The notes below the pieces were generated by a model. It did not search any database. It had not been told where the DNA came from and worked only from the letters and a program-made list of their open reading frames with translations. Below, one piece after another: positions 1-64,000 of a stretch of DNA of 64,000 nt. The translations under genes were made by a program, and so were the position numbers. Source of the DNA: Gracilariopsis chorda (Eukaryota; Rhodophyta; Florideophyceae; Gracilariales; Gracilariaceae); contig NBIV01000007.1 of assembly GCA_003194525.1 (NCBI GenBank), forward strand, positions 310,001 through 374,000, read 5' to 3'. Position 1 is the stretch's first letter. Every line of letters begins with the position of its first letter.

Positions 1-1700
1 GGCCCAAAAATCAGCCCGGGTCCTGAGATTGCAGTAATGTTATCTCCTCAACACTAGCAAGTGCTTGGAGTACTTTTATTCTCGGTGCCATACCGCTGAC
101 AACATTCTCAAGGTTTCCTGCGTGTGCTGATTGTAAAACAGAACGATCGTTGAACAAGTGAAACTTTTCCCTTTGGGCTGATGTTTGCTGATGTTCATGA
201 CCAGATTTTGGAATCAAAGTGAACTGGGTAGCAGAGAAAAGGCGACCGCTTTTATAAAACATGGCTACAACACGACCACTAACGCTCTCGCGATACATCA
301 CTGCTTCCACACGTCTTCCGGACAATTTGTTCGGTTTTGTTCGTGCGCTGTATATCGCTATTCAACTGCGTCTACTTACAACCATCCCTTTGTGTAGTTT
401 TTGCAAAAAATCATCCCCAATAACAAAGAGATAGTCTAAACTCCTTTTTTGCCGTCCCAATTCCCGTTGCACCGATGGGATCATTACTTTAATCGATAAA
501 TCCTTTCGACTCATTGCCTCTGTCAAAAGCAAACAATGTTTCTGTCATGTGTCTCACAGGACCTGCAGTAGAACATCTTCAATGAGCCGGATCAATCATT
601 TACATATATTTGTTACTTTCTCCCCCGGTCTCAAGTAGAGATTTGTCAAAGCGACAGAATTCAAGGCTCAACACGTTGTATTATTGACAGGACCAAGCGT
701 CTTATACGGATTGTTGACGTGGAATATTGTGGTCAGTTTTGCAACTGCCTTTGATCGCAATCGCTGGTAGTCTTCATCAAGACTATAGATTGTAGCGCCT
801 GAACCATAACATAACACCCGATTTAGAGCAGCCAACACATCCTCGAGTTCTGTTATCATTGCGTTTGCCCTCTGAAGAAGATTGGACGATCCTTCTCCGA
901 AATCCTCAACCCTTTGTCTCCTGCCCTGCGTACACGACAATGCTGACCATACATCACAGTACCAATTACCTAACATATTCATTTGACAAGATATTCTTGT
1001 TTCGCTTCGCCGTAATTGTCCCTACAGTTGATGAATAAGATGCAGCTAATACGTGTAAAATGAGAATACCTTTGAATTCAAAGGCTGTGCTCGGATTCTT
1101 ATTCTTGAGTTTTATAACTCGATTAACATTTGATATGATCTTCATAAAGACATTTTTGGGCAAGCAAACATCCAATAAATCCATTTTAATCAAGTTTGTC
1201 TCAGTAATAAGGTCCTTTGTGCCAAAACTTTCTCTAATTTCTCGTGTTACTTTTCGTAGAATGAAATTGGTCTCCGAAACAAACTTCTTTTCAAGCCGTT
1301 TGTTAGTACCGTCTATTTCAATCTACAAAGATTGAAACGGAGAAAAATAATTCCACTATTTAAGCTCCCCTGTTCTTGCAAGTAGTTTTCGATCTCCTTT
1401 GCACATACTACTGGACACATTTGCAACATAATTACAGTATTCGAATGTATCGTCTATCAGTGCATCAATAGCATCATTGAAAAGTGAAGACCAAATGTTT
1501 TCTACGGCTATCTGGCGAGCATCATTTGCGTTGGAAATGCCCAGTTGATTTTGTCTAGGTACCTTTCTGATACGATTTTCAACACGTAGTACATATAGCT
1601 CTTGCTCTAGAATGTGCGATTGATTTTTTACGTTTGTTGTTGAAATACTCTTTGTACAATTGGTTCGAGTACTGCTGTCTTCTGTGTCATGAAAAATGAA
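1..1700 (-). pseudogene. Unrecognised broken coding relic
   Basis: Several minus-strand open stretches follow each other without joining into one frame. About 117 codons without a usable Met run from near 1700 to 1347. A second stretch begins at about 1329 just after a TTTGTAG that could be a 3' splice site and runs to 966. It overlaps a third (982 to 668) in another frame. A fourth lies at 325-11. The middle part is AT-rich and rich in Lys and Asn. The third contains SLDEDYQRLRSK followed by NPYKTLGPV, which faintly recalls the catalytic core of PiggyBac-type transposases (an Asp-Glu pair followed by a KP-x-K-x-G segment). The resemblance is by eye only. It could equally be a spliced host gene or a decayed DNA transposon. 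No function is assigned. Confidence 0.25.
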
Positions 1701-1778
1701 GAGAGAATCGTCTGGCTCACCATTTCAAGCAAACGTAAACAATCATATCACATTCTGCGGATTGATAAAATTTGTGAC

Positions 1779-1927
1779 TGGAGACACGCTGGCCACCAGT
1801 TGGGACGTGGTTTTCAGTCCACTCGTCCCGACTGGAGGCACCAAATAAATGACCTCGCTGATCTCCCTGCGTTCACGAGAATGAGGGGAGAGGGCAGACA
1901 GTGAGAAGCCACAAAGCTACACACAGC
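1779..1927. repeat. 149-bp direct repeat, copy 1
   Basis: This sequence recurs at 8370-8518 with only three differences, about 98% identical. It starts with TG and contains a hairpin (arms 1796-1807 and 1824-1835, one G-T pair). Both copies have the same orientation and bracket about 6.4 kb that holds a gypsy-type LTR and the copia element. It may be a short LTR-like or hairpin-bearing non-autonomous element. No clear target duplication was found around either copy. Confidence 0.9.
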
Positions 1928-2139
1928 AACATGGTAGCATCGCATGCGGTTATCGATAACACCGTCGACGCGAAAAAGGCGTATCGAAAACAATATTGAA
2001 AACGTAAGGAACACAGCAACCGCCGGCGCAAAAGCCGACACTGAATAAACCCTGCATCAGGCTTCTCTCCAACGCAAGACTTATCTGCACAAGAGAGTGA
2101 GAAACGTTAACGTTCTCCACTCTCTATAGCACTTGCGCT

Positions 2140-2385
2140 TTCGGCGCGCCTTGCGCCCGACCACTTTTCCCGGCTGCGCCGACTGGTGTGGCGCTCCCAA
2201 ACCATCTCCCCGCCTCCAGCAGCCCGTGCACACTCCGCCTTTTCCGCGCCGGACTACTCTCCCGCTTGCGCCCACTGGTGTGGCAAACCATTTTCCCTCC
2301 CTGCCGCCCGTGCACACTCCGCCTTCTCCGCGCCGGACAACCTTCCCCCGCCTGCACCCATTGTTGAGTCGCTGCCAAACCCCCC
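2140..2385. repeat. GC-rich minisatellite of about 90 bp units
   Basis: Two units (2182-2273 and 2274-2359), plus partial units on each side, share ACTGGTGTGGC, a CCCGTGCACACTCCGCC block and CCGCGCCGGAC. The array ends in a run of ten or more C. A further related unit lies at about 3295-3345, on the other side of the LTR at 2399-3260, so the LTR appears to have landed in or beside the array. Proline-rich reading frames across it are by-products of the repeat. Confidence 0.7.
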
Positions 2386-2398
2386 CCCCCTCCATCAC

Positions 2399-3260
2399 TG
2401 TGGTGCAATGCCCCAAATGGGAAAAACACCGAAAGACGTTCGGTATCTTCCTCTCACGAGGTGAACCCAGTTGGGTAGAGCCCTCCCAGAGGTGTCACGG
2501 CGAAGCCGGTTTGTAAGACCAGGGACACCTGTCGCGACTTGCGCAGGGAGGTGAAGGCGAAGAATCGGTATCCGCGTGAGCGGGGTGTGATCCTCAGTAG
2601 AGATATGTTTCCACGTAAGTAGGGAAGTGTGAGCGGGTGCACACAGGAGGGGCCGCGGGTAGCGGGATGTACTACCCTGAAAGGGGGAAAGGAGGAGAGT
2701 GAAGAGAAAGGAGGAAGAGTGGGCGAGGGTGAGTCGCGAGAGCGACGAACAAATACGGCAATGCCGGTGGACAGGACTCCCTATACAGGGCGAAACACCA
2801 ATGTGATTGGAACAATTATACTCCCCAGGATGGGCCTCTTTAGATGTGCAAGGGGGTTAGATGTCCCGTGGTTCACGGCGTTTCCCTCCAAGGAGGAGTA
2901 GAGCACGCGCGCAAGCGGTAAGAACTAGAGCCAATTCCCCAGGTTGAGTTCCCTTGTTGGGGAAGTTTTACTGGTGCGACGGTAGTGCGCCGTCGCACTA
3001 AGTACTAGCTTCCCAGAAATGGGTGTGAAAATAATAAATAAAAGCAACTAAAACACTCCACATTTCGTGGCAACATCCACTACTGTGGCCAACCGCCAAT
3101 TCACCCAAAACTGTGTCCCACGTGTCCATATCCACCATAATGGGGCGTAGTTCATATACACACTACACAACCGATAATATCGGGAAAACGATCAAGTACC
3201 AGGAATCTCTCCCTGAGGGCGTTGCACTTCAATCACGTCCAGCCTCTACCGTCGCTACAG
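2399..3260 (-). mobile_element. Ty3/gypsy-type LTR, solo or truncated
   Basis: The sequence follows the same order of blocks as the LTRs at 52463 and 63242. It starts TGTGGTGC, has the GAGGTGAAC-CAG block 60 nt in, then AGAGCCCTC, TATACAGGGCGAAAC, an AT-rich AATAAA stretch and a GTGGCCAACCGCC block near 3088. It is more diverged from them than they are from each other, so it is an older or different family member. Orientation is inferred from that similarity. No gypsy coding part adjoins it, so it is a solo LTR or the end of a truncated copy. The next LTR of this kind is at about 45546-46380. Confidence 0.6.
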
Positions 3261-3374
3261 CACACAAGCCTCCCTCCCGCCTGCTTGGTACTGCCCGAAA
3301 CCCCGCAGCTCGTGCACGCTCCTTTTTCGCCGCGCCGGACAAAAACCCCCCCGTATCTGGCGTTGCGTTAGAGC

Positions 3375-6300
3375 GTGCGCACTAGAAGCTTGTTGAAAGC
3401 TACCGTGTCGTTGAACAACACTTGCCCCTGGCTTGTGGTCTGGACCGATCACCTGAAGCTTCTAGTGGCGACACATCGCAGTTACTGCACGCTCCGCATA
3501 ACCGCCTTCACCATTGGACGAAGAACACAGACGGTGAACCGGAACTATTATATAAAGTCCTAAGTAAGGCCTCCGCCACTACTAATCCTTCAGGGAAGTT
3601 AGCACTTGGCTGAGCTAAGGTTCGAAAGCCGAATACCGGTTGGGAATCGACTGGGGACTTGAACTAAGCCTGCGGATAGCGCACTTGCCGTATAACTGGC
3701 TCAGCTGGGGTGAGTGTAGCTGTTCGTAAGGAGACAGGGTGTCTCGTCGTTCGGCCCGGACCTTAGTGAAGACAAGGACGTTTCAAGGAGCAAGATCGCC
3801 GCGCAAGTAGCCGTAAGGAATTAGAGGAGGCCAAATGGTGAACACATATCACGTTGTTAGTAACCTCTCCTGGACATTCCGTAGGTTGCACGCACCCTCG
3901 TTCTGGATTGTGCAGAACTTGGACGGGCCGCTGAAATCGCATCTCACCGAGAGAGTCTTACTCGGAGCCAGAGGTCTGACCTTTAGGGAACCGGAGATAG
4001 TATCTCCTGCCAGTGGACCCGGGTACGCAAAAGTAGTAGAAGGATCCCTCAACCGGTAGGGGACCGGTGAAGAATTCTATCTGCCAGTCTCCCTTAGTCT
4101 CGCGTTGAGTGATACTCTGCGATGGACTCTGAGACTTACCAAGAAAATAAACGTATAACCCGTCTAAAAGGGGGCGCCGATTACATTAGGGATCTCATGC
4201 ACTCCCTCCAATCATTATTCGTGCTTTCGGAACCTCGTCCAAATGAAGGATCCGCTGCAGCTCGAAAGAGATGGGACGACGCCGATCGTAAGGCAAGATC
4301 GGCCATCGTCCAAAACCTTGACACACAGCCGATCGTCGCAGTTTCGGAACTACTCGAAAGAGAACACTGCTCTGCTTTGGAGGTATTGAATAAACTTGAG
4401 TCTACATATAAGAAGGACAACATACAATCCAAATTGAACCTCCGCCAAAAGCTAAGCACCTTGACATTCAAGGATGGCGACGACGTACAGAGACATTTAC
4501 TCGAGTTGGAGACAACATACTTAGAACTTGCTAGACTGGGTGACCCACTCACGGAAAAGGAGCGAACTGCGACTCTGCTCCGTACCTTGCCAGACTCACT
4601 AATGGCAATCAAATTATTGGCAGACGCAACCAACATGGAATACGATCAAGTCGTTTCGCTTGTGCGATCCAAAATGGACCGACGTGTTCATCGGGCATCG
4701 ACATATACCACGAAGGCCACAGAAGCCAAGAAAGATAGCATTCACCCTTACCCTGCTGCGAAGAAGACTACAACCCGACGCAAGCAGCATGCAAAAGGGA
4801 ACAAGAAGGGAGTTGTATGTTGGAATTGTGGACGCATAGGCCACATCAGGGCCGAATGTTGGCGCAAGAAAAATAAAAACCAACAACAGCCCAACAATAA
4901 AGACTCCAATAATAATAAACATAACAAAGGCGAAGGACGCAATAACAATCGAGCTTGGGACTCTAACAACTACACCGACGCCCACAACCAAGGGCGACCA
5001 AACGCAAACCGCCACCACGGCGACAGAAACGGGAACCACTACCGCGGATTCATAGCATTAGCTAATGCCCGTCTCCACCAGGACAACATAACCCCAACAT
5101 GGCTGGACTCTGGAGCTAGTCATGTTCTCATCAAGGACAAATCGTTGTTCTGGGAATATCACCAAACACCTCCGCAAACAGTAAACTCTTGCGACAACCA
5201 GTCAGAGATCGTAGGTTGGGGAAAAATAAAGCTACCCTTAGGAACCGGACTCATGTTACCGGCCAAACATACCCCAACCTTCGACTCTAAGTTGGTATCT
5301 TTATCTGTCCTGGTGAATTACGTCAAGGTGCAATACTCAAACGGATTCGTAATTAAAGACCACACAACGGGCCAAGTCATACAAAACTCCACCCCGAAGG
5401 ACGGACTCTATCCCCTACCGAGCCCCGTATCACCACCACAGGTACAAGCTGCAACACACGCACCTGGCAACAGAGCCAAGAATTGGCATGAGAAACTCGG
5501 ACACCCTGGAAGAGAGAAACTCTTGACATGTATTGATTTGTGTCAAGGGGTACCTAAACTCTCTCCAGACGAAGTCAACAACGTCATATGCACTCCGTGC
5601 ATTGACGCCAGCACCAAGCGTGCTCCACTTCGGCAATCACACTCGGTAGTGCAGAGACCTTTGGGGTTAACGCACACCGACCTCACTGGACCCATAACCC
5701 CGACCTCTTTACAAGGGTCGAAGTATATGCAAGTCCTCATTGACGACAACACAACGGCAAGCAAGCTCAATATACTTTCTAAGTAAGAAGAAACAACTCT
5801 TCAAATCTGTCCGCTGGTACAAGGCTCGGGCGGAAACCGAACTACCTCCCAACCTAATGTACCACGTTCGCCTTGACGGGGTGGGTGAGAATAGGTCAGA
5901 CGATTTCGTCTCATACGCGATGGAAAATGGCATAGTTCTAGAGTTCACCCCACCGTACGCACACCAATCAAACGGTGTAGCAGAGAAAGTCATCCAAGAC
6001 TTCTGGAAGATGGCTAAAACATTCCTGTTCGCCTCCAAGCTACCGCATGAGCTATGGGAAGAAGCCATTTCACACGCAAACTACTTGAGAAATCGCCTAC
6101 CAAATCATCGAGCAGGAATGAAGGTTCCTTACACCTTATGGTTCGGACGAAAACCGGACTTCAAAAACTTACGGAAGTTTGGGCAAGAAGGCCACGCGTT
6201 CATATACAGGCCTGAAACCGTCGCAAATAAGAAGTTCCTACCACGCGCTATTCCTGGACACTTCGTGGGGATGCAAAGCCCGCGGACACTGTATAGGATA

Positions 6301-8123
6301 TACACCCCATCCATGGGAAAGGTAGTAAAGTGCCGCGAGGCAGATTTCAAGGATACCAAGGAGTCCCTCCCTTCAATCAAAAGACCTTATGGACTTCTCG
6401 TCTCTCAGACGATACGAAGCCGACAAAACTATTGGTGAAGATGATGAAGACCATCTAGACGCTTCTCTTGCTCATTGCCTTATCGCGAACTCACGCTCCA
6501 AAGACCTCGGGGATGATGGCAGAGTCCCCAAGAGCTTTGAAGAAGCCAGAGCGATGCCAGGATGGGCAGAAGCAATCGACAGATAGTACGATGCGTTGGT
6601 GGAAAGAGGAACTTGGAAGCTGATTGATAGAGAACCTGGCATGAAACCATTGCCATTCTTATGGAGGTTCTTAGCAAAATTATTAAGCTCCGACCCTCCG
6701 CGTATCCTTCCAAAAGCGCGTTGCGTAGCACGGGGCGACCTGCAACGCCCGTACTTGGATTACGACCCAGACAACTTGTACGCCCCGGTTGCCCGTCTTG
6801 CAACCATTCTTCTTTTGTTGGCAAAGGCCGCAGCTCAGGGACTGATACTAGAGACTATGGATATTAGCAACGCGTACCTGTACGGTGATCTAGACGAGCC
6901 TATAATCATGGAACAACCCCAAAACGCATCTGGATCCTCATTTATTCCTGGAAAGGTATGCTTGCTTCTAAAGTCAATATACGGCACAAAACAAGCCGGA
7001 CAAATATGGGGATCTCTCATGCACAATGAGCTATTGTGCTTGGGATTCAAGCAGTCGAGCACCGATAGCCGACTATATATATACAAGTCCAACAGCGGAA
7101 CCTTGGCCATCGTAGTGGTCGTTGACGACTTACAGACATCTTGTAACTCCCGGTATCTTCTGGAAGACTTCAAAACAGAGATGCAGAACCTCTTTAAGGT
7201 TAAGGTCCTTGGAGATGCGAAACGTCTCGTTGGATTTGACATAACGAAGGACAAGAACGGAATAAAGGTACAAAAAAGCAGTTATATTGACAAGATACTG
7301 CTGGAAAATGGTCTGACCAACTCCAACGTTGTTTGAACTCCATTGCCGTCCAATGTGACATCACAGCTCGTCGAGAGGACGAACGGCGTATTCCATCCGG
7401 CGTACATGACCGCTACCGGAAACTGGTAGGAAGTTTGATGTACTTAGCCGTCTCATCGAGGCCAGACATCATGTGTACCGCTTCAATGCTGGCAAGGCAG
7501 GTCCATGATCCATGCATGACGCATGTTGGGCATGCAAAAAAAAATTCTGAGATACTTGAAGGGTACAAAGGGTCTTTGCTTGTTCTTTCCCGCTAATAAC
7601 ACAGCACCAATGGAGTCATACTGTGACTCAGATTGGGCCGGTTGTCGTGAGACAAGACAGTCTACGACAGGATTATTAATAAAGGTGAACGAAGCATCTG
7701 TAATGTGGACGACCAAGAAGCAACCTCTTTTTGCTCTGTCGTCTGGGGAGGTGGAGTACATTGCACTGTCGTATTGTGGAAAAACACTAACGTGGTTGCG
7801 TAGAATATTCTGAAAACTACGCAACGGAATCCATCCTGGAGGATGAACCTCAAATGTACCCCATATCCATAGCAACGGACAATTCGACTGCTTTGTCGAT
7901 CTTAAAGAGTCCAAAGGTCTCGGAAAAGAACAAGCATATTGCTCTAAAACATCACTACATAAAAGAGCTACTGGAGATCAAAATAATTCACGTGAAGTCA
8001 ATAAGGACTGATGTGCAAGCTGCCGACATACTTACCAAGCCTATTGTTTTTAAAAAGCTCAGGAGACTGACGTTACTTTTTTGGCTTGACGAAATAGTAT
8101 TGCCACTTGTAATTATTATCTGA
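3375..8123 (+). mobile_element. Ty1/copia retrotransposon, broken
   Basis: Fossil Ty1/copia element. The parts are in family order: an untranslated leader with a possible TATA box near 3549 (3375-4121), a UBN2-type gag from 4122, a CCHC zinc knuckle near 4830, a retropepsin-like protease with DSGA near 5106, a GAG-pre-integrase zinc domain (about 5480-5640), the integrase core (about 5650-6330), reverse transcriptase (about 6600-7320) and RNase H (about 7500-8060). The order integrase before reverse transcriptase is diagnostic for copia. It is broken, with about half a dozen breaks. No long LTR pair is obvious. The 149-bp repeats at 1779 and 8370 flank it, but a gypsy-type LTR lies between them too. 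It cannot be dated without its LTRs. Confidence 0.9.
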
Positions 8124-8369
8124 ATTTGTTGATTTCTGACTAACCTTGCTTCTTTACTAACAAGTTTTGTTTTGAAAGTAGATTCTTATATTTCGTGGTG
8201 ATAAGTATTGGATGTAGTAAACTTATCATACCTTTTCCTAGACGGCGGATTTTTCCTATAAGGTTTTGCTGTGGTACAGGTTTTTAATGGTGGTTACTAT
8301 GCTTCATAATCATAGAGTAGATTAGTCGCAATCTGCGCCGAATTACTTGCTTGCGCGGGACGGTGTGAA

Positions 8370-8518
8370 TGGAGACACGCTGGCCACCAGTTGGGACGTG
8401 GTTTTCAGTCCACTCGTCCCGACTGGAGGCACCAAATAAATGACCTCGCTGATCTCCTTGCCTTCACGAGAATGAGGGGAGGGGGCAGACAGTGAGAAGC
8501 CACAAAGCTACACACAGC
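8370..8518. repeat. 149-bp direct repeat, copy 2
   Basis: Second copy of the sequence at 1779-1927, same orientation, three differences. The hairpin is preserved (arms at about 8387-8398 and 8415-8426). Similarity stops sharply on both sides, so this is a discrete unit. Confidence 0.9.
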
Positions 8519-8855
8519 TACAAAATTGGCATGATATCAAGCGTTTGCTCTCATGGCGTTTCAATCAGAGTTCGTTTGCATTGCTAAGTTGTTCGGTGCA
8601 TTAAAAGATATTTTTGTTCATGTTTGTCAACTGAGTCAATAGTTTGTGATTCGGATCTGCCTAATGTAGGCAAAGAAATTATTTCAGCTTCGCTGGTGTT
8701 AGATACAATAGGAGACAAACATGGCGAATTTTTATGGCCTGTAGTGGGAGTGTAGGTATCAATAATTGGCAGGCGTTGTTCGCAGGTTGTTGTTGAAGGA
8801 AGAGGAGATCTCGTCATTGAGAGAGGGGATAATTGACAGGTCTCTTTAACGAGGG

Positions 8856-9032
8856 GTGATGCGGTCCCACGCGGTGAGTTCCAGGTTGCAGCGGGTGATG
8901 GGTGGTGTGATGTCACTCCAATTCTGGGTGAGCCTCACCGCGCGGTGGGACTTACTCACCCTGGAAGGGTGGCGTGGGACCGTATCACTCAAATCTCACC
9001 TCAAATTGGGGTGATGAAATTTCATCACCCCA
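8856..9032. repeat. Inverted-repeat cluster, MITE-like
   Basis: Arms at 8856-8885 and 8960-8988 are inverted copies sharing GTGATxCGGTCCCACGC and TTCCAGG, which makes a 133-bp MITE-like unit. The centre holds a second palindrome (GGTGAGCCTCACC region, near 8927-8939). A perfect 26-nt palindrome follows at 9007-9032. A TATA box begins 45 nt further on, so the cluster sits in the promoter of the next plus-strand transcription unit. Confidence 0.75.
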
Positions 9033-9076
9033 TGGGAACGGGGTTATCCGTTTGGTGTCTTGCGTTGTTTGTTTCC

Positions 9077-9084
9077 TATATAAG
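9077..9084 (+). promoter_or_regulatory. TATA box
   Basis: TATATAAG in the context CCTATATAAGCGCC is a strong match to a eukaryotic RNA polymerase II TATA box. Transcription would be expected to start near 9105-9115. The spliced small gene at 9531-9960 lies downstream on the same strand. Confidence 0.5.
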
Positions 9085-9530
9085 CGCCACGCCGCATTGC
9101 CTTGCTTCCTTCTAAAAAGGTAGATCACCAAGTTACCGCTACGCTATCGTAAACGACCGTTATCAGTTGTCTTACCTTTCCTAGCTACTACCCTTTTCCT
9201 TCATAGTACCAGGATTGAAACATGGGTTTCAAGCGGCATTTCAAGCCCCTCCAGATAATTATGTTATCATCGATCTCATCGCCCAAACAAAGACATACCC
9301 AGAACAAATAGTCCCCTGCCATCCTGCTCATAACAATGTGGAACACTGACCCAACGACAAGTATTCATTCACTTGTAGCAGCGCCGAAATGTCCATCAAA
9401 CCTACTCAATCACTTCCTTCTTTGCAGATGTGCCCCCCGTACCCGCGTGTACTCCTTTTTTTGCAGTGGATTCCTTGCCACCTTCTGCTCGAGACACAGA
9501 CTCACAACCTGTGCCTAAGTAATACGTACC

Positions 9531-9960
9531 ATGTCAAGCTCCAAAGTTTGTGCTTCTGATTCGCCGCACTTAGTCCCGAAGGTATCGTACGCAGTCCGGC
9601 CACCTCAGCACCAATCTCGTTACAGTACCATTGCGCTCGGTTGAACCGCCCTGACAGAGCCTATCCGAAGTCTTGGGCCACATTGAGTACGGGCCCGAGA
9701 GGCACGTAAGATTGTCCAAGTTGACTATAATCCGCGCAGTTCCATGTTGCCCGCGTGCATGCAGAGTACGCAAAGAAGTGGAGAGCCTGCTCGATAGTTT
9801 CGTGAAACTAGACCTCCATGGCCTCCCGCCATACACAACAGTACGCAGATGGATGGCAGGTATGTAACCGCTGACTAATGTGCTTTGTGGTCATGCGTCA
9901 TTGCCTCGAGATGTCTTCGATGTCTGGAACAATAGGTTACGCCGGACGTGGGCATTATAG
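9531..9960 (+). CDS. Small spliced gene, unknown function
   Basis: Three exons can be read: 9531-9581, 9658-9859 and 9911-9960. Intron 1 (76 nt) runs GTATCG to CTGACAG. Intron 2 (51 nt) runs GTATGT to CTCGAG with a CTGACTAAT branch-site-like motif. All three join in frame and end at TAG, giving about 100 residues. The middle exon reads as a normal protein with a segment HGLPPYTTVRRWMA, continued after splicing by DVFDVWNNRLRRTW. No family was recognised. The 5' end is uncertain: another good acceptor (CTTCTTTGCAG, ending near 9427) and a TATA box at 9077 suggest more exons upstream. The in-phase joins support a real gene, but no transcript is available. Confidence 0.45.
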
Positions 9961-10682
9961 TACGCCGTTTCGAGCCGATGTTGCGTTAACCTAGTGGAAG
10001 ATGTCAGGCACGGCCCCTATAACTAACATACAGTCCTTTAAGGTACGTGCTCCCCGTTGCTGGTGAGCTTTGGTAGCCATCAGGTTATCGGTACCGGGTT
10101 TGTAGGTGTCCTTTGATGGTGAGGGCGATAGAAACCTGTATATCCGAGTTCTCCCATTACAACTATGCTGCCTGCAACAACGTATACCCGATGTGAACCA
10201 CGATTTCAGAAAGATAGGCAGTACAACGAGGGTTGTTGCTCCGAAAGTTTTTCTCAACATCAATGCACTGCCAACAGTTCAAGAGTGCTGTTGGGATTGT
10301 GAGCTCCACCTGCACACCTTCAGACCCTGCGATGGGTATCATGACAAACTGTCACTGCGTTCTTCAACTGCTCCTGTTTTGACTTACAAGACTGAAGTGT
10401 TGTGACAGGAGTACATGGTGTTATACACGAAGAGCGATAAAGGGATAAGCTTATATCTATAAAGGTACATAGAGATAGAGTTAAGAGTATACCCCTAGAA
10501 CCCTTGTTTCCACACTAGCTCGAAGAAATGACTCAGGAGGATTAAGCTTCTGAAAGTGCCAGAATCAAGCAGTATTTTCCGCACAAGGTACACGATCTAG
10601 ACGTGAACGTGATGTCTTCAAAATGCAGATTCGGTTGATTCCTCCGTGTCAGTACTAACGCATATTCCTCGGTTTGTCGCCG
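9961..10682. other. Spacer with one unsupported open frame
   Basis: A 99-codon plus-strand frame lies at 10106-10405 and an overlapping 90-codon frame is on the other strand. Neither resembles a known family. The plus frame contains GDRNLYIRVLPLQ and could be a further exon or a separate small gene, but no splice sites link it convincingly. From 10406 to 10682 nothing else was seen. Confidence 0.3.
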
Positions 10683-11747
10683 CTACCGCTTCCCAGAGGG
10701 TCCAGAAGTACATGACATACAACGTCGCAAGCTGGGTGGGACTGATGAAACTTTTCTAATCGTCAGTGCGAGGTCGAGACAATGACAATCCCTTGACGTG
10801 TGCCATAATTGACCCATTGGAGTAATATAGATTGCGTGGACGACATCCTCGCCTTCCCGGACGCCATTTCCCTCACTGACTCCTTCGTTCAAAGTAAGAA
10901 GGGCCGAAGGAGCTTGCATCTGAACAATATCTCCGGCTTCATGTCTACTCTCTCGCGTAGATTCCCTTTGCCTTCTTGACATAGAGCGGGTTGTTACTGA
11001 ACCGTCTACTGGTTCATTTCTTTCAGCTTCCATGGGTGCTCTTGTGACAGTTGATCGCTGGTTTTCAGCCTTTGGCAGTATCGACTCCCGGCGCCTCCTT
11101 GCAGCCGCCTCTATCATGTTTCGAATTTGGGAGCCAACCGCAACCTCAGGAGCTCCCATGCGCATGGTCACCTTGCGAAGGTGCTCGTCCGCTTTTCCAA
11201 TGATTCTGGAGGTTGTTTCCACGTCACTTAACGCTCGATGAGCCTCCTCGTTTTGGATGCTTAGCAGTTGTCCCAATGAGGCCAAGCTAGCCGAATGTCC
11301 TGGCCACACAATTTTCGCAATGTCGCGAAGGGAACAGGCGAAGTCCCAGTCCGGCAGAGACTCGCCTATTCGTCGAAGTTCGCTCTTGAGGAAACTAAGG
11401 TCAAAGGAAAGGTTGTGAGCCACTAGAATCGGTTTCCCTCTTTGATGAGAAACATAACTGATGTACTCAAGGACTCCGTCCCATACTTTGTCAAAGGAAG
11501 GTGCATCTTGCATCATGTCATTTGTTATCCCATGGACGCGACTGGCAGCTCGAGGGGCACTCTCTCCAGGTGGGTGAACAAGACTCGAAAAGGTGTATGG
11601 TGTGCTTTTCGGAGAGGTGCACTCAAGTTCCATCATAGCTATTTCCACAATGTGATTCTTCGATGGACTTAATCCCGTGGTTTCCGTGTCCCAGATGATA
11701 ATTGGGCGGTCACGTTTTCGGAGCTGGAAGAAATCTGCTCGGCTCAT
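10683..11747 (-). CDS. DnaQ-like 3'-5' exonuclease with Cys/His tail
   Basis: 354 residues, intronless, ATG start. The N-terminal half is a DEDDh exonuclease of the DnaQ/DNA polymerase III epsilon type. The Exo I motif DTETTGLSP gives Asp20 and Glu22, Exo II AHNLSFDLSFL gives Asp116, and Exo III HRALSDVETT gives His170 and Asp175. All metal-binding and catalytic residues are present, so the nuclease should be active on 3' ends of DNA or RNA. Residues about 200-290 are a low-complexity charged linker. The C-terminal 60 residues contain WHTSRDCHCLDLA and RCMSC, a His/Cys pattern like small metal-binding tails with H-x4-C and C-x2-C. It looks more bacterial than eukaryotic in type, which may mean transfer. 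Its role is inferred to be DNA repair, proofreading or RNA trimming. Confidence 0.85.
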   Translation of the reverse strand: MSRADFFQLRKRDRPIIIWDTETTGLSPSKNHIVEIAMMELECTSPKSTPYTFSSLVHPPGESAPRAASRVHGITNDMMQDAPSFDKVWDGVLEYISYVSHQRGKPILVAHNLSFDLSFLKSELRRIGESLPDWDFACSLRDIAKIVWPGHSASLASLGQLLSIQNEEAHRALSDVETTSRIIGKADEHLRKVTMRMGAPEVAVGSQIRNMIEAAARRRRESILPKAENQRSTVTRAPMEAERNEPVDGSVTTRSMSRRQRESTRESRHEAGDIVQMQAPSALLTLNEGVSEGNGVREGEDVVHAIYITPMGQLWHTSRDCHCLDLALTIRKVSSVPPSLRRCMSCTSGPSGKR

Positions 11748-12024
11748 TGTGCGAAGAATATCAGGGGCGAAAACAAAGAAAAACGCAGGTGTGGTTGATC
11801 ACCAGGACCCTATCGGCTTCATTGGTTGGGAAAGCAAAGTCTTATAAGTAAATCGCTCGTTGAAAACCAAGAAGGACTGCGAAATTCCATATGAACATGC
11901 AACTCAAAACGTTGCGCTGTACGCTTCGGGCCTTCGCGCAGTTTAGACTCGCAGGTTTGAAGCAAGCGATAAGGTGGTATAGGTTTTGTACAACATTCCG
12001 TGAGATATCGAGATTTATTCGGGA

Positions 12025-12350
12025 ACTGAATGCGTGTTGTCGATTCTTGGACAAGAAACCGTTGATATAATCGTGGGCGTGTACAAGGTGCTTTGTACAC
12101 GCTTTGTAAAGCAAGTAAACTAGAGCACAACTCTTTGCATCCTATCTCAAAGGACCTGTACTCAACGGGTACCTTGCGGTCTTCTAAAAGTGGAAGATTC
12201 GCGACTCGTAGCCGAGAAGACAAGAAAGGAAAATGACATGTGACTTCCTTAGTGGGATTTCACTTGCTTCACTTGTTCACGCAAAGGAAAGGATTGGCCC
12301 AAACATGAATTCGTAGCTGTTCTTCTCCCAACAGAGATTCATAGGGCCTA
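12025..12350. repeat. Dispersed repeat of about 300 bp, copy 1
   Basis: It is similar to 21343-21640 in the same orientation. Shared blocks include GAATGCGTGTTGTC, GGACAAGAAAC, AATCGTGGGCGT, a GGTCTTC-AAAA-TGGA block and CCCAACAGAGATTC-like sequence. The copies have diverged with small gaps. A minus-strand frame of 134 codons at 11819-12223 overlaps it and is probably not a gene. The unit has no recognisable coding part and may be an old non-autonomous transposon. Confidence 0.6.
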
Positions 12351-13228
12351 TGAATCACTCTATGCCCAACTTCTACGAAGATAAGTTCAGTCTTGAGCTT
12401 GACCCGGATAACAAACTTGGAAATTTACACAGCTTTGAGAAAGATGCTAATCGACTGATCTCTTTCCTCAAGTCACGAGTACGACACATCTTAATTCATA
12501 TCGCGTGAAACACTGACAAGCGTTGGTGAGGTTTCTCTTTTACTGTTATCTTCGAAACTCTGTGGTACCCATGAAGTATTCTTGCAGTTTAAGCATTTGA
12601 GTCTTTATGGGAGAAAAGCCGAAACAGCTTTATTAATTGTACTAGGAAGTTTTCGGGCGTTATTAGTTGAACAGAGCTTAAACTTAGATTAAGATAAGCC
12701 AACAATCTCAGAACGCCTCTTCGTCTCCCGGAAATAGTAACACCACCCCTCCAACGACCCAGAATGCTGAGGGTCAGTTATCAGCAGGTGCTTATCAAGC
12801 ATGAAGCTCTCAACTTCTCAACTGGCCTCGTTTTCACTTCAACGAGTACATTTGTATTTCTAATGAGTTCTACTCGCACACAAAGATGTTTGCTATCATA
12901 ATATACTTGCATTCTTTTTGTTGGTCTCATCTAGAAAATGTGCAACGAATGGTAAGTAGTTATGGTGTTCTCGTCATCTATTATAAATAACTAAGCTGAC
13001 TAACTCTTTGGTTCAAAAATTTCAAAGCGTCTTTATCAAGCCACTTAAACCATTACCACAGAGGTGACCTCTCCCTACTCGAACGTATAAGTGCAAAACG
13101 GTTCCATTTTTTTTCTTCTATTAAAGTAAGACTAGAAAGCCCCGTGAGCTTTAGGCATGTATGTGTAATATAATGAAGGCTGATGCAAACTGGTACTGAA
13201 CAACTTTAACAGAACCAGGATCGACACA
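12351..13228. other. AT-rich spacer, nothing recognised
   Basis: No open frame of useful length, no tRNA and no clear repeat was seen on either strand. Confidence 0.5.
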
Positions 13229-14032
13229 TTGCCGATGACTGGAACAAAGCAGAGCGTCACTCCATCAGTGACCTCTGTACTTATACTACTTGTACGGTCA
13301 TATGTAATCATATGGAATGGTCGTAATGCTAAGCGGGTGTTATTCTATTACAACTCCAGAGATGCACAGCCTTGTCGGACGAAATACAAAAAAGGCACGC
13401 CCAGATCCGGACATCGAAAGCCACGTAACCATGTTGATGACGTACAAGGGTCAAAGGTTAGCCTCCTATTAGGATTGGCACGTTTGGGTGCCAAGAGTAT
13501 GTGGGAAATTGCGAAGCACTATTCCTCTGGTATGCTCTGCGGCTGTACCACACTACACTCTTACCTTGGAAGGTAAGCGCATACGACGAAACGCTTTTGA
13601 AAAGGCCACGAGACTCGTTTTCCTGAACTGGAAGCGTGACAGCGTTGCGTGGTTTTTCTCGTGGCCCGTGGGATAGGATTGCTAACCTTCCCTTAAGGCA
13701 ACCAAACATGCCGTTTTCAACAAGAATACACGAACAGGTATGGACTCCTACGATAGGAGGAATCTACAGTCATTGTATTCTACTACTAGCCATACGCGAT
13801 GCGAGGTCGGATTTCTTCAATTTCAAGCTATATTTCTATATAACGCTTTCTGTGCTCTACTCTTATCAACACGTAATTTGTAAGATTCATAAACATGCGA
13901 GTACACGTACTGTGTATCTTGTGAAGGACAATTCTGCCTCCAGACCGGAATGTGACGGACTGCGATTCAGTGCCCGAACTACTTGGTTCATAAGGCTCAG
14001 ATTGGCCTTGTTTCACGGATTACCTGGTCTTG
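13229..14032. other. Spacer with small palindromes
   Basis: A 115-codon plus-strand frame (13229-13576) and an overlapping 83-codon minus-strand frame (13709-13458) have no recognisable family. The stretch has an 18-nt palindrome near 13560 (CTTACCTTGGAAGGTAAG), and inverted pairs AAGGTTAGC with GCTAACCTT and GGCCACGAG with CTCGTGGCC about 50-230 bp apart. It may be a decayed inverted-repeat element. The 139-codon frame at 13636-14055 looks like chance. Confidence 0.3.
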
Positions 14033-14578
14033 TCATGGTTTTTGCACGATTGTAGAACTCCATTCTTCACGTTGTGCTACGATATCACCAACCAATCCTT
14101 CAACGTCCGAAGTCTTGGTATCACTAGAAGAGGTCTGAATTATGTTTCCGAAACGGCCTGTTCCAGGTGTTCCAGTTTCCGCACTTCCACTTGTATTTGT
14201 TGCTCTATATACGTTCCCACCCACTTCTTCTAAGTCACCCGGGGAGACGAATGTCGCGAGCTGAATGTTTCCCACACGCATGGTGCCGCTGCTGTTTTCG
14301 ACCGTAACAGAAACTTCTCCATCTGCTCCCACGGATACAGATTGCCTATTTAAAGGCATCGATATGAGCGGATAGAGCTCATAGCCGCTGGAGCTAACAA
14401 CCACACCTTGGGAGTTGATCGAAAACGATCCGTTTCTTGTATAGAGCCTTGAACCGCTTGGTCCTTGAAGTTGAAAGAAACCGCCGCCGCTGATTGCCAG
14501 TTCCAGATTTGAGGTATTTGTCGGTTGGGAAGGTGTCAGGCCGGAAGGAAGGCCGATAATTCCATGGATGCCTTCCAT
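14033..14578 (-). CDS. flgG: FlgG-like flagellar rod/hook protein, partial
   Basis: 181 residues from the first ATG. The frame stays open for about 25 codons further upstream (to about 14655), where it follows CCTTTAG, a possible 3' splice site. The protein matches the middle and C-terminal parts of bacterial FlgG, the distal rod protein of the flagellar basal body. It has the GGGFFQ-x5-SRLYTRNGSF strand, a G-x-DGEVSV loop, VGNIQLATF, the GGNVYRAT-x-SG-x5-GTPG segment and a C-terminal VAQREEW in place of the usual IQAQRAYE. The N-terminal rod helix with its usual NLAN-x2-T-x-GFK motif is missing in this frame. Surrounding DNA is eukaryotic in type, with no other flagellar gene nearby. It is either a bacterial gene transferred and partly eroded, or a chimeric assembly. 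Its role in this host is unknown. Confidence 0.8.
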   Translation of the reverse strand: MEGIHGIIGLPSGLTPSQPTNTSNLELAISGGGFFQLQGPSGSRLYTRNGSFSINSQGVVVSSSGYELYPLISMPLNRQSVSVGADGEVSVTVENSSGTMRVGNIQLATFVSPGDLEEVGGNVYRATNTSGSAETGTPGTGRFGNIIQTSSSDTKTSDVEGLVGDIVAQREEWSSTIVQKP

Positions 14579-14726
14579 GTCTGAGAGGATTCTTCTGCAA
14601 GTTTCTGCAGAATTTGTTAAACGGGTACGATGTTCAGGAAGAGACGGTGTTGTAACGGTTAGTAGCTAAAGGATTATCTGAGCTGTGGTTCTCGCTTTTT
14701 GAGAACGTCACTTAAATAGGGTTCAG

Positions 14727-14760
14727 TTGAAGGGAAAGGGTAGATATCCTTTCCCTTCAA
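14727..14760. other. Perfect 13-bp inverted repeat
   Basis: Arms 14727-14739 and 14748-14760 (TTGAAGGGAAAGG and its complement) enclose an 8-nt loop. It lies upstream of the FlgG-like frame, so it is not that gene's terminator. It may be a cruciform site or a small repeat. Confidence 0.7.
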
Positions 14761-16349
14761 GATTCACGAATATATTGGATTAAGCCATTCAGCAGCAACC
14801 ATCAACAGTCAAATGATGTCAGTGGTCAATCTCATATCGCAGTACAGAAGGTACATTACCAAGGGTAAGTTACGGCGGTGCTCAGACGACTGCTTATTTC
14901 TCTTTTGAGATCTCATCGACTGTATCTGTTCTGCTTCCACTGCAGGAATGAATCGCTTGACGGAGAGCGAAAATGTCAAGAGACTGGCGTTGCAAGCGCG
15001 AAACACAATCGCAGCGATTAGTGGGACGACTACACAAGTGCTGATTCCAGACCCCGCAACGACGAACGAACGAACGAACGAACGAACGAACGAACGAAAG
15101 CTTTTATTATTCGTAATATTAATTAATCTCCTGTAATATCAGTTTTCTAGTACAATGGTACTGTTGTGGCTTGGACCTCCGAAATATCTTTGATGTCCAT
15201 GATTCGTTGCACAAGGAATGGTGAGGGGGTCCGTAGACAAACAGTAGGGCAGGAGTCTGCCGGGAGAGTTCTTGTCTCCGATATGGGGGTGGCTCGACAC
15301 GTCTGCAGTGCGGACGTGGAGTTGTCCAGATCAGATGATCCGACCACAAGCTCGTCTTCATGTCGGTGTCTGTCGTGTCGGTTTCGCATCTATTCACAAC
15401 TGTACTGCAAAGCTTGAGCTGGCGCTGACACTAGCGCTGCGCTGTTGATCTCTCTCTCGATCTCTTTACGGGTGCCTAATAGGTTGCTGCAATAAAGGGT
15501 TAGGATTGCTACTGCCTACGTCCAATTCCTCTATAGCACAGCGCAGATCGTTCCTTTTCATAGAAACGTTCTCTCAAAGGGTTAGCAGCCGCTAGCCCTC
15601 TTAACCCTTACCCTTAGTAAACCAACACGTTTTCAGGCCATTACAACAGCATCCCAGATGACTGTCAATCGCGTTAGCTGCGGCCGTAAAACAGGGAGAG
15701 TACTCCATGTGGCATGCGGCGACACATTACGCTTGTAGCTTCGTCTGCATCATGAACGCCTTGCCTCTTGCTCCAAGCGGTTTCGTTGCACTAACAAACT
15801 GCGCGGGGACCAGTACGCAAGTAATCCTGGCCTGTGCCCAGCCATACATGGGAGCCGAGCTATCCGATTCCTGTCTCAGCGGAAATTGTGCCCGATGCCT
15901 GTCGAGGAACTGCAGTATACCATAAAATCCCAAAAACCTATAACTTCGGTGTTTTCGACCGCAGGGCGTTTCGCTACCGACGCTTATCACCTTCGTCCTC
16001 CCAATATTCTCTTCATTCATCCTCTAGATACCGCCGGTAGAAGGGCACACTACGACAAGGCGCTCTCGCATGTACCACTTTGGCCACTCAAGAAACCATT
16101 AGCAGCGTCCTTACGACCTAACCATCATGTCATCGGTGAGATAATGTGCAAGAACCGGTCCGCAGCCTTTCACCATCATCTAAACCCAGAGTTAGTCCCT
16201 CGGAGAAAAACCCTGGAAAACCCCCGTCCAGTTGCTCCGTAGGAGCTTTTCCTTCAGAAGGAAAAATTCAGGGAAACGGCGGTAGGATCTTACTCTGACG
16301 ACAGGCTCGTGACCTATTGCGTGCATGCAGCTAGATGGAGGCATTTTGA
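14761..16349. other. Spacer with only weak open frames
   Basis: Contains the CGAA microsatellite at 15063-15098. A 118-codon plus-strand frame at 15886-16242 has a normal-looking composition but no known family. Other frames here (for example 15119-15417 on both strands) overlap each other and look like chance. A short minus-strand frame at 15006-14809 carries VKRFIPAVEAEQ, a faint echo of a FlgG N-terminal segment, too weak to call. Confidence 0.3.
15063..15098. repeat. (CGAA)9 microsatellite
   Basis: Nine tandem CGAA units. The same tetranucleotide appears twice more near 18010. Confidence 0.95.
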
Positions 16350-17942
16350 TTACGTGCCACCCAGGTCCGCGAGGGCGATCGGCAAGCTGACCGATCGCTT
16401 GGATGAGTTTAACGACCTCCCGGGTCTTCCGTTAACTTCAACCTCACACCACATAGTCTCGTCGAATCGAGCTTGCTCGGATCCATCTGCCAGCACCAAG
16501 TGTACGCATCCTTGCGAGCCCGTTGCTTGTAGTGGCCTTCCTAAACGATCCCGTAGATGACCATCTGCATCTGCCAGTACGGTAACCCCTATCACTTCCG
16601 CCAAACTGAGCGGCCTAAACCTCCGTCCATTCTTCCCTCTGTTTGCGAGTGGCGAGTAACATGCTGTATCCGGGCTCGCGATTCCCCAACGACCATCGTC
16701 CAAGGCGAGCAATACGTCTCGACGAGATATCCTAGCCATTCCTGCGACTTTCTGCACGTCCACTTCCTTACCTATGAGCCTATCCGCCATATGCAATCTC
16801 TCTTGAACCTCGAACGCGCTTCGGCCCGAGAAGCGCCAGTGCCTCAAGTGTGCGTTCCCTCCACCCTGCAGCTGCTCTCTCAGAACTTTTGCTGCGATGA
16901 TTTCGTAGTCTTCACCCGGGATGCTTCCGATATCAACTCCGTGCCTCACGCACAAGTAGTTGCCGTCGATTTTGTACTCTCTCTGGTCCAAGTTAAGTTG
17001 CAACATGGCCATGGCACTTCGGCTGTGTTGCGCCCTCAGGAAGGCTAAGAACTCGACGTCTTCATCCTCTATATCCAGTTCACTCACCGTCACGTTTGTT
17101 TCGAGGCTAGCTACTTTCAAGTCTGCCATTAGTTCAGAGTACTCCCCCCGTTCGCGATGACCGAAAGACTCTTGGTAGGGTGTCAGCCTTGAAACGAGGA
17201 CGACATCATTGACGCTAGCCACTATGTCCCGGTCTGCGATGACAACTACTTGCCCTTTTTGCAGAAAGCTCACATCGGATGGCCCGCCTTGCGATATGAC
17301 AGGTACTGATTCATCGCTGGGACTGCCTAAGTTGACGCTGCCCACTTTCCTGATACCTTCGACTCGCGCATCTTCACACATAACCAGCACCTGAATAGGG
17401 GCCGTCTCAAACTCTCTCGCCCCCTCCCTCAACTTTCGGTGCTTGTAGAGGAGGGGCACTGCCCTATTTCCAGTCGGTTTCAAATAGCCTTCGAAAAACC
17501 CCTCTGCCACCAGGTAACACAATCGTTTGTCCATGGCTCCCATACCAATGTATGTCGAGCCGTGGTAGTTGTACAAGCTCGAGCGGAACGGCAAATCCGT
17601 TACCATTCTGGTATACTTTGAGACTTTCATAGCCATACGAGCACGCACGATCCGCTGTTCATCCCGCGGTCGGAGGGAACATGCATTCTGCACCTCCGGT
17701 CTGCCTTTAGAAGATGATGAGTTGCGAGCTGCAATCCAGGCTTGTACGTTCTCTTCCACCTTTCGATCGGAGAATTGCGATACATCCGAACACGTACAGT
17801 GGTAGTTACACATCATGCAGTAGACACATATCATCTTCCGGGTGCAATGATTAACGCGGCACACGCATCTGCAGTGTGTGGCACAATGCCCGCAGTGCCG
17901 GCAGTGTGTGTCGCGTCCGCATCCCGCGGCCGCGCAAGTCAT
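16350..17942 (-). CDS. 530-residue protein with Cys/His-rich N-terminus
   Basis: A long intronless frame starting at ATG. The first 51 residues contain 14 Cys and 6 His in closely spaced pairs (CRHCGHC, HCRCVC, CVYCMMC), almost certainly binding several metal ions, most likely zinc. Residues about 60-100 are Ser/Arg-rich. The rest is a globular-looking region with no motif I recognise. Segments such as GQVVVIADRDIVASVNDVVL, LRHWRFSGRSAFEVQERLHM and ISRRDVLLALDDGRWGI look like folded protein, not low complexity. No membrane segment or signal peptide is visible. The DNA just upstream (18050-18265) has several strong inverted repeats. The metal-binding head suggests nucleic-acid or ubiquitin-system contacts, but no function is assigned. 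It could belong to an unrecognised mobile element. Confidence 0.7.
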   Translation of the reverse strand: MTCAAAGCGRDTHCRHCGHCATHCRCVCRVNHCTRKMICVYCMMCNYHCTCSDVSQFSDRKVEENVQAWIAARNSSSSKGRPEVQNACSLRPRDEQRIVRARMAMKVSKYTRMVTDLPFRSSLYNYHGSTYIGMGAMDKRLCYLVAEGFFEGYLKPTGNRAVPLLYKHRKLREGAREFETAPIQVLVMCEDARVEGIRKVGSVNLGSPSDESVPVISQGGPSDVSFLQKGQVVVIADRDIVASVNDVVLVSRLTPYQESFGHRERGEYSELMADLKVASLETNVTVSELDIEDEDVEFLAFLRAQHSRSAMAMLQLNLDQREYKIDGNYLCVRHGVDIGSIPGEDYEIIAAKVLREQLQGGGNAHLRHWRFSGRSAFEVQERLHMADRLIGKEVDVQKVAGMARISRRDVLLALDDGRWGIASPDTACYSPLANRGKNGRRFRPLSLAEVIGVTVLADADGHLRDRLGRPLQATGSQGCVHLVLADGSEQARFDETMWCEVEVNGRPGRSLNSSKRSVSLPIALADLGGT

Positions 17943-18056
17943 TTTCAGTGATGATGAGAGGAGGATGACACATTGCGCTGGTAGAATGGGAGCGCTGGTG
18001 GTTGAGGGAACGAACGAACCTTTGTCCTAACCTTTGAGTTCTATCCATAGAATGTG

Positions 18057-18263
18057 ATCGTGAAGGACGTCTCGTCTACGTTCCAGATTTTGAAGCGTAG
18101 ACGAGACGTCCTTCACGATTTTGGTTTTGGAATCCAAAACCGAAAGAGAAACGGATCTGTCAATGGCGGTGTCCACGTGGACTCAAGTGCCTGGGGTGCA
18201 TGGGGCGCCTGTTGTTGGGAAGTAATCTAATTGGCCCACCGGCAATCTCGCCGGAGGGCCAAT
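18057..18263. repeat. Cluster of inverted repeats upstream of the Cys-rich gene
   Basis: A perfect 24-bp inverted repeat (arms 18057-18080 and 18096-18119, 15-nt loop) is followed directly by a 19-nt near-palindrome (18123-18141, GGTTTTGGA and its complement). A 12-nt palindrome GTCCACGTGGAC lies near 18172. A further hairpin is built from ATTGGCCC-x-CCGG and CCGG-x-GGGCCAAT (about 18230-18263). Four strong dyads within 210 bp, 115 bp upstream of an ATG, could be a cruciform-forming control region, siRNA source or the end of a mobile element. Confidence 0.85.
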
Positions 18264-18664
18264 AGAAACCGGCCCGTCGCCCCCATTCACGTCCGAAAGA
18301 GGGAGAGGCAAGCCGCTGTTGCTTTCAGGAACGGTGCCATCTGCACAACAGCAGTTACGGTTCCTACGTTGATCCGAGTTGGGTCAGGTGAACGTAGCTT
18401 CATTGCTACCCTTCCGCAACCGGGTATCGTGGAAAACAGGGTATTTGAAACATTCAAACATGTAATTTATTTATAAACTATTATTAAAAAACAAAAAATG
18501 CAGTATTCCACAACAAGCGGCGCTTTGCGTTGCAGCAAAAGGTTTGCATACCATATCCGCACAACCTTTGGTTTACGCGTTAACTAGACTATTTTAAATT
18601 AGTAATGCCCAACTAAAAAGCTTTCAGCTTCTTGCAAAACAGATTTTTTGCTGCTTACTGGCAT
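18264..18664. other. Spacer, nothing recognised
   Basis: Becomes very AT-rich after 18440. No open frame of note. Confidence 0.5.
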
Positions 18665-20690
18665 TTAATGGACATCTTGCGCATTTCGGGTTATTTCGTA
18701 TTTATTATGCAGCAATAACACATCATAAGATTTTCCTACACGCAAAAGTTTAAAATTGATCTGACCCGGCAAAGGAATGGTTTTTTGAAAATTAATTGTC
18801 ATTTTCTTGAGCTTTTGTTTTTTTTTCTTTATGCAGAGTTGTTTTAAATGCCAATTTGATGGGCAACTGTCGCTGTTTGATTTTGAAGTCTGCAAACTCA
18901 AAGACAACTTCAATGCGGTGCAGTATAAAGCTTTCCCAAACTTCCACATATTCATCAATGCCCGAAAGTCGAAATATTCTGCGATAAATGCTGGTACCGA
19001 TAAACATCTTGCCATTCAGAAAGTTTTGATAAAAAGTTAATTTTGAATCAACATGAGAAGAACACCCAACTTCAGTTTCAAATGATGGTGCCGGACTCCA
19101 ATTGGAGCGTAATTGTACGTCACTTCAGGTCCAATGATATTATTTGTGTGAAAGTTTCCCAAGGTTGGCCTTCGATTGGCAACGAGCGTGGTTGCATAAT
19201 TCAAGTCAAACATCCATCTTGCTAAATACTCCAATGCGTTTTGGTTATGTTCCTTCACTAATAGATTTGTTGGCACAACAATCAATCGTTTAAGCTTGAC
19301 ATATTCTTCCTTCCGTGTTGTAAACCATTTCCAAATCAACTTCAATTCTTTGTGTATATCTGATGAAGACATGGGTAGAAGCCTTGCAGATGCTGGGAAC
19401 GTCCTACAACCAAGACTGAGCAAATCGTTTGCAGCAACTGGATCATTTTGTTGACGAACCTGTTCTGAAGGCGGAGAACTTTGACTATTCTGTCCCAAAG
19501 CCCGCAAGAGTACCATCAAAGCTTCTTTAGAAGACTCACTGGAATAACACGAATTGTTCCATTCCTATCGGATACTTTTCTCGTTCTTGGAACCATTGGA
19601 AGCAGTTGCATATAGTCGCCTGCCATAACTACGACCATGCCTCCAAAATCTTTCGTAGAGTTTATTAAGTCCTTCAGTAGTGTTTTCACAATCTCCAAGA
19701 CCATTTTCGGGCACATGTTAGCTTCATTAATTAACAGCAGAACAGTGTTTCGTATTAGTTCTGCTCTCTGTGATCGTGGTCCATACTTGGAAAGTGTACG
19801 GCGCTCTTTACTTTGCAAATATTTTTTGTCATCAACTCCCAATCCAAACAAACTATGTAAAGTTCTTCCGCCTTCATATAGGGCAGCAGCAATACCTTTC
19901 GTGGCTGTCATCTGCACCAATAAGCCTTTGTGCTCAACAATATCTCTCAGCAAAGATAGTAGATAGGTCTTCCCTGTCCCCGCTCGTCTTTGTAAGAAGA
20001 GAACGCTTCTGTGTGTGTTGCATCTTTCAGACTATCCCATTCTATCTCGGTATTGTATTTTTCTCATTATTTTGTCAAAAACTTGCTTCTGTCCTTCTTT
20101 CAGATCATCATATCTCTCTTTAAACCTTCGTCTGGACCTCGAAGAAGAGCTGCGACGTACCTCAGGTTGTTCCTCTGCTAATTGCAGTTCGCTCTCTCTG
20201 AGATGAATTGGTGATACAATATGACGAAAGAAGGGATCATTTCTGATAAGCCGACAACCATTTCTGTCCGAAATCTCAATGATTCTTCGAATTAGTTCTT
20301 CTCTTCTTTTTGCTCTGTTTCCCTCGGTTATATCTGCAGTTAGACCTCGTTCGTGATTTTCAATCACAGTTTTAGGATTTATCTTTTGTTGAAAGTAAGT
20401 GAAGACCAAGTAACGCAGCTCAGCAGGAGTAAAATGGTATCTTACTGCTCATCAAAAGTCATTTCGTACTCGTCGCCATAGATATATATTCCACGGGCTA
20501 CTGCTGCTTCTCTATAAGTTGAGTAAGAATCGCTCCCAACTCGTTTCGGATCATCAAAGAAGCTGAATGCAGAGTTCAAGAGCAATATTTGAAGAGCCAA
20601 GATTTCGGGATCTGCAGGAGAAGCCAATCTAATTCGAGTCACAGTTCGATCATTTTCGAATCGTTGCATGACGTAAATTCGTGTACTTCC
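18665..20690 (-). mobile_element. Helitron-type PIF1 helicase, broken
   Basis: Read on the minus strand from 20690, pieces follow the order of a Helitron helicase: a helicase-upstream segment (RLASPADPEILALQILLL and YREAAVARGI, 20669-20442), a linker (20409-20032), then the superfamily 1 helicase. Walker A RAGTGKT lies at about 19986-19966. A Walker B region LLINEANM has Asn where Asp is expected. Motif III reads MAGDYMQLLP. The tail (19015-18665) keeps RQLPIKLAF and LLRVGKSYDVLLLH, decayed forms of the final helicase motifs. The pieces lie in several frames, so the gene is dead. No HUH-type Rep nuclease domain is seen to the right. That leaves either a truncated Helitron or a free PIF1-like gene, but the upstream segment favours Helitron. 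Confidence 0.75.
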
Positions 20691-20847
20691 TCCATCCCGA
20701 GTAGAGTCAGACTCTGCTACAGAGCGGGGTAGCTTATCTTATTAACGTACAGTGTCGTCGTATGTCATGTAGTCCAAGTTAATGTACTGGGAGGGTCGCT
20801 TGAAATATCGTTCCAGAAGGGGTTTTTAGGTGGGTTCTTAGAAATTC

Positions 20848-21090
20848 GTGAAGACGAGTTACGTCCATGGGAAATTCCGAGTTGGTTTGAGACAACTACT
20901 AAAGAGGCGTCTTCTGTCTTACATAAAATGGGCTATACGACAAAGGACGTTTCATCCTGTTGCTTCATTTCTTACAAAGCAAACGGCAAGGTGTGAATGT
21001 TCGAGAAGAACGAAGAAGACCGTAGAGCATTGCGTGTTACGATGCCAGTTGATCAACCAAACTAGAAGAGAATTCTTTCTTCAAGTATGA
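20848..21090 (+). mobile_element. Tail of a non-LTR retrotransposon (LINE)
   Basis: An 80-codon frame ends ARCECSRRTKKTVEHCVLRC followed by a run of basic and polar residues. C-x-C-x7-H-x4-C just after a short helical region is the cysteine motif found near the C-terminus of many LINE ORF2 proteins. The start codon is unreliable and the rest of ORF2 is absent. The LINE frame runs straight into the captured carotenoid oxygenase piece, so the join point is near 21080. Confidence 0.55.
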
Positions 21091-21334
21091 AGATCTTCTT
21101 CATGATGCAAACGGAAATTTCTCATGTGCCCGTGGTCACTGCGATAAAGAGAGAGGGGAATTAATCAACTTGACGTACAAATTTGGGAGCTCGCTTGTAG
21201 CATACAAAGTGTTTATAGGCAAGCAGGACGACAAGTCTTCAATAATTGCCGAATTTGAAGAGACTCCGCGTTACCTCCATAGCTTTGCTGTAACAGACAC
21301 ATATGTTACTATAATTCTGTGGCCTCTCATCGTC
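21080..21334 (+). pseudogene. Captured fragment of carotenoid oxygenase gene
   Basis: This 255-bp stretch is about 90% identical to 24193-24448 inside the carotenoid oxygenase gene, with no gaps. Both ends are sharp: to the left the sequence is LINE-like, to the right it becomes the dispersed repeat starting near 21343. The reading frame is kept in the copied part. The first metal-ligand region is altered (ARGHCDKE for AHGHYDEE) and the second (RYLHSFAVT) is intact. It is a truncated duplicate without the other domains and cannot be a working enzyme. Its placement between mobile-element pieces suggests capture by a transposon. Confidence 0.9.
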
Positions 21335-21342
21335 CCGGAAGA

Positions 21343-21640
21343 GAATGCGTGTTGTCAATTCTAGGACAAGAAACAGTTGATTGATAGAATCGTGGGCGTA
21401 TACAGAAAGCTGGTGAACTGGAGCATGACTCTATGCACCTTATTTCAAAGCACCTCTATTCAAGACCCCTGGTCTTCAAAAACTGGACGATTCTCGACTT
21501 GTAGCGGAGAGGACTCAAAGAGAAGCGTTATGTGATCTCGTTTGTACCATTTCACTTTCTTGCAGCAGTCCACGTAAAGCAAAAGATCAATCTGAGCATG
21601 GGAGGAATCTCTGTTGGGAGAATAGATTTGTCAGCCTGAG
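21343..21640. repeat. Dispersed repeat of about 300 bp, copy 2
   Basis: It matches 12025-12350 in the same orientation, with small gaps. It begins immediately after the captured oxygenase fragment, so the repeat edge coincides with the end of the duplication. Confidence 0.6.
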
Positions 21641-23670
21641 TTGCCATATTCTTCAAGGAGACATCTAGATTATTCTAGGCGCCAGTCAGATTATTTTCTA
21701 AATCCTTTGATCGCGACGCACTGCAACTGGCTTGTCCATTATTTGGTGTACAACGAGCCTTAGGCTTGATATGGAGCGCAGCCTTGCGACAATGTCAGCG
21801 TACATGACGCGATCAGATTGTGCAGGACAGCAGCGGTATAGCGAACGTTAAGAGGGGGTTTACTACTGAAGATATACTGTTTGGAGCAGTTGTACGGCAC
21901 AGCAAGAATGAAGAGAGTAGATATACAGGATTCTGGGACTTGGTGATCAGATCAACTGACACCATCGGGAAAGGTGCCCCTTGCATACTCCATGATCATC
22001 ACTGAGGAGATTATCACCGAAGATAGGCTGGGCGGAACTCGTAGCATCGCTGTGAGTATCATATGAGTTATATCGACGGACGAGTGCGGATAGCGCGGCG
22101 CGAGAAGGGGCACAATCGGTCCCGAGTCGCAGGCGAGCACCCGTTTTCCCTTTGGATGACCTGAAATTGCACGAGTTGTTCGATATAAGTTTATCGTACC
22201 GTTGTTCGGCGAGTATGTGAACGGCTGTGCTAGCTGTCCAGTGGAACGTGCACTTGTGTCCACACGTTCCACTGGACTTTAGCGCTGGATGTATCGATAA
22301 AACAGCGCCGGCGGCTTGCATTGACTTACCATTGTCGGTCAAACCGCCAGAAAGTTTTCCAACTTTTTCAGTGTAGCCAATCAACTGCAAGGCACGAATG
22401 GTTGAGAAATGAACAAGACGAAATCATATCGTAATGGAAGGACCGGTACCCTGTACCGTTATCACCATCGATGCAGTGAGATAGCCATGGACCGTTCCGA
22501 GATTTGAAATTAGTTCCCAGCATCTGAGACGCCTTCTCTCGATACTGGGACCGATATCAAGGGGAGAGCCCATTCCTTGGCTTCGCCCGACCTAATCATG
22601 CTTCGGGGCCATCACGCCGCTCGTCGGATGATAACTGTCCATAACATTGTTATCATCCGACTGCAAAGGTATCTGTAGTCCAAAGTATATCCCCAATGCG
22701 TTTACTGATCAGTTGTCCCCTATTGATGTGTAGCTAAACCTTGTTAGACCGCAAACCCTTCGTAAGATGCTTTACGCCGCTTGCTCCTTCTCGCGATCTC
22801 GCGCGCACCACTACCCCAGTCGGTTGTAGTTTACTACATAGCTAGTCTATTAGCTTCTAGCTTCGTGTGCTATTTTCCTAACCCTTACCTCCAGAGGAAA
22901 GAGACAACAGAACCACGACGAATAGCAGTACAGACTACACAATGGCTTATGTGCTATTGCGAACCAGGGATTGCTCTCTCAAGTGCTCAAATGTTCTTTT
23001 CAAAGTTACACAAATTGACATTTCACCGGCTTTGGGCTCACAGAACCCACGTTAATAACCCAAAACACGTCTCTCTCACACAGAAACCGCTCGTGCGCTC
23101 TCCTGAAAGACAGTATGCAGGAGTTCTGATGACAGTCGAGTGCAGATCTGGGGCACGAGCGACCGCAACTTGGTCCATCACCCACGGCTTGGGACCAATA
23201 TAACTTCGAGTGACCCGCAAATCTGCTCTTGCGTTCCATCATCACGTGCTTATCGGGCGGCCAAAGACCCAGCTCGTACTCTTCTTCCTTCCAATTTGCA
23301 ATCACCCATCGCCGTGAGATAACCAAGGTCCGCTCAATAATCGATTGGCTAAAAAGTTGTTGGTCTCCGTGAGGGACCCAATCGCCTGTCCATTTCGCTT
23401 CCTTCGCTGATGGATGGAAGACGGGTACACCTCGTGAAGGCGGATCGGCTTCTACCCAATAATCGATTGTGCAGCAGTTCGATAAAGAAGACAGTTGCAG
23501 ACAATTTTTTGCCATTCCTCCTTGTCTCCTTGCTCTTTTCTAAGTGGATACAAGGGTATCCAGCATCCTCACTTTTCCTTGTCTCACTGCCCATTCAGCA
23601 TCCTCACATTCCCTTGTCCTCCCTCCTTCGTTGCAGCTGCCAAACAGTTGCATCGCTACAGAACGTTACC
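21641..23670. other. Spacer with two strong hairpins; 5' region of the oxygenase gene
   Basis: Perfect inverted repeats lie at 22236-22250/22263-22277 (15-bp arms, 12-nt loop) and 22623-22635/22649-22661 (13-bp arms, 13-nt loop). A 169-codon minus-strand frame starts at an ATG at 23515 and ends at 23006. It has no known family and may be chance. A 13-mer CAATAATCGATTG occurs at 23335 and again at 23457. From about 23510 the plus strand is pyrimidine-rich, with a duplicated CAGCATCCTCAC block at about 23560 and 23597, probably the promoter or 5' leader of the oxygenase gene. Confidence 0.5.
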
Positions 23671-25205
23671 ATGCCAAACTCAAACGAAGCGTCACCGCAA
23701 AGCGGTCCGACGCCTATCATCCGTGAACCATTAATGCTCTCTGTCACTGGGACCCTCCCAGATTATCTTTCCACCTCAACTCTATATCGCATTGGTCCAG
23801 GAAAGGTAAACATCAGACACAGCGATGGTGTTCCGTATAAACTGCGACACTACTTTGACAGTCCGGGCTTCTTGCATATATACTCCATTGACGCAAGCAC
23901 CAACTCCGTAACATATCGAAATCTCTTTCTGGGGGAATCCAAGCTTCGAGCCATTGCAAACACACCGTCCAACAAGTATAAGGAAATAACTTTTGGCCAG
24001 AAGGACCCCTGCCGCTCTCTGTTCGGGAAGTTCGCACAACTGTTCATGCCCGGTCCTATTGATCCTGAGACAGGTCTTCCCCCAAAGCCAACCATCAGTG
24101 TTTCATTCACAACTTTCCCGGAAAAGGACTAGTAGCTTGCACGGACGGCGTGGACTTACTCAAGATCGACGAGAACAGTGTGGCTGCGGATCATTTCTTC
24201 AAGTATGAAGATCTTCTTCATGATGCAGACGGAAATTTCTCATGTGCCCATGGTCACTACGACGAAGAGAGAGGAGAATTCATCAACTTCACGTACAAAT
24301 TTGGGGGCTCGCCTGTAACATACAAAGTGTTTAAGCTCAAGCAGGACGACAAGTCTTCGATAATTGCCGAATTTGAAGAGACTCCGCGTTACCTCCACAG
24401 CTTCGCTGTAACAGACAAGTATGTTATCATGATTCTGTGGCCTCTCACTGTACATGGACTGAAGATTTGGTTTCATCAAAATAAGATGGCTGGGTTGCAT
24501 TACAACGACTCTGAGCCTACTTTGTTCATAGTAATTTCGAGGGCTGAAGATCGTGTCGTGGCCAAGTACACATCGGAATCGTTCTTTTGCTTTCATCAAG
24601 TAAATGCGTTTGACACTGAAGATGGAGTAGTCATCGATATGTCCCATTATCAAAACGCAGACATTCTGAACCTCAATGATGTGTCGTTGTTCGATATGAT
24701 TGTGCTGGAAGGCTGTTCGCTGGCCCGAATTACTTTGGACGGCCTAAGTGATGCAATATTATCGTACCCGAAAACATCTAGGGATGTAACCACAGTGGAT
24801 ATTTCAAAGTGTGGATTCGAGTTGCCTACCATCAATTCCAAGTTCTCAAGGAAGGACTACAGATATGCTTATGGGTTTAACACCTTTTGCTCAGGCATTG
24901 AGAATCGAATGGTACTGGTTAAAGTGGACGTTCGTAATGGAAAGAAACTGGAGTGGGGTCAGAATAACACCCTGGTGAGTGAGCCAGTTTTCGTAGCCGA
25001 CCCAGCCGGTTTAGAGGAAGATGATGGATGCATCTTGAGTCTGATAGCTGACAAGAATGAGATGCGTTCAAGCGTGGTGGTCTTAGATGCAAGGACTATG
25101 ACAGAAATTGCTAGGGCAGTCGTTCCCATACTTACGCCATTAGGCTTTCATGGGATGTTTGCGAAAGTCTGGAAGTTAAACTCAAAATCGCATTTTTTCT
25201 TATGA
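23671..25205 (+). CDS. Carotenoid cleavage oxygenase family, frameshifted
   Basis: The ATG at 23671 (context TTACCATG) begins a protein of about 510 residues, the usual length of the family. These seven-bladed propeller enzymes cleave carotenoids or stilbenes using iron held by four His. All four ligand regions are visible: AHGHYDEE (about 24246-24270), RYLHSFAVT (about 24385-24411), FCFHQVNAF (about 24588-24614) and LGFHGMF near the C-terminus. The N-terminus has the family opening GTLPDYLSTSTLYRIGPG and the HYFD segment. One frameshift lies near 24110-24130: the protein runs to FTTFP in one frame and continues as GKGLVACTDGVDLLK in another. It may be an assembly error, an unrecognised splice or a true mutation. 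Substrate cannot be predicted. A 255-bp piece of this gene is duplicated at 21080-21334. Confidence 0.9.
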
Positions 25206-25609
25206 ACCTGTCGTGAAATAGAAGGTTTTTTTTTAAAATAGGCCGGCCTGTAGCGAAAGCTAGAGACGGTCCAAAAAGGATTCCTTTGCTTAAACAAGAG
25301 TTGAAGTAGTTGAAGTTGGTATCGAGAACAGAGACCGGGGTTACGCTCTGTTCTCCCGTTTTATAGTAAAGAGAGAAAGATGCTAATCATCTTTCTTGGA
25401 CCAAGCTAGATGCGCGCAACAGTACACAAGACATTTTAAGCTGGCCATGTCACCATCTTAAGGAAAATTGGGCCGACAAGACGCTTTCTCACCATCTATA
25501 AGAATAGGGTGATAGTTTGGTCCATCCTTTTGTACTATACCTTCTGATAAGTATGATGAGCAGACATATATCCTCATATTTCCTCCTTTTTTTATTGCTC
25601 AGAATTGTT
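25206..25609. other. Spacer downstream of the oxygenase gene
   Basis: No open frame or repeat recognised. It becomes AT-rich from about 25550. Confidence 0.5.
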
Positions 25610-26050
25610 GCATAAAATCACCTATAACTAATTGATGAATATCTAAAATGCATTTGGAAATAAATAAAATTTTGATTCTGAGCATCACACAGTTCTTCAA
25701 TTTTTTTTAAAGATTCAGCAGGGTTGTTTTTCGAGGAGATATATCCAACATCAGAAATTTCATGGTTCGAATATGCTTCACGTACTGCAGAAAGTTCGAT
25801 CATTAGTAACTTTTTAGATTACGATGAGCTTTTTGTTATTGCGTCAAATAAACTTTTTGAATCAGTAAGGCTTGTGATTGGAATGATCTTTCCAATTACT
25901 GACTCTACTTCATTTTTGATAACGCAAGCTATATCGAGTGCGTCTGCAAATGAGTTTAATTCTCCCCCTAAAACGTATCTGCTAACATGCTGGCTCTTTT
26001 GATTTAAGAAATAAGGAATATTGCAGTTCTCAGATTTGTTCACGAGTAGA
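25610..26050 (-). mobile_element. Ty1/copia RNase H relic
   Basis: Fossil fragment. Two minus-strand stretches resemble the RNase H and tail of copia-type polyproteins: VLGGELNSFADALDIA, TDSKSLFDAITKSSS, and then AVREAYSNHEISDVGYI followed by NPAESL. It is strongly AT-rich and unlike the copia element at 3.4-8.1 kb, so it is a different and older family. No LTR was found. It is broken, with a few breaks in the part that remains. Confidence 0.65.
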
Positions 26051-27058
26051 ATAATTAATCTGATATGCCATGAGTTTTGTGCATTGTTATAAAATCATAA
26101 ATCAGAATATGCCTTGAGTTAAAGTGAATTGACATCATTTTAAACCTATTTTAGACTTTTGTTATGCTTTTGCTGAATATGTGTCATAAATTCGTTGATA
26201 TTTTTCTCATCTGCTTTTGAGAAAGCCTTTTCCGCAACGTATGCAAAAATGTTGACATTAAAGCAAATATCCGGCATCGTGTGGATCAAACAATGTGTCA
26301 ATGCACGAAGATCAGAGTAAGTACAATTGTTTGAAATAATTCGCAATCGTTTGGCACAATATTCCTGAATTAGTGATAAAGCCATGTTCATGGTACGTGA
26401 TGGAAGAGGAAGTGTTTTGTAACCAAACGGACCGAACGGCTTTTCTAAAGTGCTTCAACTACAGTTTCACCAATCATATTTTGCCTTGCTGTATAAAACG
26501 TGACACGTTTGCAGAAATTATTGCAGTATTCGTGCGCGAACCGAGCTCAAGTTTTTAGCTTGAATAGCACTACATCTACACCCGTGTTCTTCCAAAAAGT
26601 GGCCGGATCCAACTTAGTGGATTGGGCCTGTGAATTTTTGAATTCACATCAGAACGATTTGAATCGAAACCAGCTGGTTCCAATCCAATCTTACCCATTC
26701 TTGAGCTTTGAAACAATGACGGGAACTTTTCCCGCCATGTAAATTCAAACAGCGTATAAATAATCGAGAAAACGATTTCTGGATTAACATTGCATTTGGC
26801 CGCCTACAACATCAATATGACTAAATGTAGACTTACCCACGGCGGTTTAGGTCTTCTGAGTGTCACTAATTTTTGATCAGACCTTGCGCTGTTCTAAATG
26901 GTTTCCGGCAAAGGATTTTCCGTTTTTGAAACCAACTGCGCGTGTCGCGCATCTAGAGTGGCATCTGATGCCCCTATTTTTGGTGCAGGCAAAAATCGTA
27001 AATCGTTTCATAAGCAAATTGGGAAGGCATTCTCGCTGAGGATTGAAGAAGATAAAAC
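26051..27058. other. AT-rich spacer with weak open frames
   Basis: Minus-strand frame 26391-26146 (81 codons) adjoins the copia relic and may belong to it. Plus-strand frame 26898-27107 (69 codons) has a normal composition but no known family. Inverted pairs TGGATTGG and CCAATCCA lie about 60 bp apart near 26619-26695. Confidence 0.35.
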
Positions 27059-30000
27059 TGTAGTAGAATACTACGTCCTTTGGTCAACTGGGGTAGTAGT
27101 CTACTAGGGGGTGGTAGCGGCAGAGAGCCAACCACTGGGGTGACAATCCACTGGGTCTACTAGTGGTGCGGGCACCAACTGGCAGCGAGGCGCAATGGGC
27201 GGGTGCTATCTCAAGTCCCTACAGGTCGGGAGAATGGTAGCGATGGCTTGGAGGCCTTTGGAGTCTTACTGGCTGTATATGGCGGCAAGAAGATGGTGAG
27301 GGTGCTTCTCTTTACACTTCAGAGATCGGCGGCACTCGAGCCAGCCTATATGGCCGGCGAGGCACTCTGACCTCCGGACACTATCCTAACAAATTAAATA
27401 AAATTAGCTACATAATAAAACCTATGATCACAGTGCCTTGGCACTCGCACTGTCCCCTTGTATCTCCTGCATAGGCAACCAGCTTGGCTACGTGGAATAT
27501 TTCGGCCAGCAATGTTCTGACCTCTGCCAGCCTAGCCCCATGGTTACCTCACCACTGCATCTGCCCAATGGTCATTCTCCTACAGACCTCCCCCTTAAGA
27601 TCCGACGTCCCGTCGGAAACTTCCACGTCGGTGAGCTATCCTTTTATTACGCTGGCGTTCTCTCCTCCCACCCAATGGGGTTGTTGCTTTCGCGTCCTCT
27701 CTCCCGACTAGGTCTCTCTCCTCCTGGTTGACATGGCTGGTAGGCCCTTCCACAGCAGGTACGGCGGCGGTGCTGGTTTGCGTCCATTTGGCTGCTTTTT
27801 CGGCAAGTGGCACGTGGCCACTACCATGCCATTGGTCGCCTACGAGGGGGCCTCATTAACTAGTGAGTCTCAACGGCGAGGCGCTCCTCGTGCTTCTGCA
27901 TTTCACCGACCCCTGGCGCGGGCGCCCATACTTCCCTCTCGATTACCTCGTCCTTCTGGTCGCTCTTTTCTTTGCATACCGCCTTGGTGCATCCACTATA
28001 CCCGCCCCTTCGGTAGATCGTGGTGCATTCCCTTGGCCTTTCAGATTCCTGACCGTTGGTCTCCCCTGGCGCCGTGCCCGCTGTGCCAGCTTGTCGATCG
28101 CGTCTACGCCATGTCCTCAGGGGCATATAAGGGCTCCCATGGCTACCTCTTGGACTATGACGGCTTCGAGCGTATCCCTTGGGTGCCAATAACTGTAGAC
28201 TCGACCAAAATGGCTCTGGTCCCCAGCAGCACATATATCCACCCCGGGGACGAGTACGACCACACTTTGGTTCGGAATCCTATGGCCATGAGGAGTACCC
28301 ATCTACCTAGTTCGGTCGCCGAGTTCGTGCGGTATGCTGATCAATACTTGGACGCCCAGCGGTTCGCTGCGATCCCCAACTACGCCTTTGCGAAGAAGAA
28401 CTCCCAAGAGGACTCCTGGTACAACCGTTGGCTCCACCTTCCTGCTGATGCCCGTTCGGTCGCGCGTTGCCGCGCTCTGGTCCCACCGGATATGCCCCTC
28501 TTCCGCTGCGGCGAGGAGCCTGATTACCAATGGAGAGTAAACAAGCTCCTGGAGGACGTGTATTCGATGCATGGTGACCCTAAGACCCCCTTTCCTCCCA
28601 CTGGTCATATCCCCCTGGGGTTAGTCTGCTTCAGACCTCCATACGACCGCTTGTACTGGTTATCGAACTGGACCTATTGGAATGATATGATCGAACCCGA
28701 TGGTCGTATTCGAACCAACCTCAAGTACTTCTTCTGTTGGCACCAAGTGGTATTTCACGATATGCCTCCGTCCCGCAGGTCCTCTCTATATCTCATGCTA
28801 CCGTCACTTAGCGCCGGACCTGAGTCTGCCATCTGGCACGTTTCCAATCTCCTTATGGTCCCTACTCCGCCCGTGGTGGCCTACCACACCTATCAGCTCC
28901 AGGGGGACTTCACTAAACGTCTCCCCTGGCTGACCTGGAAGGTTCTTTTTGCCGCATGGGCCGTGTTCTGTTTGATGGCCTTTCTGGATACCGCCCGCTA
29001 TGGGGTCCAAGCTAACGTCCGGGATGCCGACTGCCGTATGTGGAACGAGCTGGTTCTTCCCAGTCCTGAAGGCCGACTGGTGCCCCTTCCGCGGCCCTTG
29101 ATCCGGCTCATCCGTGAGTTGGGAGTGCAGAACATTGTCCGGGGTACGGAGTACGAGAGCGAAGAGGCCGAGGCCCTATTGGATTATGTCCTTCAGGTCG
29201 ACTGGGCGCAGACCCCCGGGTTCCTTTGGTACGACTATGACACCGACACCTTCTTTCCGATCCCGCGACATCCTTTAGGAAATGACGACGGGAACGTCTA
29301 CCAGGCCAAACCATTGCTGGCTGTCCCCGTGACCTAGCCACGTCAGTCCGTGCCGGATTACTATCCTCAGGCCATTGAGTTTCACGAATATTTGTCTTCG
29401 TCCTCCAGTACGGGAGCAGGCGGTAGTTCCTGTACCGGCCCCATCGGTAGCGCCGTCTTTCGTGCCGGCGCATGAGGTTGCCGTGGAAGAGCCCCAGAGG
29501 CGTCCACCGGTCCCTTGGCTTCCCCACCTCCCACGTCAATGACGGTTTCCGCCCTTTGGTCCCTCCTCTGCCTCCCGTGCCGGTCATTCCAGAGGTCATC
29601 ACGATGGAATTCGATGACCTGAAGAAGTTATGCACGTCCGTCGGTATCCTTGAATCCACTGGTATCGTAGAGGCTCTTCGTTCCGCCCAATACTGGGCTC
29701 ACCGGGCTTCGCGGTACCACTCGCTGGTTCAGCGTAACCAAGAGGTCAAAGACGCCCTAGCGACCATCCTGGAGGAGAACTCTAAGGTGTTGTCCGAGCG
29801 TGTCGCGACAGACCTTGATAACCGCTTTGGTCTTAACCTTTCGGACACGGAGTTTGCCAGTGGTGCCTCATCCTCTTCCGCCCAGATTCCAGCTCGCAAG
29901 CGCGCCCACACGGGATCCCCTTCTCAACCGGCTGCATCGTCCTAGTGGTCGTCCTTATGGCCAGTAGTCCTCAGTAAACACTTTGGTTCTGTTCTTTGGC

Positions 30001-31300
30001 CCTTCTAGCGTCAGGGTGTGCGTCATCTCTGTCGCGCTCCATTGGTCTTCATCTCTACCCTTGAATACCACTAGGTCGGTTTTGAAACAAGTCCCTGGGG
30101 TTTTGGTGCACTCTCCTTATAGGTGAGCAGTCCGCGCTTCGTTCCTGAGGTTTTCGGCCTTGATGACCCAAGGACTTCGGAGTTATGTGGCGTCCAAATC
30201 GGTCATCGTCGCGGTAAACCTTCGGAAGAACTGGCGCGTGGCCAGCGAGGGGGGCGGCGTGGGAGGCGGTTCCGTGGGTTACGTGGCCAAAAGCAGTGTT
30301 CCTATTGGGTGGAGGCGGATTGGGTCCGTGCTGGCGCAAATTTGTGGCCAGAGATACCCCCCTCCTTAAGGTCACGCTCCGTGTGCCCAGTTTTTGACCA
30401 ATAGCGGGCCACAAATTTATCCGGGATGTATGACCTCGGAAGCCAAGTATCGTCCTTGGGCTCATAGCCATACCAACGGACTTTGTAGCGCACTTCGCCA
30501 TCGTCTGTGAGCCCAGCGGAGACGATGCGGTCGACGATATACTCCCGTTGGTCGTTCATTCCGGCTTCCTCCGGTAGGTCCATCTGGTCGAGGGGACCGT
30601 ACCCGTCAGCGTCCGAAGGAATAGCGTCGGGGGTTTCCATAGGGTCGGGTACTTCTTTGGGAAGTACCGCTTCATTCAGGGGACCGTAGACATCGGGTAA
30701 AGGGCCTTTTGCATCCGCGGAGACCTGCAGTTCCTGAGGGCCTGTAGGGTCATTGACCAGTGGTTGCGTAGGGATGGAGGGCGGGGTTTGGGGCGAAGGG
30801 AAAGCGCGCGAGTCTAATGGTCCAGTTGAAGGTGGGCGTGGCGCCAGAGAAACTTGGTCCATTGGGACTGTGTCCTGGAGCCCATCTCGGTGGATAGTAA
30901 CCATGTGCCCAAAGGACTTAAGTCCCTTGAAGGGCCCAGTGGACTTTGGCAACAGCTTCTTGGTGATGTCCTCGTCCTCGGGCTTTTCCTTCGGTGGTCT
31001 GTCCAAGTGGACGTAATCTCCCACGGCTAGCTGCGGTGTAAACCAAACGGACCGTTCGAAATCGGCCTTATGGCACGCTTGCGCTTTGTCCAACGTGGTC
31101 TGTGCGGCCTTCAGGATAGAATCAATTCGCTTCTGCGAATACCGTTTGGGCTGGGCGGGATTCATTTCCTCCGTTAGGTCCTGAGGTGCTCTTAAGTCCT
31201 GTTGGTAAACCATGTACGGCGCAGGGGCCCGTGCGAGGGTGAGGTCAAAAGGAGTTGTACCAGTGGACTTACGTCGGTGTTCTTGGAATGCTAGATAGAG
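27059..31300 (-). mobile_element. Ty3/gypsy chromovirus, 3' half only
   Basis: Fossil gypsy element lying on the minus strand. Parts from left to right: a probable 3' LTR (27059-27584, starting TGTAGTAG and ending CTCCTACA), a polypurine tract on the minus strand beside it (CTCCCCCTTAAG on the plus strand), a long reading frame on the opposite strand (27733-29337, with a second at 29472-29945), and then the C-terminal part of integrase with a chromodomain (31300-30302). The integrase shows STGTTPFDL, then a Pro-rich linker and a chromodomain with YIVDRIV and VRWYGYEPKDDTW. gag, protease and reverse transcriptase are absent. The piece ends where the cassette at 31271 begins. It looks truncated, with the remaining parts largely open. 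Confidence 0.8.
27733..29337 (+). CDS. Antisense reading frame inside gypsy element
   Basis: A 534-codon plus-strand frame opposite to the element's own genes, between the chromodomain and the 3' LTR. It is rich in Trp, Tyr and Pro. A related frame sits at the same place and orientation in the second chromovirus (53645-55309). The two share the order PR-x-LIRLIR-x-L, a Gly-rich turn, an acidic E-x-LL-x-D segment, DW-x3-P, then a G-F-x-YY-like stretch. Function is unknown. Extra antisense genes are known in some plant LTR elements, but this family was not recognised. It is treated as part of the fossil element. Confidence 0.6.
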   Translation: MAGRPFHSRYGGGAGLRPFGCFFGKWHVATTMPLVAYEGASLTSESQRRGAPRASAFHRPLARAPILPSRLPRPSGRSFLCIPPWCIHYTRPFGRSWCIPLAFQIPDRWSPLAPCPLCQLVDRVYAMSSGAYKGSHGYLLDYDGFERIPWVPITVDSTKMALVPSSTYIHPGDEYDHTLVRNPMAMRSTHLPSSVAEFVRYADQYLDAQRFAAIPNYAFAKKNSQEDSWYNRWLHLPADARSVARCRALVPPDMPLFRCGEEPDYQWRVNKLLEDVYSMHGDPKTPFPPTGHIPLGLVCFRPPYDRLYWLSNWTYWNDMIEPDGRIRTNLKYFFCWHQVVFHDMPPSRRSSLYLMLPSLSAGPESAIWHVSNLLMVPTPPVVAYHTYQLQGDFTKRLPWLTWKVLFAAWAVFCLMAFLDTARYGVQANVRDADCRMWNELVLPSPEGRLVPLPRPLIRLIRELGVQNIVRGTEYESEEAEALLDYVLQVDWAQTPGFLWYDYDTDTFFPIPRHPLGNDDGNVYQAKPLLAVPVT

Positions 31301-31500
31301 GTGCTAGATCGCAAGTTTCTTAGGCAAAAGCTCAAAGATACTACGAAAATGATAGATTCTGCTAGTTTCTGGCGCTTGCCAAGTAAAAAAATTTTTTTTG
31401 GAATTCACACTTCCATATCTTACAGAGCCTTGCCTCACCTGCACTGCGCATCGCTAGTTTCAAGTTTGGAGCAAGTTCATTCCCCACTAAAAGCTAGATA
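31290..31500 (+). repeat. Left subterminal GCTAG motif array
   Basis: GCTAGTTT occurs at 31361-31368 and 31453-31460, and GCTAGAT variants at 31290, 31303 and 31493, all in the same orientation. Similar motifs cluster at the right end of the cassette. Such arrays are typical transposase-binding sites. A GC-rich dyad (GGCGCTGCGCGCTGCGCGGCC) follows near 31513. Confidence 0.6.
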
Positions 31501-31746
31501 AAGATCTCGAAATGGCGCTGCGCGCTGCGCGGCCAGTGCCATTTCGAGCACCCAACCAAAACTAACATTTTTATTTCCATCTTTTGAATTTCAAACTTCA
31601 TACTGCCCTAGTTTGACTTCCAACTCATCCTCAGGAAGTCATCTGGGCAGCTCACTCCGTTCTCACACACCCGACGCACCCCGCACCAGATTCCAATACC
31701 ACCCATTCCGTCGTCCTAACAGCCTCAACGACACTCCTAAACATCA

Positions 31747-32465
31747 CTAGCCTTCTTCTCCCTCTTCCCTCTTTCCATGCCTCCTCTTCAACCGGCTCTT
31801 AACCTCCAATCCTTCTTCTTCCTTCTCCTCCAACCTTCTTTTCACGCGCCCTCTACCTCCAAGAGTAACCGGAGACACACTCCCGACAGCACCTCCCACC
31901 CCACCTTCCCTTCCACCTCCATACATCTTGTTCCGCATATCCTCGACTAGACGCACAGCCCTGCCCACCAGTAAAAGCCGCTTCTCCAACTCCAAAATCC
32001 GTCCTCGCAACTCCTCATTCTACTTCCACGGCCTCCCCAGCTTCTCTGCCACACACGCCACAGCCTTCCCAGCTCCTCTACCACACACGCCACAACCCCA
32101 TCGACGTGCTGCTCTGCCCACACCCCAGCCTCCCTCACCCTCCGGCGCAACTCAGCCACAGCACCCATCGGCACTCCTTCGTTCGACGCACTCAGAACCA
32201 TCCCTCCCAACTCCACGACAACCTCCTCAATACACTCATCCAAACGCTCCTTAAGCCCTACCCCAGTGCTCCTCAATAGTTCCTTCACATTACGGTAGAA
32301 CCCATCCATTCGTCTCCCTCCACCTCCCCCTACCCCTCCTCCTCGACAACCCACGCCCGCACTTCCCTCCCCACCATCCCCTCCCATCATCGTCCCAACC
32401 CCAAGCTCACTGACCGAAAATTGCAAATAGTAGTCATGGTGCGTGTGGATGTTCTCAAATGACAT
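31747..32465 (-). CDS. Small charged helical protein, broken or spliced
   Basis: The frame starting at ATG 32465 (172 codons) begins with an odd leader. A Gly-rich patch then precedes a helical part from MDGFYRNVKELLRSTG to EELGRLW. A 33-bp tandem duplication (about 32035-32100) throws it out of frame. The natural continuation seems to be a second frame (about 32076-31747) with ELRGRILELEKRLLLVGRAV, a likely coiled coil, and a Lys/Arg-rich nuclear-type tail. No family was recognised. It lies at the left end of the cassette and may be a DNA-binding or assembly factor, but that is inference. Confidence 0.35.
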
Positions 32466-32471
32466 GAATCC

Positions 32472-32534
32472 TCAAGAGTCGTGAATGAATGTTCAAGAGT
32501 CGTGAATGAATTTTCAAAAGTCGATAATGAATGT
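32472..32534. repeat. 21-nt unit repeated three times
   Basis: Units at 32472, 32493 and 32514 share TCAAGAGTCGTGAATGAA with a few changes. They sit just upstream of the small helical gene's start on the other strand and could be protein-binding sites. Confidence 0.85.
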
Positions 32535-33281
32535 CCCACCTCTTCACTTGAACCAAATTCGTCACTGCTTAAATGCACAGCTTATCATCTTCTCATTTGC
32601 TCACCCCTTGTCCTTCCCAACACACAAAACAATATTTTGAACCTCTACAGGATAATTCCTTCACCCTCTTCACTCTTCTTCATACATCAAGCACGCCACA
32701 ATGCGTTCATGTATGAAAAGAACCAGTACTTTCTATATCAACAGAATGGACAATCGCGGTATTTGGCTATAACAACGGGATCCTTCACACCCGTACAATC
32801 ACTTTCAATCCTCATACATAATCCCATACTCAATTTTACATCCATTCGTGTTTCATATGAGCGGCCCCTTCATTCTCCCCTCCCATACACCCATCCCAAG
32901 TTTCTTCTCATACTTGTAGACCTTTCTTTATGGAATGTAACAAAGCAAAATCTTTGTAGACATCATCCCTTCATTATAACGCATCATTCGAATGAAGCCG
33001 CTTAAAAAGTAATCCCCATCGTAGTAAACCTCTCCCATTCACTATAAAAATTCACTATAAACATTCATTATAAAGATCAAAAAGCAATCATCAGATTTAA
33101 CAAACGTATATCACTAGTTTACTTATCATTATCAATCGCTCTCATCGTCCTCACCTATCAGACCGTCTGGTCCTTTAGGAACCATTTCACCCTCATCGTC
33201 ATCCTCCTGTTCATCATCTCCATCAGTGTTCATTTCCGCTGGTTTCAGTATATTCTCATCGTCCTCATCATCCGACGGGTT
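32535..33281. other. AT-rich spacer inside the cassette
   Basis: A 174-codon plus-strand frame (32481-33005) starts at GTG inside the 21-nt repeats and has the composition of chance sequence. Three near-copies of TTCACTATAAA lie at about 33035-33075. The 2-oxoglutarate oxygenase-like gene ends at 33282. Confidence 0.45.
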
Positions 33282-34835
33282 CTAACCTACGGCTTCTTGC
33301 ATAACTACATCTCTATCGTCAGCTTCATCTCCCTGCTTTTCTTCCCCTCCTCCCACCTCACATAAATCGCCACGGTACTCTTCATCATTAAAAGAGGGAG
33401 GGCGAAAACCGCTTTGCCTATGCACCGCATCTCGGAGATTGTATCCCTCAGGTACAAAGTACATATGGTATCGCATGCAATAGCCTTTTGCTATTGCATC
33501 ATTGTACCCAGCCTTAGCATGAAATACATCCCCGCTTCCAATGAACACAGAAAACGGTGGAACTCTGAACTTCCGAACCATCATAGAAGCCGAAAGCTCT
33601 TTCAAGTTACCCCGTTTCATTGTTAGAGTATGTGACCGTTCACAAACCCAAATCATGAACGCATCTGGTCCCGATGCCATTGCAAAATACCCCGGGTTCA
33701 CGTTCCTCATCCTGTCATTCTCCGTCAAACCCCTGAAATCCGTGTGTAGCACCTGCCTCGGACAATCCTCTCCAGTACAAAGGATACGGCCACCTGTGTG
33801 AGGGGCATACATCGTTCCACCTTCAGACAACCCGAGAGCCGCTGCAATCTGACCGAGCCTTGCATCCAACATGGCTCTCTTTCGACCAAGAACCGCACCG
33901 TTTTCAAGCTCCTCAATTCTGTCCGCAATCCCTCGTTTGGTTGTGATGAAACGCTCCACCGCCTTGATACCATTCTCAACATCCTTTACCCCTCCTCCAT
34001 CGATGATCATATACCAGAAAACACGATTCGCTTCGTTCGTGAGATCCGGTTGCGAAACAAAGTCGCGTTCGAAGAAGTGCATCAGTTCTCCTATCACATT
34101 TTCGTCCATTTGCAGTCCCCTCTTCGAAGCCTCACTCGCCATGCCTTCATCTGTCCCAAAATTCTCCAGCACACAAAACCCTCTCTCCGACAGCTCCACT
34201 CTCTTCTTCGCAAAGTAAACACGAGCCAAGTCCTCTCTCTCAAAAGCGGCCATCCATAACGCTTCCTCTTCATTCGATGTCGTTCCTGATGACGGCATCT
34301 TCAAGCCCAGCACTGCACGTGTCGTAGTACCCATCTCTTTTTGCATGTTGCGTGACGCACGCCAGTACACAGCATGATGAACCATTCGGAAGTCATCAGG
34401 TGATAGGCACTCCGCCCGATGGTGCTTCCTCAGATTTACCCTCTGCATCCATGGATGGGAATGCTTCACTGCATTTCCGCTTGCAGGCCACTCACTCGGC
34501 AACGAGTATATCAGTTCCACCCAAGACCTTTCCGCTCCCATAGCCAGCTCTCCTGGCGTACTTAAGCCAGCTGGAAGCCTGTGAGAATTCTTATCGTCAA
34601 AGCTGCCTGCGGTTTGCTGCTCCTCTGCCTCGTCTTCCTCATCATCCACAAAGTCCTCCTGAACTTCATCCTCGCTTGACTCAAGCACAATTATCTCCTG
34701 TGGTGTCAACAACCTCTCCAAATCTCTCCTTTCCATACTACGCAGCACCTCCACCACCTCCTGCAGGATACCAAAGCAAGGTCGCTTCACACCAGGTGCA
34801 GTCGGCTTACGATTCGATCGTCTCTGCCTCTTCAC
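33282..34835 (-). CDS. 2-oxoglutarate/Fe(II) dioxygenase-like protein
   Basis: 517 codons. The C-terminal third has the double-stranded beta-helix iron motif: H-x-D in VLHTDFRG (about residues 362-364), a distal His in GSGDVFHAKAGY (about 436) and a following Arg in YCMRYHMYF, suited to bind 2-oxoglutarate. The segment SGPDAFMIWV between them fits a core strand. The N-terminal 120 residues are basic, then very acidic (SSEDEVQEDFVDDEEDE). The middle is helical. Position 34835 is GTG. The first ATG is residue 34 (34736), or the frame is joined by splicing to the preceding gene, with which it overlaps by 4 nt. Such enzymes hydroxylate DNA bases, RNA or proteins. Whether this one is TET/JBP-like cannot be decided by eye. 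Next to a DNA methyltransferase gene, a role in erasing or altering DNA marks is plausible. Confidence 0.65.
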   Translation of the reverse strand: MKRQRRSNRKPTAPGVKRPCFGILQEVVEVLRSMERRDLERLLTPQEIIVLESSEDEVQEDFVDDEEDEAEEQQTAGSFDDKNSHRLPAGLSTPGELAMGAERSWVELIYSLPSEWPASGNAVKHSHPWMQRVNLRKHHRAECLSPDDFRMVHHAVYWRASRNMQKEMGTTTRAVLGLKMPSSGTTSNEEEALWMAAFEREDLARVYFAKKRVELSERGFCVLENFGTDEGMASEASKRGLQMDENVIGELMHFFERDFVSQPDLTNEANRVFWYMIIDGGGVKDVENGIKAVERFITTKRGIADRIEELENGAVLGRKRAMLDARLGQIAAALGLSEGGTMYAPHTGGRILCTGEDCPRQVLHTDFRGLTENDRMRNVNPGYFAMASGPDAFMIWVCERSHTLTMKRGNLKELSASMMVRKFRVPPFSVFIGSGDVFHAKAGYNDAIAKGYCMRYHMYFVPEGYNLRDAVHRQSGFRPPSFNDEEYRGDLCEVGGGEEKQGDEADDRDVVMQEAVG

Positions 34836-35323
34836 CGGTGGCTCAAATCAACTGACTCTTCATCTTCATCTTCGTCCAGGACCTCCACTTTACGCTTCTT
34901 TGAGATTCGCTTACTTCTTCGAGGCTCCTGGTCAGCGTTTGGAGGCTCCTGAGCAGCTTCCTCATTCAGACCAAGCAACTCGATCACGTCCACATCGGCC
35001 GCAGAGGGAGCAGCAGCAGTAGCATCCTGTCCCTGTATGCCCGACAAAGCGCTGGACAACGTCCTACGAACCTCTTTCACCTTAATACTCACTCTGGACT
35101 CCATTGAACTGCGTTTCCCTTTCGTATACGACTTCCCCAGACGAGATATGATATACTTTGACACAGTCTGGTCAGAATCGCCGATGGTAACCGTGGTATT
35201 CATCACTTCCTGTACATTCTTTTTCTCCTTCATGGAACTCCCCAGCTCACTGCAAATGTCATAAGTTCTAGACGTGCAGTCGAAGAAGTACTTTCGGAAA
35301 TCCTCAAACGGTCCCATCTTCAC
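34832..35323 (-). CDS. Charged protein of 163 residues, unknown
   Basis: It overlaps the ParB-like gene by 20 nt and the dioxygenase-like gene by 4 nt, all on one strand. The N-terminal half (KMGPFEDFRKYFFDCTSRTYDICSELG) looks folded. The second half is Ala/Pro-rich and ends in a nuclear-localisation-like SKRISKKRKVEVLDEDEDEE. The first codon is GTG, with ATG two codons later. Such overlaps are unusual for separate eukaryotic genes, so the three frames may be parts of one multidomain protein joined by small introns or split by frameshifts. Confidence 0.5.
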   Translation of the reverse strand: MKMGPFEDFRKYFFDCTSRTYDICSELGSSMKEKKNVQEVMNTTVTIGDSDQTVSKYIISRLGKSYTKGKRSSMESRVSIKVKEVRRTLSSALSGIQGQDATAAAPSAADVDVIELLGLNEEAAQEPPNADQEPRRSKRISKKRKVEVLDEDEDEESVDLSHR

Positions 35324-36452
35324 AGTGGGCCGCCGATCTCACTCGAACATGCGCCTGTAGACATTGGATAGTAAAACGAAACTTATCCCCTGACATTCCC
35401 AGCAGAATATCAGTAGACACATGAGTGATTCCAATTTGAGGCGTCTCCTGCCACACCACATCGAAGAACTCTAACAGACCAGGATTACGCGCAAACTTCA
35501 GAGCAAGAGCAGAATGGCGATTGAAATGACGTATCTTCCCTTCTTTCCCCTTCGTCTCACTGCTCCACAACACCCCCGTGATTTGGCTTGGTTTAAGCTT
35601 CCACAACTCATACCCATCCTGCTCTACGCCACTACGAATAAACGAAACAGCATTGTGAATCTTATCTGCGAAGGGCATCACCAGAACATTAGAGCTCAAA
35701 TCATTCAACGTCTTCCCCAGCCACAATACCTCATTCAATGTCATTGTTCGGCCATCGTTCCGTTCCCAAAGCGTGGCGTTCAAACCAGCAGTAATCCGTG
35801 CCCATCTCGCACCATCCTGCTCAAGGTCTAGTAGAACACTCACTCGATGGAAGCCGTCCACCAAAACCACAGGACCAATCAAACGCCCACTCGCATCAAT
35901 AGCGTCACGAACCGGCACATCCTCCAACAAGGCCACCGCAATCGACCCAAGAGAAGGGAGCCATCCGAATTTCCTCAGTTTGTTCGAAGTATCTCGAAGA
36001 TGTTTGTCATTCTTCGAACGAACCATGTTCTTCGGAAATCGAATGTTGTGAATATCGATTACGCAATTGTGCTGGTCATAATCATCTCGATTGATGTCTA
36101 AGACCCCCAAACTGTTATCCACCTCTTCCGAAGGAACAGCATCACCGTCATCATATAAAACCGACTCCTCCAGATCAAGATCGTTCCTGGACAGTACAGG
36201 CACCTCTATGACGTCATCATCGGAACTTGCTCCGACTTCAGGGCCTCATCGGTTTCCAGAGCCGCCCGCGCAAGCACCTGATGTTCCTCCACCGCTCTGA
36301 CGGGTTTTCACCGGAGCCTCTCCACCGCTCTCAAGGCTCTTCACCGGCGCTTTGGTCACCAAAATGCTTGATGGTGTACCAGCAACAGCGGGAAGGCGCT
36401 TGACTTGTCTGGCAGTGGTCCTGAAAGCTGTACTTCTGTGTACAGTCTTCAT
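35304..36452 (-). CDS. ParB/sulfiredoxin-fold protein
   Basis: The frame runs from ATG 36452 to 35304 (about 382 residues) with one TGA at 36248-36246. The downstream part alone is open for 299 codons from a GTG. The diagnostic part is VVLVDGFHRVSVLL, the DG-x-HR box of the ParB/Srx superfamily, preceded by HNIRFPKN and K-L-R-K-F-G-W segments typical of the fold (HIRPNP-like strand, helix, then the catalytic or CTP-binding box). Family members bind nucleotides, partition DNA or act as nucleases, and are common in phage and modification islands. The 70 N-terminal residues are basic and low in complexity. The central and C-terminal helical region (NRHSALALKFARNPGLLEFF) has no assignment. Its role in the cassette may be DNA binding or nicking, which is inference. 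Confidence 0.6.
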
Positions 36453-36636
36453 ATTTGCTCCTGACTGCTGTGGAATCTACTCATTCCCCTCTCCGCCTTC
36501 ATTTTTGACACTCATCATCGCAGTGTCCCATGCCTATAAACCCGCTGAAACCATCTCCTTCAAAGTTGCGGGCGGTTCCTCGGGAACCCCAATAACATAA
36601 GGGTACTTCTCATCTTGGTGTGACGAAAAATTTGTG

Positions 36637-37070
36637 TTAAAGATAACCACCAAGTCCTCTCCAGGTCTCTGCGTAGAGGACAGGATGGTTGTGTAGAGAA
36701 CGACAGAGTCTCGTCCCCTGCCCCCCAGTAACCCCCACACCGCGCAATTTCGCCTCTCCTACCTTCACCTTCGCATCACTACTCCCAACTCGTACGAACA
36801 GATTGACCTCCGCATCGCCCTTAAGCACCTGACCCGTATTACCCCCAATTGATGGCTCAGGGTGGCTGGCAGTTCGGGTGGCGCCCCTGCTCTTCGCTTT
36901 GTCTCGCGTGGTCGGCATGTCGATAACACGTCTCTTCGGCGAAACAGGCTTCCTCGGTGTCCGTTTCCGTGATGGCGCGTTTATCTTATTCCCAATGGAA
37001 TCCATGGCTGAGTACTTCAAAGGTCGCGCTTGCGTTTTCTTGGCACCCACTGACGTCGAATGCTCCTGTA
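36637..37070 (-). CDS. Basic protein, hypothetical
   Basis: An open frame of about 140 codons that may begin after GATTACAG, a possible 3' splice site. The first ATG gives MDSIGNKINAPSRKRTPRKP. It is strongly basic with PVSPKRR and nuclear-localisation-like clusters. Its position upstream of the ParB-like gene on the same strand suggests a 5' exon or a small separate gene. No family recognised. Confidence 0.3.
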
Positions 37071-37211
37071 ATCACGTATGCTTGGTTCCAAAGAGATGGA
37101 CGTAAGCACTATATATCGTTTTCAAGACGTTTCATGACATCCATTGTCGTCAACGTAGCACCCCTGCAATTCCCTTCCCAATTACTTGCATTGCAAAAAG
37201 ACTTTGATAAT

Positions 37212-37369
37212 TTTTTGGTCGAGGACCATGGTCCCAGGTGTCGTGGTGCTCCATCGCGAACACGATGGAGTGCCAGGACGCGAAATTTTAATTAAAATTC
37301 ATGCCTTGTGCTCCATTTTAATGGCGATGGAGCACCATGACACCTCGGACCACGGACCTCGACCAAAAA
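37212..37369. repeat. 158-bp hairpin element (MITE-like)
   Basis: The 46-nt arms 37212-37257 and 37324-37369 are inverted copies with four mismatches, starting TTTTTGGTCGAGG. Inside them a smaller dyad (GCTCCATCG and CGATGGAG-GC) repeats the same motif, so the block can fold into a branched structure. It sits between the leftward and rightward gene groups of the cassette, about 40 bp before the methyltransferase gene. It may be a tiny transposon or a shared control site. Confidence 0.9.
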
Positions 37370-37409
37370 CGAAGAGAAACTTAATACGAAGGAAACGGGT
37401 TCATTCAAG

Positions 37410-40400
37410 ATGCACGGAACCGGCAAATAGCTTATTGATGCTTATGTTGTAGTTCGTGATGACTACGCAGCGACGAGGCAAAATGTGGATGAGCCGAGAA
37501 GTTTGAAGCACACCGACTTTGTGGAGTTCGCGGTACAAAGTGGCAAAGTTCATGACTCTGCCAAGAAAATGTTTCTCACTCTCATCGGACCGGATTACAT
37601 CTCGTATTCGGACTCCGAGCTCCATAACATGTCTCTCAGAGACCCTCCACGTCAACTCTATCTTATGGCAAGAGTGGTGGACGTAAAGGACCGTGAAGAA
37701 GACAGGCGTGTAAGGGACTTTTGGAAGGTTTATTGTAAAAGGGAAGGGCTTAAAGAAATTCCCCGTGACGTGTTGCTATCTGTCTTTTGCAAGTCCCGTG
37801 TTCTGAGAGCAGCCAAGAAATCTTCCACATTCCACACGGATCCTTGCACAGACTTTGAAATGGTCATTGGTTTGTCTATTGTGCAACAGAATGCCGTGGA
37901 TAAGAAAGGAAGTGGTAGGAAGAGGAAAAGGGGTATGGCAGCTAAGAAGTTCTCGAAAGTGAGTTTGTCGGACAAGACCCAGAGTCAGAGAGTCGGGTAT
38001 GGTGTGCAGCTGGTGACCAGGGCTTGGGATTGTCTCGCCCAATTCCTCGGGTTTCCCAACGTTTAGGTTATGATCTTGCCTTACATTTGACTCGACTATA
38101 TCAGTGTAGTCTTCACCGATATCGCACAACGCTCCATGGGCTTCCAACACAAAGATTGTTCCAAACAGTTTGTGGAGGAGAAGAACGTCACCACCGTAGA
38201 AGAAAATATTACCAAATGGGCATGGAATCTGCCGGACCCAGTGGATACATCGCTTCGCCTTTGTGCCAAAGAATACCTTGGTGACCTTTCTAATGTGGTG
38301 GTACAAGAGACACTGTTTGACATCTCTGCTCCCAGCAAATGGGATGCCCTCAAAAGGTTCATCATCACGAGAACGAGACTTTTTCCTCTTCGGTTTGAGA
38401 ACTTTAGTGAATCTCTTGTCACTACGGTTCAAGAGGCCATAAAGCCTCTGAAGCTCATTGCATTGCATGGAAGCCATGTCAAAGTACATCAAGCTGTGAA
38501 ACCAGAGCTCGCAGAAGACGTTGACATCATTTTGGAGCCGGTAGAAACTGGTACGGCTGGTGGTGGGAAAAAACGTGCTGAGCATGTGGAAGGTGGTGAT
38601 CAGGGTGAGTTGGAAGAAGTGAAAGAGATAGAGATGGTAGAGGATGCGGAACGTGGTACTGTAGAACGTGGTACTGCACCAAAGGCCACTGAAGGAGTGC
38701 AGACAACAGCTTTGTCGCAGAACTTATCGTATGTTGTCGAAGGCACGGGGATTCGTGCACCACCGTACCCTACGACTTTGGATGATGTGATCGCTTACAA
38801 GTATTTTGAGAAGGAGATGTCCCGCAACTTCCGTCTCCACAACTGCAAGTTCGAAAATCGCATCGAAGTTGTCGACAACAAGTCTGGCGAAAGCGAGGTA
38901 TCTATTGAAGGAAGGGTACAGTTCCTGCTTTCCGATCCGCCATATGGGACTCGTTCTGAGCGTCGTTTGGAGAACAGCGAACACGATATGCTGACAGAGA
39001 AGAGCATGAGCAGGTCAGCGAGGAGGTCGTCAAAGCTTTTACGTCCTGGCGGACATATTCTACAGTTCTGCTCGTGGGATCAGGTACCGTTCTGGCGGGA
39101 TGTGGTACGGAAAGTTACCTACATGGATGACTCTGATACGATGCTTTACTCCTTTGTCGTCGACGAACAGCCTCTCCATTTCTTACGGTCTTTAGATAAT
39201 AAGACGGGTAACGTTGGGAGAAGAAGTTGCCGGTTGCACCAGACGACAGAATACGCTGTACATGCTGTTCGTTCTGGAGTTCCTTATGCACAACAGCACC
39301 GGATGGTCAACTATGAGAACTTCAATTATGTTGCTTCACGATACCCAGCGTATCATGCAACCATGGATCAGGTGCAGCCAATCTCAAATAATGAGATGCT
39401 CATGTGGTCTGTGAAAAACCCGGATGGGAAGTATACGAGGAAGAGGGTGCGACCGGAACAGAAGTGTAGGGCACTGTCGAAAGAGCTGATTTGCAGGGTC
39501 AGTCAGCCAGGAGACCTCGTGGTCTACATGTTTGCCGGAACGTTCTCGACAGCAATGGCGTGCATGGAACTGCCCAAGCATCGGAAATTTGTGGGGTGTG
39601 AACCGGACAAAGCTTGCTTTGAACACGCCAGGCATGCCGCTATTGTTCGCTTCGCTTCCATAATACGGGAAGGACACACGGATATTGAGAAGAGCCAGAA
39701 GCTTCGAAAGATGGCCCATTGTGTTTCCTCTGCATTCCCAATGGGAGGAAGCAGGCACACCGTGTTATGGGGGGCTGTCGACGGATTTCCACAGTACCAA
39801 ATTCTTCCCCCACACCTTGTCCACTTTCTCTCCACTTTGTGGCAAAGTGAAATTCTAGGGAAGTTGGGAAGGAAGAAAGCTATGGATGGATGGCCAAGGG
39901 AGCTGCATGGAAGAATGAATCCGGAGAACATTAAGTCTCTATTGGCAACGGAGGCTGTGCAATGGTTGCGAGTGGGCAAGTCTACTATTTGTCACGAAAA
40001 GGCTGGTGTTGGAGTGTTTGCAACTCGTCGAATTGCTGCAGGCGAGGTAGTGTGCTACGTCTACGGGACGTTGGTTTATCATGAATTTTCGAGTCGGAAA
40101 GAAGTGCACAAGACCTACGGGGAGGGAGTCATGGGTGTGACGAAGAATCGCTTCTGGAAGTATGCGGTGGAGATAGAAGTCTATGGTCAACAGTTCCAAT
40201 CACTTCCGCATCGAAAAAAGATGACGAATTGGTATGGAAAACAAGCAAACCCCATTTTATGGGTGGTTCCTTCCCCTTTTTGTATTGCGGGGTATATCAA
40301 CGATCCAAAGTACGTGTAAGGGGATAAACAGTTAGATGCCATGGTGGACGGCCTCGTGAGAAGAGGGAGGCTAATGTGTGAATGAAACGGACACCGGGAG

Positions 40401-40558
40401 TGGGACGAACACCAGGGAGAATAACGTACTACAAACTCATTAAGATGGAGGTGACAGCCGACATAGAGGAAGGAGAGGAACTCTTCGCCAGATACGGTGA
40501 TGTTTATGACTTGCAAATCCATTTGAATGTGGAGGATGGAACGATAGTCATTGATTAG
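37410..40558 (+). CDS. DNA methyltransferase-SET domain fusion
   Basis: About 1,000 codons, mostly one frame. N-terminal 380 residues: unknown, helical, with a basic GSGRKRKRG patch and an acidic stretch near 38600. Then comes an amino-methyltransferase: DPPYG (38934-38948) followed later by DLVVYMFAGTFSTAMACMEL (about 39514-39573), the S-adenosylmethionine-binding motif. DPPY before FAGT is the permuted order of beta-class N4-cytosine/N6-adenine DNA methyltransferases. The C-terminal 180 residues form a SET domain: GVGVFATRRIAAGEVVCYVYG near 40003, then, after a shift of frame near 40319, EEGEELFARYGDVYD near 40480. SET enzymes methylate lysines. In-frame TAG (37428, 38064) and TGA (38088, 40379) interrupt it, and small introns could hide some of them. 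The fusion pairs a DNA writer with a histone-type writer. It acts in the nucleus by inference. Confidence 0.75.
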
Positions 40559-40801
40559 TTTGTTGTTATAAACCTTTGTCTACAGCTTAGCTAAAGGGCA
40601 ACGTTTATTATTTGAACGGATGTGTAGTTTAAACTTAGGAGAACATCACTTTTCAGTAAGGACAGAAGATACAAAGCAATATAGATGTGATACAGAAACG
40701 TCCATTTTCGGTACCACGGAGGATTGTATTCTCAAGATTTCACTAAAAACAAAGATTTTTGTGCGCATTGGGTGGCGAGATTTTCCCGGACAACACACGG
40801 C
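40559..40801. other. Short spacer between cassette genes
   Basis: About 240 bp. Small frames here have no support. The coiled-coil gene's ATG is at 40802. Confidence 0.4.
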
Positions 40802-43071
40802 ATGCGCCATCCCAGAGCGTCACTAGCCACTTGCGCAAGAGGTTTGACTCCAAGAATAGCGCCGAAAGGAAAGAAGCGAGGCCCGGCAAGGGGTGTTGCG
40901 GCGAGTGCGCCTAAGACGCGGCGTAAGGCTATTGAGGAGCGAACCGCGGGTTGAATGAAAGCGAAATCATGTGTTCTCAAGAGCGGATTAACGGGAAGGA
41001 GGTCAGGAGAAGGTGCTTCGAAGAGAGGGGAAAGAGGTGGGGCAAAGAACGTCGGATCCGAGCACACGACGAGTGAGCGCACGACGAGTGAGAATTTGAA
41101 GGCTGATGCCCATGCGCATGTAGCACGCAGGAGAGAATCGGTTCGGGGACAGCGATCTATGCCTGGATCTGGTGGTGGGGTGGAGGGTAAGAAAAGGCTG
41201 GTTGCTAGGAGAAGGGAAAAGGTACCAGATCAGGGAGGGGTGAAAGCAAATGCGCGGGTCGAAGACCGAAATAAAGATGAAGAAATGCCGGAAAGGAAAC
41301 AAATGGAAGAGGAAGTTGCGCTGAAGAGAGGTGGGGCCTCAAGGGGAAATCAATATGGAGGAGTGGTAAATGTCCCTTTGGTAGAGAGTGATGGGGACGA
41401 AGAGGATCACATTGTGAAGGGGAGATTGACGAGAGAGAGAATAAAGGAAGGAGTGGGACGCCGCTCTGATTTAAAGGAAACGCGAGAAGTGGAAGAAGTG
41501 GTCAGAGCGACGGATGGAATACAGGAAGCATCGGAAAGCGGAGAACGTACGAACACCCCGGTACGGGCTCGAAAAGTGCAAATGGCTCAAGACTTGGAAA
41601 GTGATAAAGGAAGCATAACGCCGCGGACTCCGGAAGGAATGCGAGAGAGACGACGAAGTGTTCATCGGTCTCCAAGTGAGCCTGCTGAGGAGCGACGGCT
41701 GCCTGTCAATATTTTGGGAGATGAAGGGAATGAAGACATCGGTGTGATATCTCGATCTTCGTTAGTTGAGAGGGTCAATATGTTGAAGGCAGAACTCGGC
41801 CAGATCAAAGGGGACCACTGCAGCCTAAAGATGTCGATGAAGCTGATGCAAGAGGAACTGAAGAGGATGAGAGAAGAGATGAGCGAGAAGAATATATTGA
41901 TAGATAGCTTACGGGAATGGATGAAGGTGGGAAGAGGGGAGAGAAAGGGATCTGAAGGTGAAAATGGCTTGAGAGGGCATAGTAAGTATGTAGTTGATGT
42001 GTAAGAGAGTTTTTATGGGTTTGCCAGGGTATTATATGATAGGTTGTTGTACTATGCGAAGGTGGAGGTATCGGAGTTTTGTTTTACTTCGGAGGGTGTG
42101 GAAAGAAACTGGAAAAATCGATGCAAAGTATTGGGGAAGTGAAGAGAGTGGAGTGTGTTTGTCGTGGGAGGAAAGGAAATTGTGCCTCGATGTCCGTTTG
42201 AGATCGCGTCTGAGATGAGGTCGTACACGCCTTCGTCGCGAGGAGGAAGTAATGAACTATTGAAGTACTTGGTTGGCGTTGAGATTGAGGGGGAGAGATG
42301 GCAGTCGATTAGTGATGCGGGTAGGAAGGATCAATGCGCGCAGGAGGTTGTTGCCGACAGGTGTTTGAGGCAACGTATGAAGCAGAATTTGAGTGATGTG
42401 ATTGAGATTCGAAAGCGTGCGGCACCGGACAAAATGCTTTCGTTGCTTGGATATGACTTGATCACCAGACGTGTGAGACCACGAGAGGGAACGGGGCTAG
42501 ACATTGAGTTGAAGAAGCAGTTAAAGAAAGCAAAGACGAAGTTTAAGGGGGATGGGGAGGCGAAGAGCGGTAGTTTATGTTCTTGGAGAATGAGAACAAT
42601 CGAGGATCTTACGTATTCTGGATTTCAGGTTGCTGGTCGGCTGAGGGAGTTTAGTGAAGGGGACATGTATTTCAAGAACGGGGCTGCGGTAGAAGTGTTG
42701 GAAGAATTCATGGGATATAAGGTGGGGACGGAAAGGGAGGGAAAGATGAAGTACGTTGATGGGACAGTGATGCATTTGGCTCGCTTGGATGCGTGGATCG
42801 GATTTCTTTTGACAGCAATGGACACAGATATGGGGCGTGGAGGAAGACGGCAGTTGTTATTTTGTAGTTGTACGGGGAGTATCTTTGGCTTGCGGTGGAG
42901 AAAATACTTGGGGTGCCGTGGGAGAGGGTGAGAGAACTACATCATGAAGAATTGGAGAATAAAAGTTGCGATGACGGTGACCCATGTTTTATAGCTAGAA
43001 ATGGGAGTAGAGAAGCGAAGGTAGCGCTGTGGATACCTTCGAAACGGAAGATTGCGGAGATGGCACGCTGA
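40802..43071 (+). CDS. Charged coiled-coil protein, spliced
   Basis: Exon 1 runs from ATG 40802 (one in-frame TGA at 40952) to about 41981. It encodes a Lys/Arg/Glu-rich low-complexity protein ending in a coiled coil (RVNMLKAELGQIKGD through MREEMSEKNILIDSLREW). A GTAAGT donor at 41982 and AG at 42145-42146 give a 165-nt intron whose splice keeps the frame. Exon 2 (42147 to about 42835) encodes a globular region with VRPREGTGLDIELKKQLKKA and MRTIEDLTYSGFQVAGRLREF. The natural C-terminus is a third frame, 42868-43071 (LYGEYLWLAVEKILGVPWERV), which follows TTATTTTGTAG, a good acceptor. A matching donor was not found. The last 130 bp overlap the transposase-like gene on the other strand. Function unknown. 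Proteins of this shape often act as partners of transposases. Confidence 0.5.
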
Positions 43072-44189
43072 ATGAGGGCCATTCTTGTTTCGCGTGGGAT
43101 GTTGGAAGACGAATGTGGGATGGAGTATCCGTCGCCGGGGGAGGAAAAGGGGAAGAAGAAAGTTGGGAGGTATCCGAGTAGGGTGAGGTTTTGGGAAACA
43201 CACTTTCGGTGGAATGCGTTGGAGAGGTTGAGAAGGGTGATTTGAAGGGGGTAGGAGGTGATGGAGGAGCCTGTGAGTGAGGTTACAGACGTATCGGAGT
43301 ATAACTGGACGAGACAAACGAATGATTCCATACCGGTTGTTTCGGGGGTGTACCGGACGATATCATTGATGTGGCACTGCATGATGGCATGTTTAAAGAC
43401 AGGAACGACTTTGTTTCCGAAGACTGCGGCCATAGGATGGGCGAAGGTGGGGGTTGAAGAAGAGTAAGGTGAAGATTGGGATACGCGTTCTAAGAAGATG
43501 TTGTTGAAGTGTGCGAGAGCGAGTTGTTGCTTCAGGACGTCTGTGGCGCCTTTTTGGAAGAGGGTTGTGGAGAAGGAGTTGTGCTCGTCGGAGATTGTGA
43601 GAGGGAGAAAACTGGTGGAGTTGATACGTCCATTAAGGAGGTGTTCTTGGAGTGCGAGGCACTGCTTTGCGGAGGAGATGGATTTCTGGAAGGATGACTT
43701 GGAGAAGTCTGGGTGGTTGAGAAGGGAGATGAGTTCGTTGGCTCTGCGTGGGCTGAAGGAGGAAGCAATGGAGGAGATGCAGAGGACGAGTTGGTCGAGA
43801 TGGGGATTGTTGAGGAGAAGGGAAGGGGATTGGGACGAGGTATGGGGAGGTGGGTTTGGGGAGGAGACTGAACAGAGGGCGTGACTTGCCATGTGGTGTG
43901 CGTTATGTTTTTGGAGGGAAAGGGAGGCCTGTTGGATGTGATAGGGTTCATCTTCGGCGAGGGGGACGTTGTCGGAGGGGCGGTGTGAGGGAGTGGGAGA
44001 AGGAATGGTGGAGAGGTTTGGAACAGATTTTCGTCGCTTGGTCCTTGGAGGGAACTGGATGGGAGCGTTGGCGGAGGAGGAAGGGCGTTTGTCGGGGGTG
44101 AGTCGATGAGGGCACCTGCGTTGGTGACTGTGGAGAGAGAACGCGGTGCGGCCATAGAAGGTGCAACGGGGATGGCAACAGGGTATCAT
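42942..44189 (-). CDS. Zinc-finger protein like KDZ/Plavaka transposases, N-terminal half
   Basis: The frame is open from 44387, but its first ATG is at 44189, giving 415 residues. It begins with a C-x3-C-x12-H-x3-C zinc finger (MIPCCHPRCTFYG to HQRRC), then a Ser/Pro-rich basic linker, then a folded part. The diagnostic piece is VQLYSDTSVTSLTGSSITSY, followed by PLQITLLNLS and LLGYLPTFFF. KDZ/Plavaka transposases have the same order: LYSD with the first catalytic Asp, a YP-x3-x-GN strand, then LLGYLP. Then come RETRMALIQRAISAIF and the frame stops near where those proteins carry YPLL-x3-DYPEQ. The remaining catalytic residues are thus absent here. Position at the very end of the cassette fits a transposase. 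The match is by eye and needs a profile search. Confidence 0.5.
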   Translation of the reverse strand: MIPCCHPRCTFYGRTAFSLHSHQRRCPHRLTPDKRPSSSANAPIQFPPRTKRRKSVPNLSTIPSPTPSHRPSDNVPLAEDEPYHIQQASLSLQKHNAHHMASHALCSVSSPNPPPHTSSQSPSLLLNNPHLDQLVLCISSIASSFSPRRANELISLLNHPDFSKSSFQKSISSAKQCLALQEHLLNGRINSTSFLPLTISDEHNSFSTTLFQKGATDVLKQQLALAHFNNIFLERVSQSSPYSSSTPTFAHPMAAVFGNKVVPVFKHAIMQCHINDIVRYTPETTGMESFVCLVQLYSDTSVTSLTGSSITSYPLQITLLNLSNAFHRKCVSQNLTLLGYLPTFFFPFSSPGDGYSIPHSSSNIPRETRMALIQRAISAIFRFEGIHSATFASLLPFLAIKHGSPSSQLLFSNSS

Positions 44190-44521
44190 GGCGGGGGAAG
44201 GAAAACGGAGAACGGGATGCTTGGAAACAGAGAAGGGAGGGTGGTGGCGGAGTGGGATATCGCGGAGCGTAATATTATGGCGCACGTAGATGAGGTGGTG
44301 CACGTGATGCAGAGCGTCTTTTCGTAGGGCGTGGGGTAGAGCATGCGATGCAGGGAGCAGGTCGGGCAAGAGGTGATAGAAAGCCAAAGCTATTTGGTTC
44401 TGTAAACGCTATGTATCTATTCTATCTATTCTATTTTGCTATTTGAAGGGGCACTCGCTCAGGGCCAGTAAGATTTGGCTTCCCCATGCACCTGAGAGGG
44501 TAGGTATTAGTGGAGTCTGGC

Positions 44522-44719
44522 GCTAGTTTTACCTCCAAAGAAACTGGGAAATTCCTAGTATACTGCTAGTCTTTTGTCCCAAGCAAACTAGCTCTGTGCT
44601 ATGTATGGAATTATTTTGAGAAATTTGATTCATTCAGAATTGGGTTTGAAGAGCTTTATTCGTTCATTTTAATTCTTTGGCTTTTGAATGCCAAACTAGC
44701 ATAACGAGAACACCGACGT
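44522..44719. repeat. Right subterminal motif array and inverted repeat
   Basis: GCTAGTTT at 44522-44529, GCTAGTCT at 44565-44572, and the reverse form AAACTAGC at 44585-44592 and 44693-44700. The last joins the 24-nt inverted repeat at 44696-44719. Counting both ends, the exact 8-mer occurs five times in under 500 bp and was not noticed elsewhere in the window. Confidence 0.6.
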
Positions 44720-45545
44720 TGGACACGAGAGAGTCAGTTAGCGGTTGGCCACAGTAGCGGACCTGAACCACACATTGTGTGATGAATTCTAACTAGTTTT
44801 ATTTATTACGTCACACCAATTTCTGGGATGGTTAGTACTATGCCGCTGCACCTGTAAACCTTCCCCGAATAAGCGGTTCTGGCTCTAGACATTGTGGCCT
44901 TTGTGAGTTGTCTACTTTCTTTGGGTGGATACTTCGTTGCTTACGGTTGTCTAACCCCCCTTGCACAATTTAAGAGACCCATCATCGGTGTTTTTTCAAC
45001 GACCATTGTGTTTTTGCCTTTTATAAGGTATGGAGCCGTCATCGCCGTTTCGCCTCGTCACTCTCGCAACTACCTTATCCTTATTTCTTGCCCTTTACCA
45101 TTAACAGAATAGCTTTCAGCTATCCACTGCTCGTGCTCGCCCAGGCCCACATGTGACATTTTTTCTGGAACTGGCATGTCTAAGAAAGAGGTTAACAACG
45201 CTTCTACGGATAAATGTAGAGTAATGGCCTCCGAGGTACTTGCGGATATATCTGCTCATACATCAATAATTAGAATTGGTGTCCAATGTTTAACCGCACC
45301 ACCCTCTATTCCTACTCGTCCGATGTGAGAAGAGATCAATTTTGTCCCAGCCTTACCTTCCGATACATGCACCAAAATTCATATAAATTGATCAAACCGC
45401 CGGCCCTGCTGGTGAAGAACAATATGGGTGGACGACGGATTAGCGCAATAAAGTGCGAAAAATTGAGTAGTTTATGGCGAAGAGAAGGCGGACCATGCCA
45501 CTTAGACTGTAGAAGACGATTCTGTTCACTTAATTATGCGACAGT
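44720..45545. other. Spacer with small unsupported frames
   Basis: A 50-codon frame with ATG at 45176 (MSKKEVNNASTDKCRVMASE) and a 72-codon hydrophobic frame at 44894-45112 have no known family. This DNA does not read as the integrase part missing from the gypsy copy at 31.3 kb, so the cassette is not a simple insertion into that copy. Confidence 0.35.
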
Positions 45546-46380
45546 TGTAGTGAAATGACCGAAGATGGGGAACCCCACGGACACATTAGGGTTCTTCCTC
45601 TCTTGAGCGGAACTGAGCGGCAGAGCCCTTCGGGGAATGACACGACTACGTAGGGTGTAGGAGACCGAAGCCAGTCTTTTGAAGCCTGAGTGGGAAGCAG
45701 GGACTAAGAATCGGTTACAACAGAGAGTGAAATGTGTCTCTATTTTAGAGATTTTTGTCCGACAAGAGGCGGTATGTGCGAGCTCAAGCTAGCAACATGC
45801 CGGGGAAAGCGGAAAACTACCCCAGCAAGGAGAAGTGACGACATATGAGTATGAGAGAGTCATGAGAGTGATGAATTAAAGCAGCTATGACGGGGGAGCA
45901 TTTTATACAAGGGCAAAACCAAATTGATCGGAAAAACACTCTTAATGACAGGTCCCTTTATTTTTGGAAGCGGGTTGAGACAACCGTGAGCAACGGAGTA
46001 TCCCTCCTTGGAAGAGTAGTCAACTTGCAAAGGCCACAATATCTACACCCAGGAAACCTTAGTTGTGGAAGGTATACTGGTGCAGCGGCTGGTGAGCCGT
46101 CGCACTAACTATACACCGTACTAAAAATGGGTGTAAACTAACAAAATAAACTAACTAGAACTCACCCCACAATATTTGGTTCACTTCCAGTATGGTGGCC
46201 AGCCACTAACTGACTCTTTCGTGCCCCACGTGTCCAAATCATTAGCTCGCTGGGCCAATATTCATATGGGCAGTTCAAATGATGCACACTACCAAAAATT
46301 TCCGGAAATAATACGAAATCACCAGATATCCACTACAGAGGGCATGCAATTAATATCTCCCTCTTTATTCGGAAAAACAA
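45546..46380 (-). mobile_element. Ty3/gypsy-type LTR, solo or truncated
   Basis: Same block order as the LTR at 2399-3260: a TGTAG start, GAGCGG-CAGAGCCCTT, TATACAAGGGCAAAACC, an AATAAACTAACTAG stretch and GTGGCCAGCCACTAA. It is closest to that copy, with further matches down to about 46370. Its orientation agrees with minus-strand elements, so it is not the 5' LTR of the plus-strand gag that follows. About 46390-46410 resembles the sequence just inside the LTR at 53376. It is old, worn, and has no coding part of its own. Confidence 0.55.
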
Positions 46381-47639
46381 CCACGAACAAGGGCGACTAC
46401 CACCGGAAATGGGTGACAAAACCATTAAGGTCTCCAATTCTCCGACGCCAACCTCTGATTAATGGAATCAATAACCAGCTAACGTAGAAAACCGTCCTCA
46501 TGCGAGTCCACTTCCAAATTCTGGACCCAACTCTTGTAGAGCTCAATCCACCCTCAAAGCAGGAGAAAAGAACAATGAAACAACTCTGACTCCGATTGGG
46601 AACATTAAGACGGGGTGTTTGGTCTGTGCCCTTGCCGCAAGGAAACAATCCTTCGGTGTAACCTGCTTTTCACTGTGCATCTTCACAGCAGTACTTTGAA
46701 CTTCCACCCCCGTGCCTGCCGAACCGACTCCAGGTGGGCATCGGCCATCATATCTGTAGTACAGTGGGTATTGTGCATGCTCCTACTGATGGGCTGCTAC
46801 GGAAGATTCCTAATGGAGTACTCTTATTTTCTAAGTGGTGCCATGTTGGCACACCACTCCAGCGGATTATAATTCAATTAGGGAGGATAACCAAACTTAG
46901 ATTTTTATAGAATACAGTACATAGTTTCCATTGAGGTCAGCTCGTTGCACTGCATATAGTGCGCCGCTGGAAGCTCCACCTCCGGGGAATTAAACCAAGC
47001 ACCCTTGAGGCTTGTTCTAGTTCGTATGGGTTAACCTCGTGATACTCACCTTCAAGTACACTATTATGTTATCCTCTATGTGTGGTTTCTAAGCCAACGA
47101 TACCCAGCGCGTCCCATAGCAGGGCCTGTAGGATTATCATACGCCCAGTGAACCCGTTTTCCGCTTGGTGCTTGCGGATCTACTTTCAGGATTCCCCCGG
47201 TCGCCGCTCCTGTGTTAGGGAGTCCACTACCTATTGGAACCCATCTGTTAGGCCGAATCGAAAAGTCCTATTTTACGGACGGTATGCTCACCACTGGATG
47301 TAACACAACTGGGCTCCCGAGCTAGAAGATTTGTTCCTTAGGGTGTATCTAAAAGAGTGCGACAAAAAAGCTCTAGAATTTCACCGACTGGACCCCCCTT
47401 GCAATGGAATCCTTCCCTAGGCTGATTCGGAAGTGGAAGTAAATCACCCCGACCTACTCCTTTATGTACGCCCAATAAACTACCGCGGAAACCCCCTCTC
47501 AGCTTCCCCAGGTGCCGGGCTCCCAGGTTGGACGCAGCACGCACAGCGCCCCTCAAGGACCCATTTCCACGCTGGATGATTCTGAACGTCTCCTACGGAA
47601 TGCTGGTTCCAGTTTCGAACGGTTCTGACAACGCCTAAG
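46381..47639. other. Region between gypsy fragments
   Basis: Short open frames only. Part may be leader or worn LTR of the gag fragment that starts near 47640, and part may be internal sequence of the element ending at 46380. Nothing more precise can be said. Confidence 0.35.
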
Positions 47640-50600
47640 GAGAACATATGACCAGAGAGCAGCAGATACCCCCGACACGTCTCAGGAGAATGCTGCAGTG
47701 GAAGTTGAAGCTCCGCAGACATGGTCACAACTGCCTTCCCCTCAGGAGATCCAAGCCCAGGGCGTGATAGAACCTGATAAACGTATCGAGTCTATGGCCC
47801 CACGCTTCACCGATTGGCTCTCCAAAGAGCTCGCCGAACGTTCCTGCAGGTTTCGAGGCGCATCTTGAATCCAGCTACCACGCCCTAGTGGAGGAGATTT
47901 CGATCAAAAGTGCGCACCCCGCGGCAGACGCCCTCTTGGACTCCGATGCTTTCCTAGAAGTGATTTCTGATTTATCCGAGCAGGAGTTTGCTCCCAAACC
48001 ATGCAGCTACAACAGTTAGCTGCGTTTCAGAGTACACCTTCCATACAGAATAGGTTTTTTTCTATCAACTCCTAAGGTAACGCAGGTCAGAAGAGGACAG
48101 GATACTGCCATTCCTCGCGCCGGAGAAGGACAGGAAACCGTCGGAAAGGAACGGCGAAGCATTAGGAAGACCGCTATGAACGGTTTGGACCTGATACCCC
48201 ATGGTGGAGGACAGGATATCGGTTGTGACAAAATATACCTTCGGAGAGAAGGACAGAATACTCAGGTGGTGATTCGCGATAACAGGGACCACTTCAGACA
48301 CCCATACACCACTCAAGAAAGACGAAGCCGAGAACGGAGGAACAGAAGAAAAAATGGAAGAGGCCCTGATTCGGAGATTAGTACGGGCTCCGAATCCGGG
48401 AACAGCTACGACTCAGAGGACGAAGTGGCTCTGAAGGAGAAACGACCAAGTGTCAGGAAGAGCTTCCGGTTAAACGATCTACTCCCCAAGGTGGTGGATT
48501 ATGAAACCTACAGATTAAATGATGGCTCCACTCTTTACGACACGTCAGTCGCTAAACGACTTACCAAGATTCAGCGCCGAATGGATATTCAAATAAAGAA
48601 ACACACCTTTTCAGGCGATGCCCCCATCTCCGCGATGAACGTCGTTACACGGTTCCGCTCGGCATGTAATACCAACGGCGTGCATGAGGGTGCCGTTTTG
48701 CGGTGGTTTCAGTTCTACCTCACTGGGCAGGCGCACTCCCTCGTACAACCCGGCCTCACAGAAGCAAGCGCCATTGTGGATGATCCTGGAACGGATGTCT
48801 TGATGACGTACCTCGAGGTGGTCAACTTCCTTCTGAAACAGTATGCTCCAGACTACGTGATTGCGGATGCCGGTGCTGACGTCACGTACTACCGGCAAAG
48901 CACGGGAATGACCGAAACGGAGTTTTCCCAGACACTCTGGAGCAAGGCCTTAAGGTGCAGAGACGTGTACTCCGAGCGGCAGTTAAAGTCACTACTGGTC
49001 GAGGGACTCCTCCCTTCGATACGCGGGATGGTGCTCAATCATTTGACTAGGCATCGTCGGACCACCTATACGGAGTTTGTGCGCTTCGCAGAACCCTACG
49101 GGGACAATCACCGTGCTGCACGGCGAAGCAAGGCTCTAATTTTGGACAAACCCTCCACCTCAAGGAATCGCACGGCGACGGCCTTTACGTTGGACACCAG
49201 CACCTCAAGAGACGGGGAAGACCTAATGATCGAGCAGGAGCAGAACGCCCTTGCTCACAGCTTCGCTTTAACCCAAATGTTACGGTTCCGTTCACGGGCA
49301 CCGTTGTCACCCACATCATACACCTCAGTGGTATCCCTTCCAAACGTCTGTTTTGCAACTCCTCGAAGTTTACCACCTCCTTGTAGGACTTGTTTGTCCG
49401 CAGAACCGTTCCACTGCACCACTTTCACCCCGAAAATGAGGGCTGCCATCTGCTAAGCGAGGGAGAAGAATTTCCAGGCAGCGAAAGATACCTATTTGGA
49501 GAATGATAGTTATCATAAAGCTTATTGCGATTTCCGCTCCCTCAAGATCGTTATGGGTACCGCACCACATTGGGGAAAGCTGCTCTTCCAGTCCCAGCAC
49601 CACCTAGACAGGGACCGGCTGCCCCGGTTGCAGCTCCTATCACCTCGCAAGGGAACGCTGCGACCCCAGTTGCACCGCTGCAACCGAACGCAGCGCCTAG
49701 AACTCCAACACTCTCTACTCTGGAAAACCCTCAGGACCGCTCGTAGAGGCTCCGTGTGGCTCCCTTCCCTCGAGTCTCAGTCCATCGAAAGCCGCCTCTA
49801 GTAAAGAGGGTGAACCCGTGTGCCAATTTGCAATGGATTTGGTGTACAACCGACCCCAAAATGCAACTAAATCACTGGATTCCCCATTTTCAGTGAACTC
49901 ATCCACCACCTCCGAGGAATCAGTACATCTGCTCCGACGCGAGAACTCTAAAGTATTTGGTTCCTCAGATTACTCTTCTCTTGCATCAACCACCGCACGT
50001 GCCATCTTGGACACAGGCGCCGGACTAAACCTGGTACACGTCAACATGATCCCTAGGTCGGCCCTGAACTCCGTAAGGACGGACAAACTACCAACAGTGC
50101 GTGACGCCTCGTGGCGAACGGTAAAAATCCTCGGGGCTCTGCAGTTATATCTCCATGTCGGATCCTAAAAGGTAAGAAGGTGGTTCCTTTTGGTGACAAA
50201 ATTGGCCACACACTACATATTGGTGGCTTCTTTTGTGGTCCGGTATGTACGTGCCATCTACCCACGCCTGCGAAAGGTGATATTTCATATTGCCGCCCTT
50301 TTAGGTATCGTTTCTGCATCTCTGGGACCCGACGAAATTGCATTTCAAGTGCATAGACCCCCAAAGGAGACGCAGTAGAACAAACTCCGCGTGGAGAAAA
50401 GTGTTCAAATACCGGCGAGGAGCCAGGCTAGAGTCTGGGAACAGTCATCCACCCCAGGCTTGTCCTTCTTACAGAGGAGCCCTCACCTTACTACGAGGCA
50501 ACACTCCATGATGGCGAAGGGGTTCACGGAAATAGTTCCAACCATCCCCTTCAGGGTTGTCGTTGCCAACCTTAAGGAGTCCCCTTTAAGGCTCCACAAT

Positions 50601-50873
50601 GGCACCGCAGTGGGGATAGCTCTGTCCGCTCCTACACGACTGGCTCAGATCCTGCCAAAAGAATACCTCACCGTACAGGACACTGTCACTGCTATGGAGA
50701 CTGGTTCTTCACCGTCGCCTCATAAGGAGACTCTCACCGCCCCACAGCAGGAGAAGCTTCAAATTGGCGAAGAATTTGTGAAGTATCGCCCTAGCATAAA
50801 TCTGGAGAGTTTGCAGTTCACCACGGTAAAGCGCATATATTCTTCGAACGCAGCCACTTCCTCGTGTAGATAG
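47640..50873 (+). mobile_element. Ty3/gypsy fragment: gag and protease
   Basis: Fossil gypsy piece on the plus strand. The gag N-terminal region (about 47640-48175), gag core (48176-49456, with TFSGDAPISAMNVVTRFRSA and a capsid-like region), and a retropepsin with DTGAG near 50010 followed by its linker (to 50873) are seen. Reverse transcriptase, RNase H and integrase are absent. It is broken, with several breaks, and its 3' part is lost. It differs clearly from the gag of the 52-64 kb element, so it is another family. No LTR pair to date it. Confidence 0.8.
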
Positions 50874-51039
50874 AGGTATGTATGATCGCATTATCATTGT
50901 TGAAAGTGCCAAGTTTGCTCTTCTCCAAAGACACTAGCTATCTATGGTAGTAAATTACACTGTAGTCCCTCACAGTAATTTGTAGAATTCTGATTTCCAG
51001 TAATAGAAACCAATGGACAGACATCCTAGCAAGATATTG

Positions 51040-51640
51040 CTCCTCATATCATAAACTAATCTCCTCCATTTTTACTCTCAAAAACTCGTTGAGGTTCCTG
51101 CCAAGTATCATGCACATAATATGCAAATCCATCCGGTTCATCTAGATTAAACTTCTTCTCATCGCTGAAAATCACTTTGCACGATAAATAGTCTCCACGA
51201 GATATATTACGACGTGCGTATTCTATACTTATAGTTTTGCGCTTCTCAGTCATATTTTGCGATATTGAAGATGTTCACATTGGGCTAGTAATTGGTGACA
51301 CCTTCGCACTCCGATGTTAAATTGAGCGAAGATTTTAGTTGAAACGTAGAATGAATTTCTTTGGACGTTTTTCTTACTAGTACTCTTTTCTGTTGCACTA
51401 ACATCTTGGACGTTTTCTTGATGTTTCCATGCAGTTTAGATGTCTTTTTGGGTCTCCATGCTGATTTTACTGCTCCTAGAGAGCGGTTGATAGTGTCAGA
51501 AATATATTGAAAGGACATCCCTTCATGTCTCATGGCATGAATCTGCCCGAGTTCTAACTCAGAAAGACGAGGGTCTTTGGCCATGTTTGGTTTGCCAAAA
51601 TGCTGGGCGAAAGCGATCAAGATGTGGCAAAGAACTGTTT
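51040..51640 (-). mobile_element. Tc1/mariner transposase relic
   Basis: Two minus-strand stretches. 51620-51285 has a helix-turn-helix region (LSELELGQIHAMRHEGMSFQ, then YISDTINRS) followed by a GRPKK-like AWRPKKTSK. 51253-51056 has KVIFSDEKKFNLDEPDG, with the second catalytic Asp of the DDE core, then YYVHDTWQEPQ. The pieces are in different frames. About 50 residues of the first catalytic region are unreadable and the C-terminal third is missing. No terminal inverted repeats were found. A dead plain DNA transposon. Confidence 0.75.
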
Positions 51641-52462
51641 ACTTGATGGTAGTAAACATCTAACGAACGGCTAAGCTGGTTTGTATATGGTGCAGATTTT
51701 GTGGAAGTGCGTTTATTTTTTTTCGTGTACTTATTACTGTTTCGTAGGGTTTAAAGAAGTTTTCTATGTTGGTGCAGTGATATTCTACCGCGTGCGAAGT
51801 GGTGAGTTAGAGGGTTCGTTTAGGATTAAATAAGCTCTACATTGACCAAGGCTACATGATCTCAAACGGAGAGAAAGACCCAGAGTCTTTCCGTGGGCTG
51901 CGTGTATTTGATGTTGTTTCGCGGACTCTAGTCTAATAACTTCTTCTTGAAATAAATCGGGTTGCGAAAGTCATGCAAACAGCTGCTTTTTGGCAACTAT
52001 TTGACACTATGCAATCGCTCGATTGAAAGCCATAGGGCACTGTCACTCACAGTACCAGTCGACGCTTATTCACCACGACAGCCCCCTGACTTTATCGTGG
52101 TCAGCTTGTAGATGACACACCCTTGCGAGCTGTTTGCACTGCTCCTGAATGCGCTTCGCGACGTCAGCGGCACGCTTTACTGGCGCCAATTCTAAGTCTT
52201 TTTCCGAATCCATAACACAAGCATTGTTTGTATCAATAAACTTTCAATCCAAACTTTGTGCATCAGAATCTAATAACTTGTTTGCATCTTCAGCGCAGCG
52301 CTGCGTGAACAATCTCCCCAGCACTTTTTGAGAGAGCATGCGGTTTCTAGTAGCATTAGAATATCGGTTCACACCCAGTAATCTCTCCAGAACCAAAGGG
52401 CACAGTTCGGTCCGCCTTAGTCGTGATTTGATGATCTCTCTTGAGAATGCACAGCAATATGC
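51641..52462. other. Spacer, nothing recognised
   Basis: Small frames at 52149-52331 and 52338-52583 have no known family, and the second runs into the LTR. No repeats or RNA genes were seen. Confidence 0.45.
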
Positions 52463-53376
52463 TGTAGAGCAAAACCCTCTGAAGAAAGTTCACTTACCGG
52501 ATGTCCGGGGTCCGCCCTCTATTGAGGTGAACACAGCGGAAGAGCCCTCTGCCCGTACTCAGGGCGGTGCATGCCGGGTGTAAGACCGAAGACGGTTACT
52601 GGATATACCTGCAGAGGTGAGGGACCAAGGGATAGTAAGACCAACAGGGAATTGTGGAAAACCCGGAAAAGAGATAGGAAAAAGGGGTACCGTAGGACGG
52701 TGAACGCTGGTGGGAAAGCACAACCCAGAGTGGAGCCGCAGACCGTGCGACAAGCGGTGACAGATCCGTAGGCGGAGCGACAACGATAAGGAACAACAAA
52801 TGAATACCTTATACAGGGGCGGAAACCGATCACAGTCTCAGGACAATCCGTACTTCCGGATGATAAGTAGAACCAATAGATGGAGCTTCCTACATGACCC
52901 TGAGGGGTAGACGCACCAAAACCAGCCGTGGTTACCCTCCACGAGGGGTAGTGGACCTACTTAGGTGGATACGACTATACCCCGGCCTTCGGGAGGAAGA
53001 CGCGACTCAGTTACCTTTTACTGTAGGGGAGGTCGGTTGAGGCAAGCCTCACCTAAGTAGTTTCTACTGAAATAAACTAAATCAATTAATTAATACGGTG
53101 CAAACCTTACGAGGTCCATACACGTGGTCAACCCGCTGTCAGGGTGCCTCGCAGTGCTGTGCCACCAACATCCACCTGCCAGGTGTCCACAAAGTACAGT
53201 ATACCACCTGTACCCAGGTCCAATGCCCGACTCACCGGTGAAGGTACCCATTATCGACTGTGCCAAATCAACGCAAAACAGGGGGTACTTCATAACCATA
53301 GCCACGTCACCTTACGGGGTAATACATTCTGTATGAATGTCTTCACCACCGATACTACCGGTTCCACTGCTCCACA
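52463..53376 (-). repeat. 3' LTR of the gypsy chromovirus, 914 bp
   Basis: Starts TGTAGAGC and ends GCTCCACA, which are inverted copies with one mismatch, as expected of LTR ends. The next bases on the plus strand are a pyrimidine run, the complement of the polypurine tract. Confidence 0.85.
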
Positions 53377-53644
53377 TCTCCCCCTCCTTAAGGCAAGGGT
53401 TCACGCCTCCCAGCGCGGGAAATTGCCCACTGCCGGTGCATAAATACTCGAGCCACAATGGCGACTACCGACTCCCAGTTTCTTCTTCACACTCTCAGAA
53501 GGCTCCGAGCGATCCGGGTACAGGGTCACAATCTCCTCCGGTTCCTCGGCTTCAATCTTCTTCTCTGATCTCTCCTCTTTCGCCAGGAATGCAGCCTTTT
53601 CACACCAACCCGCTCCGGGATCATCGCCAGCCGCGCGGCCGGCT

Positions 53645-55309
53645 GTGCCCTCTGAGCATCCGGTTGAGACTCCGTCCGCTTCGGCCTACAGTGCTCCCTT
53701 ACAGGGTCTACCCGGATGCTTCAGGGGTTTCCAATCCGAGCCACTCCCTCAGGGGGCACAGCAACAGGGTCAGGTACTGACTTTCAACGGTTCCGGGTAT
53801 CACCCAGTGGGGTCGCAGGGATACCCTCCCTATCCACCTTTTCAGGTTCTCGACCTCCAAGCTCTCGCGTGGAATAGCGAGCAGGCCACGCCATTAACAG
53901 TGAACTCCAGGGGCTGGATTTCGCGCGAATCGCTGGCCAGTCGTCACACCCGTACCGACGGGTTAATCTTCTCCCGCGCACCGTGGTTCCATCCAACTGC
54001 GGCAGCCGACGATCCTGTGATCGATTCCTACGCCGTTGACGACTTCCTTCCCGGTGGGATTCCACGCGACATGTTCCGCTCTTGCGATTGGCGCTCCCGC
54101 ATTGCGGTGGATCCTCATCGACTGTACCGCGGTCGCAGGGAATCACTCGACCGAGTGCGCTCCGATATGGCCCGCCTGGCCTACGAACGAGTACACCGAG
54201 TTCGGGGCGATCATCTAGTACCACCGTCTTACGGTTTCGACGTCTCGCACTATCGAGCCTACGGAGAGGAGACCTATGGCGATGCTCTGGGATACTTCTT
54301 TGAACCGGGACACCGGTCGTTGCAACCACAGGTTTCCTGTGACATGCTCCTCTGGAGCCGTTCCCTACTCAGGGCCGAATTTCGCTACCTTCGCAGGTCT
54401 TAGACGCAGTACAGCTTCGAACGCCGAGTCCGGTTTGAACGGAAGACTCGCTCCCGAAGGGGATACTTGATTCCGTACCCTCACGTCGAGGTCGAGCGAC
54501 TCCGCAATGATGCCATGAGCACGCTGTACGTCGCACTTCCCTCCTGGTGGAGTCGTGTCGAAGTCCCTCGTGGGTGTTTCGCTGAACTCCCTCCAAGTCT
54601 GTACTACATCGGTTCCCGATTGATTCACAACCCGTACTCAGGGTACTGGTCCTTGGTGGCAGCAGAATGGGGCGCCCGCGTAGCAGTTCATCTCCTTTGG
54701 GACGCTTATGACCACTACAGGGTGTGGTATATTCCTCGGTTTCTTCGGTTGGTCATCCGGCATTTGGATTTGTATACTCCATTGGGTTCCCAACAGAACT
54801 GGGATGAACTCCTGTCCCTAATCGACTTGATCGATAGTGTGGATTGGGACCGAGTTCCGGTGGAAAACGAAACCGAGGGGGCTACAGGACCATTCGACCG
54901 TTCTCCGGGATGTCCTTCTACCCATGCAGGGCTCTTCGTGTACTACAATCCGTGGGACCGGACTCTCATCTCGCGACGCCATGCAATGGTTCTGCTTCGA
55001 CACCCAGTCATGGTCCCAGTTGGTCACCCGCAAGGGTTCGTGTTCTCTTTGGAGTACGCACCTCCCATCGACTGGGATGACCGACCCTCGATCACGGGAC
55101 CGCGGCGGAGCAAGCTCAACCCCAAGCGCTGGGCGGCGCTACAAATGCGGAGGCTGCTAATGACAACGCTCCCGTGGGGGGTCCACAAGCCCCTGAAGGG
55201 TGAAACGTCGGCGCACCGAGCGGCGCCGGGCCCTCTTTGGGATAAGCAGCACACCGAGCGATCGGCAGATAACATCGCTCTCGTACACTTGAGAAATAAA
55301 ACCACCTAG
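53645..55309 (+). CDS. Antisense reading frame inside gypsy element, second copy
   Basis: Opposite strand to the element's genes, between the chromodomain and the 3' LTR. Two long frames (53645-54403 and 54467-55309) cover it, rich in Tyr, Trp, Arg and Pro. The second shares PRFLRLVIRHLDLY, a D-E-L-L-S-L-I-D segment, DWDRVP and GLFVYYNPWD with the frame at 27733-29337. Position, strand and this order of motifs are conserved between two different chromovirus families. No known domain. Treated as part of the fossil element. Confidence 0.55.
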
Positions 55310-58300
55310 TGCTACCTGATACTTCCTTGCTTCTGTTCTTCCTTCCAAAGGATCTCCTCTCGTCTTCGAGCTTTATCTTCGCCTATCTTCTATCTTCCTA
55401 CCAAAGGATTCTTCTTCTTCCACTTCAGGATTCTTCTGCCGTGGATGTTGCTATATTATAACACCGTAATACGGTAGTGTATTGACCCCGATAATTCGGT
55501 AATTCCGATATGATCTCTCTCTTCATACTAGGGCCTCCCACCTTACATCCACTCTCCTGAGTCCTGTCCACGTAGCCGCAACATGGGCACGACTACCACA
55601 GCTAATGCCGTGGTCGGCTTATCCCACCTGGGCGTTATCCAGGGGTGGAGGCAACCCTGACCGTGTTCGACGGTGGTATGAAACGACCTTAGACCTAGGG
55701 AGGTGCTCAATTGGTTCCCAAGTGTCCTCTTCAGGCCTATATCCGTACGATCGGACTCGATACCATAGCTTCCCTTCGGGAGTAACATCGTGCTTCACGA
55801 TACGATCAATCACAAATTCTTGTGGGTAAACGCCGGATTCCTCGGTTCCATCTTGCTTTCCCGACATCGGGTAACACTCCTGCCAGCCCAAGAGGGTAGC
55901 AGAGTCGTGTATGAGCGTTCCGACTACGGAGGGAGAAACGAAAACGACAGCTACAAACCGTGATAACGGAGATTCATTCTTCTACGCCACTGGCGCTCAA
56001 ACTCTACAAGAGTGCTTTCTGCTGCAAGCTCTCGACTTCCAGATTCCGTAGAACCGCTTTCTTTCCCGTTGGGGTGTGTGGCGCATTGTTCCAGTACGCG
56101 GGAGTGATCCGTTGCGGCGGAGGTGTTGCGAGTACAGTCTCTGTGCAGGGCGGCGGATTGCGCGGGCCACGGCGCGTTGTCAGCCACCCGTTTTAGGGTC
56201 AGGGCAGGGTACCTGCACACCACACAGTCTTGGGGCAGCGCATTTCTGTACTATTGCACCGTGAAACGGTCTCCCGCGACGTGCTTCGCAATGACAACAC
56301 TGGCGTGGGCGCATCCGCTGTGGCGGAGTCCAACACTGACTCGTGTACTGCCGATTGCGCCCACCCTCACGGGGTCTCAACGTGGTTTCACCAGGTCCTG
56401 AACCAGGATTTTCCAATTATTTCCACAGAAATCGTCTGTTCTAGCCCTGTAGTAGGGAGCTCCCTTCTGAGTCCTCATCGTCTTTTCCCGTGTACGGGTC
56501 GACTGAAACCGATTTTTCGGGTCTACTGGCGCTACTTTACGAGCGAGGACGGCAAGTAGATAACTCCAATGACTGGGATTGAGTCCCAGCGGGCGCACTA
56601 AGACTTCGCCTAGGGGCCACCCTACCGGGGGTAAGTTCTTCATTACTGACTTCGTTTTCCACCGGTTGTGCGGTTACACTACGCGAATGAGCGCGTGCAT
56701 TAACACTTTCCGTTTGGGTTTCTGTCTCGCATGCAAGTGCATCACCTTCCTTAGGTCCAGCTGATGCCGGAGCAACCGGAGTTGAATTGCCTGCATTCTC
56801 CCCCTCCTTAGGTTGTGAAACGGCATCTGCGTTTATCACTGTATTCGGGGGGTTGACTCGCATCGAGTGTGTAGGGGTAAGCCAAGAGAGTACGAGGTTA
56901 CCCTTGGAGGGTTCTCATAATTCAGGTAGTTCGGCCAAACCGCGACGGGGGTGCGGAAGTACCGAGGGTCGGGGTAGCGTATTAACCGGTCCTGCGGTAT
57001 TATCCGATGTTGCGGCTTCCTGATTACCGTCCGCACGCTGAGAAGAAGCTTCCTGTGAAGGAGTTGGCGCGCGGTAGACGCGATCGCGTGATACCCGTTC
57101 GCGTTGGTTATCGATATCCAGCACTACGGTGTCCTGTTGAACTGAGATCACCTGATAGGGTCCACTCGCAATGGACAATAATTTGTGACGACGTTCCTTC
57201 TCAGGATTGTAGTACCCCTTAGAAAGGAACACATAATCACCGGCCCGTAGCTCGGGCAGGGGTTTACGAATAAGATCGTCAAAATTCCGCTTGTATGCGG
57301 CCTGAGCCTTTTCCATTGAGGCGCGAGCGACAGGAACCATCTTTGTGAGCCATTTCTTCCACCTTTCACGGTACGAACCCGGAGAGGGGTAACTATCCAA
57401 AGTTGGTTGAGCCTCGATTGCCAGAGGAGGCGGCGTTCAACCAATTCGAATGGTGATAACGATGTTACCCGATGAACCTGGGTGTCGTACGCGTAAGTAA
57501 CGGCGTCAGTGTAAAGGTCCCAAGATTTGGGGTGTTCCGCAACGTATGCTCTTAAAGCACCGAGTAGCGTTCGGTTGAAGCTCTCTACCAGCCCATTTGT
57601 CTGGGGATGATAAGTTGTAATAAACACATTCCTAATGTCCAGGATTCTGCAAAAATCTTGAAAGAACTTTGCTGTGAACTGCGATCCGTTGTCGGAGAGT
57701 AGCTGTACCGGCGGGCCGTAAACGAAAACCCAATGGGTGACGAATGCTTGAGCCACAGTGGCAGCAGTGATCCTCTTGAGAGGCACAGTTCTCACGAGCT
57801 TCGACAACTTGTCAGTTATGACCAGTAGGTATTGGTTACCTCTCAAGGTTTTTATGAGTTCTCCTAAGATGTCGATGGCCACGAATTCGAGCGGTGCCCT
57901 TGCAGGGAATAACGTTAGCGGTTTCGAATGCTTCCGAAGTCTGATATTATTCTTCGCGCACTCCGAACAGGAGCGACGAACCGCGTAACAGTCGAAAGCC
58001 ATCGCGGGCCAATAAAAGTCCCTTCGTAGGGTGAGATATACCTTCCTTCCTCCCGGGTGGGCTTCAAGCTTCACGTAGTGTGACAAGTGAAGGACATGAC
58101 TCTGCAAAGAGTGAGGCACCACAATTTGGGGGTTAGCTTTCACCATTCGGACTAAGTAGTCCTGGTCGTTGGTCCCGAAATGTATGTTTTATCGACCGTT
58201 AAGACGGGCGCGAACCTGTGTGCAAAGGGTTTGGTTTGCTGTTCCCTACTCATCTCTTCAGAGTTAATGGGTATAAATGAACCTGCAACCGGTTTTGCGA

Positions 58301-61300
58301 TCTGTGCGGCGAGAATGCCGTCACACACGTCATCCGAAAGGATTTCAGCGTCTTCCTCGAGGTCACCAACCATGAAGCATGGTATTTCAGCATCGTACAT
58401 GGGTTCTGCTTCAGCGGAAGTTCCCAGACGGGAGAGAGCGTCTGCCTGCAAGTTAAGGCTTCCCTTCTTGTAAATCACTTCGAAGTCGAATTCCCAAAGT
58501 CGGAGACGCCAACGCATCAAGCGACCCGAGGGCTTGGTGATTTCCATTAACCACCTGAGACAGGAGTGATCCGTGTGTACTCGGAAGTGAGTTCCCATCA
58601 AGTAGGGCCTGAGTGTTGAAAGCGCCCAGACCACGGCGAGGTATTCCTTCTCAGAGACTGAGTAATTCCGTTCGTGCACGTTCAGTGATCGCAACCAGTA
58701 CCCAATAGGGCGTCGTTCACCGGTCCCGTCGGTTTGAAACAGCGCACAGCCAAACCGGTTCGCACTAGCGTGAGTGTCGACCTCATAAGGTAACCCAGGT
58801 TTGGGGAGAGCCAAAATTTGCGGAGACGTTACGGCGTTGACCAAAGCCGTAAAGGCGGATGCCTCAGCATCGCCAAAGGGGTCCAGTTCGACTGGCTGTC
58901 CTTTCGTAAGGAGTTTGTTCAGTGGAGCCGCGATATCCACAAAGTTCGGAACGAAACGTCGGTACACATTACACAGTCCTAGGAAGGATCGGAGCTCCGT
59001 CTGGGTGGTTGGATTTTTAGCCTCCTTTAAGGATTTCACTCGAACCTCGTCGATTGTAAGCTTCCCTGGGCGAACGATATGCCCCAGGTACTTAACCGAT
59101 TAGGTGAAAAACTCACACTTCTTGAGCTTCAATGTAATTCCTGCGTCACGCAGTACTCTCATAACGTCCCGGACATGGGAGAGATGCTCGTCGAGATTGT
59201 TGGAGAACACGACGATGTCGTCCAGATACACCAGACAAGTGGTCCACCTGAACTTAGCAAGGAGGATATCAACCGCTCGCTGGAACGTTGCGGGCGCGTT
59301 GGTTAGCCCAAAGGGCATACGCCGAAAATGTTATAAGCCTTGATTACACACAAACGCCGTCTTGTCTCGGTCTTCCTCCCTGATTGGGACTTGCCAATAG
59401 CCCCAATTAGCGTCCAGGGTGGTGAACACATTTGCACTCCCAAGGTAGTCGATATACTCGTCCATCCGGGGTATCGGATATACATCTTACACCGTTACTA
59501 AGTTCAGTCGTCGGTAGTCAATGCAGAACCACCAAGAACCATTCGGCTTCTGAACTAACACGACTGGCGACGCCCATGTTGATTGAGCGGGCTCGATCAC
59601 GCCAGCGCGTAGCATGTTCTCGACTTGAGACTTCTCTTCCTCCCGAGCTTTCGGTCCAGCCCTATAAGGGTGTTGAGCAACGGGCCGAGTGTTCGGGAGT
59701 AGATCAATGCAGTGCTCTGTAACTCCAATTGTACCTAGAGTGCCATCCCACATGGGAGTAAACTCGCGTAACATGTCGCGTAACCTCTCCCGATGGGACT
59801 CCGGTACATGCTCCAAATTGAGATTCATTAACTCCTTAACAGGATCCGTTTTTTCACTGCCAGGTGATACAGGTTTGACCTCCAAAGGTTCTGAGAGTTC
59901 TGAACCCACAATCGTTTGGGTGTTCTCCGACGCAACTGTGTCGTGCAAATCAGCGGCTTCCACCCCCTCCTTAGAGTCAGATACTCTGAGAACCTTTTCA
60001 AACGGAATCTTCGTTGCAACTACCGCTGAAGGGTGAGGAAGACAGAACCAATTACTTGTTTCTTGACCAGGTACTGGGTAGATTTTCCAAAGTTGGGAAC
60101 TAAGACCTTGAAAAGTGTGTCGGGCTCAATGAGAACAACTCCGTTAGCGAGTAAAAGCTGACGCTGTTCTTATAAACCAGGCATTGGTTGAACGACATGG
60201 AGACCAAATTGTTTGGTGGTGACTTCGACCCACACTTGGGCTTCCGGTGGAATTTGCACAGACTTCGCAACGTGCAACTTCGTAGAAACTGGGTTGTGTT
60301 CCGGTGCTTTCTGCGCATCCGGTAACGGTACATGCTTCCGCGTGGCGGTTCTTATCGGCTTCCGGACAATCGGAATAAGGGAACCGTCTTCCATTTCCAC
60401 CGTCCTCTTACAGGGGCGAATGGCCTCAACGAAACGGTCGCAAAAGTCACAACCGAACATAACCGGTGCTGCGAGCGAGTCGCAGACGATGAAATCCAGC
60501 TGTACCAAACAGGTTCCAAGCCTCACAAGGAGAGTGATATACCCAGCAGTGCGTATCGGGTTTCCGTTTGCATCGCTGATATCCAAGCCTGGACCAAAAC
60601 GGACGTTCTCCCGAAGGGCTGGTGGTACCAACTTCCTGTGTATCAAGTTGGGGGCAGCTCCTGTATCAAGAACAGATAACTGACGCACCATGAACAGGTT
60701 TGATAGGCCAAGGTCGGCGTAAACCTGATAATTTCTCTTGGCCATGACAAGGATTCTATCCGGGATACGGAGGTTGCAGGACCATATCCAAGGGCGACGT
60801 AAAACACCAAGGTGTTCCGAATCCACGTCTGTGGCAGCCATCTTCCTAGTAAGGATTCTAACAGCCGGGGAGCGAAGGGGCGGCACCTCGGGCGTCTTCA
60901 GCTTCAGCTCAGAAGACGCCCCTCCCACAGGGGAGACTCCCGAGTCTAGTTTTTTGGGACCGAGGCCTCCGGTTGTTGAAGGCTTCTGTCCGGGGAATCC
61001 TATTGATCCCCGTTCGCGGGTACGTTGCTCTCCTTCGAGGTTCCGTTGGGTGCAGGGCCCGTCGCTGCGGCGTAACGATCTTCACCACGAGGCTGGTTCA
61101 GCATCCATTTGGCTCCCTCATAAGAGGTTGTACGGATCCAAGCTTGAATATCCGGAGGTAGAGCTTCGAACTGAGCGACTAGTGTTGACCTTTCCCTTGT
61201 AGGGAGCGTGCATTGCGTTGAGAGGTGCCTGGGGGAATAGCACTCATAGCAAATCACTGAGGTCGGGATGTCTCGCGGACGCGAGTCCACTCGACGAGTT

Positions 61301-63241
61301 GGTGTGTTTTCCTCCCATCCAGGATGGCCGAATCTTGTTGTTTGGCCCGCATACGGGATAGCAGCCGCCGGAATCCGGCTTCCGTTAGCGTAGAATGCCG
61401 CGTCACTCTCCGAAGATGGAATCGAAGTTGATGGTAGGTCTGAAGTACCGAATGACTCAGGGTTACTACCAACGAGATAAACTTTGTCCTGATCAGGATT
61501 GGAACGGCGAACATACGAATGAGAGTGTGTGGAGTTAGATCCCTCTACAAAGAGCACTTTCCGACTTTTCGGCTTCTGTCTCGCTCGCAGTGTATCACCT
61601 TCCGCTTGAGCGTACTGAACCAGCTCGAAGTAGGTTATCCTTCTGTGTTCCTCCAGATGACGGGCTACCAGTGCCAGAATCGCGGGGTCCAGTCCATCAA
61701 CCAACATGGAACATCTCTCCTGTGAAGGAAGAACATTACCGCATCGGTGAAACGCCTTATTCAAGCGCGTTGAATAAGCCGTCTCGGTTTCATCGAGTCG
61801 TTGTTTCGTATCCCTCAGGGCTAGGGTCGCCTGCTGGATTGCATGTCCAGTCGTGTACGACCTTAGGAGGTATTGAACCGCTTCGGGCCAGCTGGTTACG
61901 CCACCTTCCGAGGCTCGCGAGGATCGGCGGACGGAGTTGTACTGATCTTCAGCCATACCCTTGAGTAAATACGGGAGAGCCAAATAAGCCTGTGCCTCAT
62001 TCATACCGAGCAAATCGGCTTCGTGAACGAGCCTAGCAAGGAAGTCAAGCACCAAGATTGGGTCTTCGCCAGTAAACTCGCGTTTACCCATGGTGATTCC
62101 GAGTCTTTGGACGTAGTCCCTGACCTTCCTAGTACTTCTGGAGGTGTGCTCCCCCAAGGAATTCTTTAACCGATAATAGCGGTACAATAACAACTTCCGA
62201 TACAACGGACTCGTCGGCTTTAACTCCTTCAGTCCAGGATACTTCTTACCCTTCTTACGGGTTCGAACAGCACCGTAAGAGGAATGGGTAACCTTGGACC
62301 GAGTAGAACGGGAGCGACGCCAACCACCTTCACCCTCCAATGAATCGGATGAAGAGGACGAAGATCTGTCCCGAATACTGTCAAAATCCGAACCGGATGA
62401 ATCCGAATAATTGCGGAACTCCTTTCTAGACTTGCGACGACGCCGTTTTTCGGAACGATGATCAGAGCCCTCCGAAGCGGAGTTGTTCCGCTCAGCGGCT
62501 TCTGCCTCTGCATCCATACGACTGGTGGCTTCTAGTGTGTCCAAGTGAGCGTGGATCCTATCCGTAACGACTCGGAAATCTTCTACCACACGCTGGTAAC
62601 CGTCAACGAAAGCCCTTGGGGCACCAAAGCTATCTAAGAAAGAGTTCATTTCCTGTCTCAGGAGTCGACTGTCTCCCAAGACATCCCTAACTTCGGTGTC
62701 ATCCACCTTACGCCGAAGTTCGGTAACCTGTTGTAGGAGTTCCACGTGAGCGACGTTAGCAACGTTCACATATGCGTCCAGAACAGTAAACTCTGCGGAG
62801 TCCATTTTCTCCCGAGAGGCTGCTGACGGGGTCTCCACTATCGGTTGTGGGGCCGTCGGAACAGCAACCTCTTGAGGTCCAGGCTCGACAGAGCGGGCAT
62901 ACCGGCTATCCGGATTGGTTGAAGTGGCATTCATCTCCTGGGCAGAGGAGCGGGAACGGGAGGGCGCCGATGATCGGGGACCTTCCAAATTCGCGGAACG
63001 AGCCCTCGAAGACTGAGGTGGGGGAGGCATACTGCAGCTAGCCACCCGACACTCGGGAAAGTCACAACAACTTCACCAAACTTCCGAATTGCGGAGAAAC
63101 GAGGAAAATCGCCCTCTATCAACGCAACGACTGGGTGAACAACAGAAACTACCCTCAAAAGGGGAAAAAGGGGTAACCCTACTTCCAACCTCAACCGAGG
63201 AACAATTGGTCTTAATCCCTTTCTAGGTCGGGAGACCAAAA

Positions 63242-64000
63242 TGTAGAGCAAAACCCTCTGAAGAGAGTTCGCTTAACGGATGGCCGCGGTCCGCCCTCTA
63301 TTGAGGTGAACACAGCGGAAGAGCCCTCTGCCCGTACTCAGTGCGGTGCATACCGGGTGTAAGACCGGAGACGGTTACTGGATATACCTGCAGAGGTGAG
63401 GGACCAAAGGATAGTAAGACCAACAGGGAATTGTGGAAAACTCAGAAAAGAGATAGGGAAAAGGGGTACCGTAAGACGGTGAACGCTGGTGGGAAAGCAC
63501 AACCCAGAGCGGAGCCGCAGACCGTGCGACAAGCAGTGACAGGTCCGTAGGCGTAGTGACAACGATAAGAAACAACGAAATAATACCCTATACAGGGGCG
63601 GAAATCGATCACAGTCTCAGGACAATCCGTACTTCCGGATGATAAGTAGAACCAATAGATGGAGCTTCCTACATGACCCTGAGGGGTAGACGCACTAAAA
63701 CCAGCCGTGGTTACCCTCCACGAGGAGTAGTGAACCTACGTAGGTGGATACGACTATAGCCCGGCCTTAGGGAGGAAGACGCGACTCAGTTACCTTTTAC
63801 TGTAGGGGAGGTCGGTTGAGGCAAGCCTCACCTAAGTAGGTTGTACTGAAATAAACTAAATAAATTAATTAATATGGTGCACACCTTACGAGGTTCATAC
63901 ACGTGGTCAACCCACTGTCAGGGTGCCTTGCACGGCTGTGCCACCAACATCCACCTGCCAGATGTTCACACAGTACAGTATACCACCTGTACCCTGGTCC
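63242..64000 (-). repeat. 5' LTR of the gypsy chromovirus, cut by window end
   Basis: Starts with the same TGTAGAGC as the 3' LTR and follows it without large gaps for 758 bp, to the last base of the window. About 44 differences were counted by hand. Confidence 0.9.

Follow-up and report, generated by a model that had tools for sequence, protein, structure and literature searches.

A decayed giant Plavaka-type transposon with putative epigenetic cargo in the red alga Gracilariopsis chorda

Eukaryotic transposons might write a chromatin state of their own, an open question that is raised anew by a cluster of DNA-modification and chromatin genes in the red alga Gracilariopsis chorda. The cluster lies in a 64,000-nt stretch of contig NBIV01000007.1 (positions 310,001 to 374,000; hereafter the window), where a first-pass annotation had proposed a DNA transposon that writes and perhaps erases its own epigenetic marks. 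Do these genes belong to one mobile element, and what might they do for it?

Extent and copies of the element

The interval 31271..44719 (+ strand, 13,449 bp) holds a single, decayed copy of a DNA transposon that is present at high copy number. Its proposed borders hold: homology between copies ends at 31271 and 44719, to within 2–3 bases, and imperfect 24-nt terminal inverted repeats with 88% complementarity lie at the same points (31271..31294, + strand, and 44696..44719, − strand). A 23-nt family end word matches at 23/23 positions in the sister subfamily F2 and at 21/23 in subfamily F4. The left 1 kb occurs at at least 40 genomic places, the window counted (40 of 135 first-look candidates scored), and the right 1 kb likewise at at least 40 (40 of 143). 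The proposed search for further copies with the same ends and gene order recovered them, including two full-length copies of 17.6 kb each in subfamily F1 (one is C46, below); the window copy is an internally deleted derivative of this 17.6-kb family. Target sites had also been named as a place to look. Among 14 paired copies checked for duplications of up to 8 bp, the longest were 2 bp, present in 9 pairs (shuffle p = 1e-4; one of these nine copies has a degenerate right end), and 3-bp duplications were present in 0/14. Common ends and gene order, terminal repeats and target duplications bear out the call of a DNA transposon. Chance juxtaposition of the genes is ruled out by the copies, by their linkage and by selection (below).

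The window copy itself has TA/TT at its target site, and a search for its empty site found none. Its left flank is the end of a Gypsy integrase and its right flank another TIR element, and the window contains further elements, including Gypsy-like ORFs. Many copies are broken. Because the F2 copies C550 and C31 are each 99.2–99.3% identical to C204, F2 elements have probably been mobile recently.

A Plavaka-type transposase

The zinc-finger protein of this locus had been likened to KDZ/Plavaka transposases; we retain the Plavaka half of that comparison and drop KDZ. The window holds an N-terminal remnant with a C2HC finger (42942..44408, − strand), and a 2.36-kb deletion at about 43050, common to 6/11 copies, takes out the rest of the transposase domain. 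The window copy is thus non-autonomous, its transposase core gone. Against the Plavaka profile PF18759 (cut-off 26.3 bits) the remnant falls short (E = 2.3e-4, 21 bits), while the protein of full-length C46 matches clearly (E = 4.1e-19, 69.4 bits). Plavaka is the sole transposase family matched in C46, and CPRC is visible in the C46 frame (C(2)C and H(3–4)H motifs together with catalytic acidic residues being the Plavaka trait). By profile, then, the transposase is assigned to the Plavaka type and not to KDZ, a group from which Plavaka is kept apart (Kojima 2025, PMC12730594). KDZ membership was also rejected on target duplications, which are 7 or 8 bp in KDZ and at most 2 bp in our 14 pairs.

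Known Plavaka groups offer a partial match. As described in PMC12730594, PlavakaA ends in TGT..ACA and PlavakaB in CATCA..TGATG. Because the termini here are CGTCGG..CCGACG, we place the element in neither. It shares with PlavakaA/B and the TET+ Plavaka of Agaricales, so far as that paper describes them, the transposase, a 2-bp target duplication and the idea of epigenetic cargo, but differs in its termini, in giving no TET/JBP match and in its algal rather than fungal host.

F1 is the one subfamily where cargo and transposase were seen together: in F2, contig C204 breaks off inside the methylase gene, and in F4 no ORF of at least 170 aa lies within the 2.9 kb that follow the methylase-SET gene on contig C179. 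One lineage of giant Plavaka transposons has reportedly proliferated in a red alga, Bostrychia (Petroll 2025), and may be of the same kind.

Two fusion genes and their neighbors

The DNA methyltransferase fused to SET, as first proposed, withstood profile searches. The gene spans 37395..40555 (+ strand), with a frame break at about 40360. Its N6_N4_Mtase domain (38916..39629, + strand) matches PF01555 in the window frame (E = 9.5e-14, 52.3 bits vs. cut-off 26.7) and the PDB entries DpnA (5e-13) and CcrM (3.6e-8). In our methylase-SET alignment (A1), DPPY precedes the SAM-binding motif, the permuted beta-class order (DPPYGT ahead of FAGTFST in the window). Assignment to the beta class of N6A/N4C DNA methylases of bacterial permuted type is well supported. 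The SET domain (40005..40555, + strand, its tail in another frame) scores under its cut-off in the window, where the frame breaks within it (E = 0.0025, 18.7 bits vs. 22.4), and reaches E = 1.5e-8 in relatives. PF01555 is found in 10/10 database homologues and SET in nine (six over cut-off, three below; not found in one); the SET assignment is good in relatives. Within F1, 10/11 copies match the methylase-SET protein, the exception being C32. SET domains usually carry an NH pair; this position reads ND in 9/11 rows of A1. On C179, the F4 copy has DAPY and FSEMFTT in place of the DPPY and FAGTFST of F1, so activity need not extend to every lineage.

The ParB-like and dioxygenase-like genes of the first-pass annotation are present and conserved in the element, but they are one broken fusion gene rather than two genes. 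It covers 33135..36990 (− strand), corresponds to residues 58–1417 of an F2 protein that is still one open 1417-aa frame, and lies in several frames in the window. Across the genome, a ParB-like match sits just upstream on the same strand at 65 of the 71 dioxygenase-like loci. Of the profile checks proposed, those for the transposase (in the full-length copy) and the methylase succeeded, whereas neither part of this fusion has a Pfam match. The ParB-like part (35409..36245, − strand; alignment A2) also lacks NCBIfam and PHROGs matches, and a genome scan with PF02195 came back empty although 11/14 controls gave matches. Profile–profile comparison (hhalign) with six E. coli and phage ParB-like proteins gave P = 1.1e-4 and a probability of 56% around a DGFHR motif, vs. 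0.1–0.4% for three unrelated profiles, but P1 ParB too gave just 0.3%. The match is weak, and support for the ParB call is moderate.

For the putative Fe(II)/2-oxoglutarate dioxygenase-like part (33375..34439, − strand), the call rests on motifs: an HTD...GDxxHAxAG...RYH layout that would supply the HxD...H facial triad and the 2OG-binding Arg. HTD is present in 7/7 members of alignment A3, and the later H and R in all five that stay in frame across the region; two members are cut or frameshifted there. Pfam searches with the seven members gave no dioxygenase profile match, nor was there a PDB sequence match. Kinship to PhyH, whose layout is similar by eye, was rejected (hhalign to three host PhyH genes, 0.5%). 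Database searches scored 0/8,000 for this part and 1/2,381 for the ParB-like part.

The first-pass annotation had invoked kinship with fungal KDZ-type elements that carry TET/JBP erasers, and this we consider highly unlikely. TET+ transposons do exist in fungi, Plavaka among them (PMC12730594), and an HxD...H...R-like motif is present here. Yet the host is a red alga, the transposase is of Plavaka type, and the dioxygenase-like part matched no known family. A fungal host was rejected: genome searches for hydrophobin and STE3 gave no match (their controls stayed silent as well), and genes for light-harvesting proteins and phycobilisome linkers were recovered. The PF12851 Tet_JBP profile matched nothing in the genome (control genomes gave none either), and the motif reads HxD here vs. 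HxE in the PE type of TET+ Plavaka described in the same paper.

An ORF remnant at 31947..32465 (− strand) joins the start of a deleted membrane-protein gene to a GELGVG-type gene across a 1.5-kb deletion junction at about 32407, common to 4/11 copies. A putative coiled-coil/helical protein gene (40955..42931, + strand) is split into two ORFs in the window copy. Viral or bacterial carriers of the gene set were sought and rejected: among viral contigs, one gave a short methylase match (29% across 75 residues) and none matched the ParB-like or dioxygenase-like parts; six bacterial loci matched in part (54–239 query residues); and all 38 phage methylase records were below 60% identity.

Selection on the cargo and its possible roles

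Purifying selection acts on the genes compared between subfamilies (dN/dS 0.10–0.37). Estimates are 0.15–0.19 for the ParB-dioxygenase gene (0.27 for the F3 ParB part), 0.15 for the methylase N part, 0.37 for the membrane gene and 0.10 for SET, the last with dS near saturation; dS was saturated in two further comparisons. Part of the gene set is retained in a subfamily only about 26–44% identical, by part. On C179, F4 keeps the fusion, methylase-SET (33% identical to P0001), membrane (34% to F2) and GELGVG genes together. Within F1, dN/dS is 0.71–0.98 for the cargo and 0.52 for the transposase, and F1 copies are drifting among themselves. Values near 1 and the many broken copies would suit passive cargo, host or foreign genes caught between transposon ends in the manner of Pack-MULEs and functionless for the element, but selection between subfamilies, conserved linkage and a methylase-SET fusion in 9/10 homologues make this quite improbable.

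The cargo looks built for managing how the host treats the element. We give somewhat better than even credence to the reading that this is a decayed giant Plavaka-type transposon whose fusion pair sets a chromatin state keeping its copies expressible and mobile despite host silencing. The full element would be moved by its own transposase, which would recognize the terminal repeats and probably also the subterminal CTAG-rich arrays. The ParB-like/dioxygenase-like protein may bind, and perhaps oxidize, element DNA or chromatin, and the methylase-SET protein may write N6-methyladenine or N4-methylcytosine together with a histone-lysine mark, the base and histone site being conjectural. Together the two fusions would set the state of element copies. 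Self-directed epigenetic marking is likely; the methylase-SET fusion gives fair grounds for the writing of marks that had first been proposed, and for their putative erasure there are motifs only. A bolder variant, which we advance tentatively, is a two-protein kit in which the ParB-like/dioxygenase protein loads on the element, perhaps at CTAG arrays, and oxidizes or removes marks, while methylase-SET couples the writing of a histone mark to that of a bacterial-type DNA mark in a single step, so that the element maintains its own chromatin state, heritable and distinct from that of the host.

The CTAG arrays also bear on a rather doubtful alternative, that methylation governs transposition: the methylase would mark the arrays and the transposase bind or cut only in a given state (e.g., after replication), with SET and ParB-like parts for targeting and silencing not at issue. 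CTAG-centred words do occur at both ends, seven in the first 500 bp (31291..31750) and five in the last (44523..44699), and C46 has 11 CTAG within its outer 900 bp vs. 15 within its 14.6-kb interior. Left-end positions 20 and 33 are identical in F1, F2 and F4, and the methylase is of bacterial permuted type. But subterminal repeats are the usual transposase-binding sites in CACTA-like elements and as such need no methylation; enrichment at the right end alone is borderline (p = 0.05); and the SET fusion points toward chromatin, with methylation of the arrays putative.

An outward action, in which the cargo would alter host chromatin or compete with other mobile elements rather than mark its own copies, seems unlikely to us. 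Self-targeting is itself our inference and Gypsy-like elements lie nearby, but nothing we found supports outward action, and the authors describing algal ParB-methylase transposon proteins suggest that they may act on the element that encodes them (PMC12477816).

That precedent also qualifies the first-pass statement that no named element has this gene set. ParB-like and N4C/N6A methylase domains in algal transposons are already known: Sola1-1_Ec32 of Ectocarpus, a Sola1 element, joins them in one 1104-aa protein, and green and red algal relatives are credited to Iyer 2011 and Petroll 2025 (in PMC12477816). Our element and those, as presented there, are large algal DNA transposons with the two domains among their accessory genes and the same proposed role. 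What differs here is that the domains lie in separate proteins, each with another partner (ParB-like with dioxygenase-like, methylase with SET), beside a Plavaka transposase. The bdelloid N4CMT likewise couples a bacterial-type PF01555 methylase to a chromatin domain in a eukaryote, but as a host gene with a chromodomain, and is described as having no eukaryotic homologues (Rodriguez 2022, PMC8885841); here the methylase is transposon-borne and paired with SET. Phytophthora HarbingerS and MuDR transposons carry a SET histone methyltransferase gene with other transposase classes, and the passages on them in PMC12730594 mention no DNA methylase.

Eukaryotic PF01555 methylases are few, and this element would add another. 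Its enzyme combines a DNA methylase of bacterial type with a domain of a histone-methylating kind and is maintained by selection within a transposon lineage. The near-identity of some copies in this alga suggests that they moved recently, which brings direct tests within reach. If our preferred reading is true, DNA and histone marking would be tied together in one mobile element.

Element boundaries, copies and flanking sequence

Imperfect inverted repeats (24 nt, 88%) bound the transposon copy at 31271–44719, and in ten paired copies compared with it, 6.5–20.7 kb long, homology stops at these repeats within 2–3 bases, which bears out the limits drawn in the first-pass annotation for a transposon-like cassette. 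In the 91.3-Mb genome (1081 contigs), the left 1 kb occurs at at least 40 places, the window included (others 89–92% alike; best 40 of 135 first-look candidates scored), and the right 1 kb likewise at at least 40 (others 92–95% alike; best 40 of 143 scored). A further 30 left-end matches, short hairpin matches, and one that is a second piece of the C230 copy fall outside the 40. Among the matches listed, both ends lie on one contig in the correct orientation in 14 cases, including the window. Of these 14 pairs, nine are flanked by a 2-bp target duplication (shuffle p 1e-4) and none by a 3-bp one. The right end is degenerate in one of the nine, on contig C314; the dinucleotides flanking the window copy itself are TA/TT. 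Copies sharing both ends and target duplications, which the annotation had proposed to look for, are thus present in this genome.

The ends also carry arrays of CTAG-centred words, enriched ~11-fold in the outer 900 bp of the C46 copy (11 versus 15 in the interior; first-order simulations, left p 0.003, right p 0.05) and likewise enriched at the left ends of subfamilies F2 and F4 (p 0.0005, first-order simulations). CTAG positions 20 and 33 are the same in F1, F2 and F4, and the F1 end word matches the F2 end at 23/23 and the F4 end at 21/23 positions. The transposase, the methylase or both may recognise these words.

Other elements adjoin the window copy. The transposon's left end truncates the C-terminal portion of a Gypsy integrase whose end resembles a chromodomain (30302–31303), and no continuation of this integrase appears in the right flank as far as 52000. 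Another terminal-inverted-repeat element (44720–46237; TTGGACACG...CGTGTCCAA, arms 75–80% alike) abuts the right end. Proteins at 27712–29337, 53444–55309 and a further locus (L048), near Gypsy-like ORFs, look alike by eye.

Nuclear light-harvesting and phycobilisome-linker genes together point to a red alga. The genome contigs contain 15 PF00504 light-harvesting matches (best 8.5e-36) and seven PF00427 phycobilisome-linker matches, so the host is red-algal, and one linker match (C60:127799) shares its contig with an element copy (C60:153994). Genome searches for hydrophobin and STE3 gave no matches, with their controls silent too.

Gene content and protein identities

From the left, the element carries a GELGVG-type gene (−), a membrane-protein gene (−), a ParB-like/dioxygenase-like fusion (−), a methylase-SET fusion (+), a coiled-coil gene (+) and a Plavaka transposase (−). 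The ParB and dioxygenase genes annotated separately at first are one gene: F2 (contig C204) encodes both parts in one uninterrupted 1417-aa frame, and residues 58–1417 of that protein can be followed through the window, across broken frames, from 36990 down to 33135. Genome-wide, among the matches listed (best 83 of 232 and best 93 of 165 candidates), a ParB-like match lies just upstream on the same strand at 65/71 dioxygenase-like loci. The two fusion genes diverge from an intergenic region that holds an inverted repeat (66 nt, 82%; 37212–37369); present in most compared copies, the repeat is possibly a shared promoter element or small insertion. GC skew is mirror-image across 32001–44000 (left −0.42, right +0.53), the transposase being read off the pyrimidine-rich strand.

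The longer form of the element is represented by C46 and C63, which align collinearly across 17.6 kb (94%), and the window copy arose from it by internal deletion. One lost segment, 2.36 kb of the transposase, is also missing from five other copies (6/11); another, 1.5 kb of the membrane-protein gene, is missing from three others (4/11), and its removal left ORF 31947–32465 as a fusion of two genes.

The Plavaka profile PF18759 matches the C46 transposase (E 4.1e-19) and the window remnant (E 2.3e-4). The methylase matches PF01555 (E 9.5e-14), DpnA and CcrM are among the solved structures nearest to it in sequence, and a relative's methylase matches PHROG 67 (E 1e-22). Among 8000 database sequences scored there were at least ten homologues (PF01555 in 10/10, SET in 9/10, six with SET over the cut-off); the SET part weakly resembles KMT2C and KMT5A. 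The ParB-like part has no match in Pfam, NCBIfam or PHROGs, and PF02195 gave 0 matches over the genome (11/14 controls positive). Aligned profile to profile, it reaches a probability of 56% (P 1.1e-4) against YbdM plus five ParB-like phage proteins, versus 0.3% for P1 ParB and 0.1–0.4% for three unrelated controls. Such phage genes adjoin PAPS-reductase genes at four loci (L063, L064, L067 and L065, Arthrobacter phage LiSara), in LiSara with a methyltransferase gene also alongside. The other half of the fusion is probably a dioxygenase, judging by its motifs: HTD in 7/7 aligned proteins, and GDxxHAxAG and RYH in 5/5 proteins in frame through that region. It has no dioxygenase match in the libraries and no PDB sequence match. 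A relationship to PhyH was rejected, profile comparison with three host PhyH genes giving only 0.5%.

In the accessible portions of the papers cited here, Kojima 2025 (PMC12730594) treats Plavaka and KDZ as separate, describes termini and TSDs, and reports SET genes in oomycete transposons, with no mention of ParB found. A 21.5-kb Ectocarpus Sola1 family is reported to encode a ParB-like and N4C/N6A-methylase protein, resembling others from transposons of green and red algae (PMC12477816), and a bdelloid PF01555 enzyme is reported to lack eukaryotic homologues (Rodriguez 2022, PMC8885841). The same portions do not contain the term N6_N4_Mtase in a 2026 review of fungal DNA methylation (PMC13297926), or the words Plavaka and methyltransferase in a Gracilaria sex-chromosome paper (PMC12502185). 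Neither a methylase-SET nor a ParB-dioxygenase fusion in a transposon was found in this mostly open-access literature, which does not prove novelty.

Subfamilies, selection and proposed function

Genes of F1 drift within the subfamily (dN/dS 0.71–0.98 for cargo, 0.52 for transposase; 6–11 copies), and one within-F6 pair gives 0.80. Between subfamilies, whose dioxygenase-like parts are 69, 55 and 42–44% identical, the ParB-like/dioxygenase-like fusion has a dN/dS of 0.15–0.19 (F3 ParB part 0.27), the N part of the methylase 0.15, the membrane gene 0.37 and SET 0.10, with dS near saturation for SET and saturated in two further comparisons. The F4 element (C179) keeps both fusions with the membrane and GELGVG genes, the latter two in a different order from F1, at 33% identity to the methylase-SET query P0001, 34% to the F2 membrane gene and 26% to the window's ParB-like part. 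Its methylase has DAPY and FSEMFTT instead of DPPY and FAGTFST and may therefore be inactive or altered. F2 copies C550 and C31 are each 99.2–99.3% identical to C204 over 3.3–3.5 kb of the left part, so the lineage probably moved recently, unless these are assembly duplicates; all three copies lie close to contig ends.

Both fusions have lasted throughout the divergence of the subfamilies and are therefore probably useful to the element. The Plavaka transposase would act on the element ends and CTAG arrays, the methylase-SET protein would mark both DNA and histones, and the ParB-like fusion would bind and may oxidise. These proteins could instead control transposition, a reading that we consider rather improbable. 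We favour, at slightly better than even odds for the statement as a whole, self-marking by which the element would counter its own silencing.
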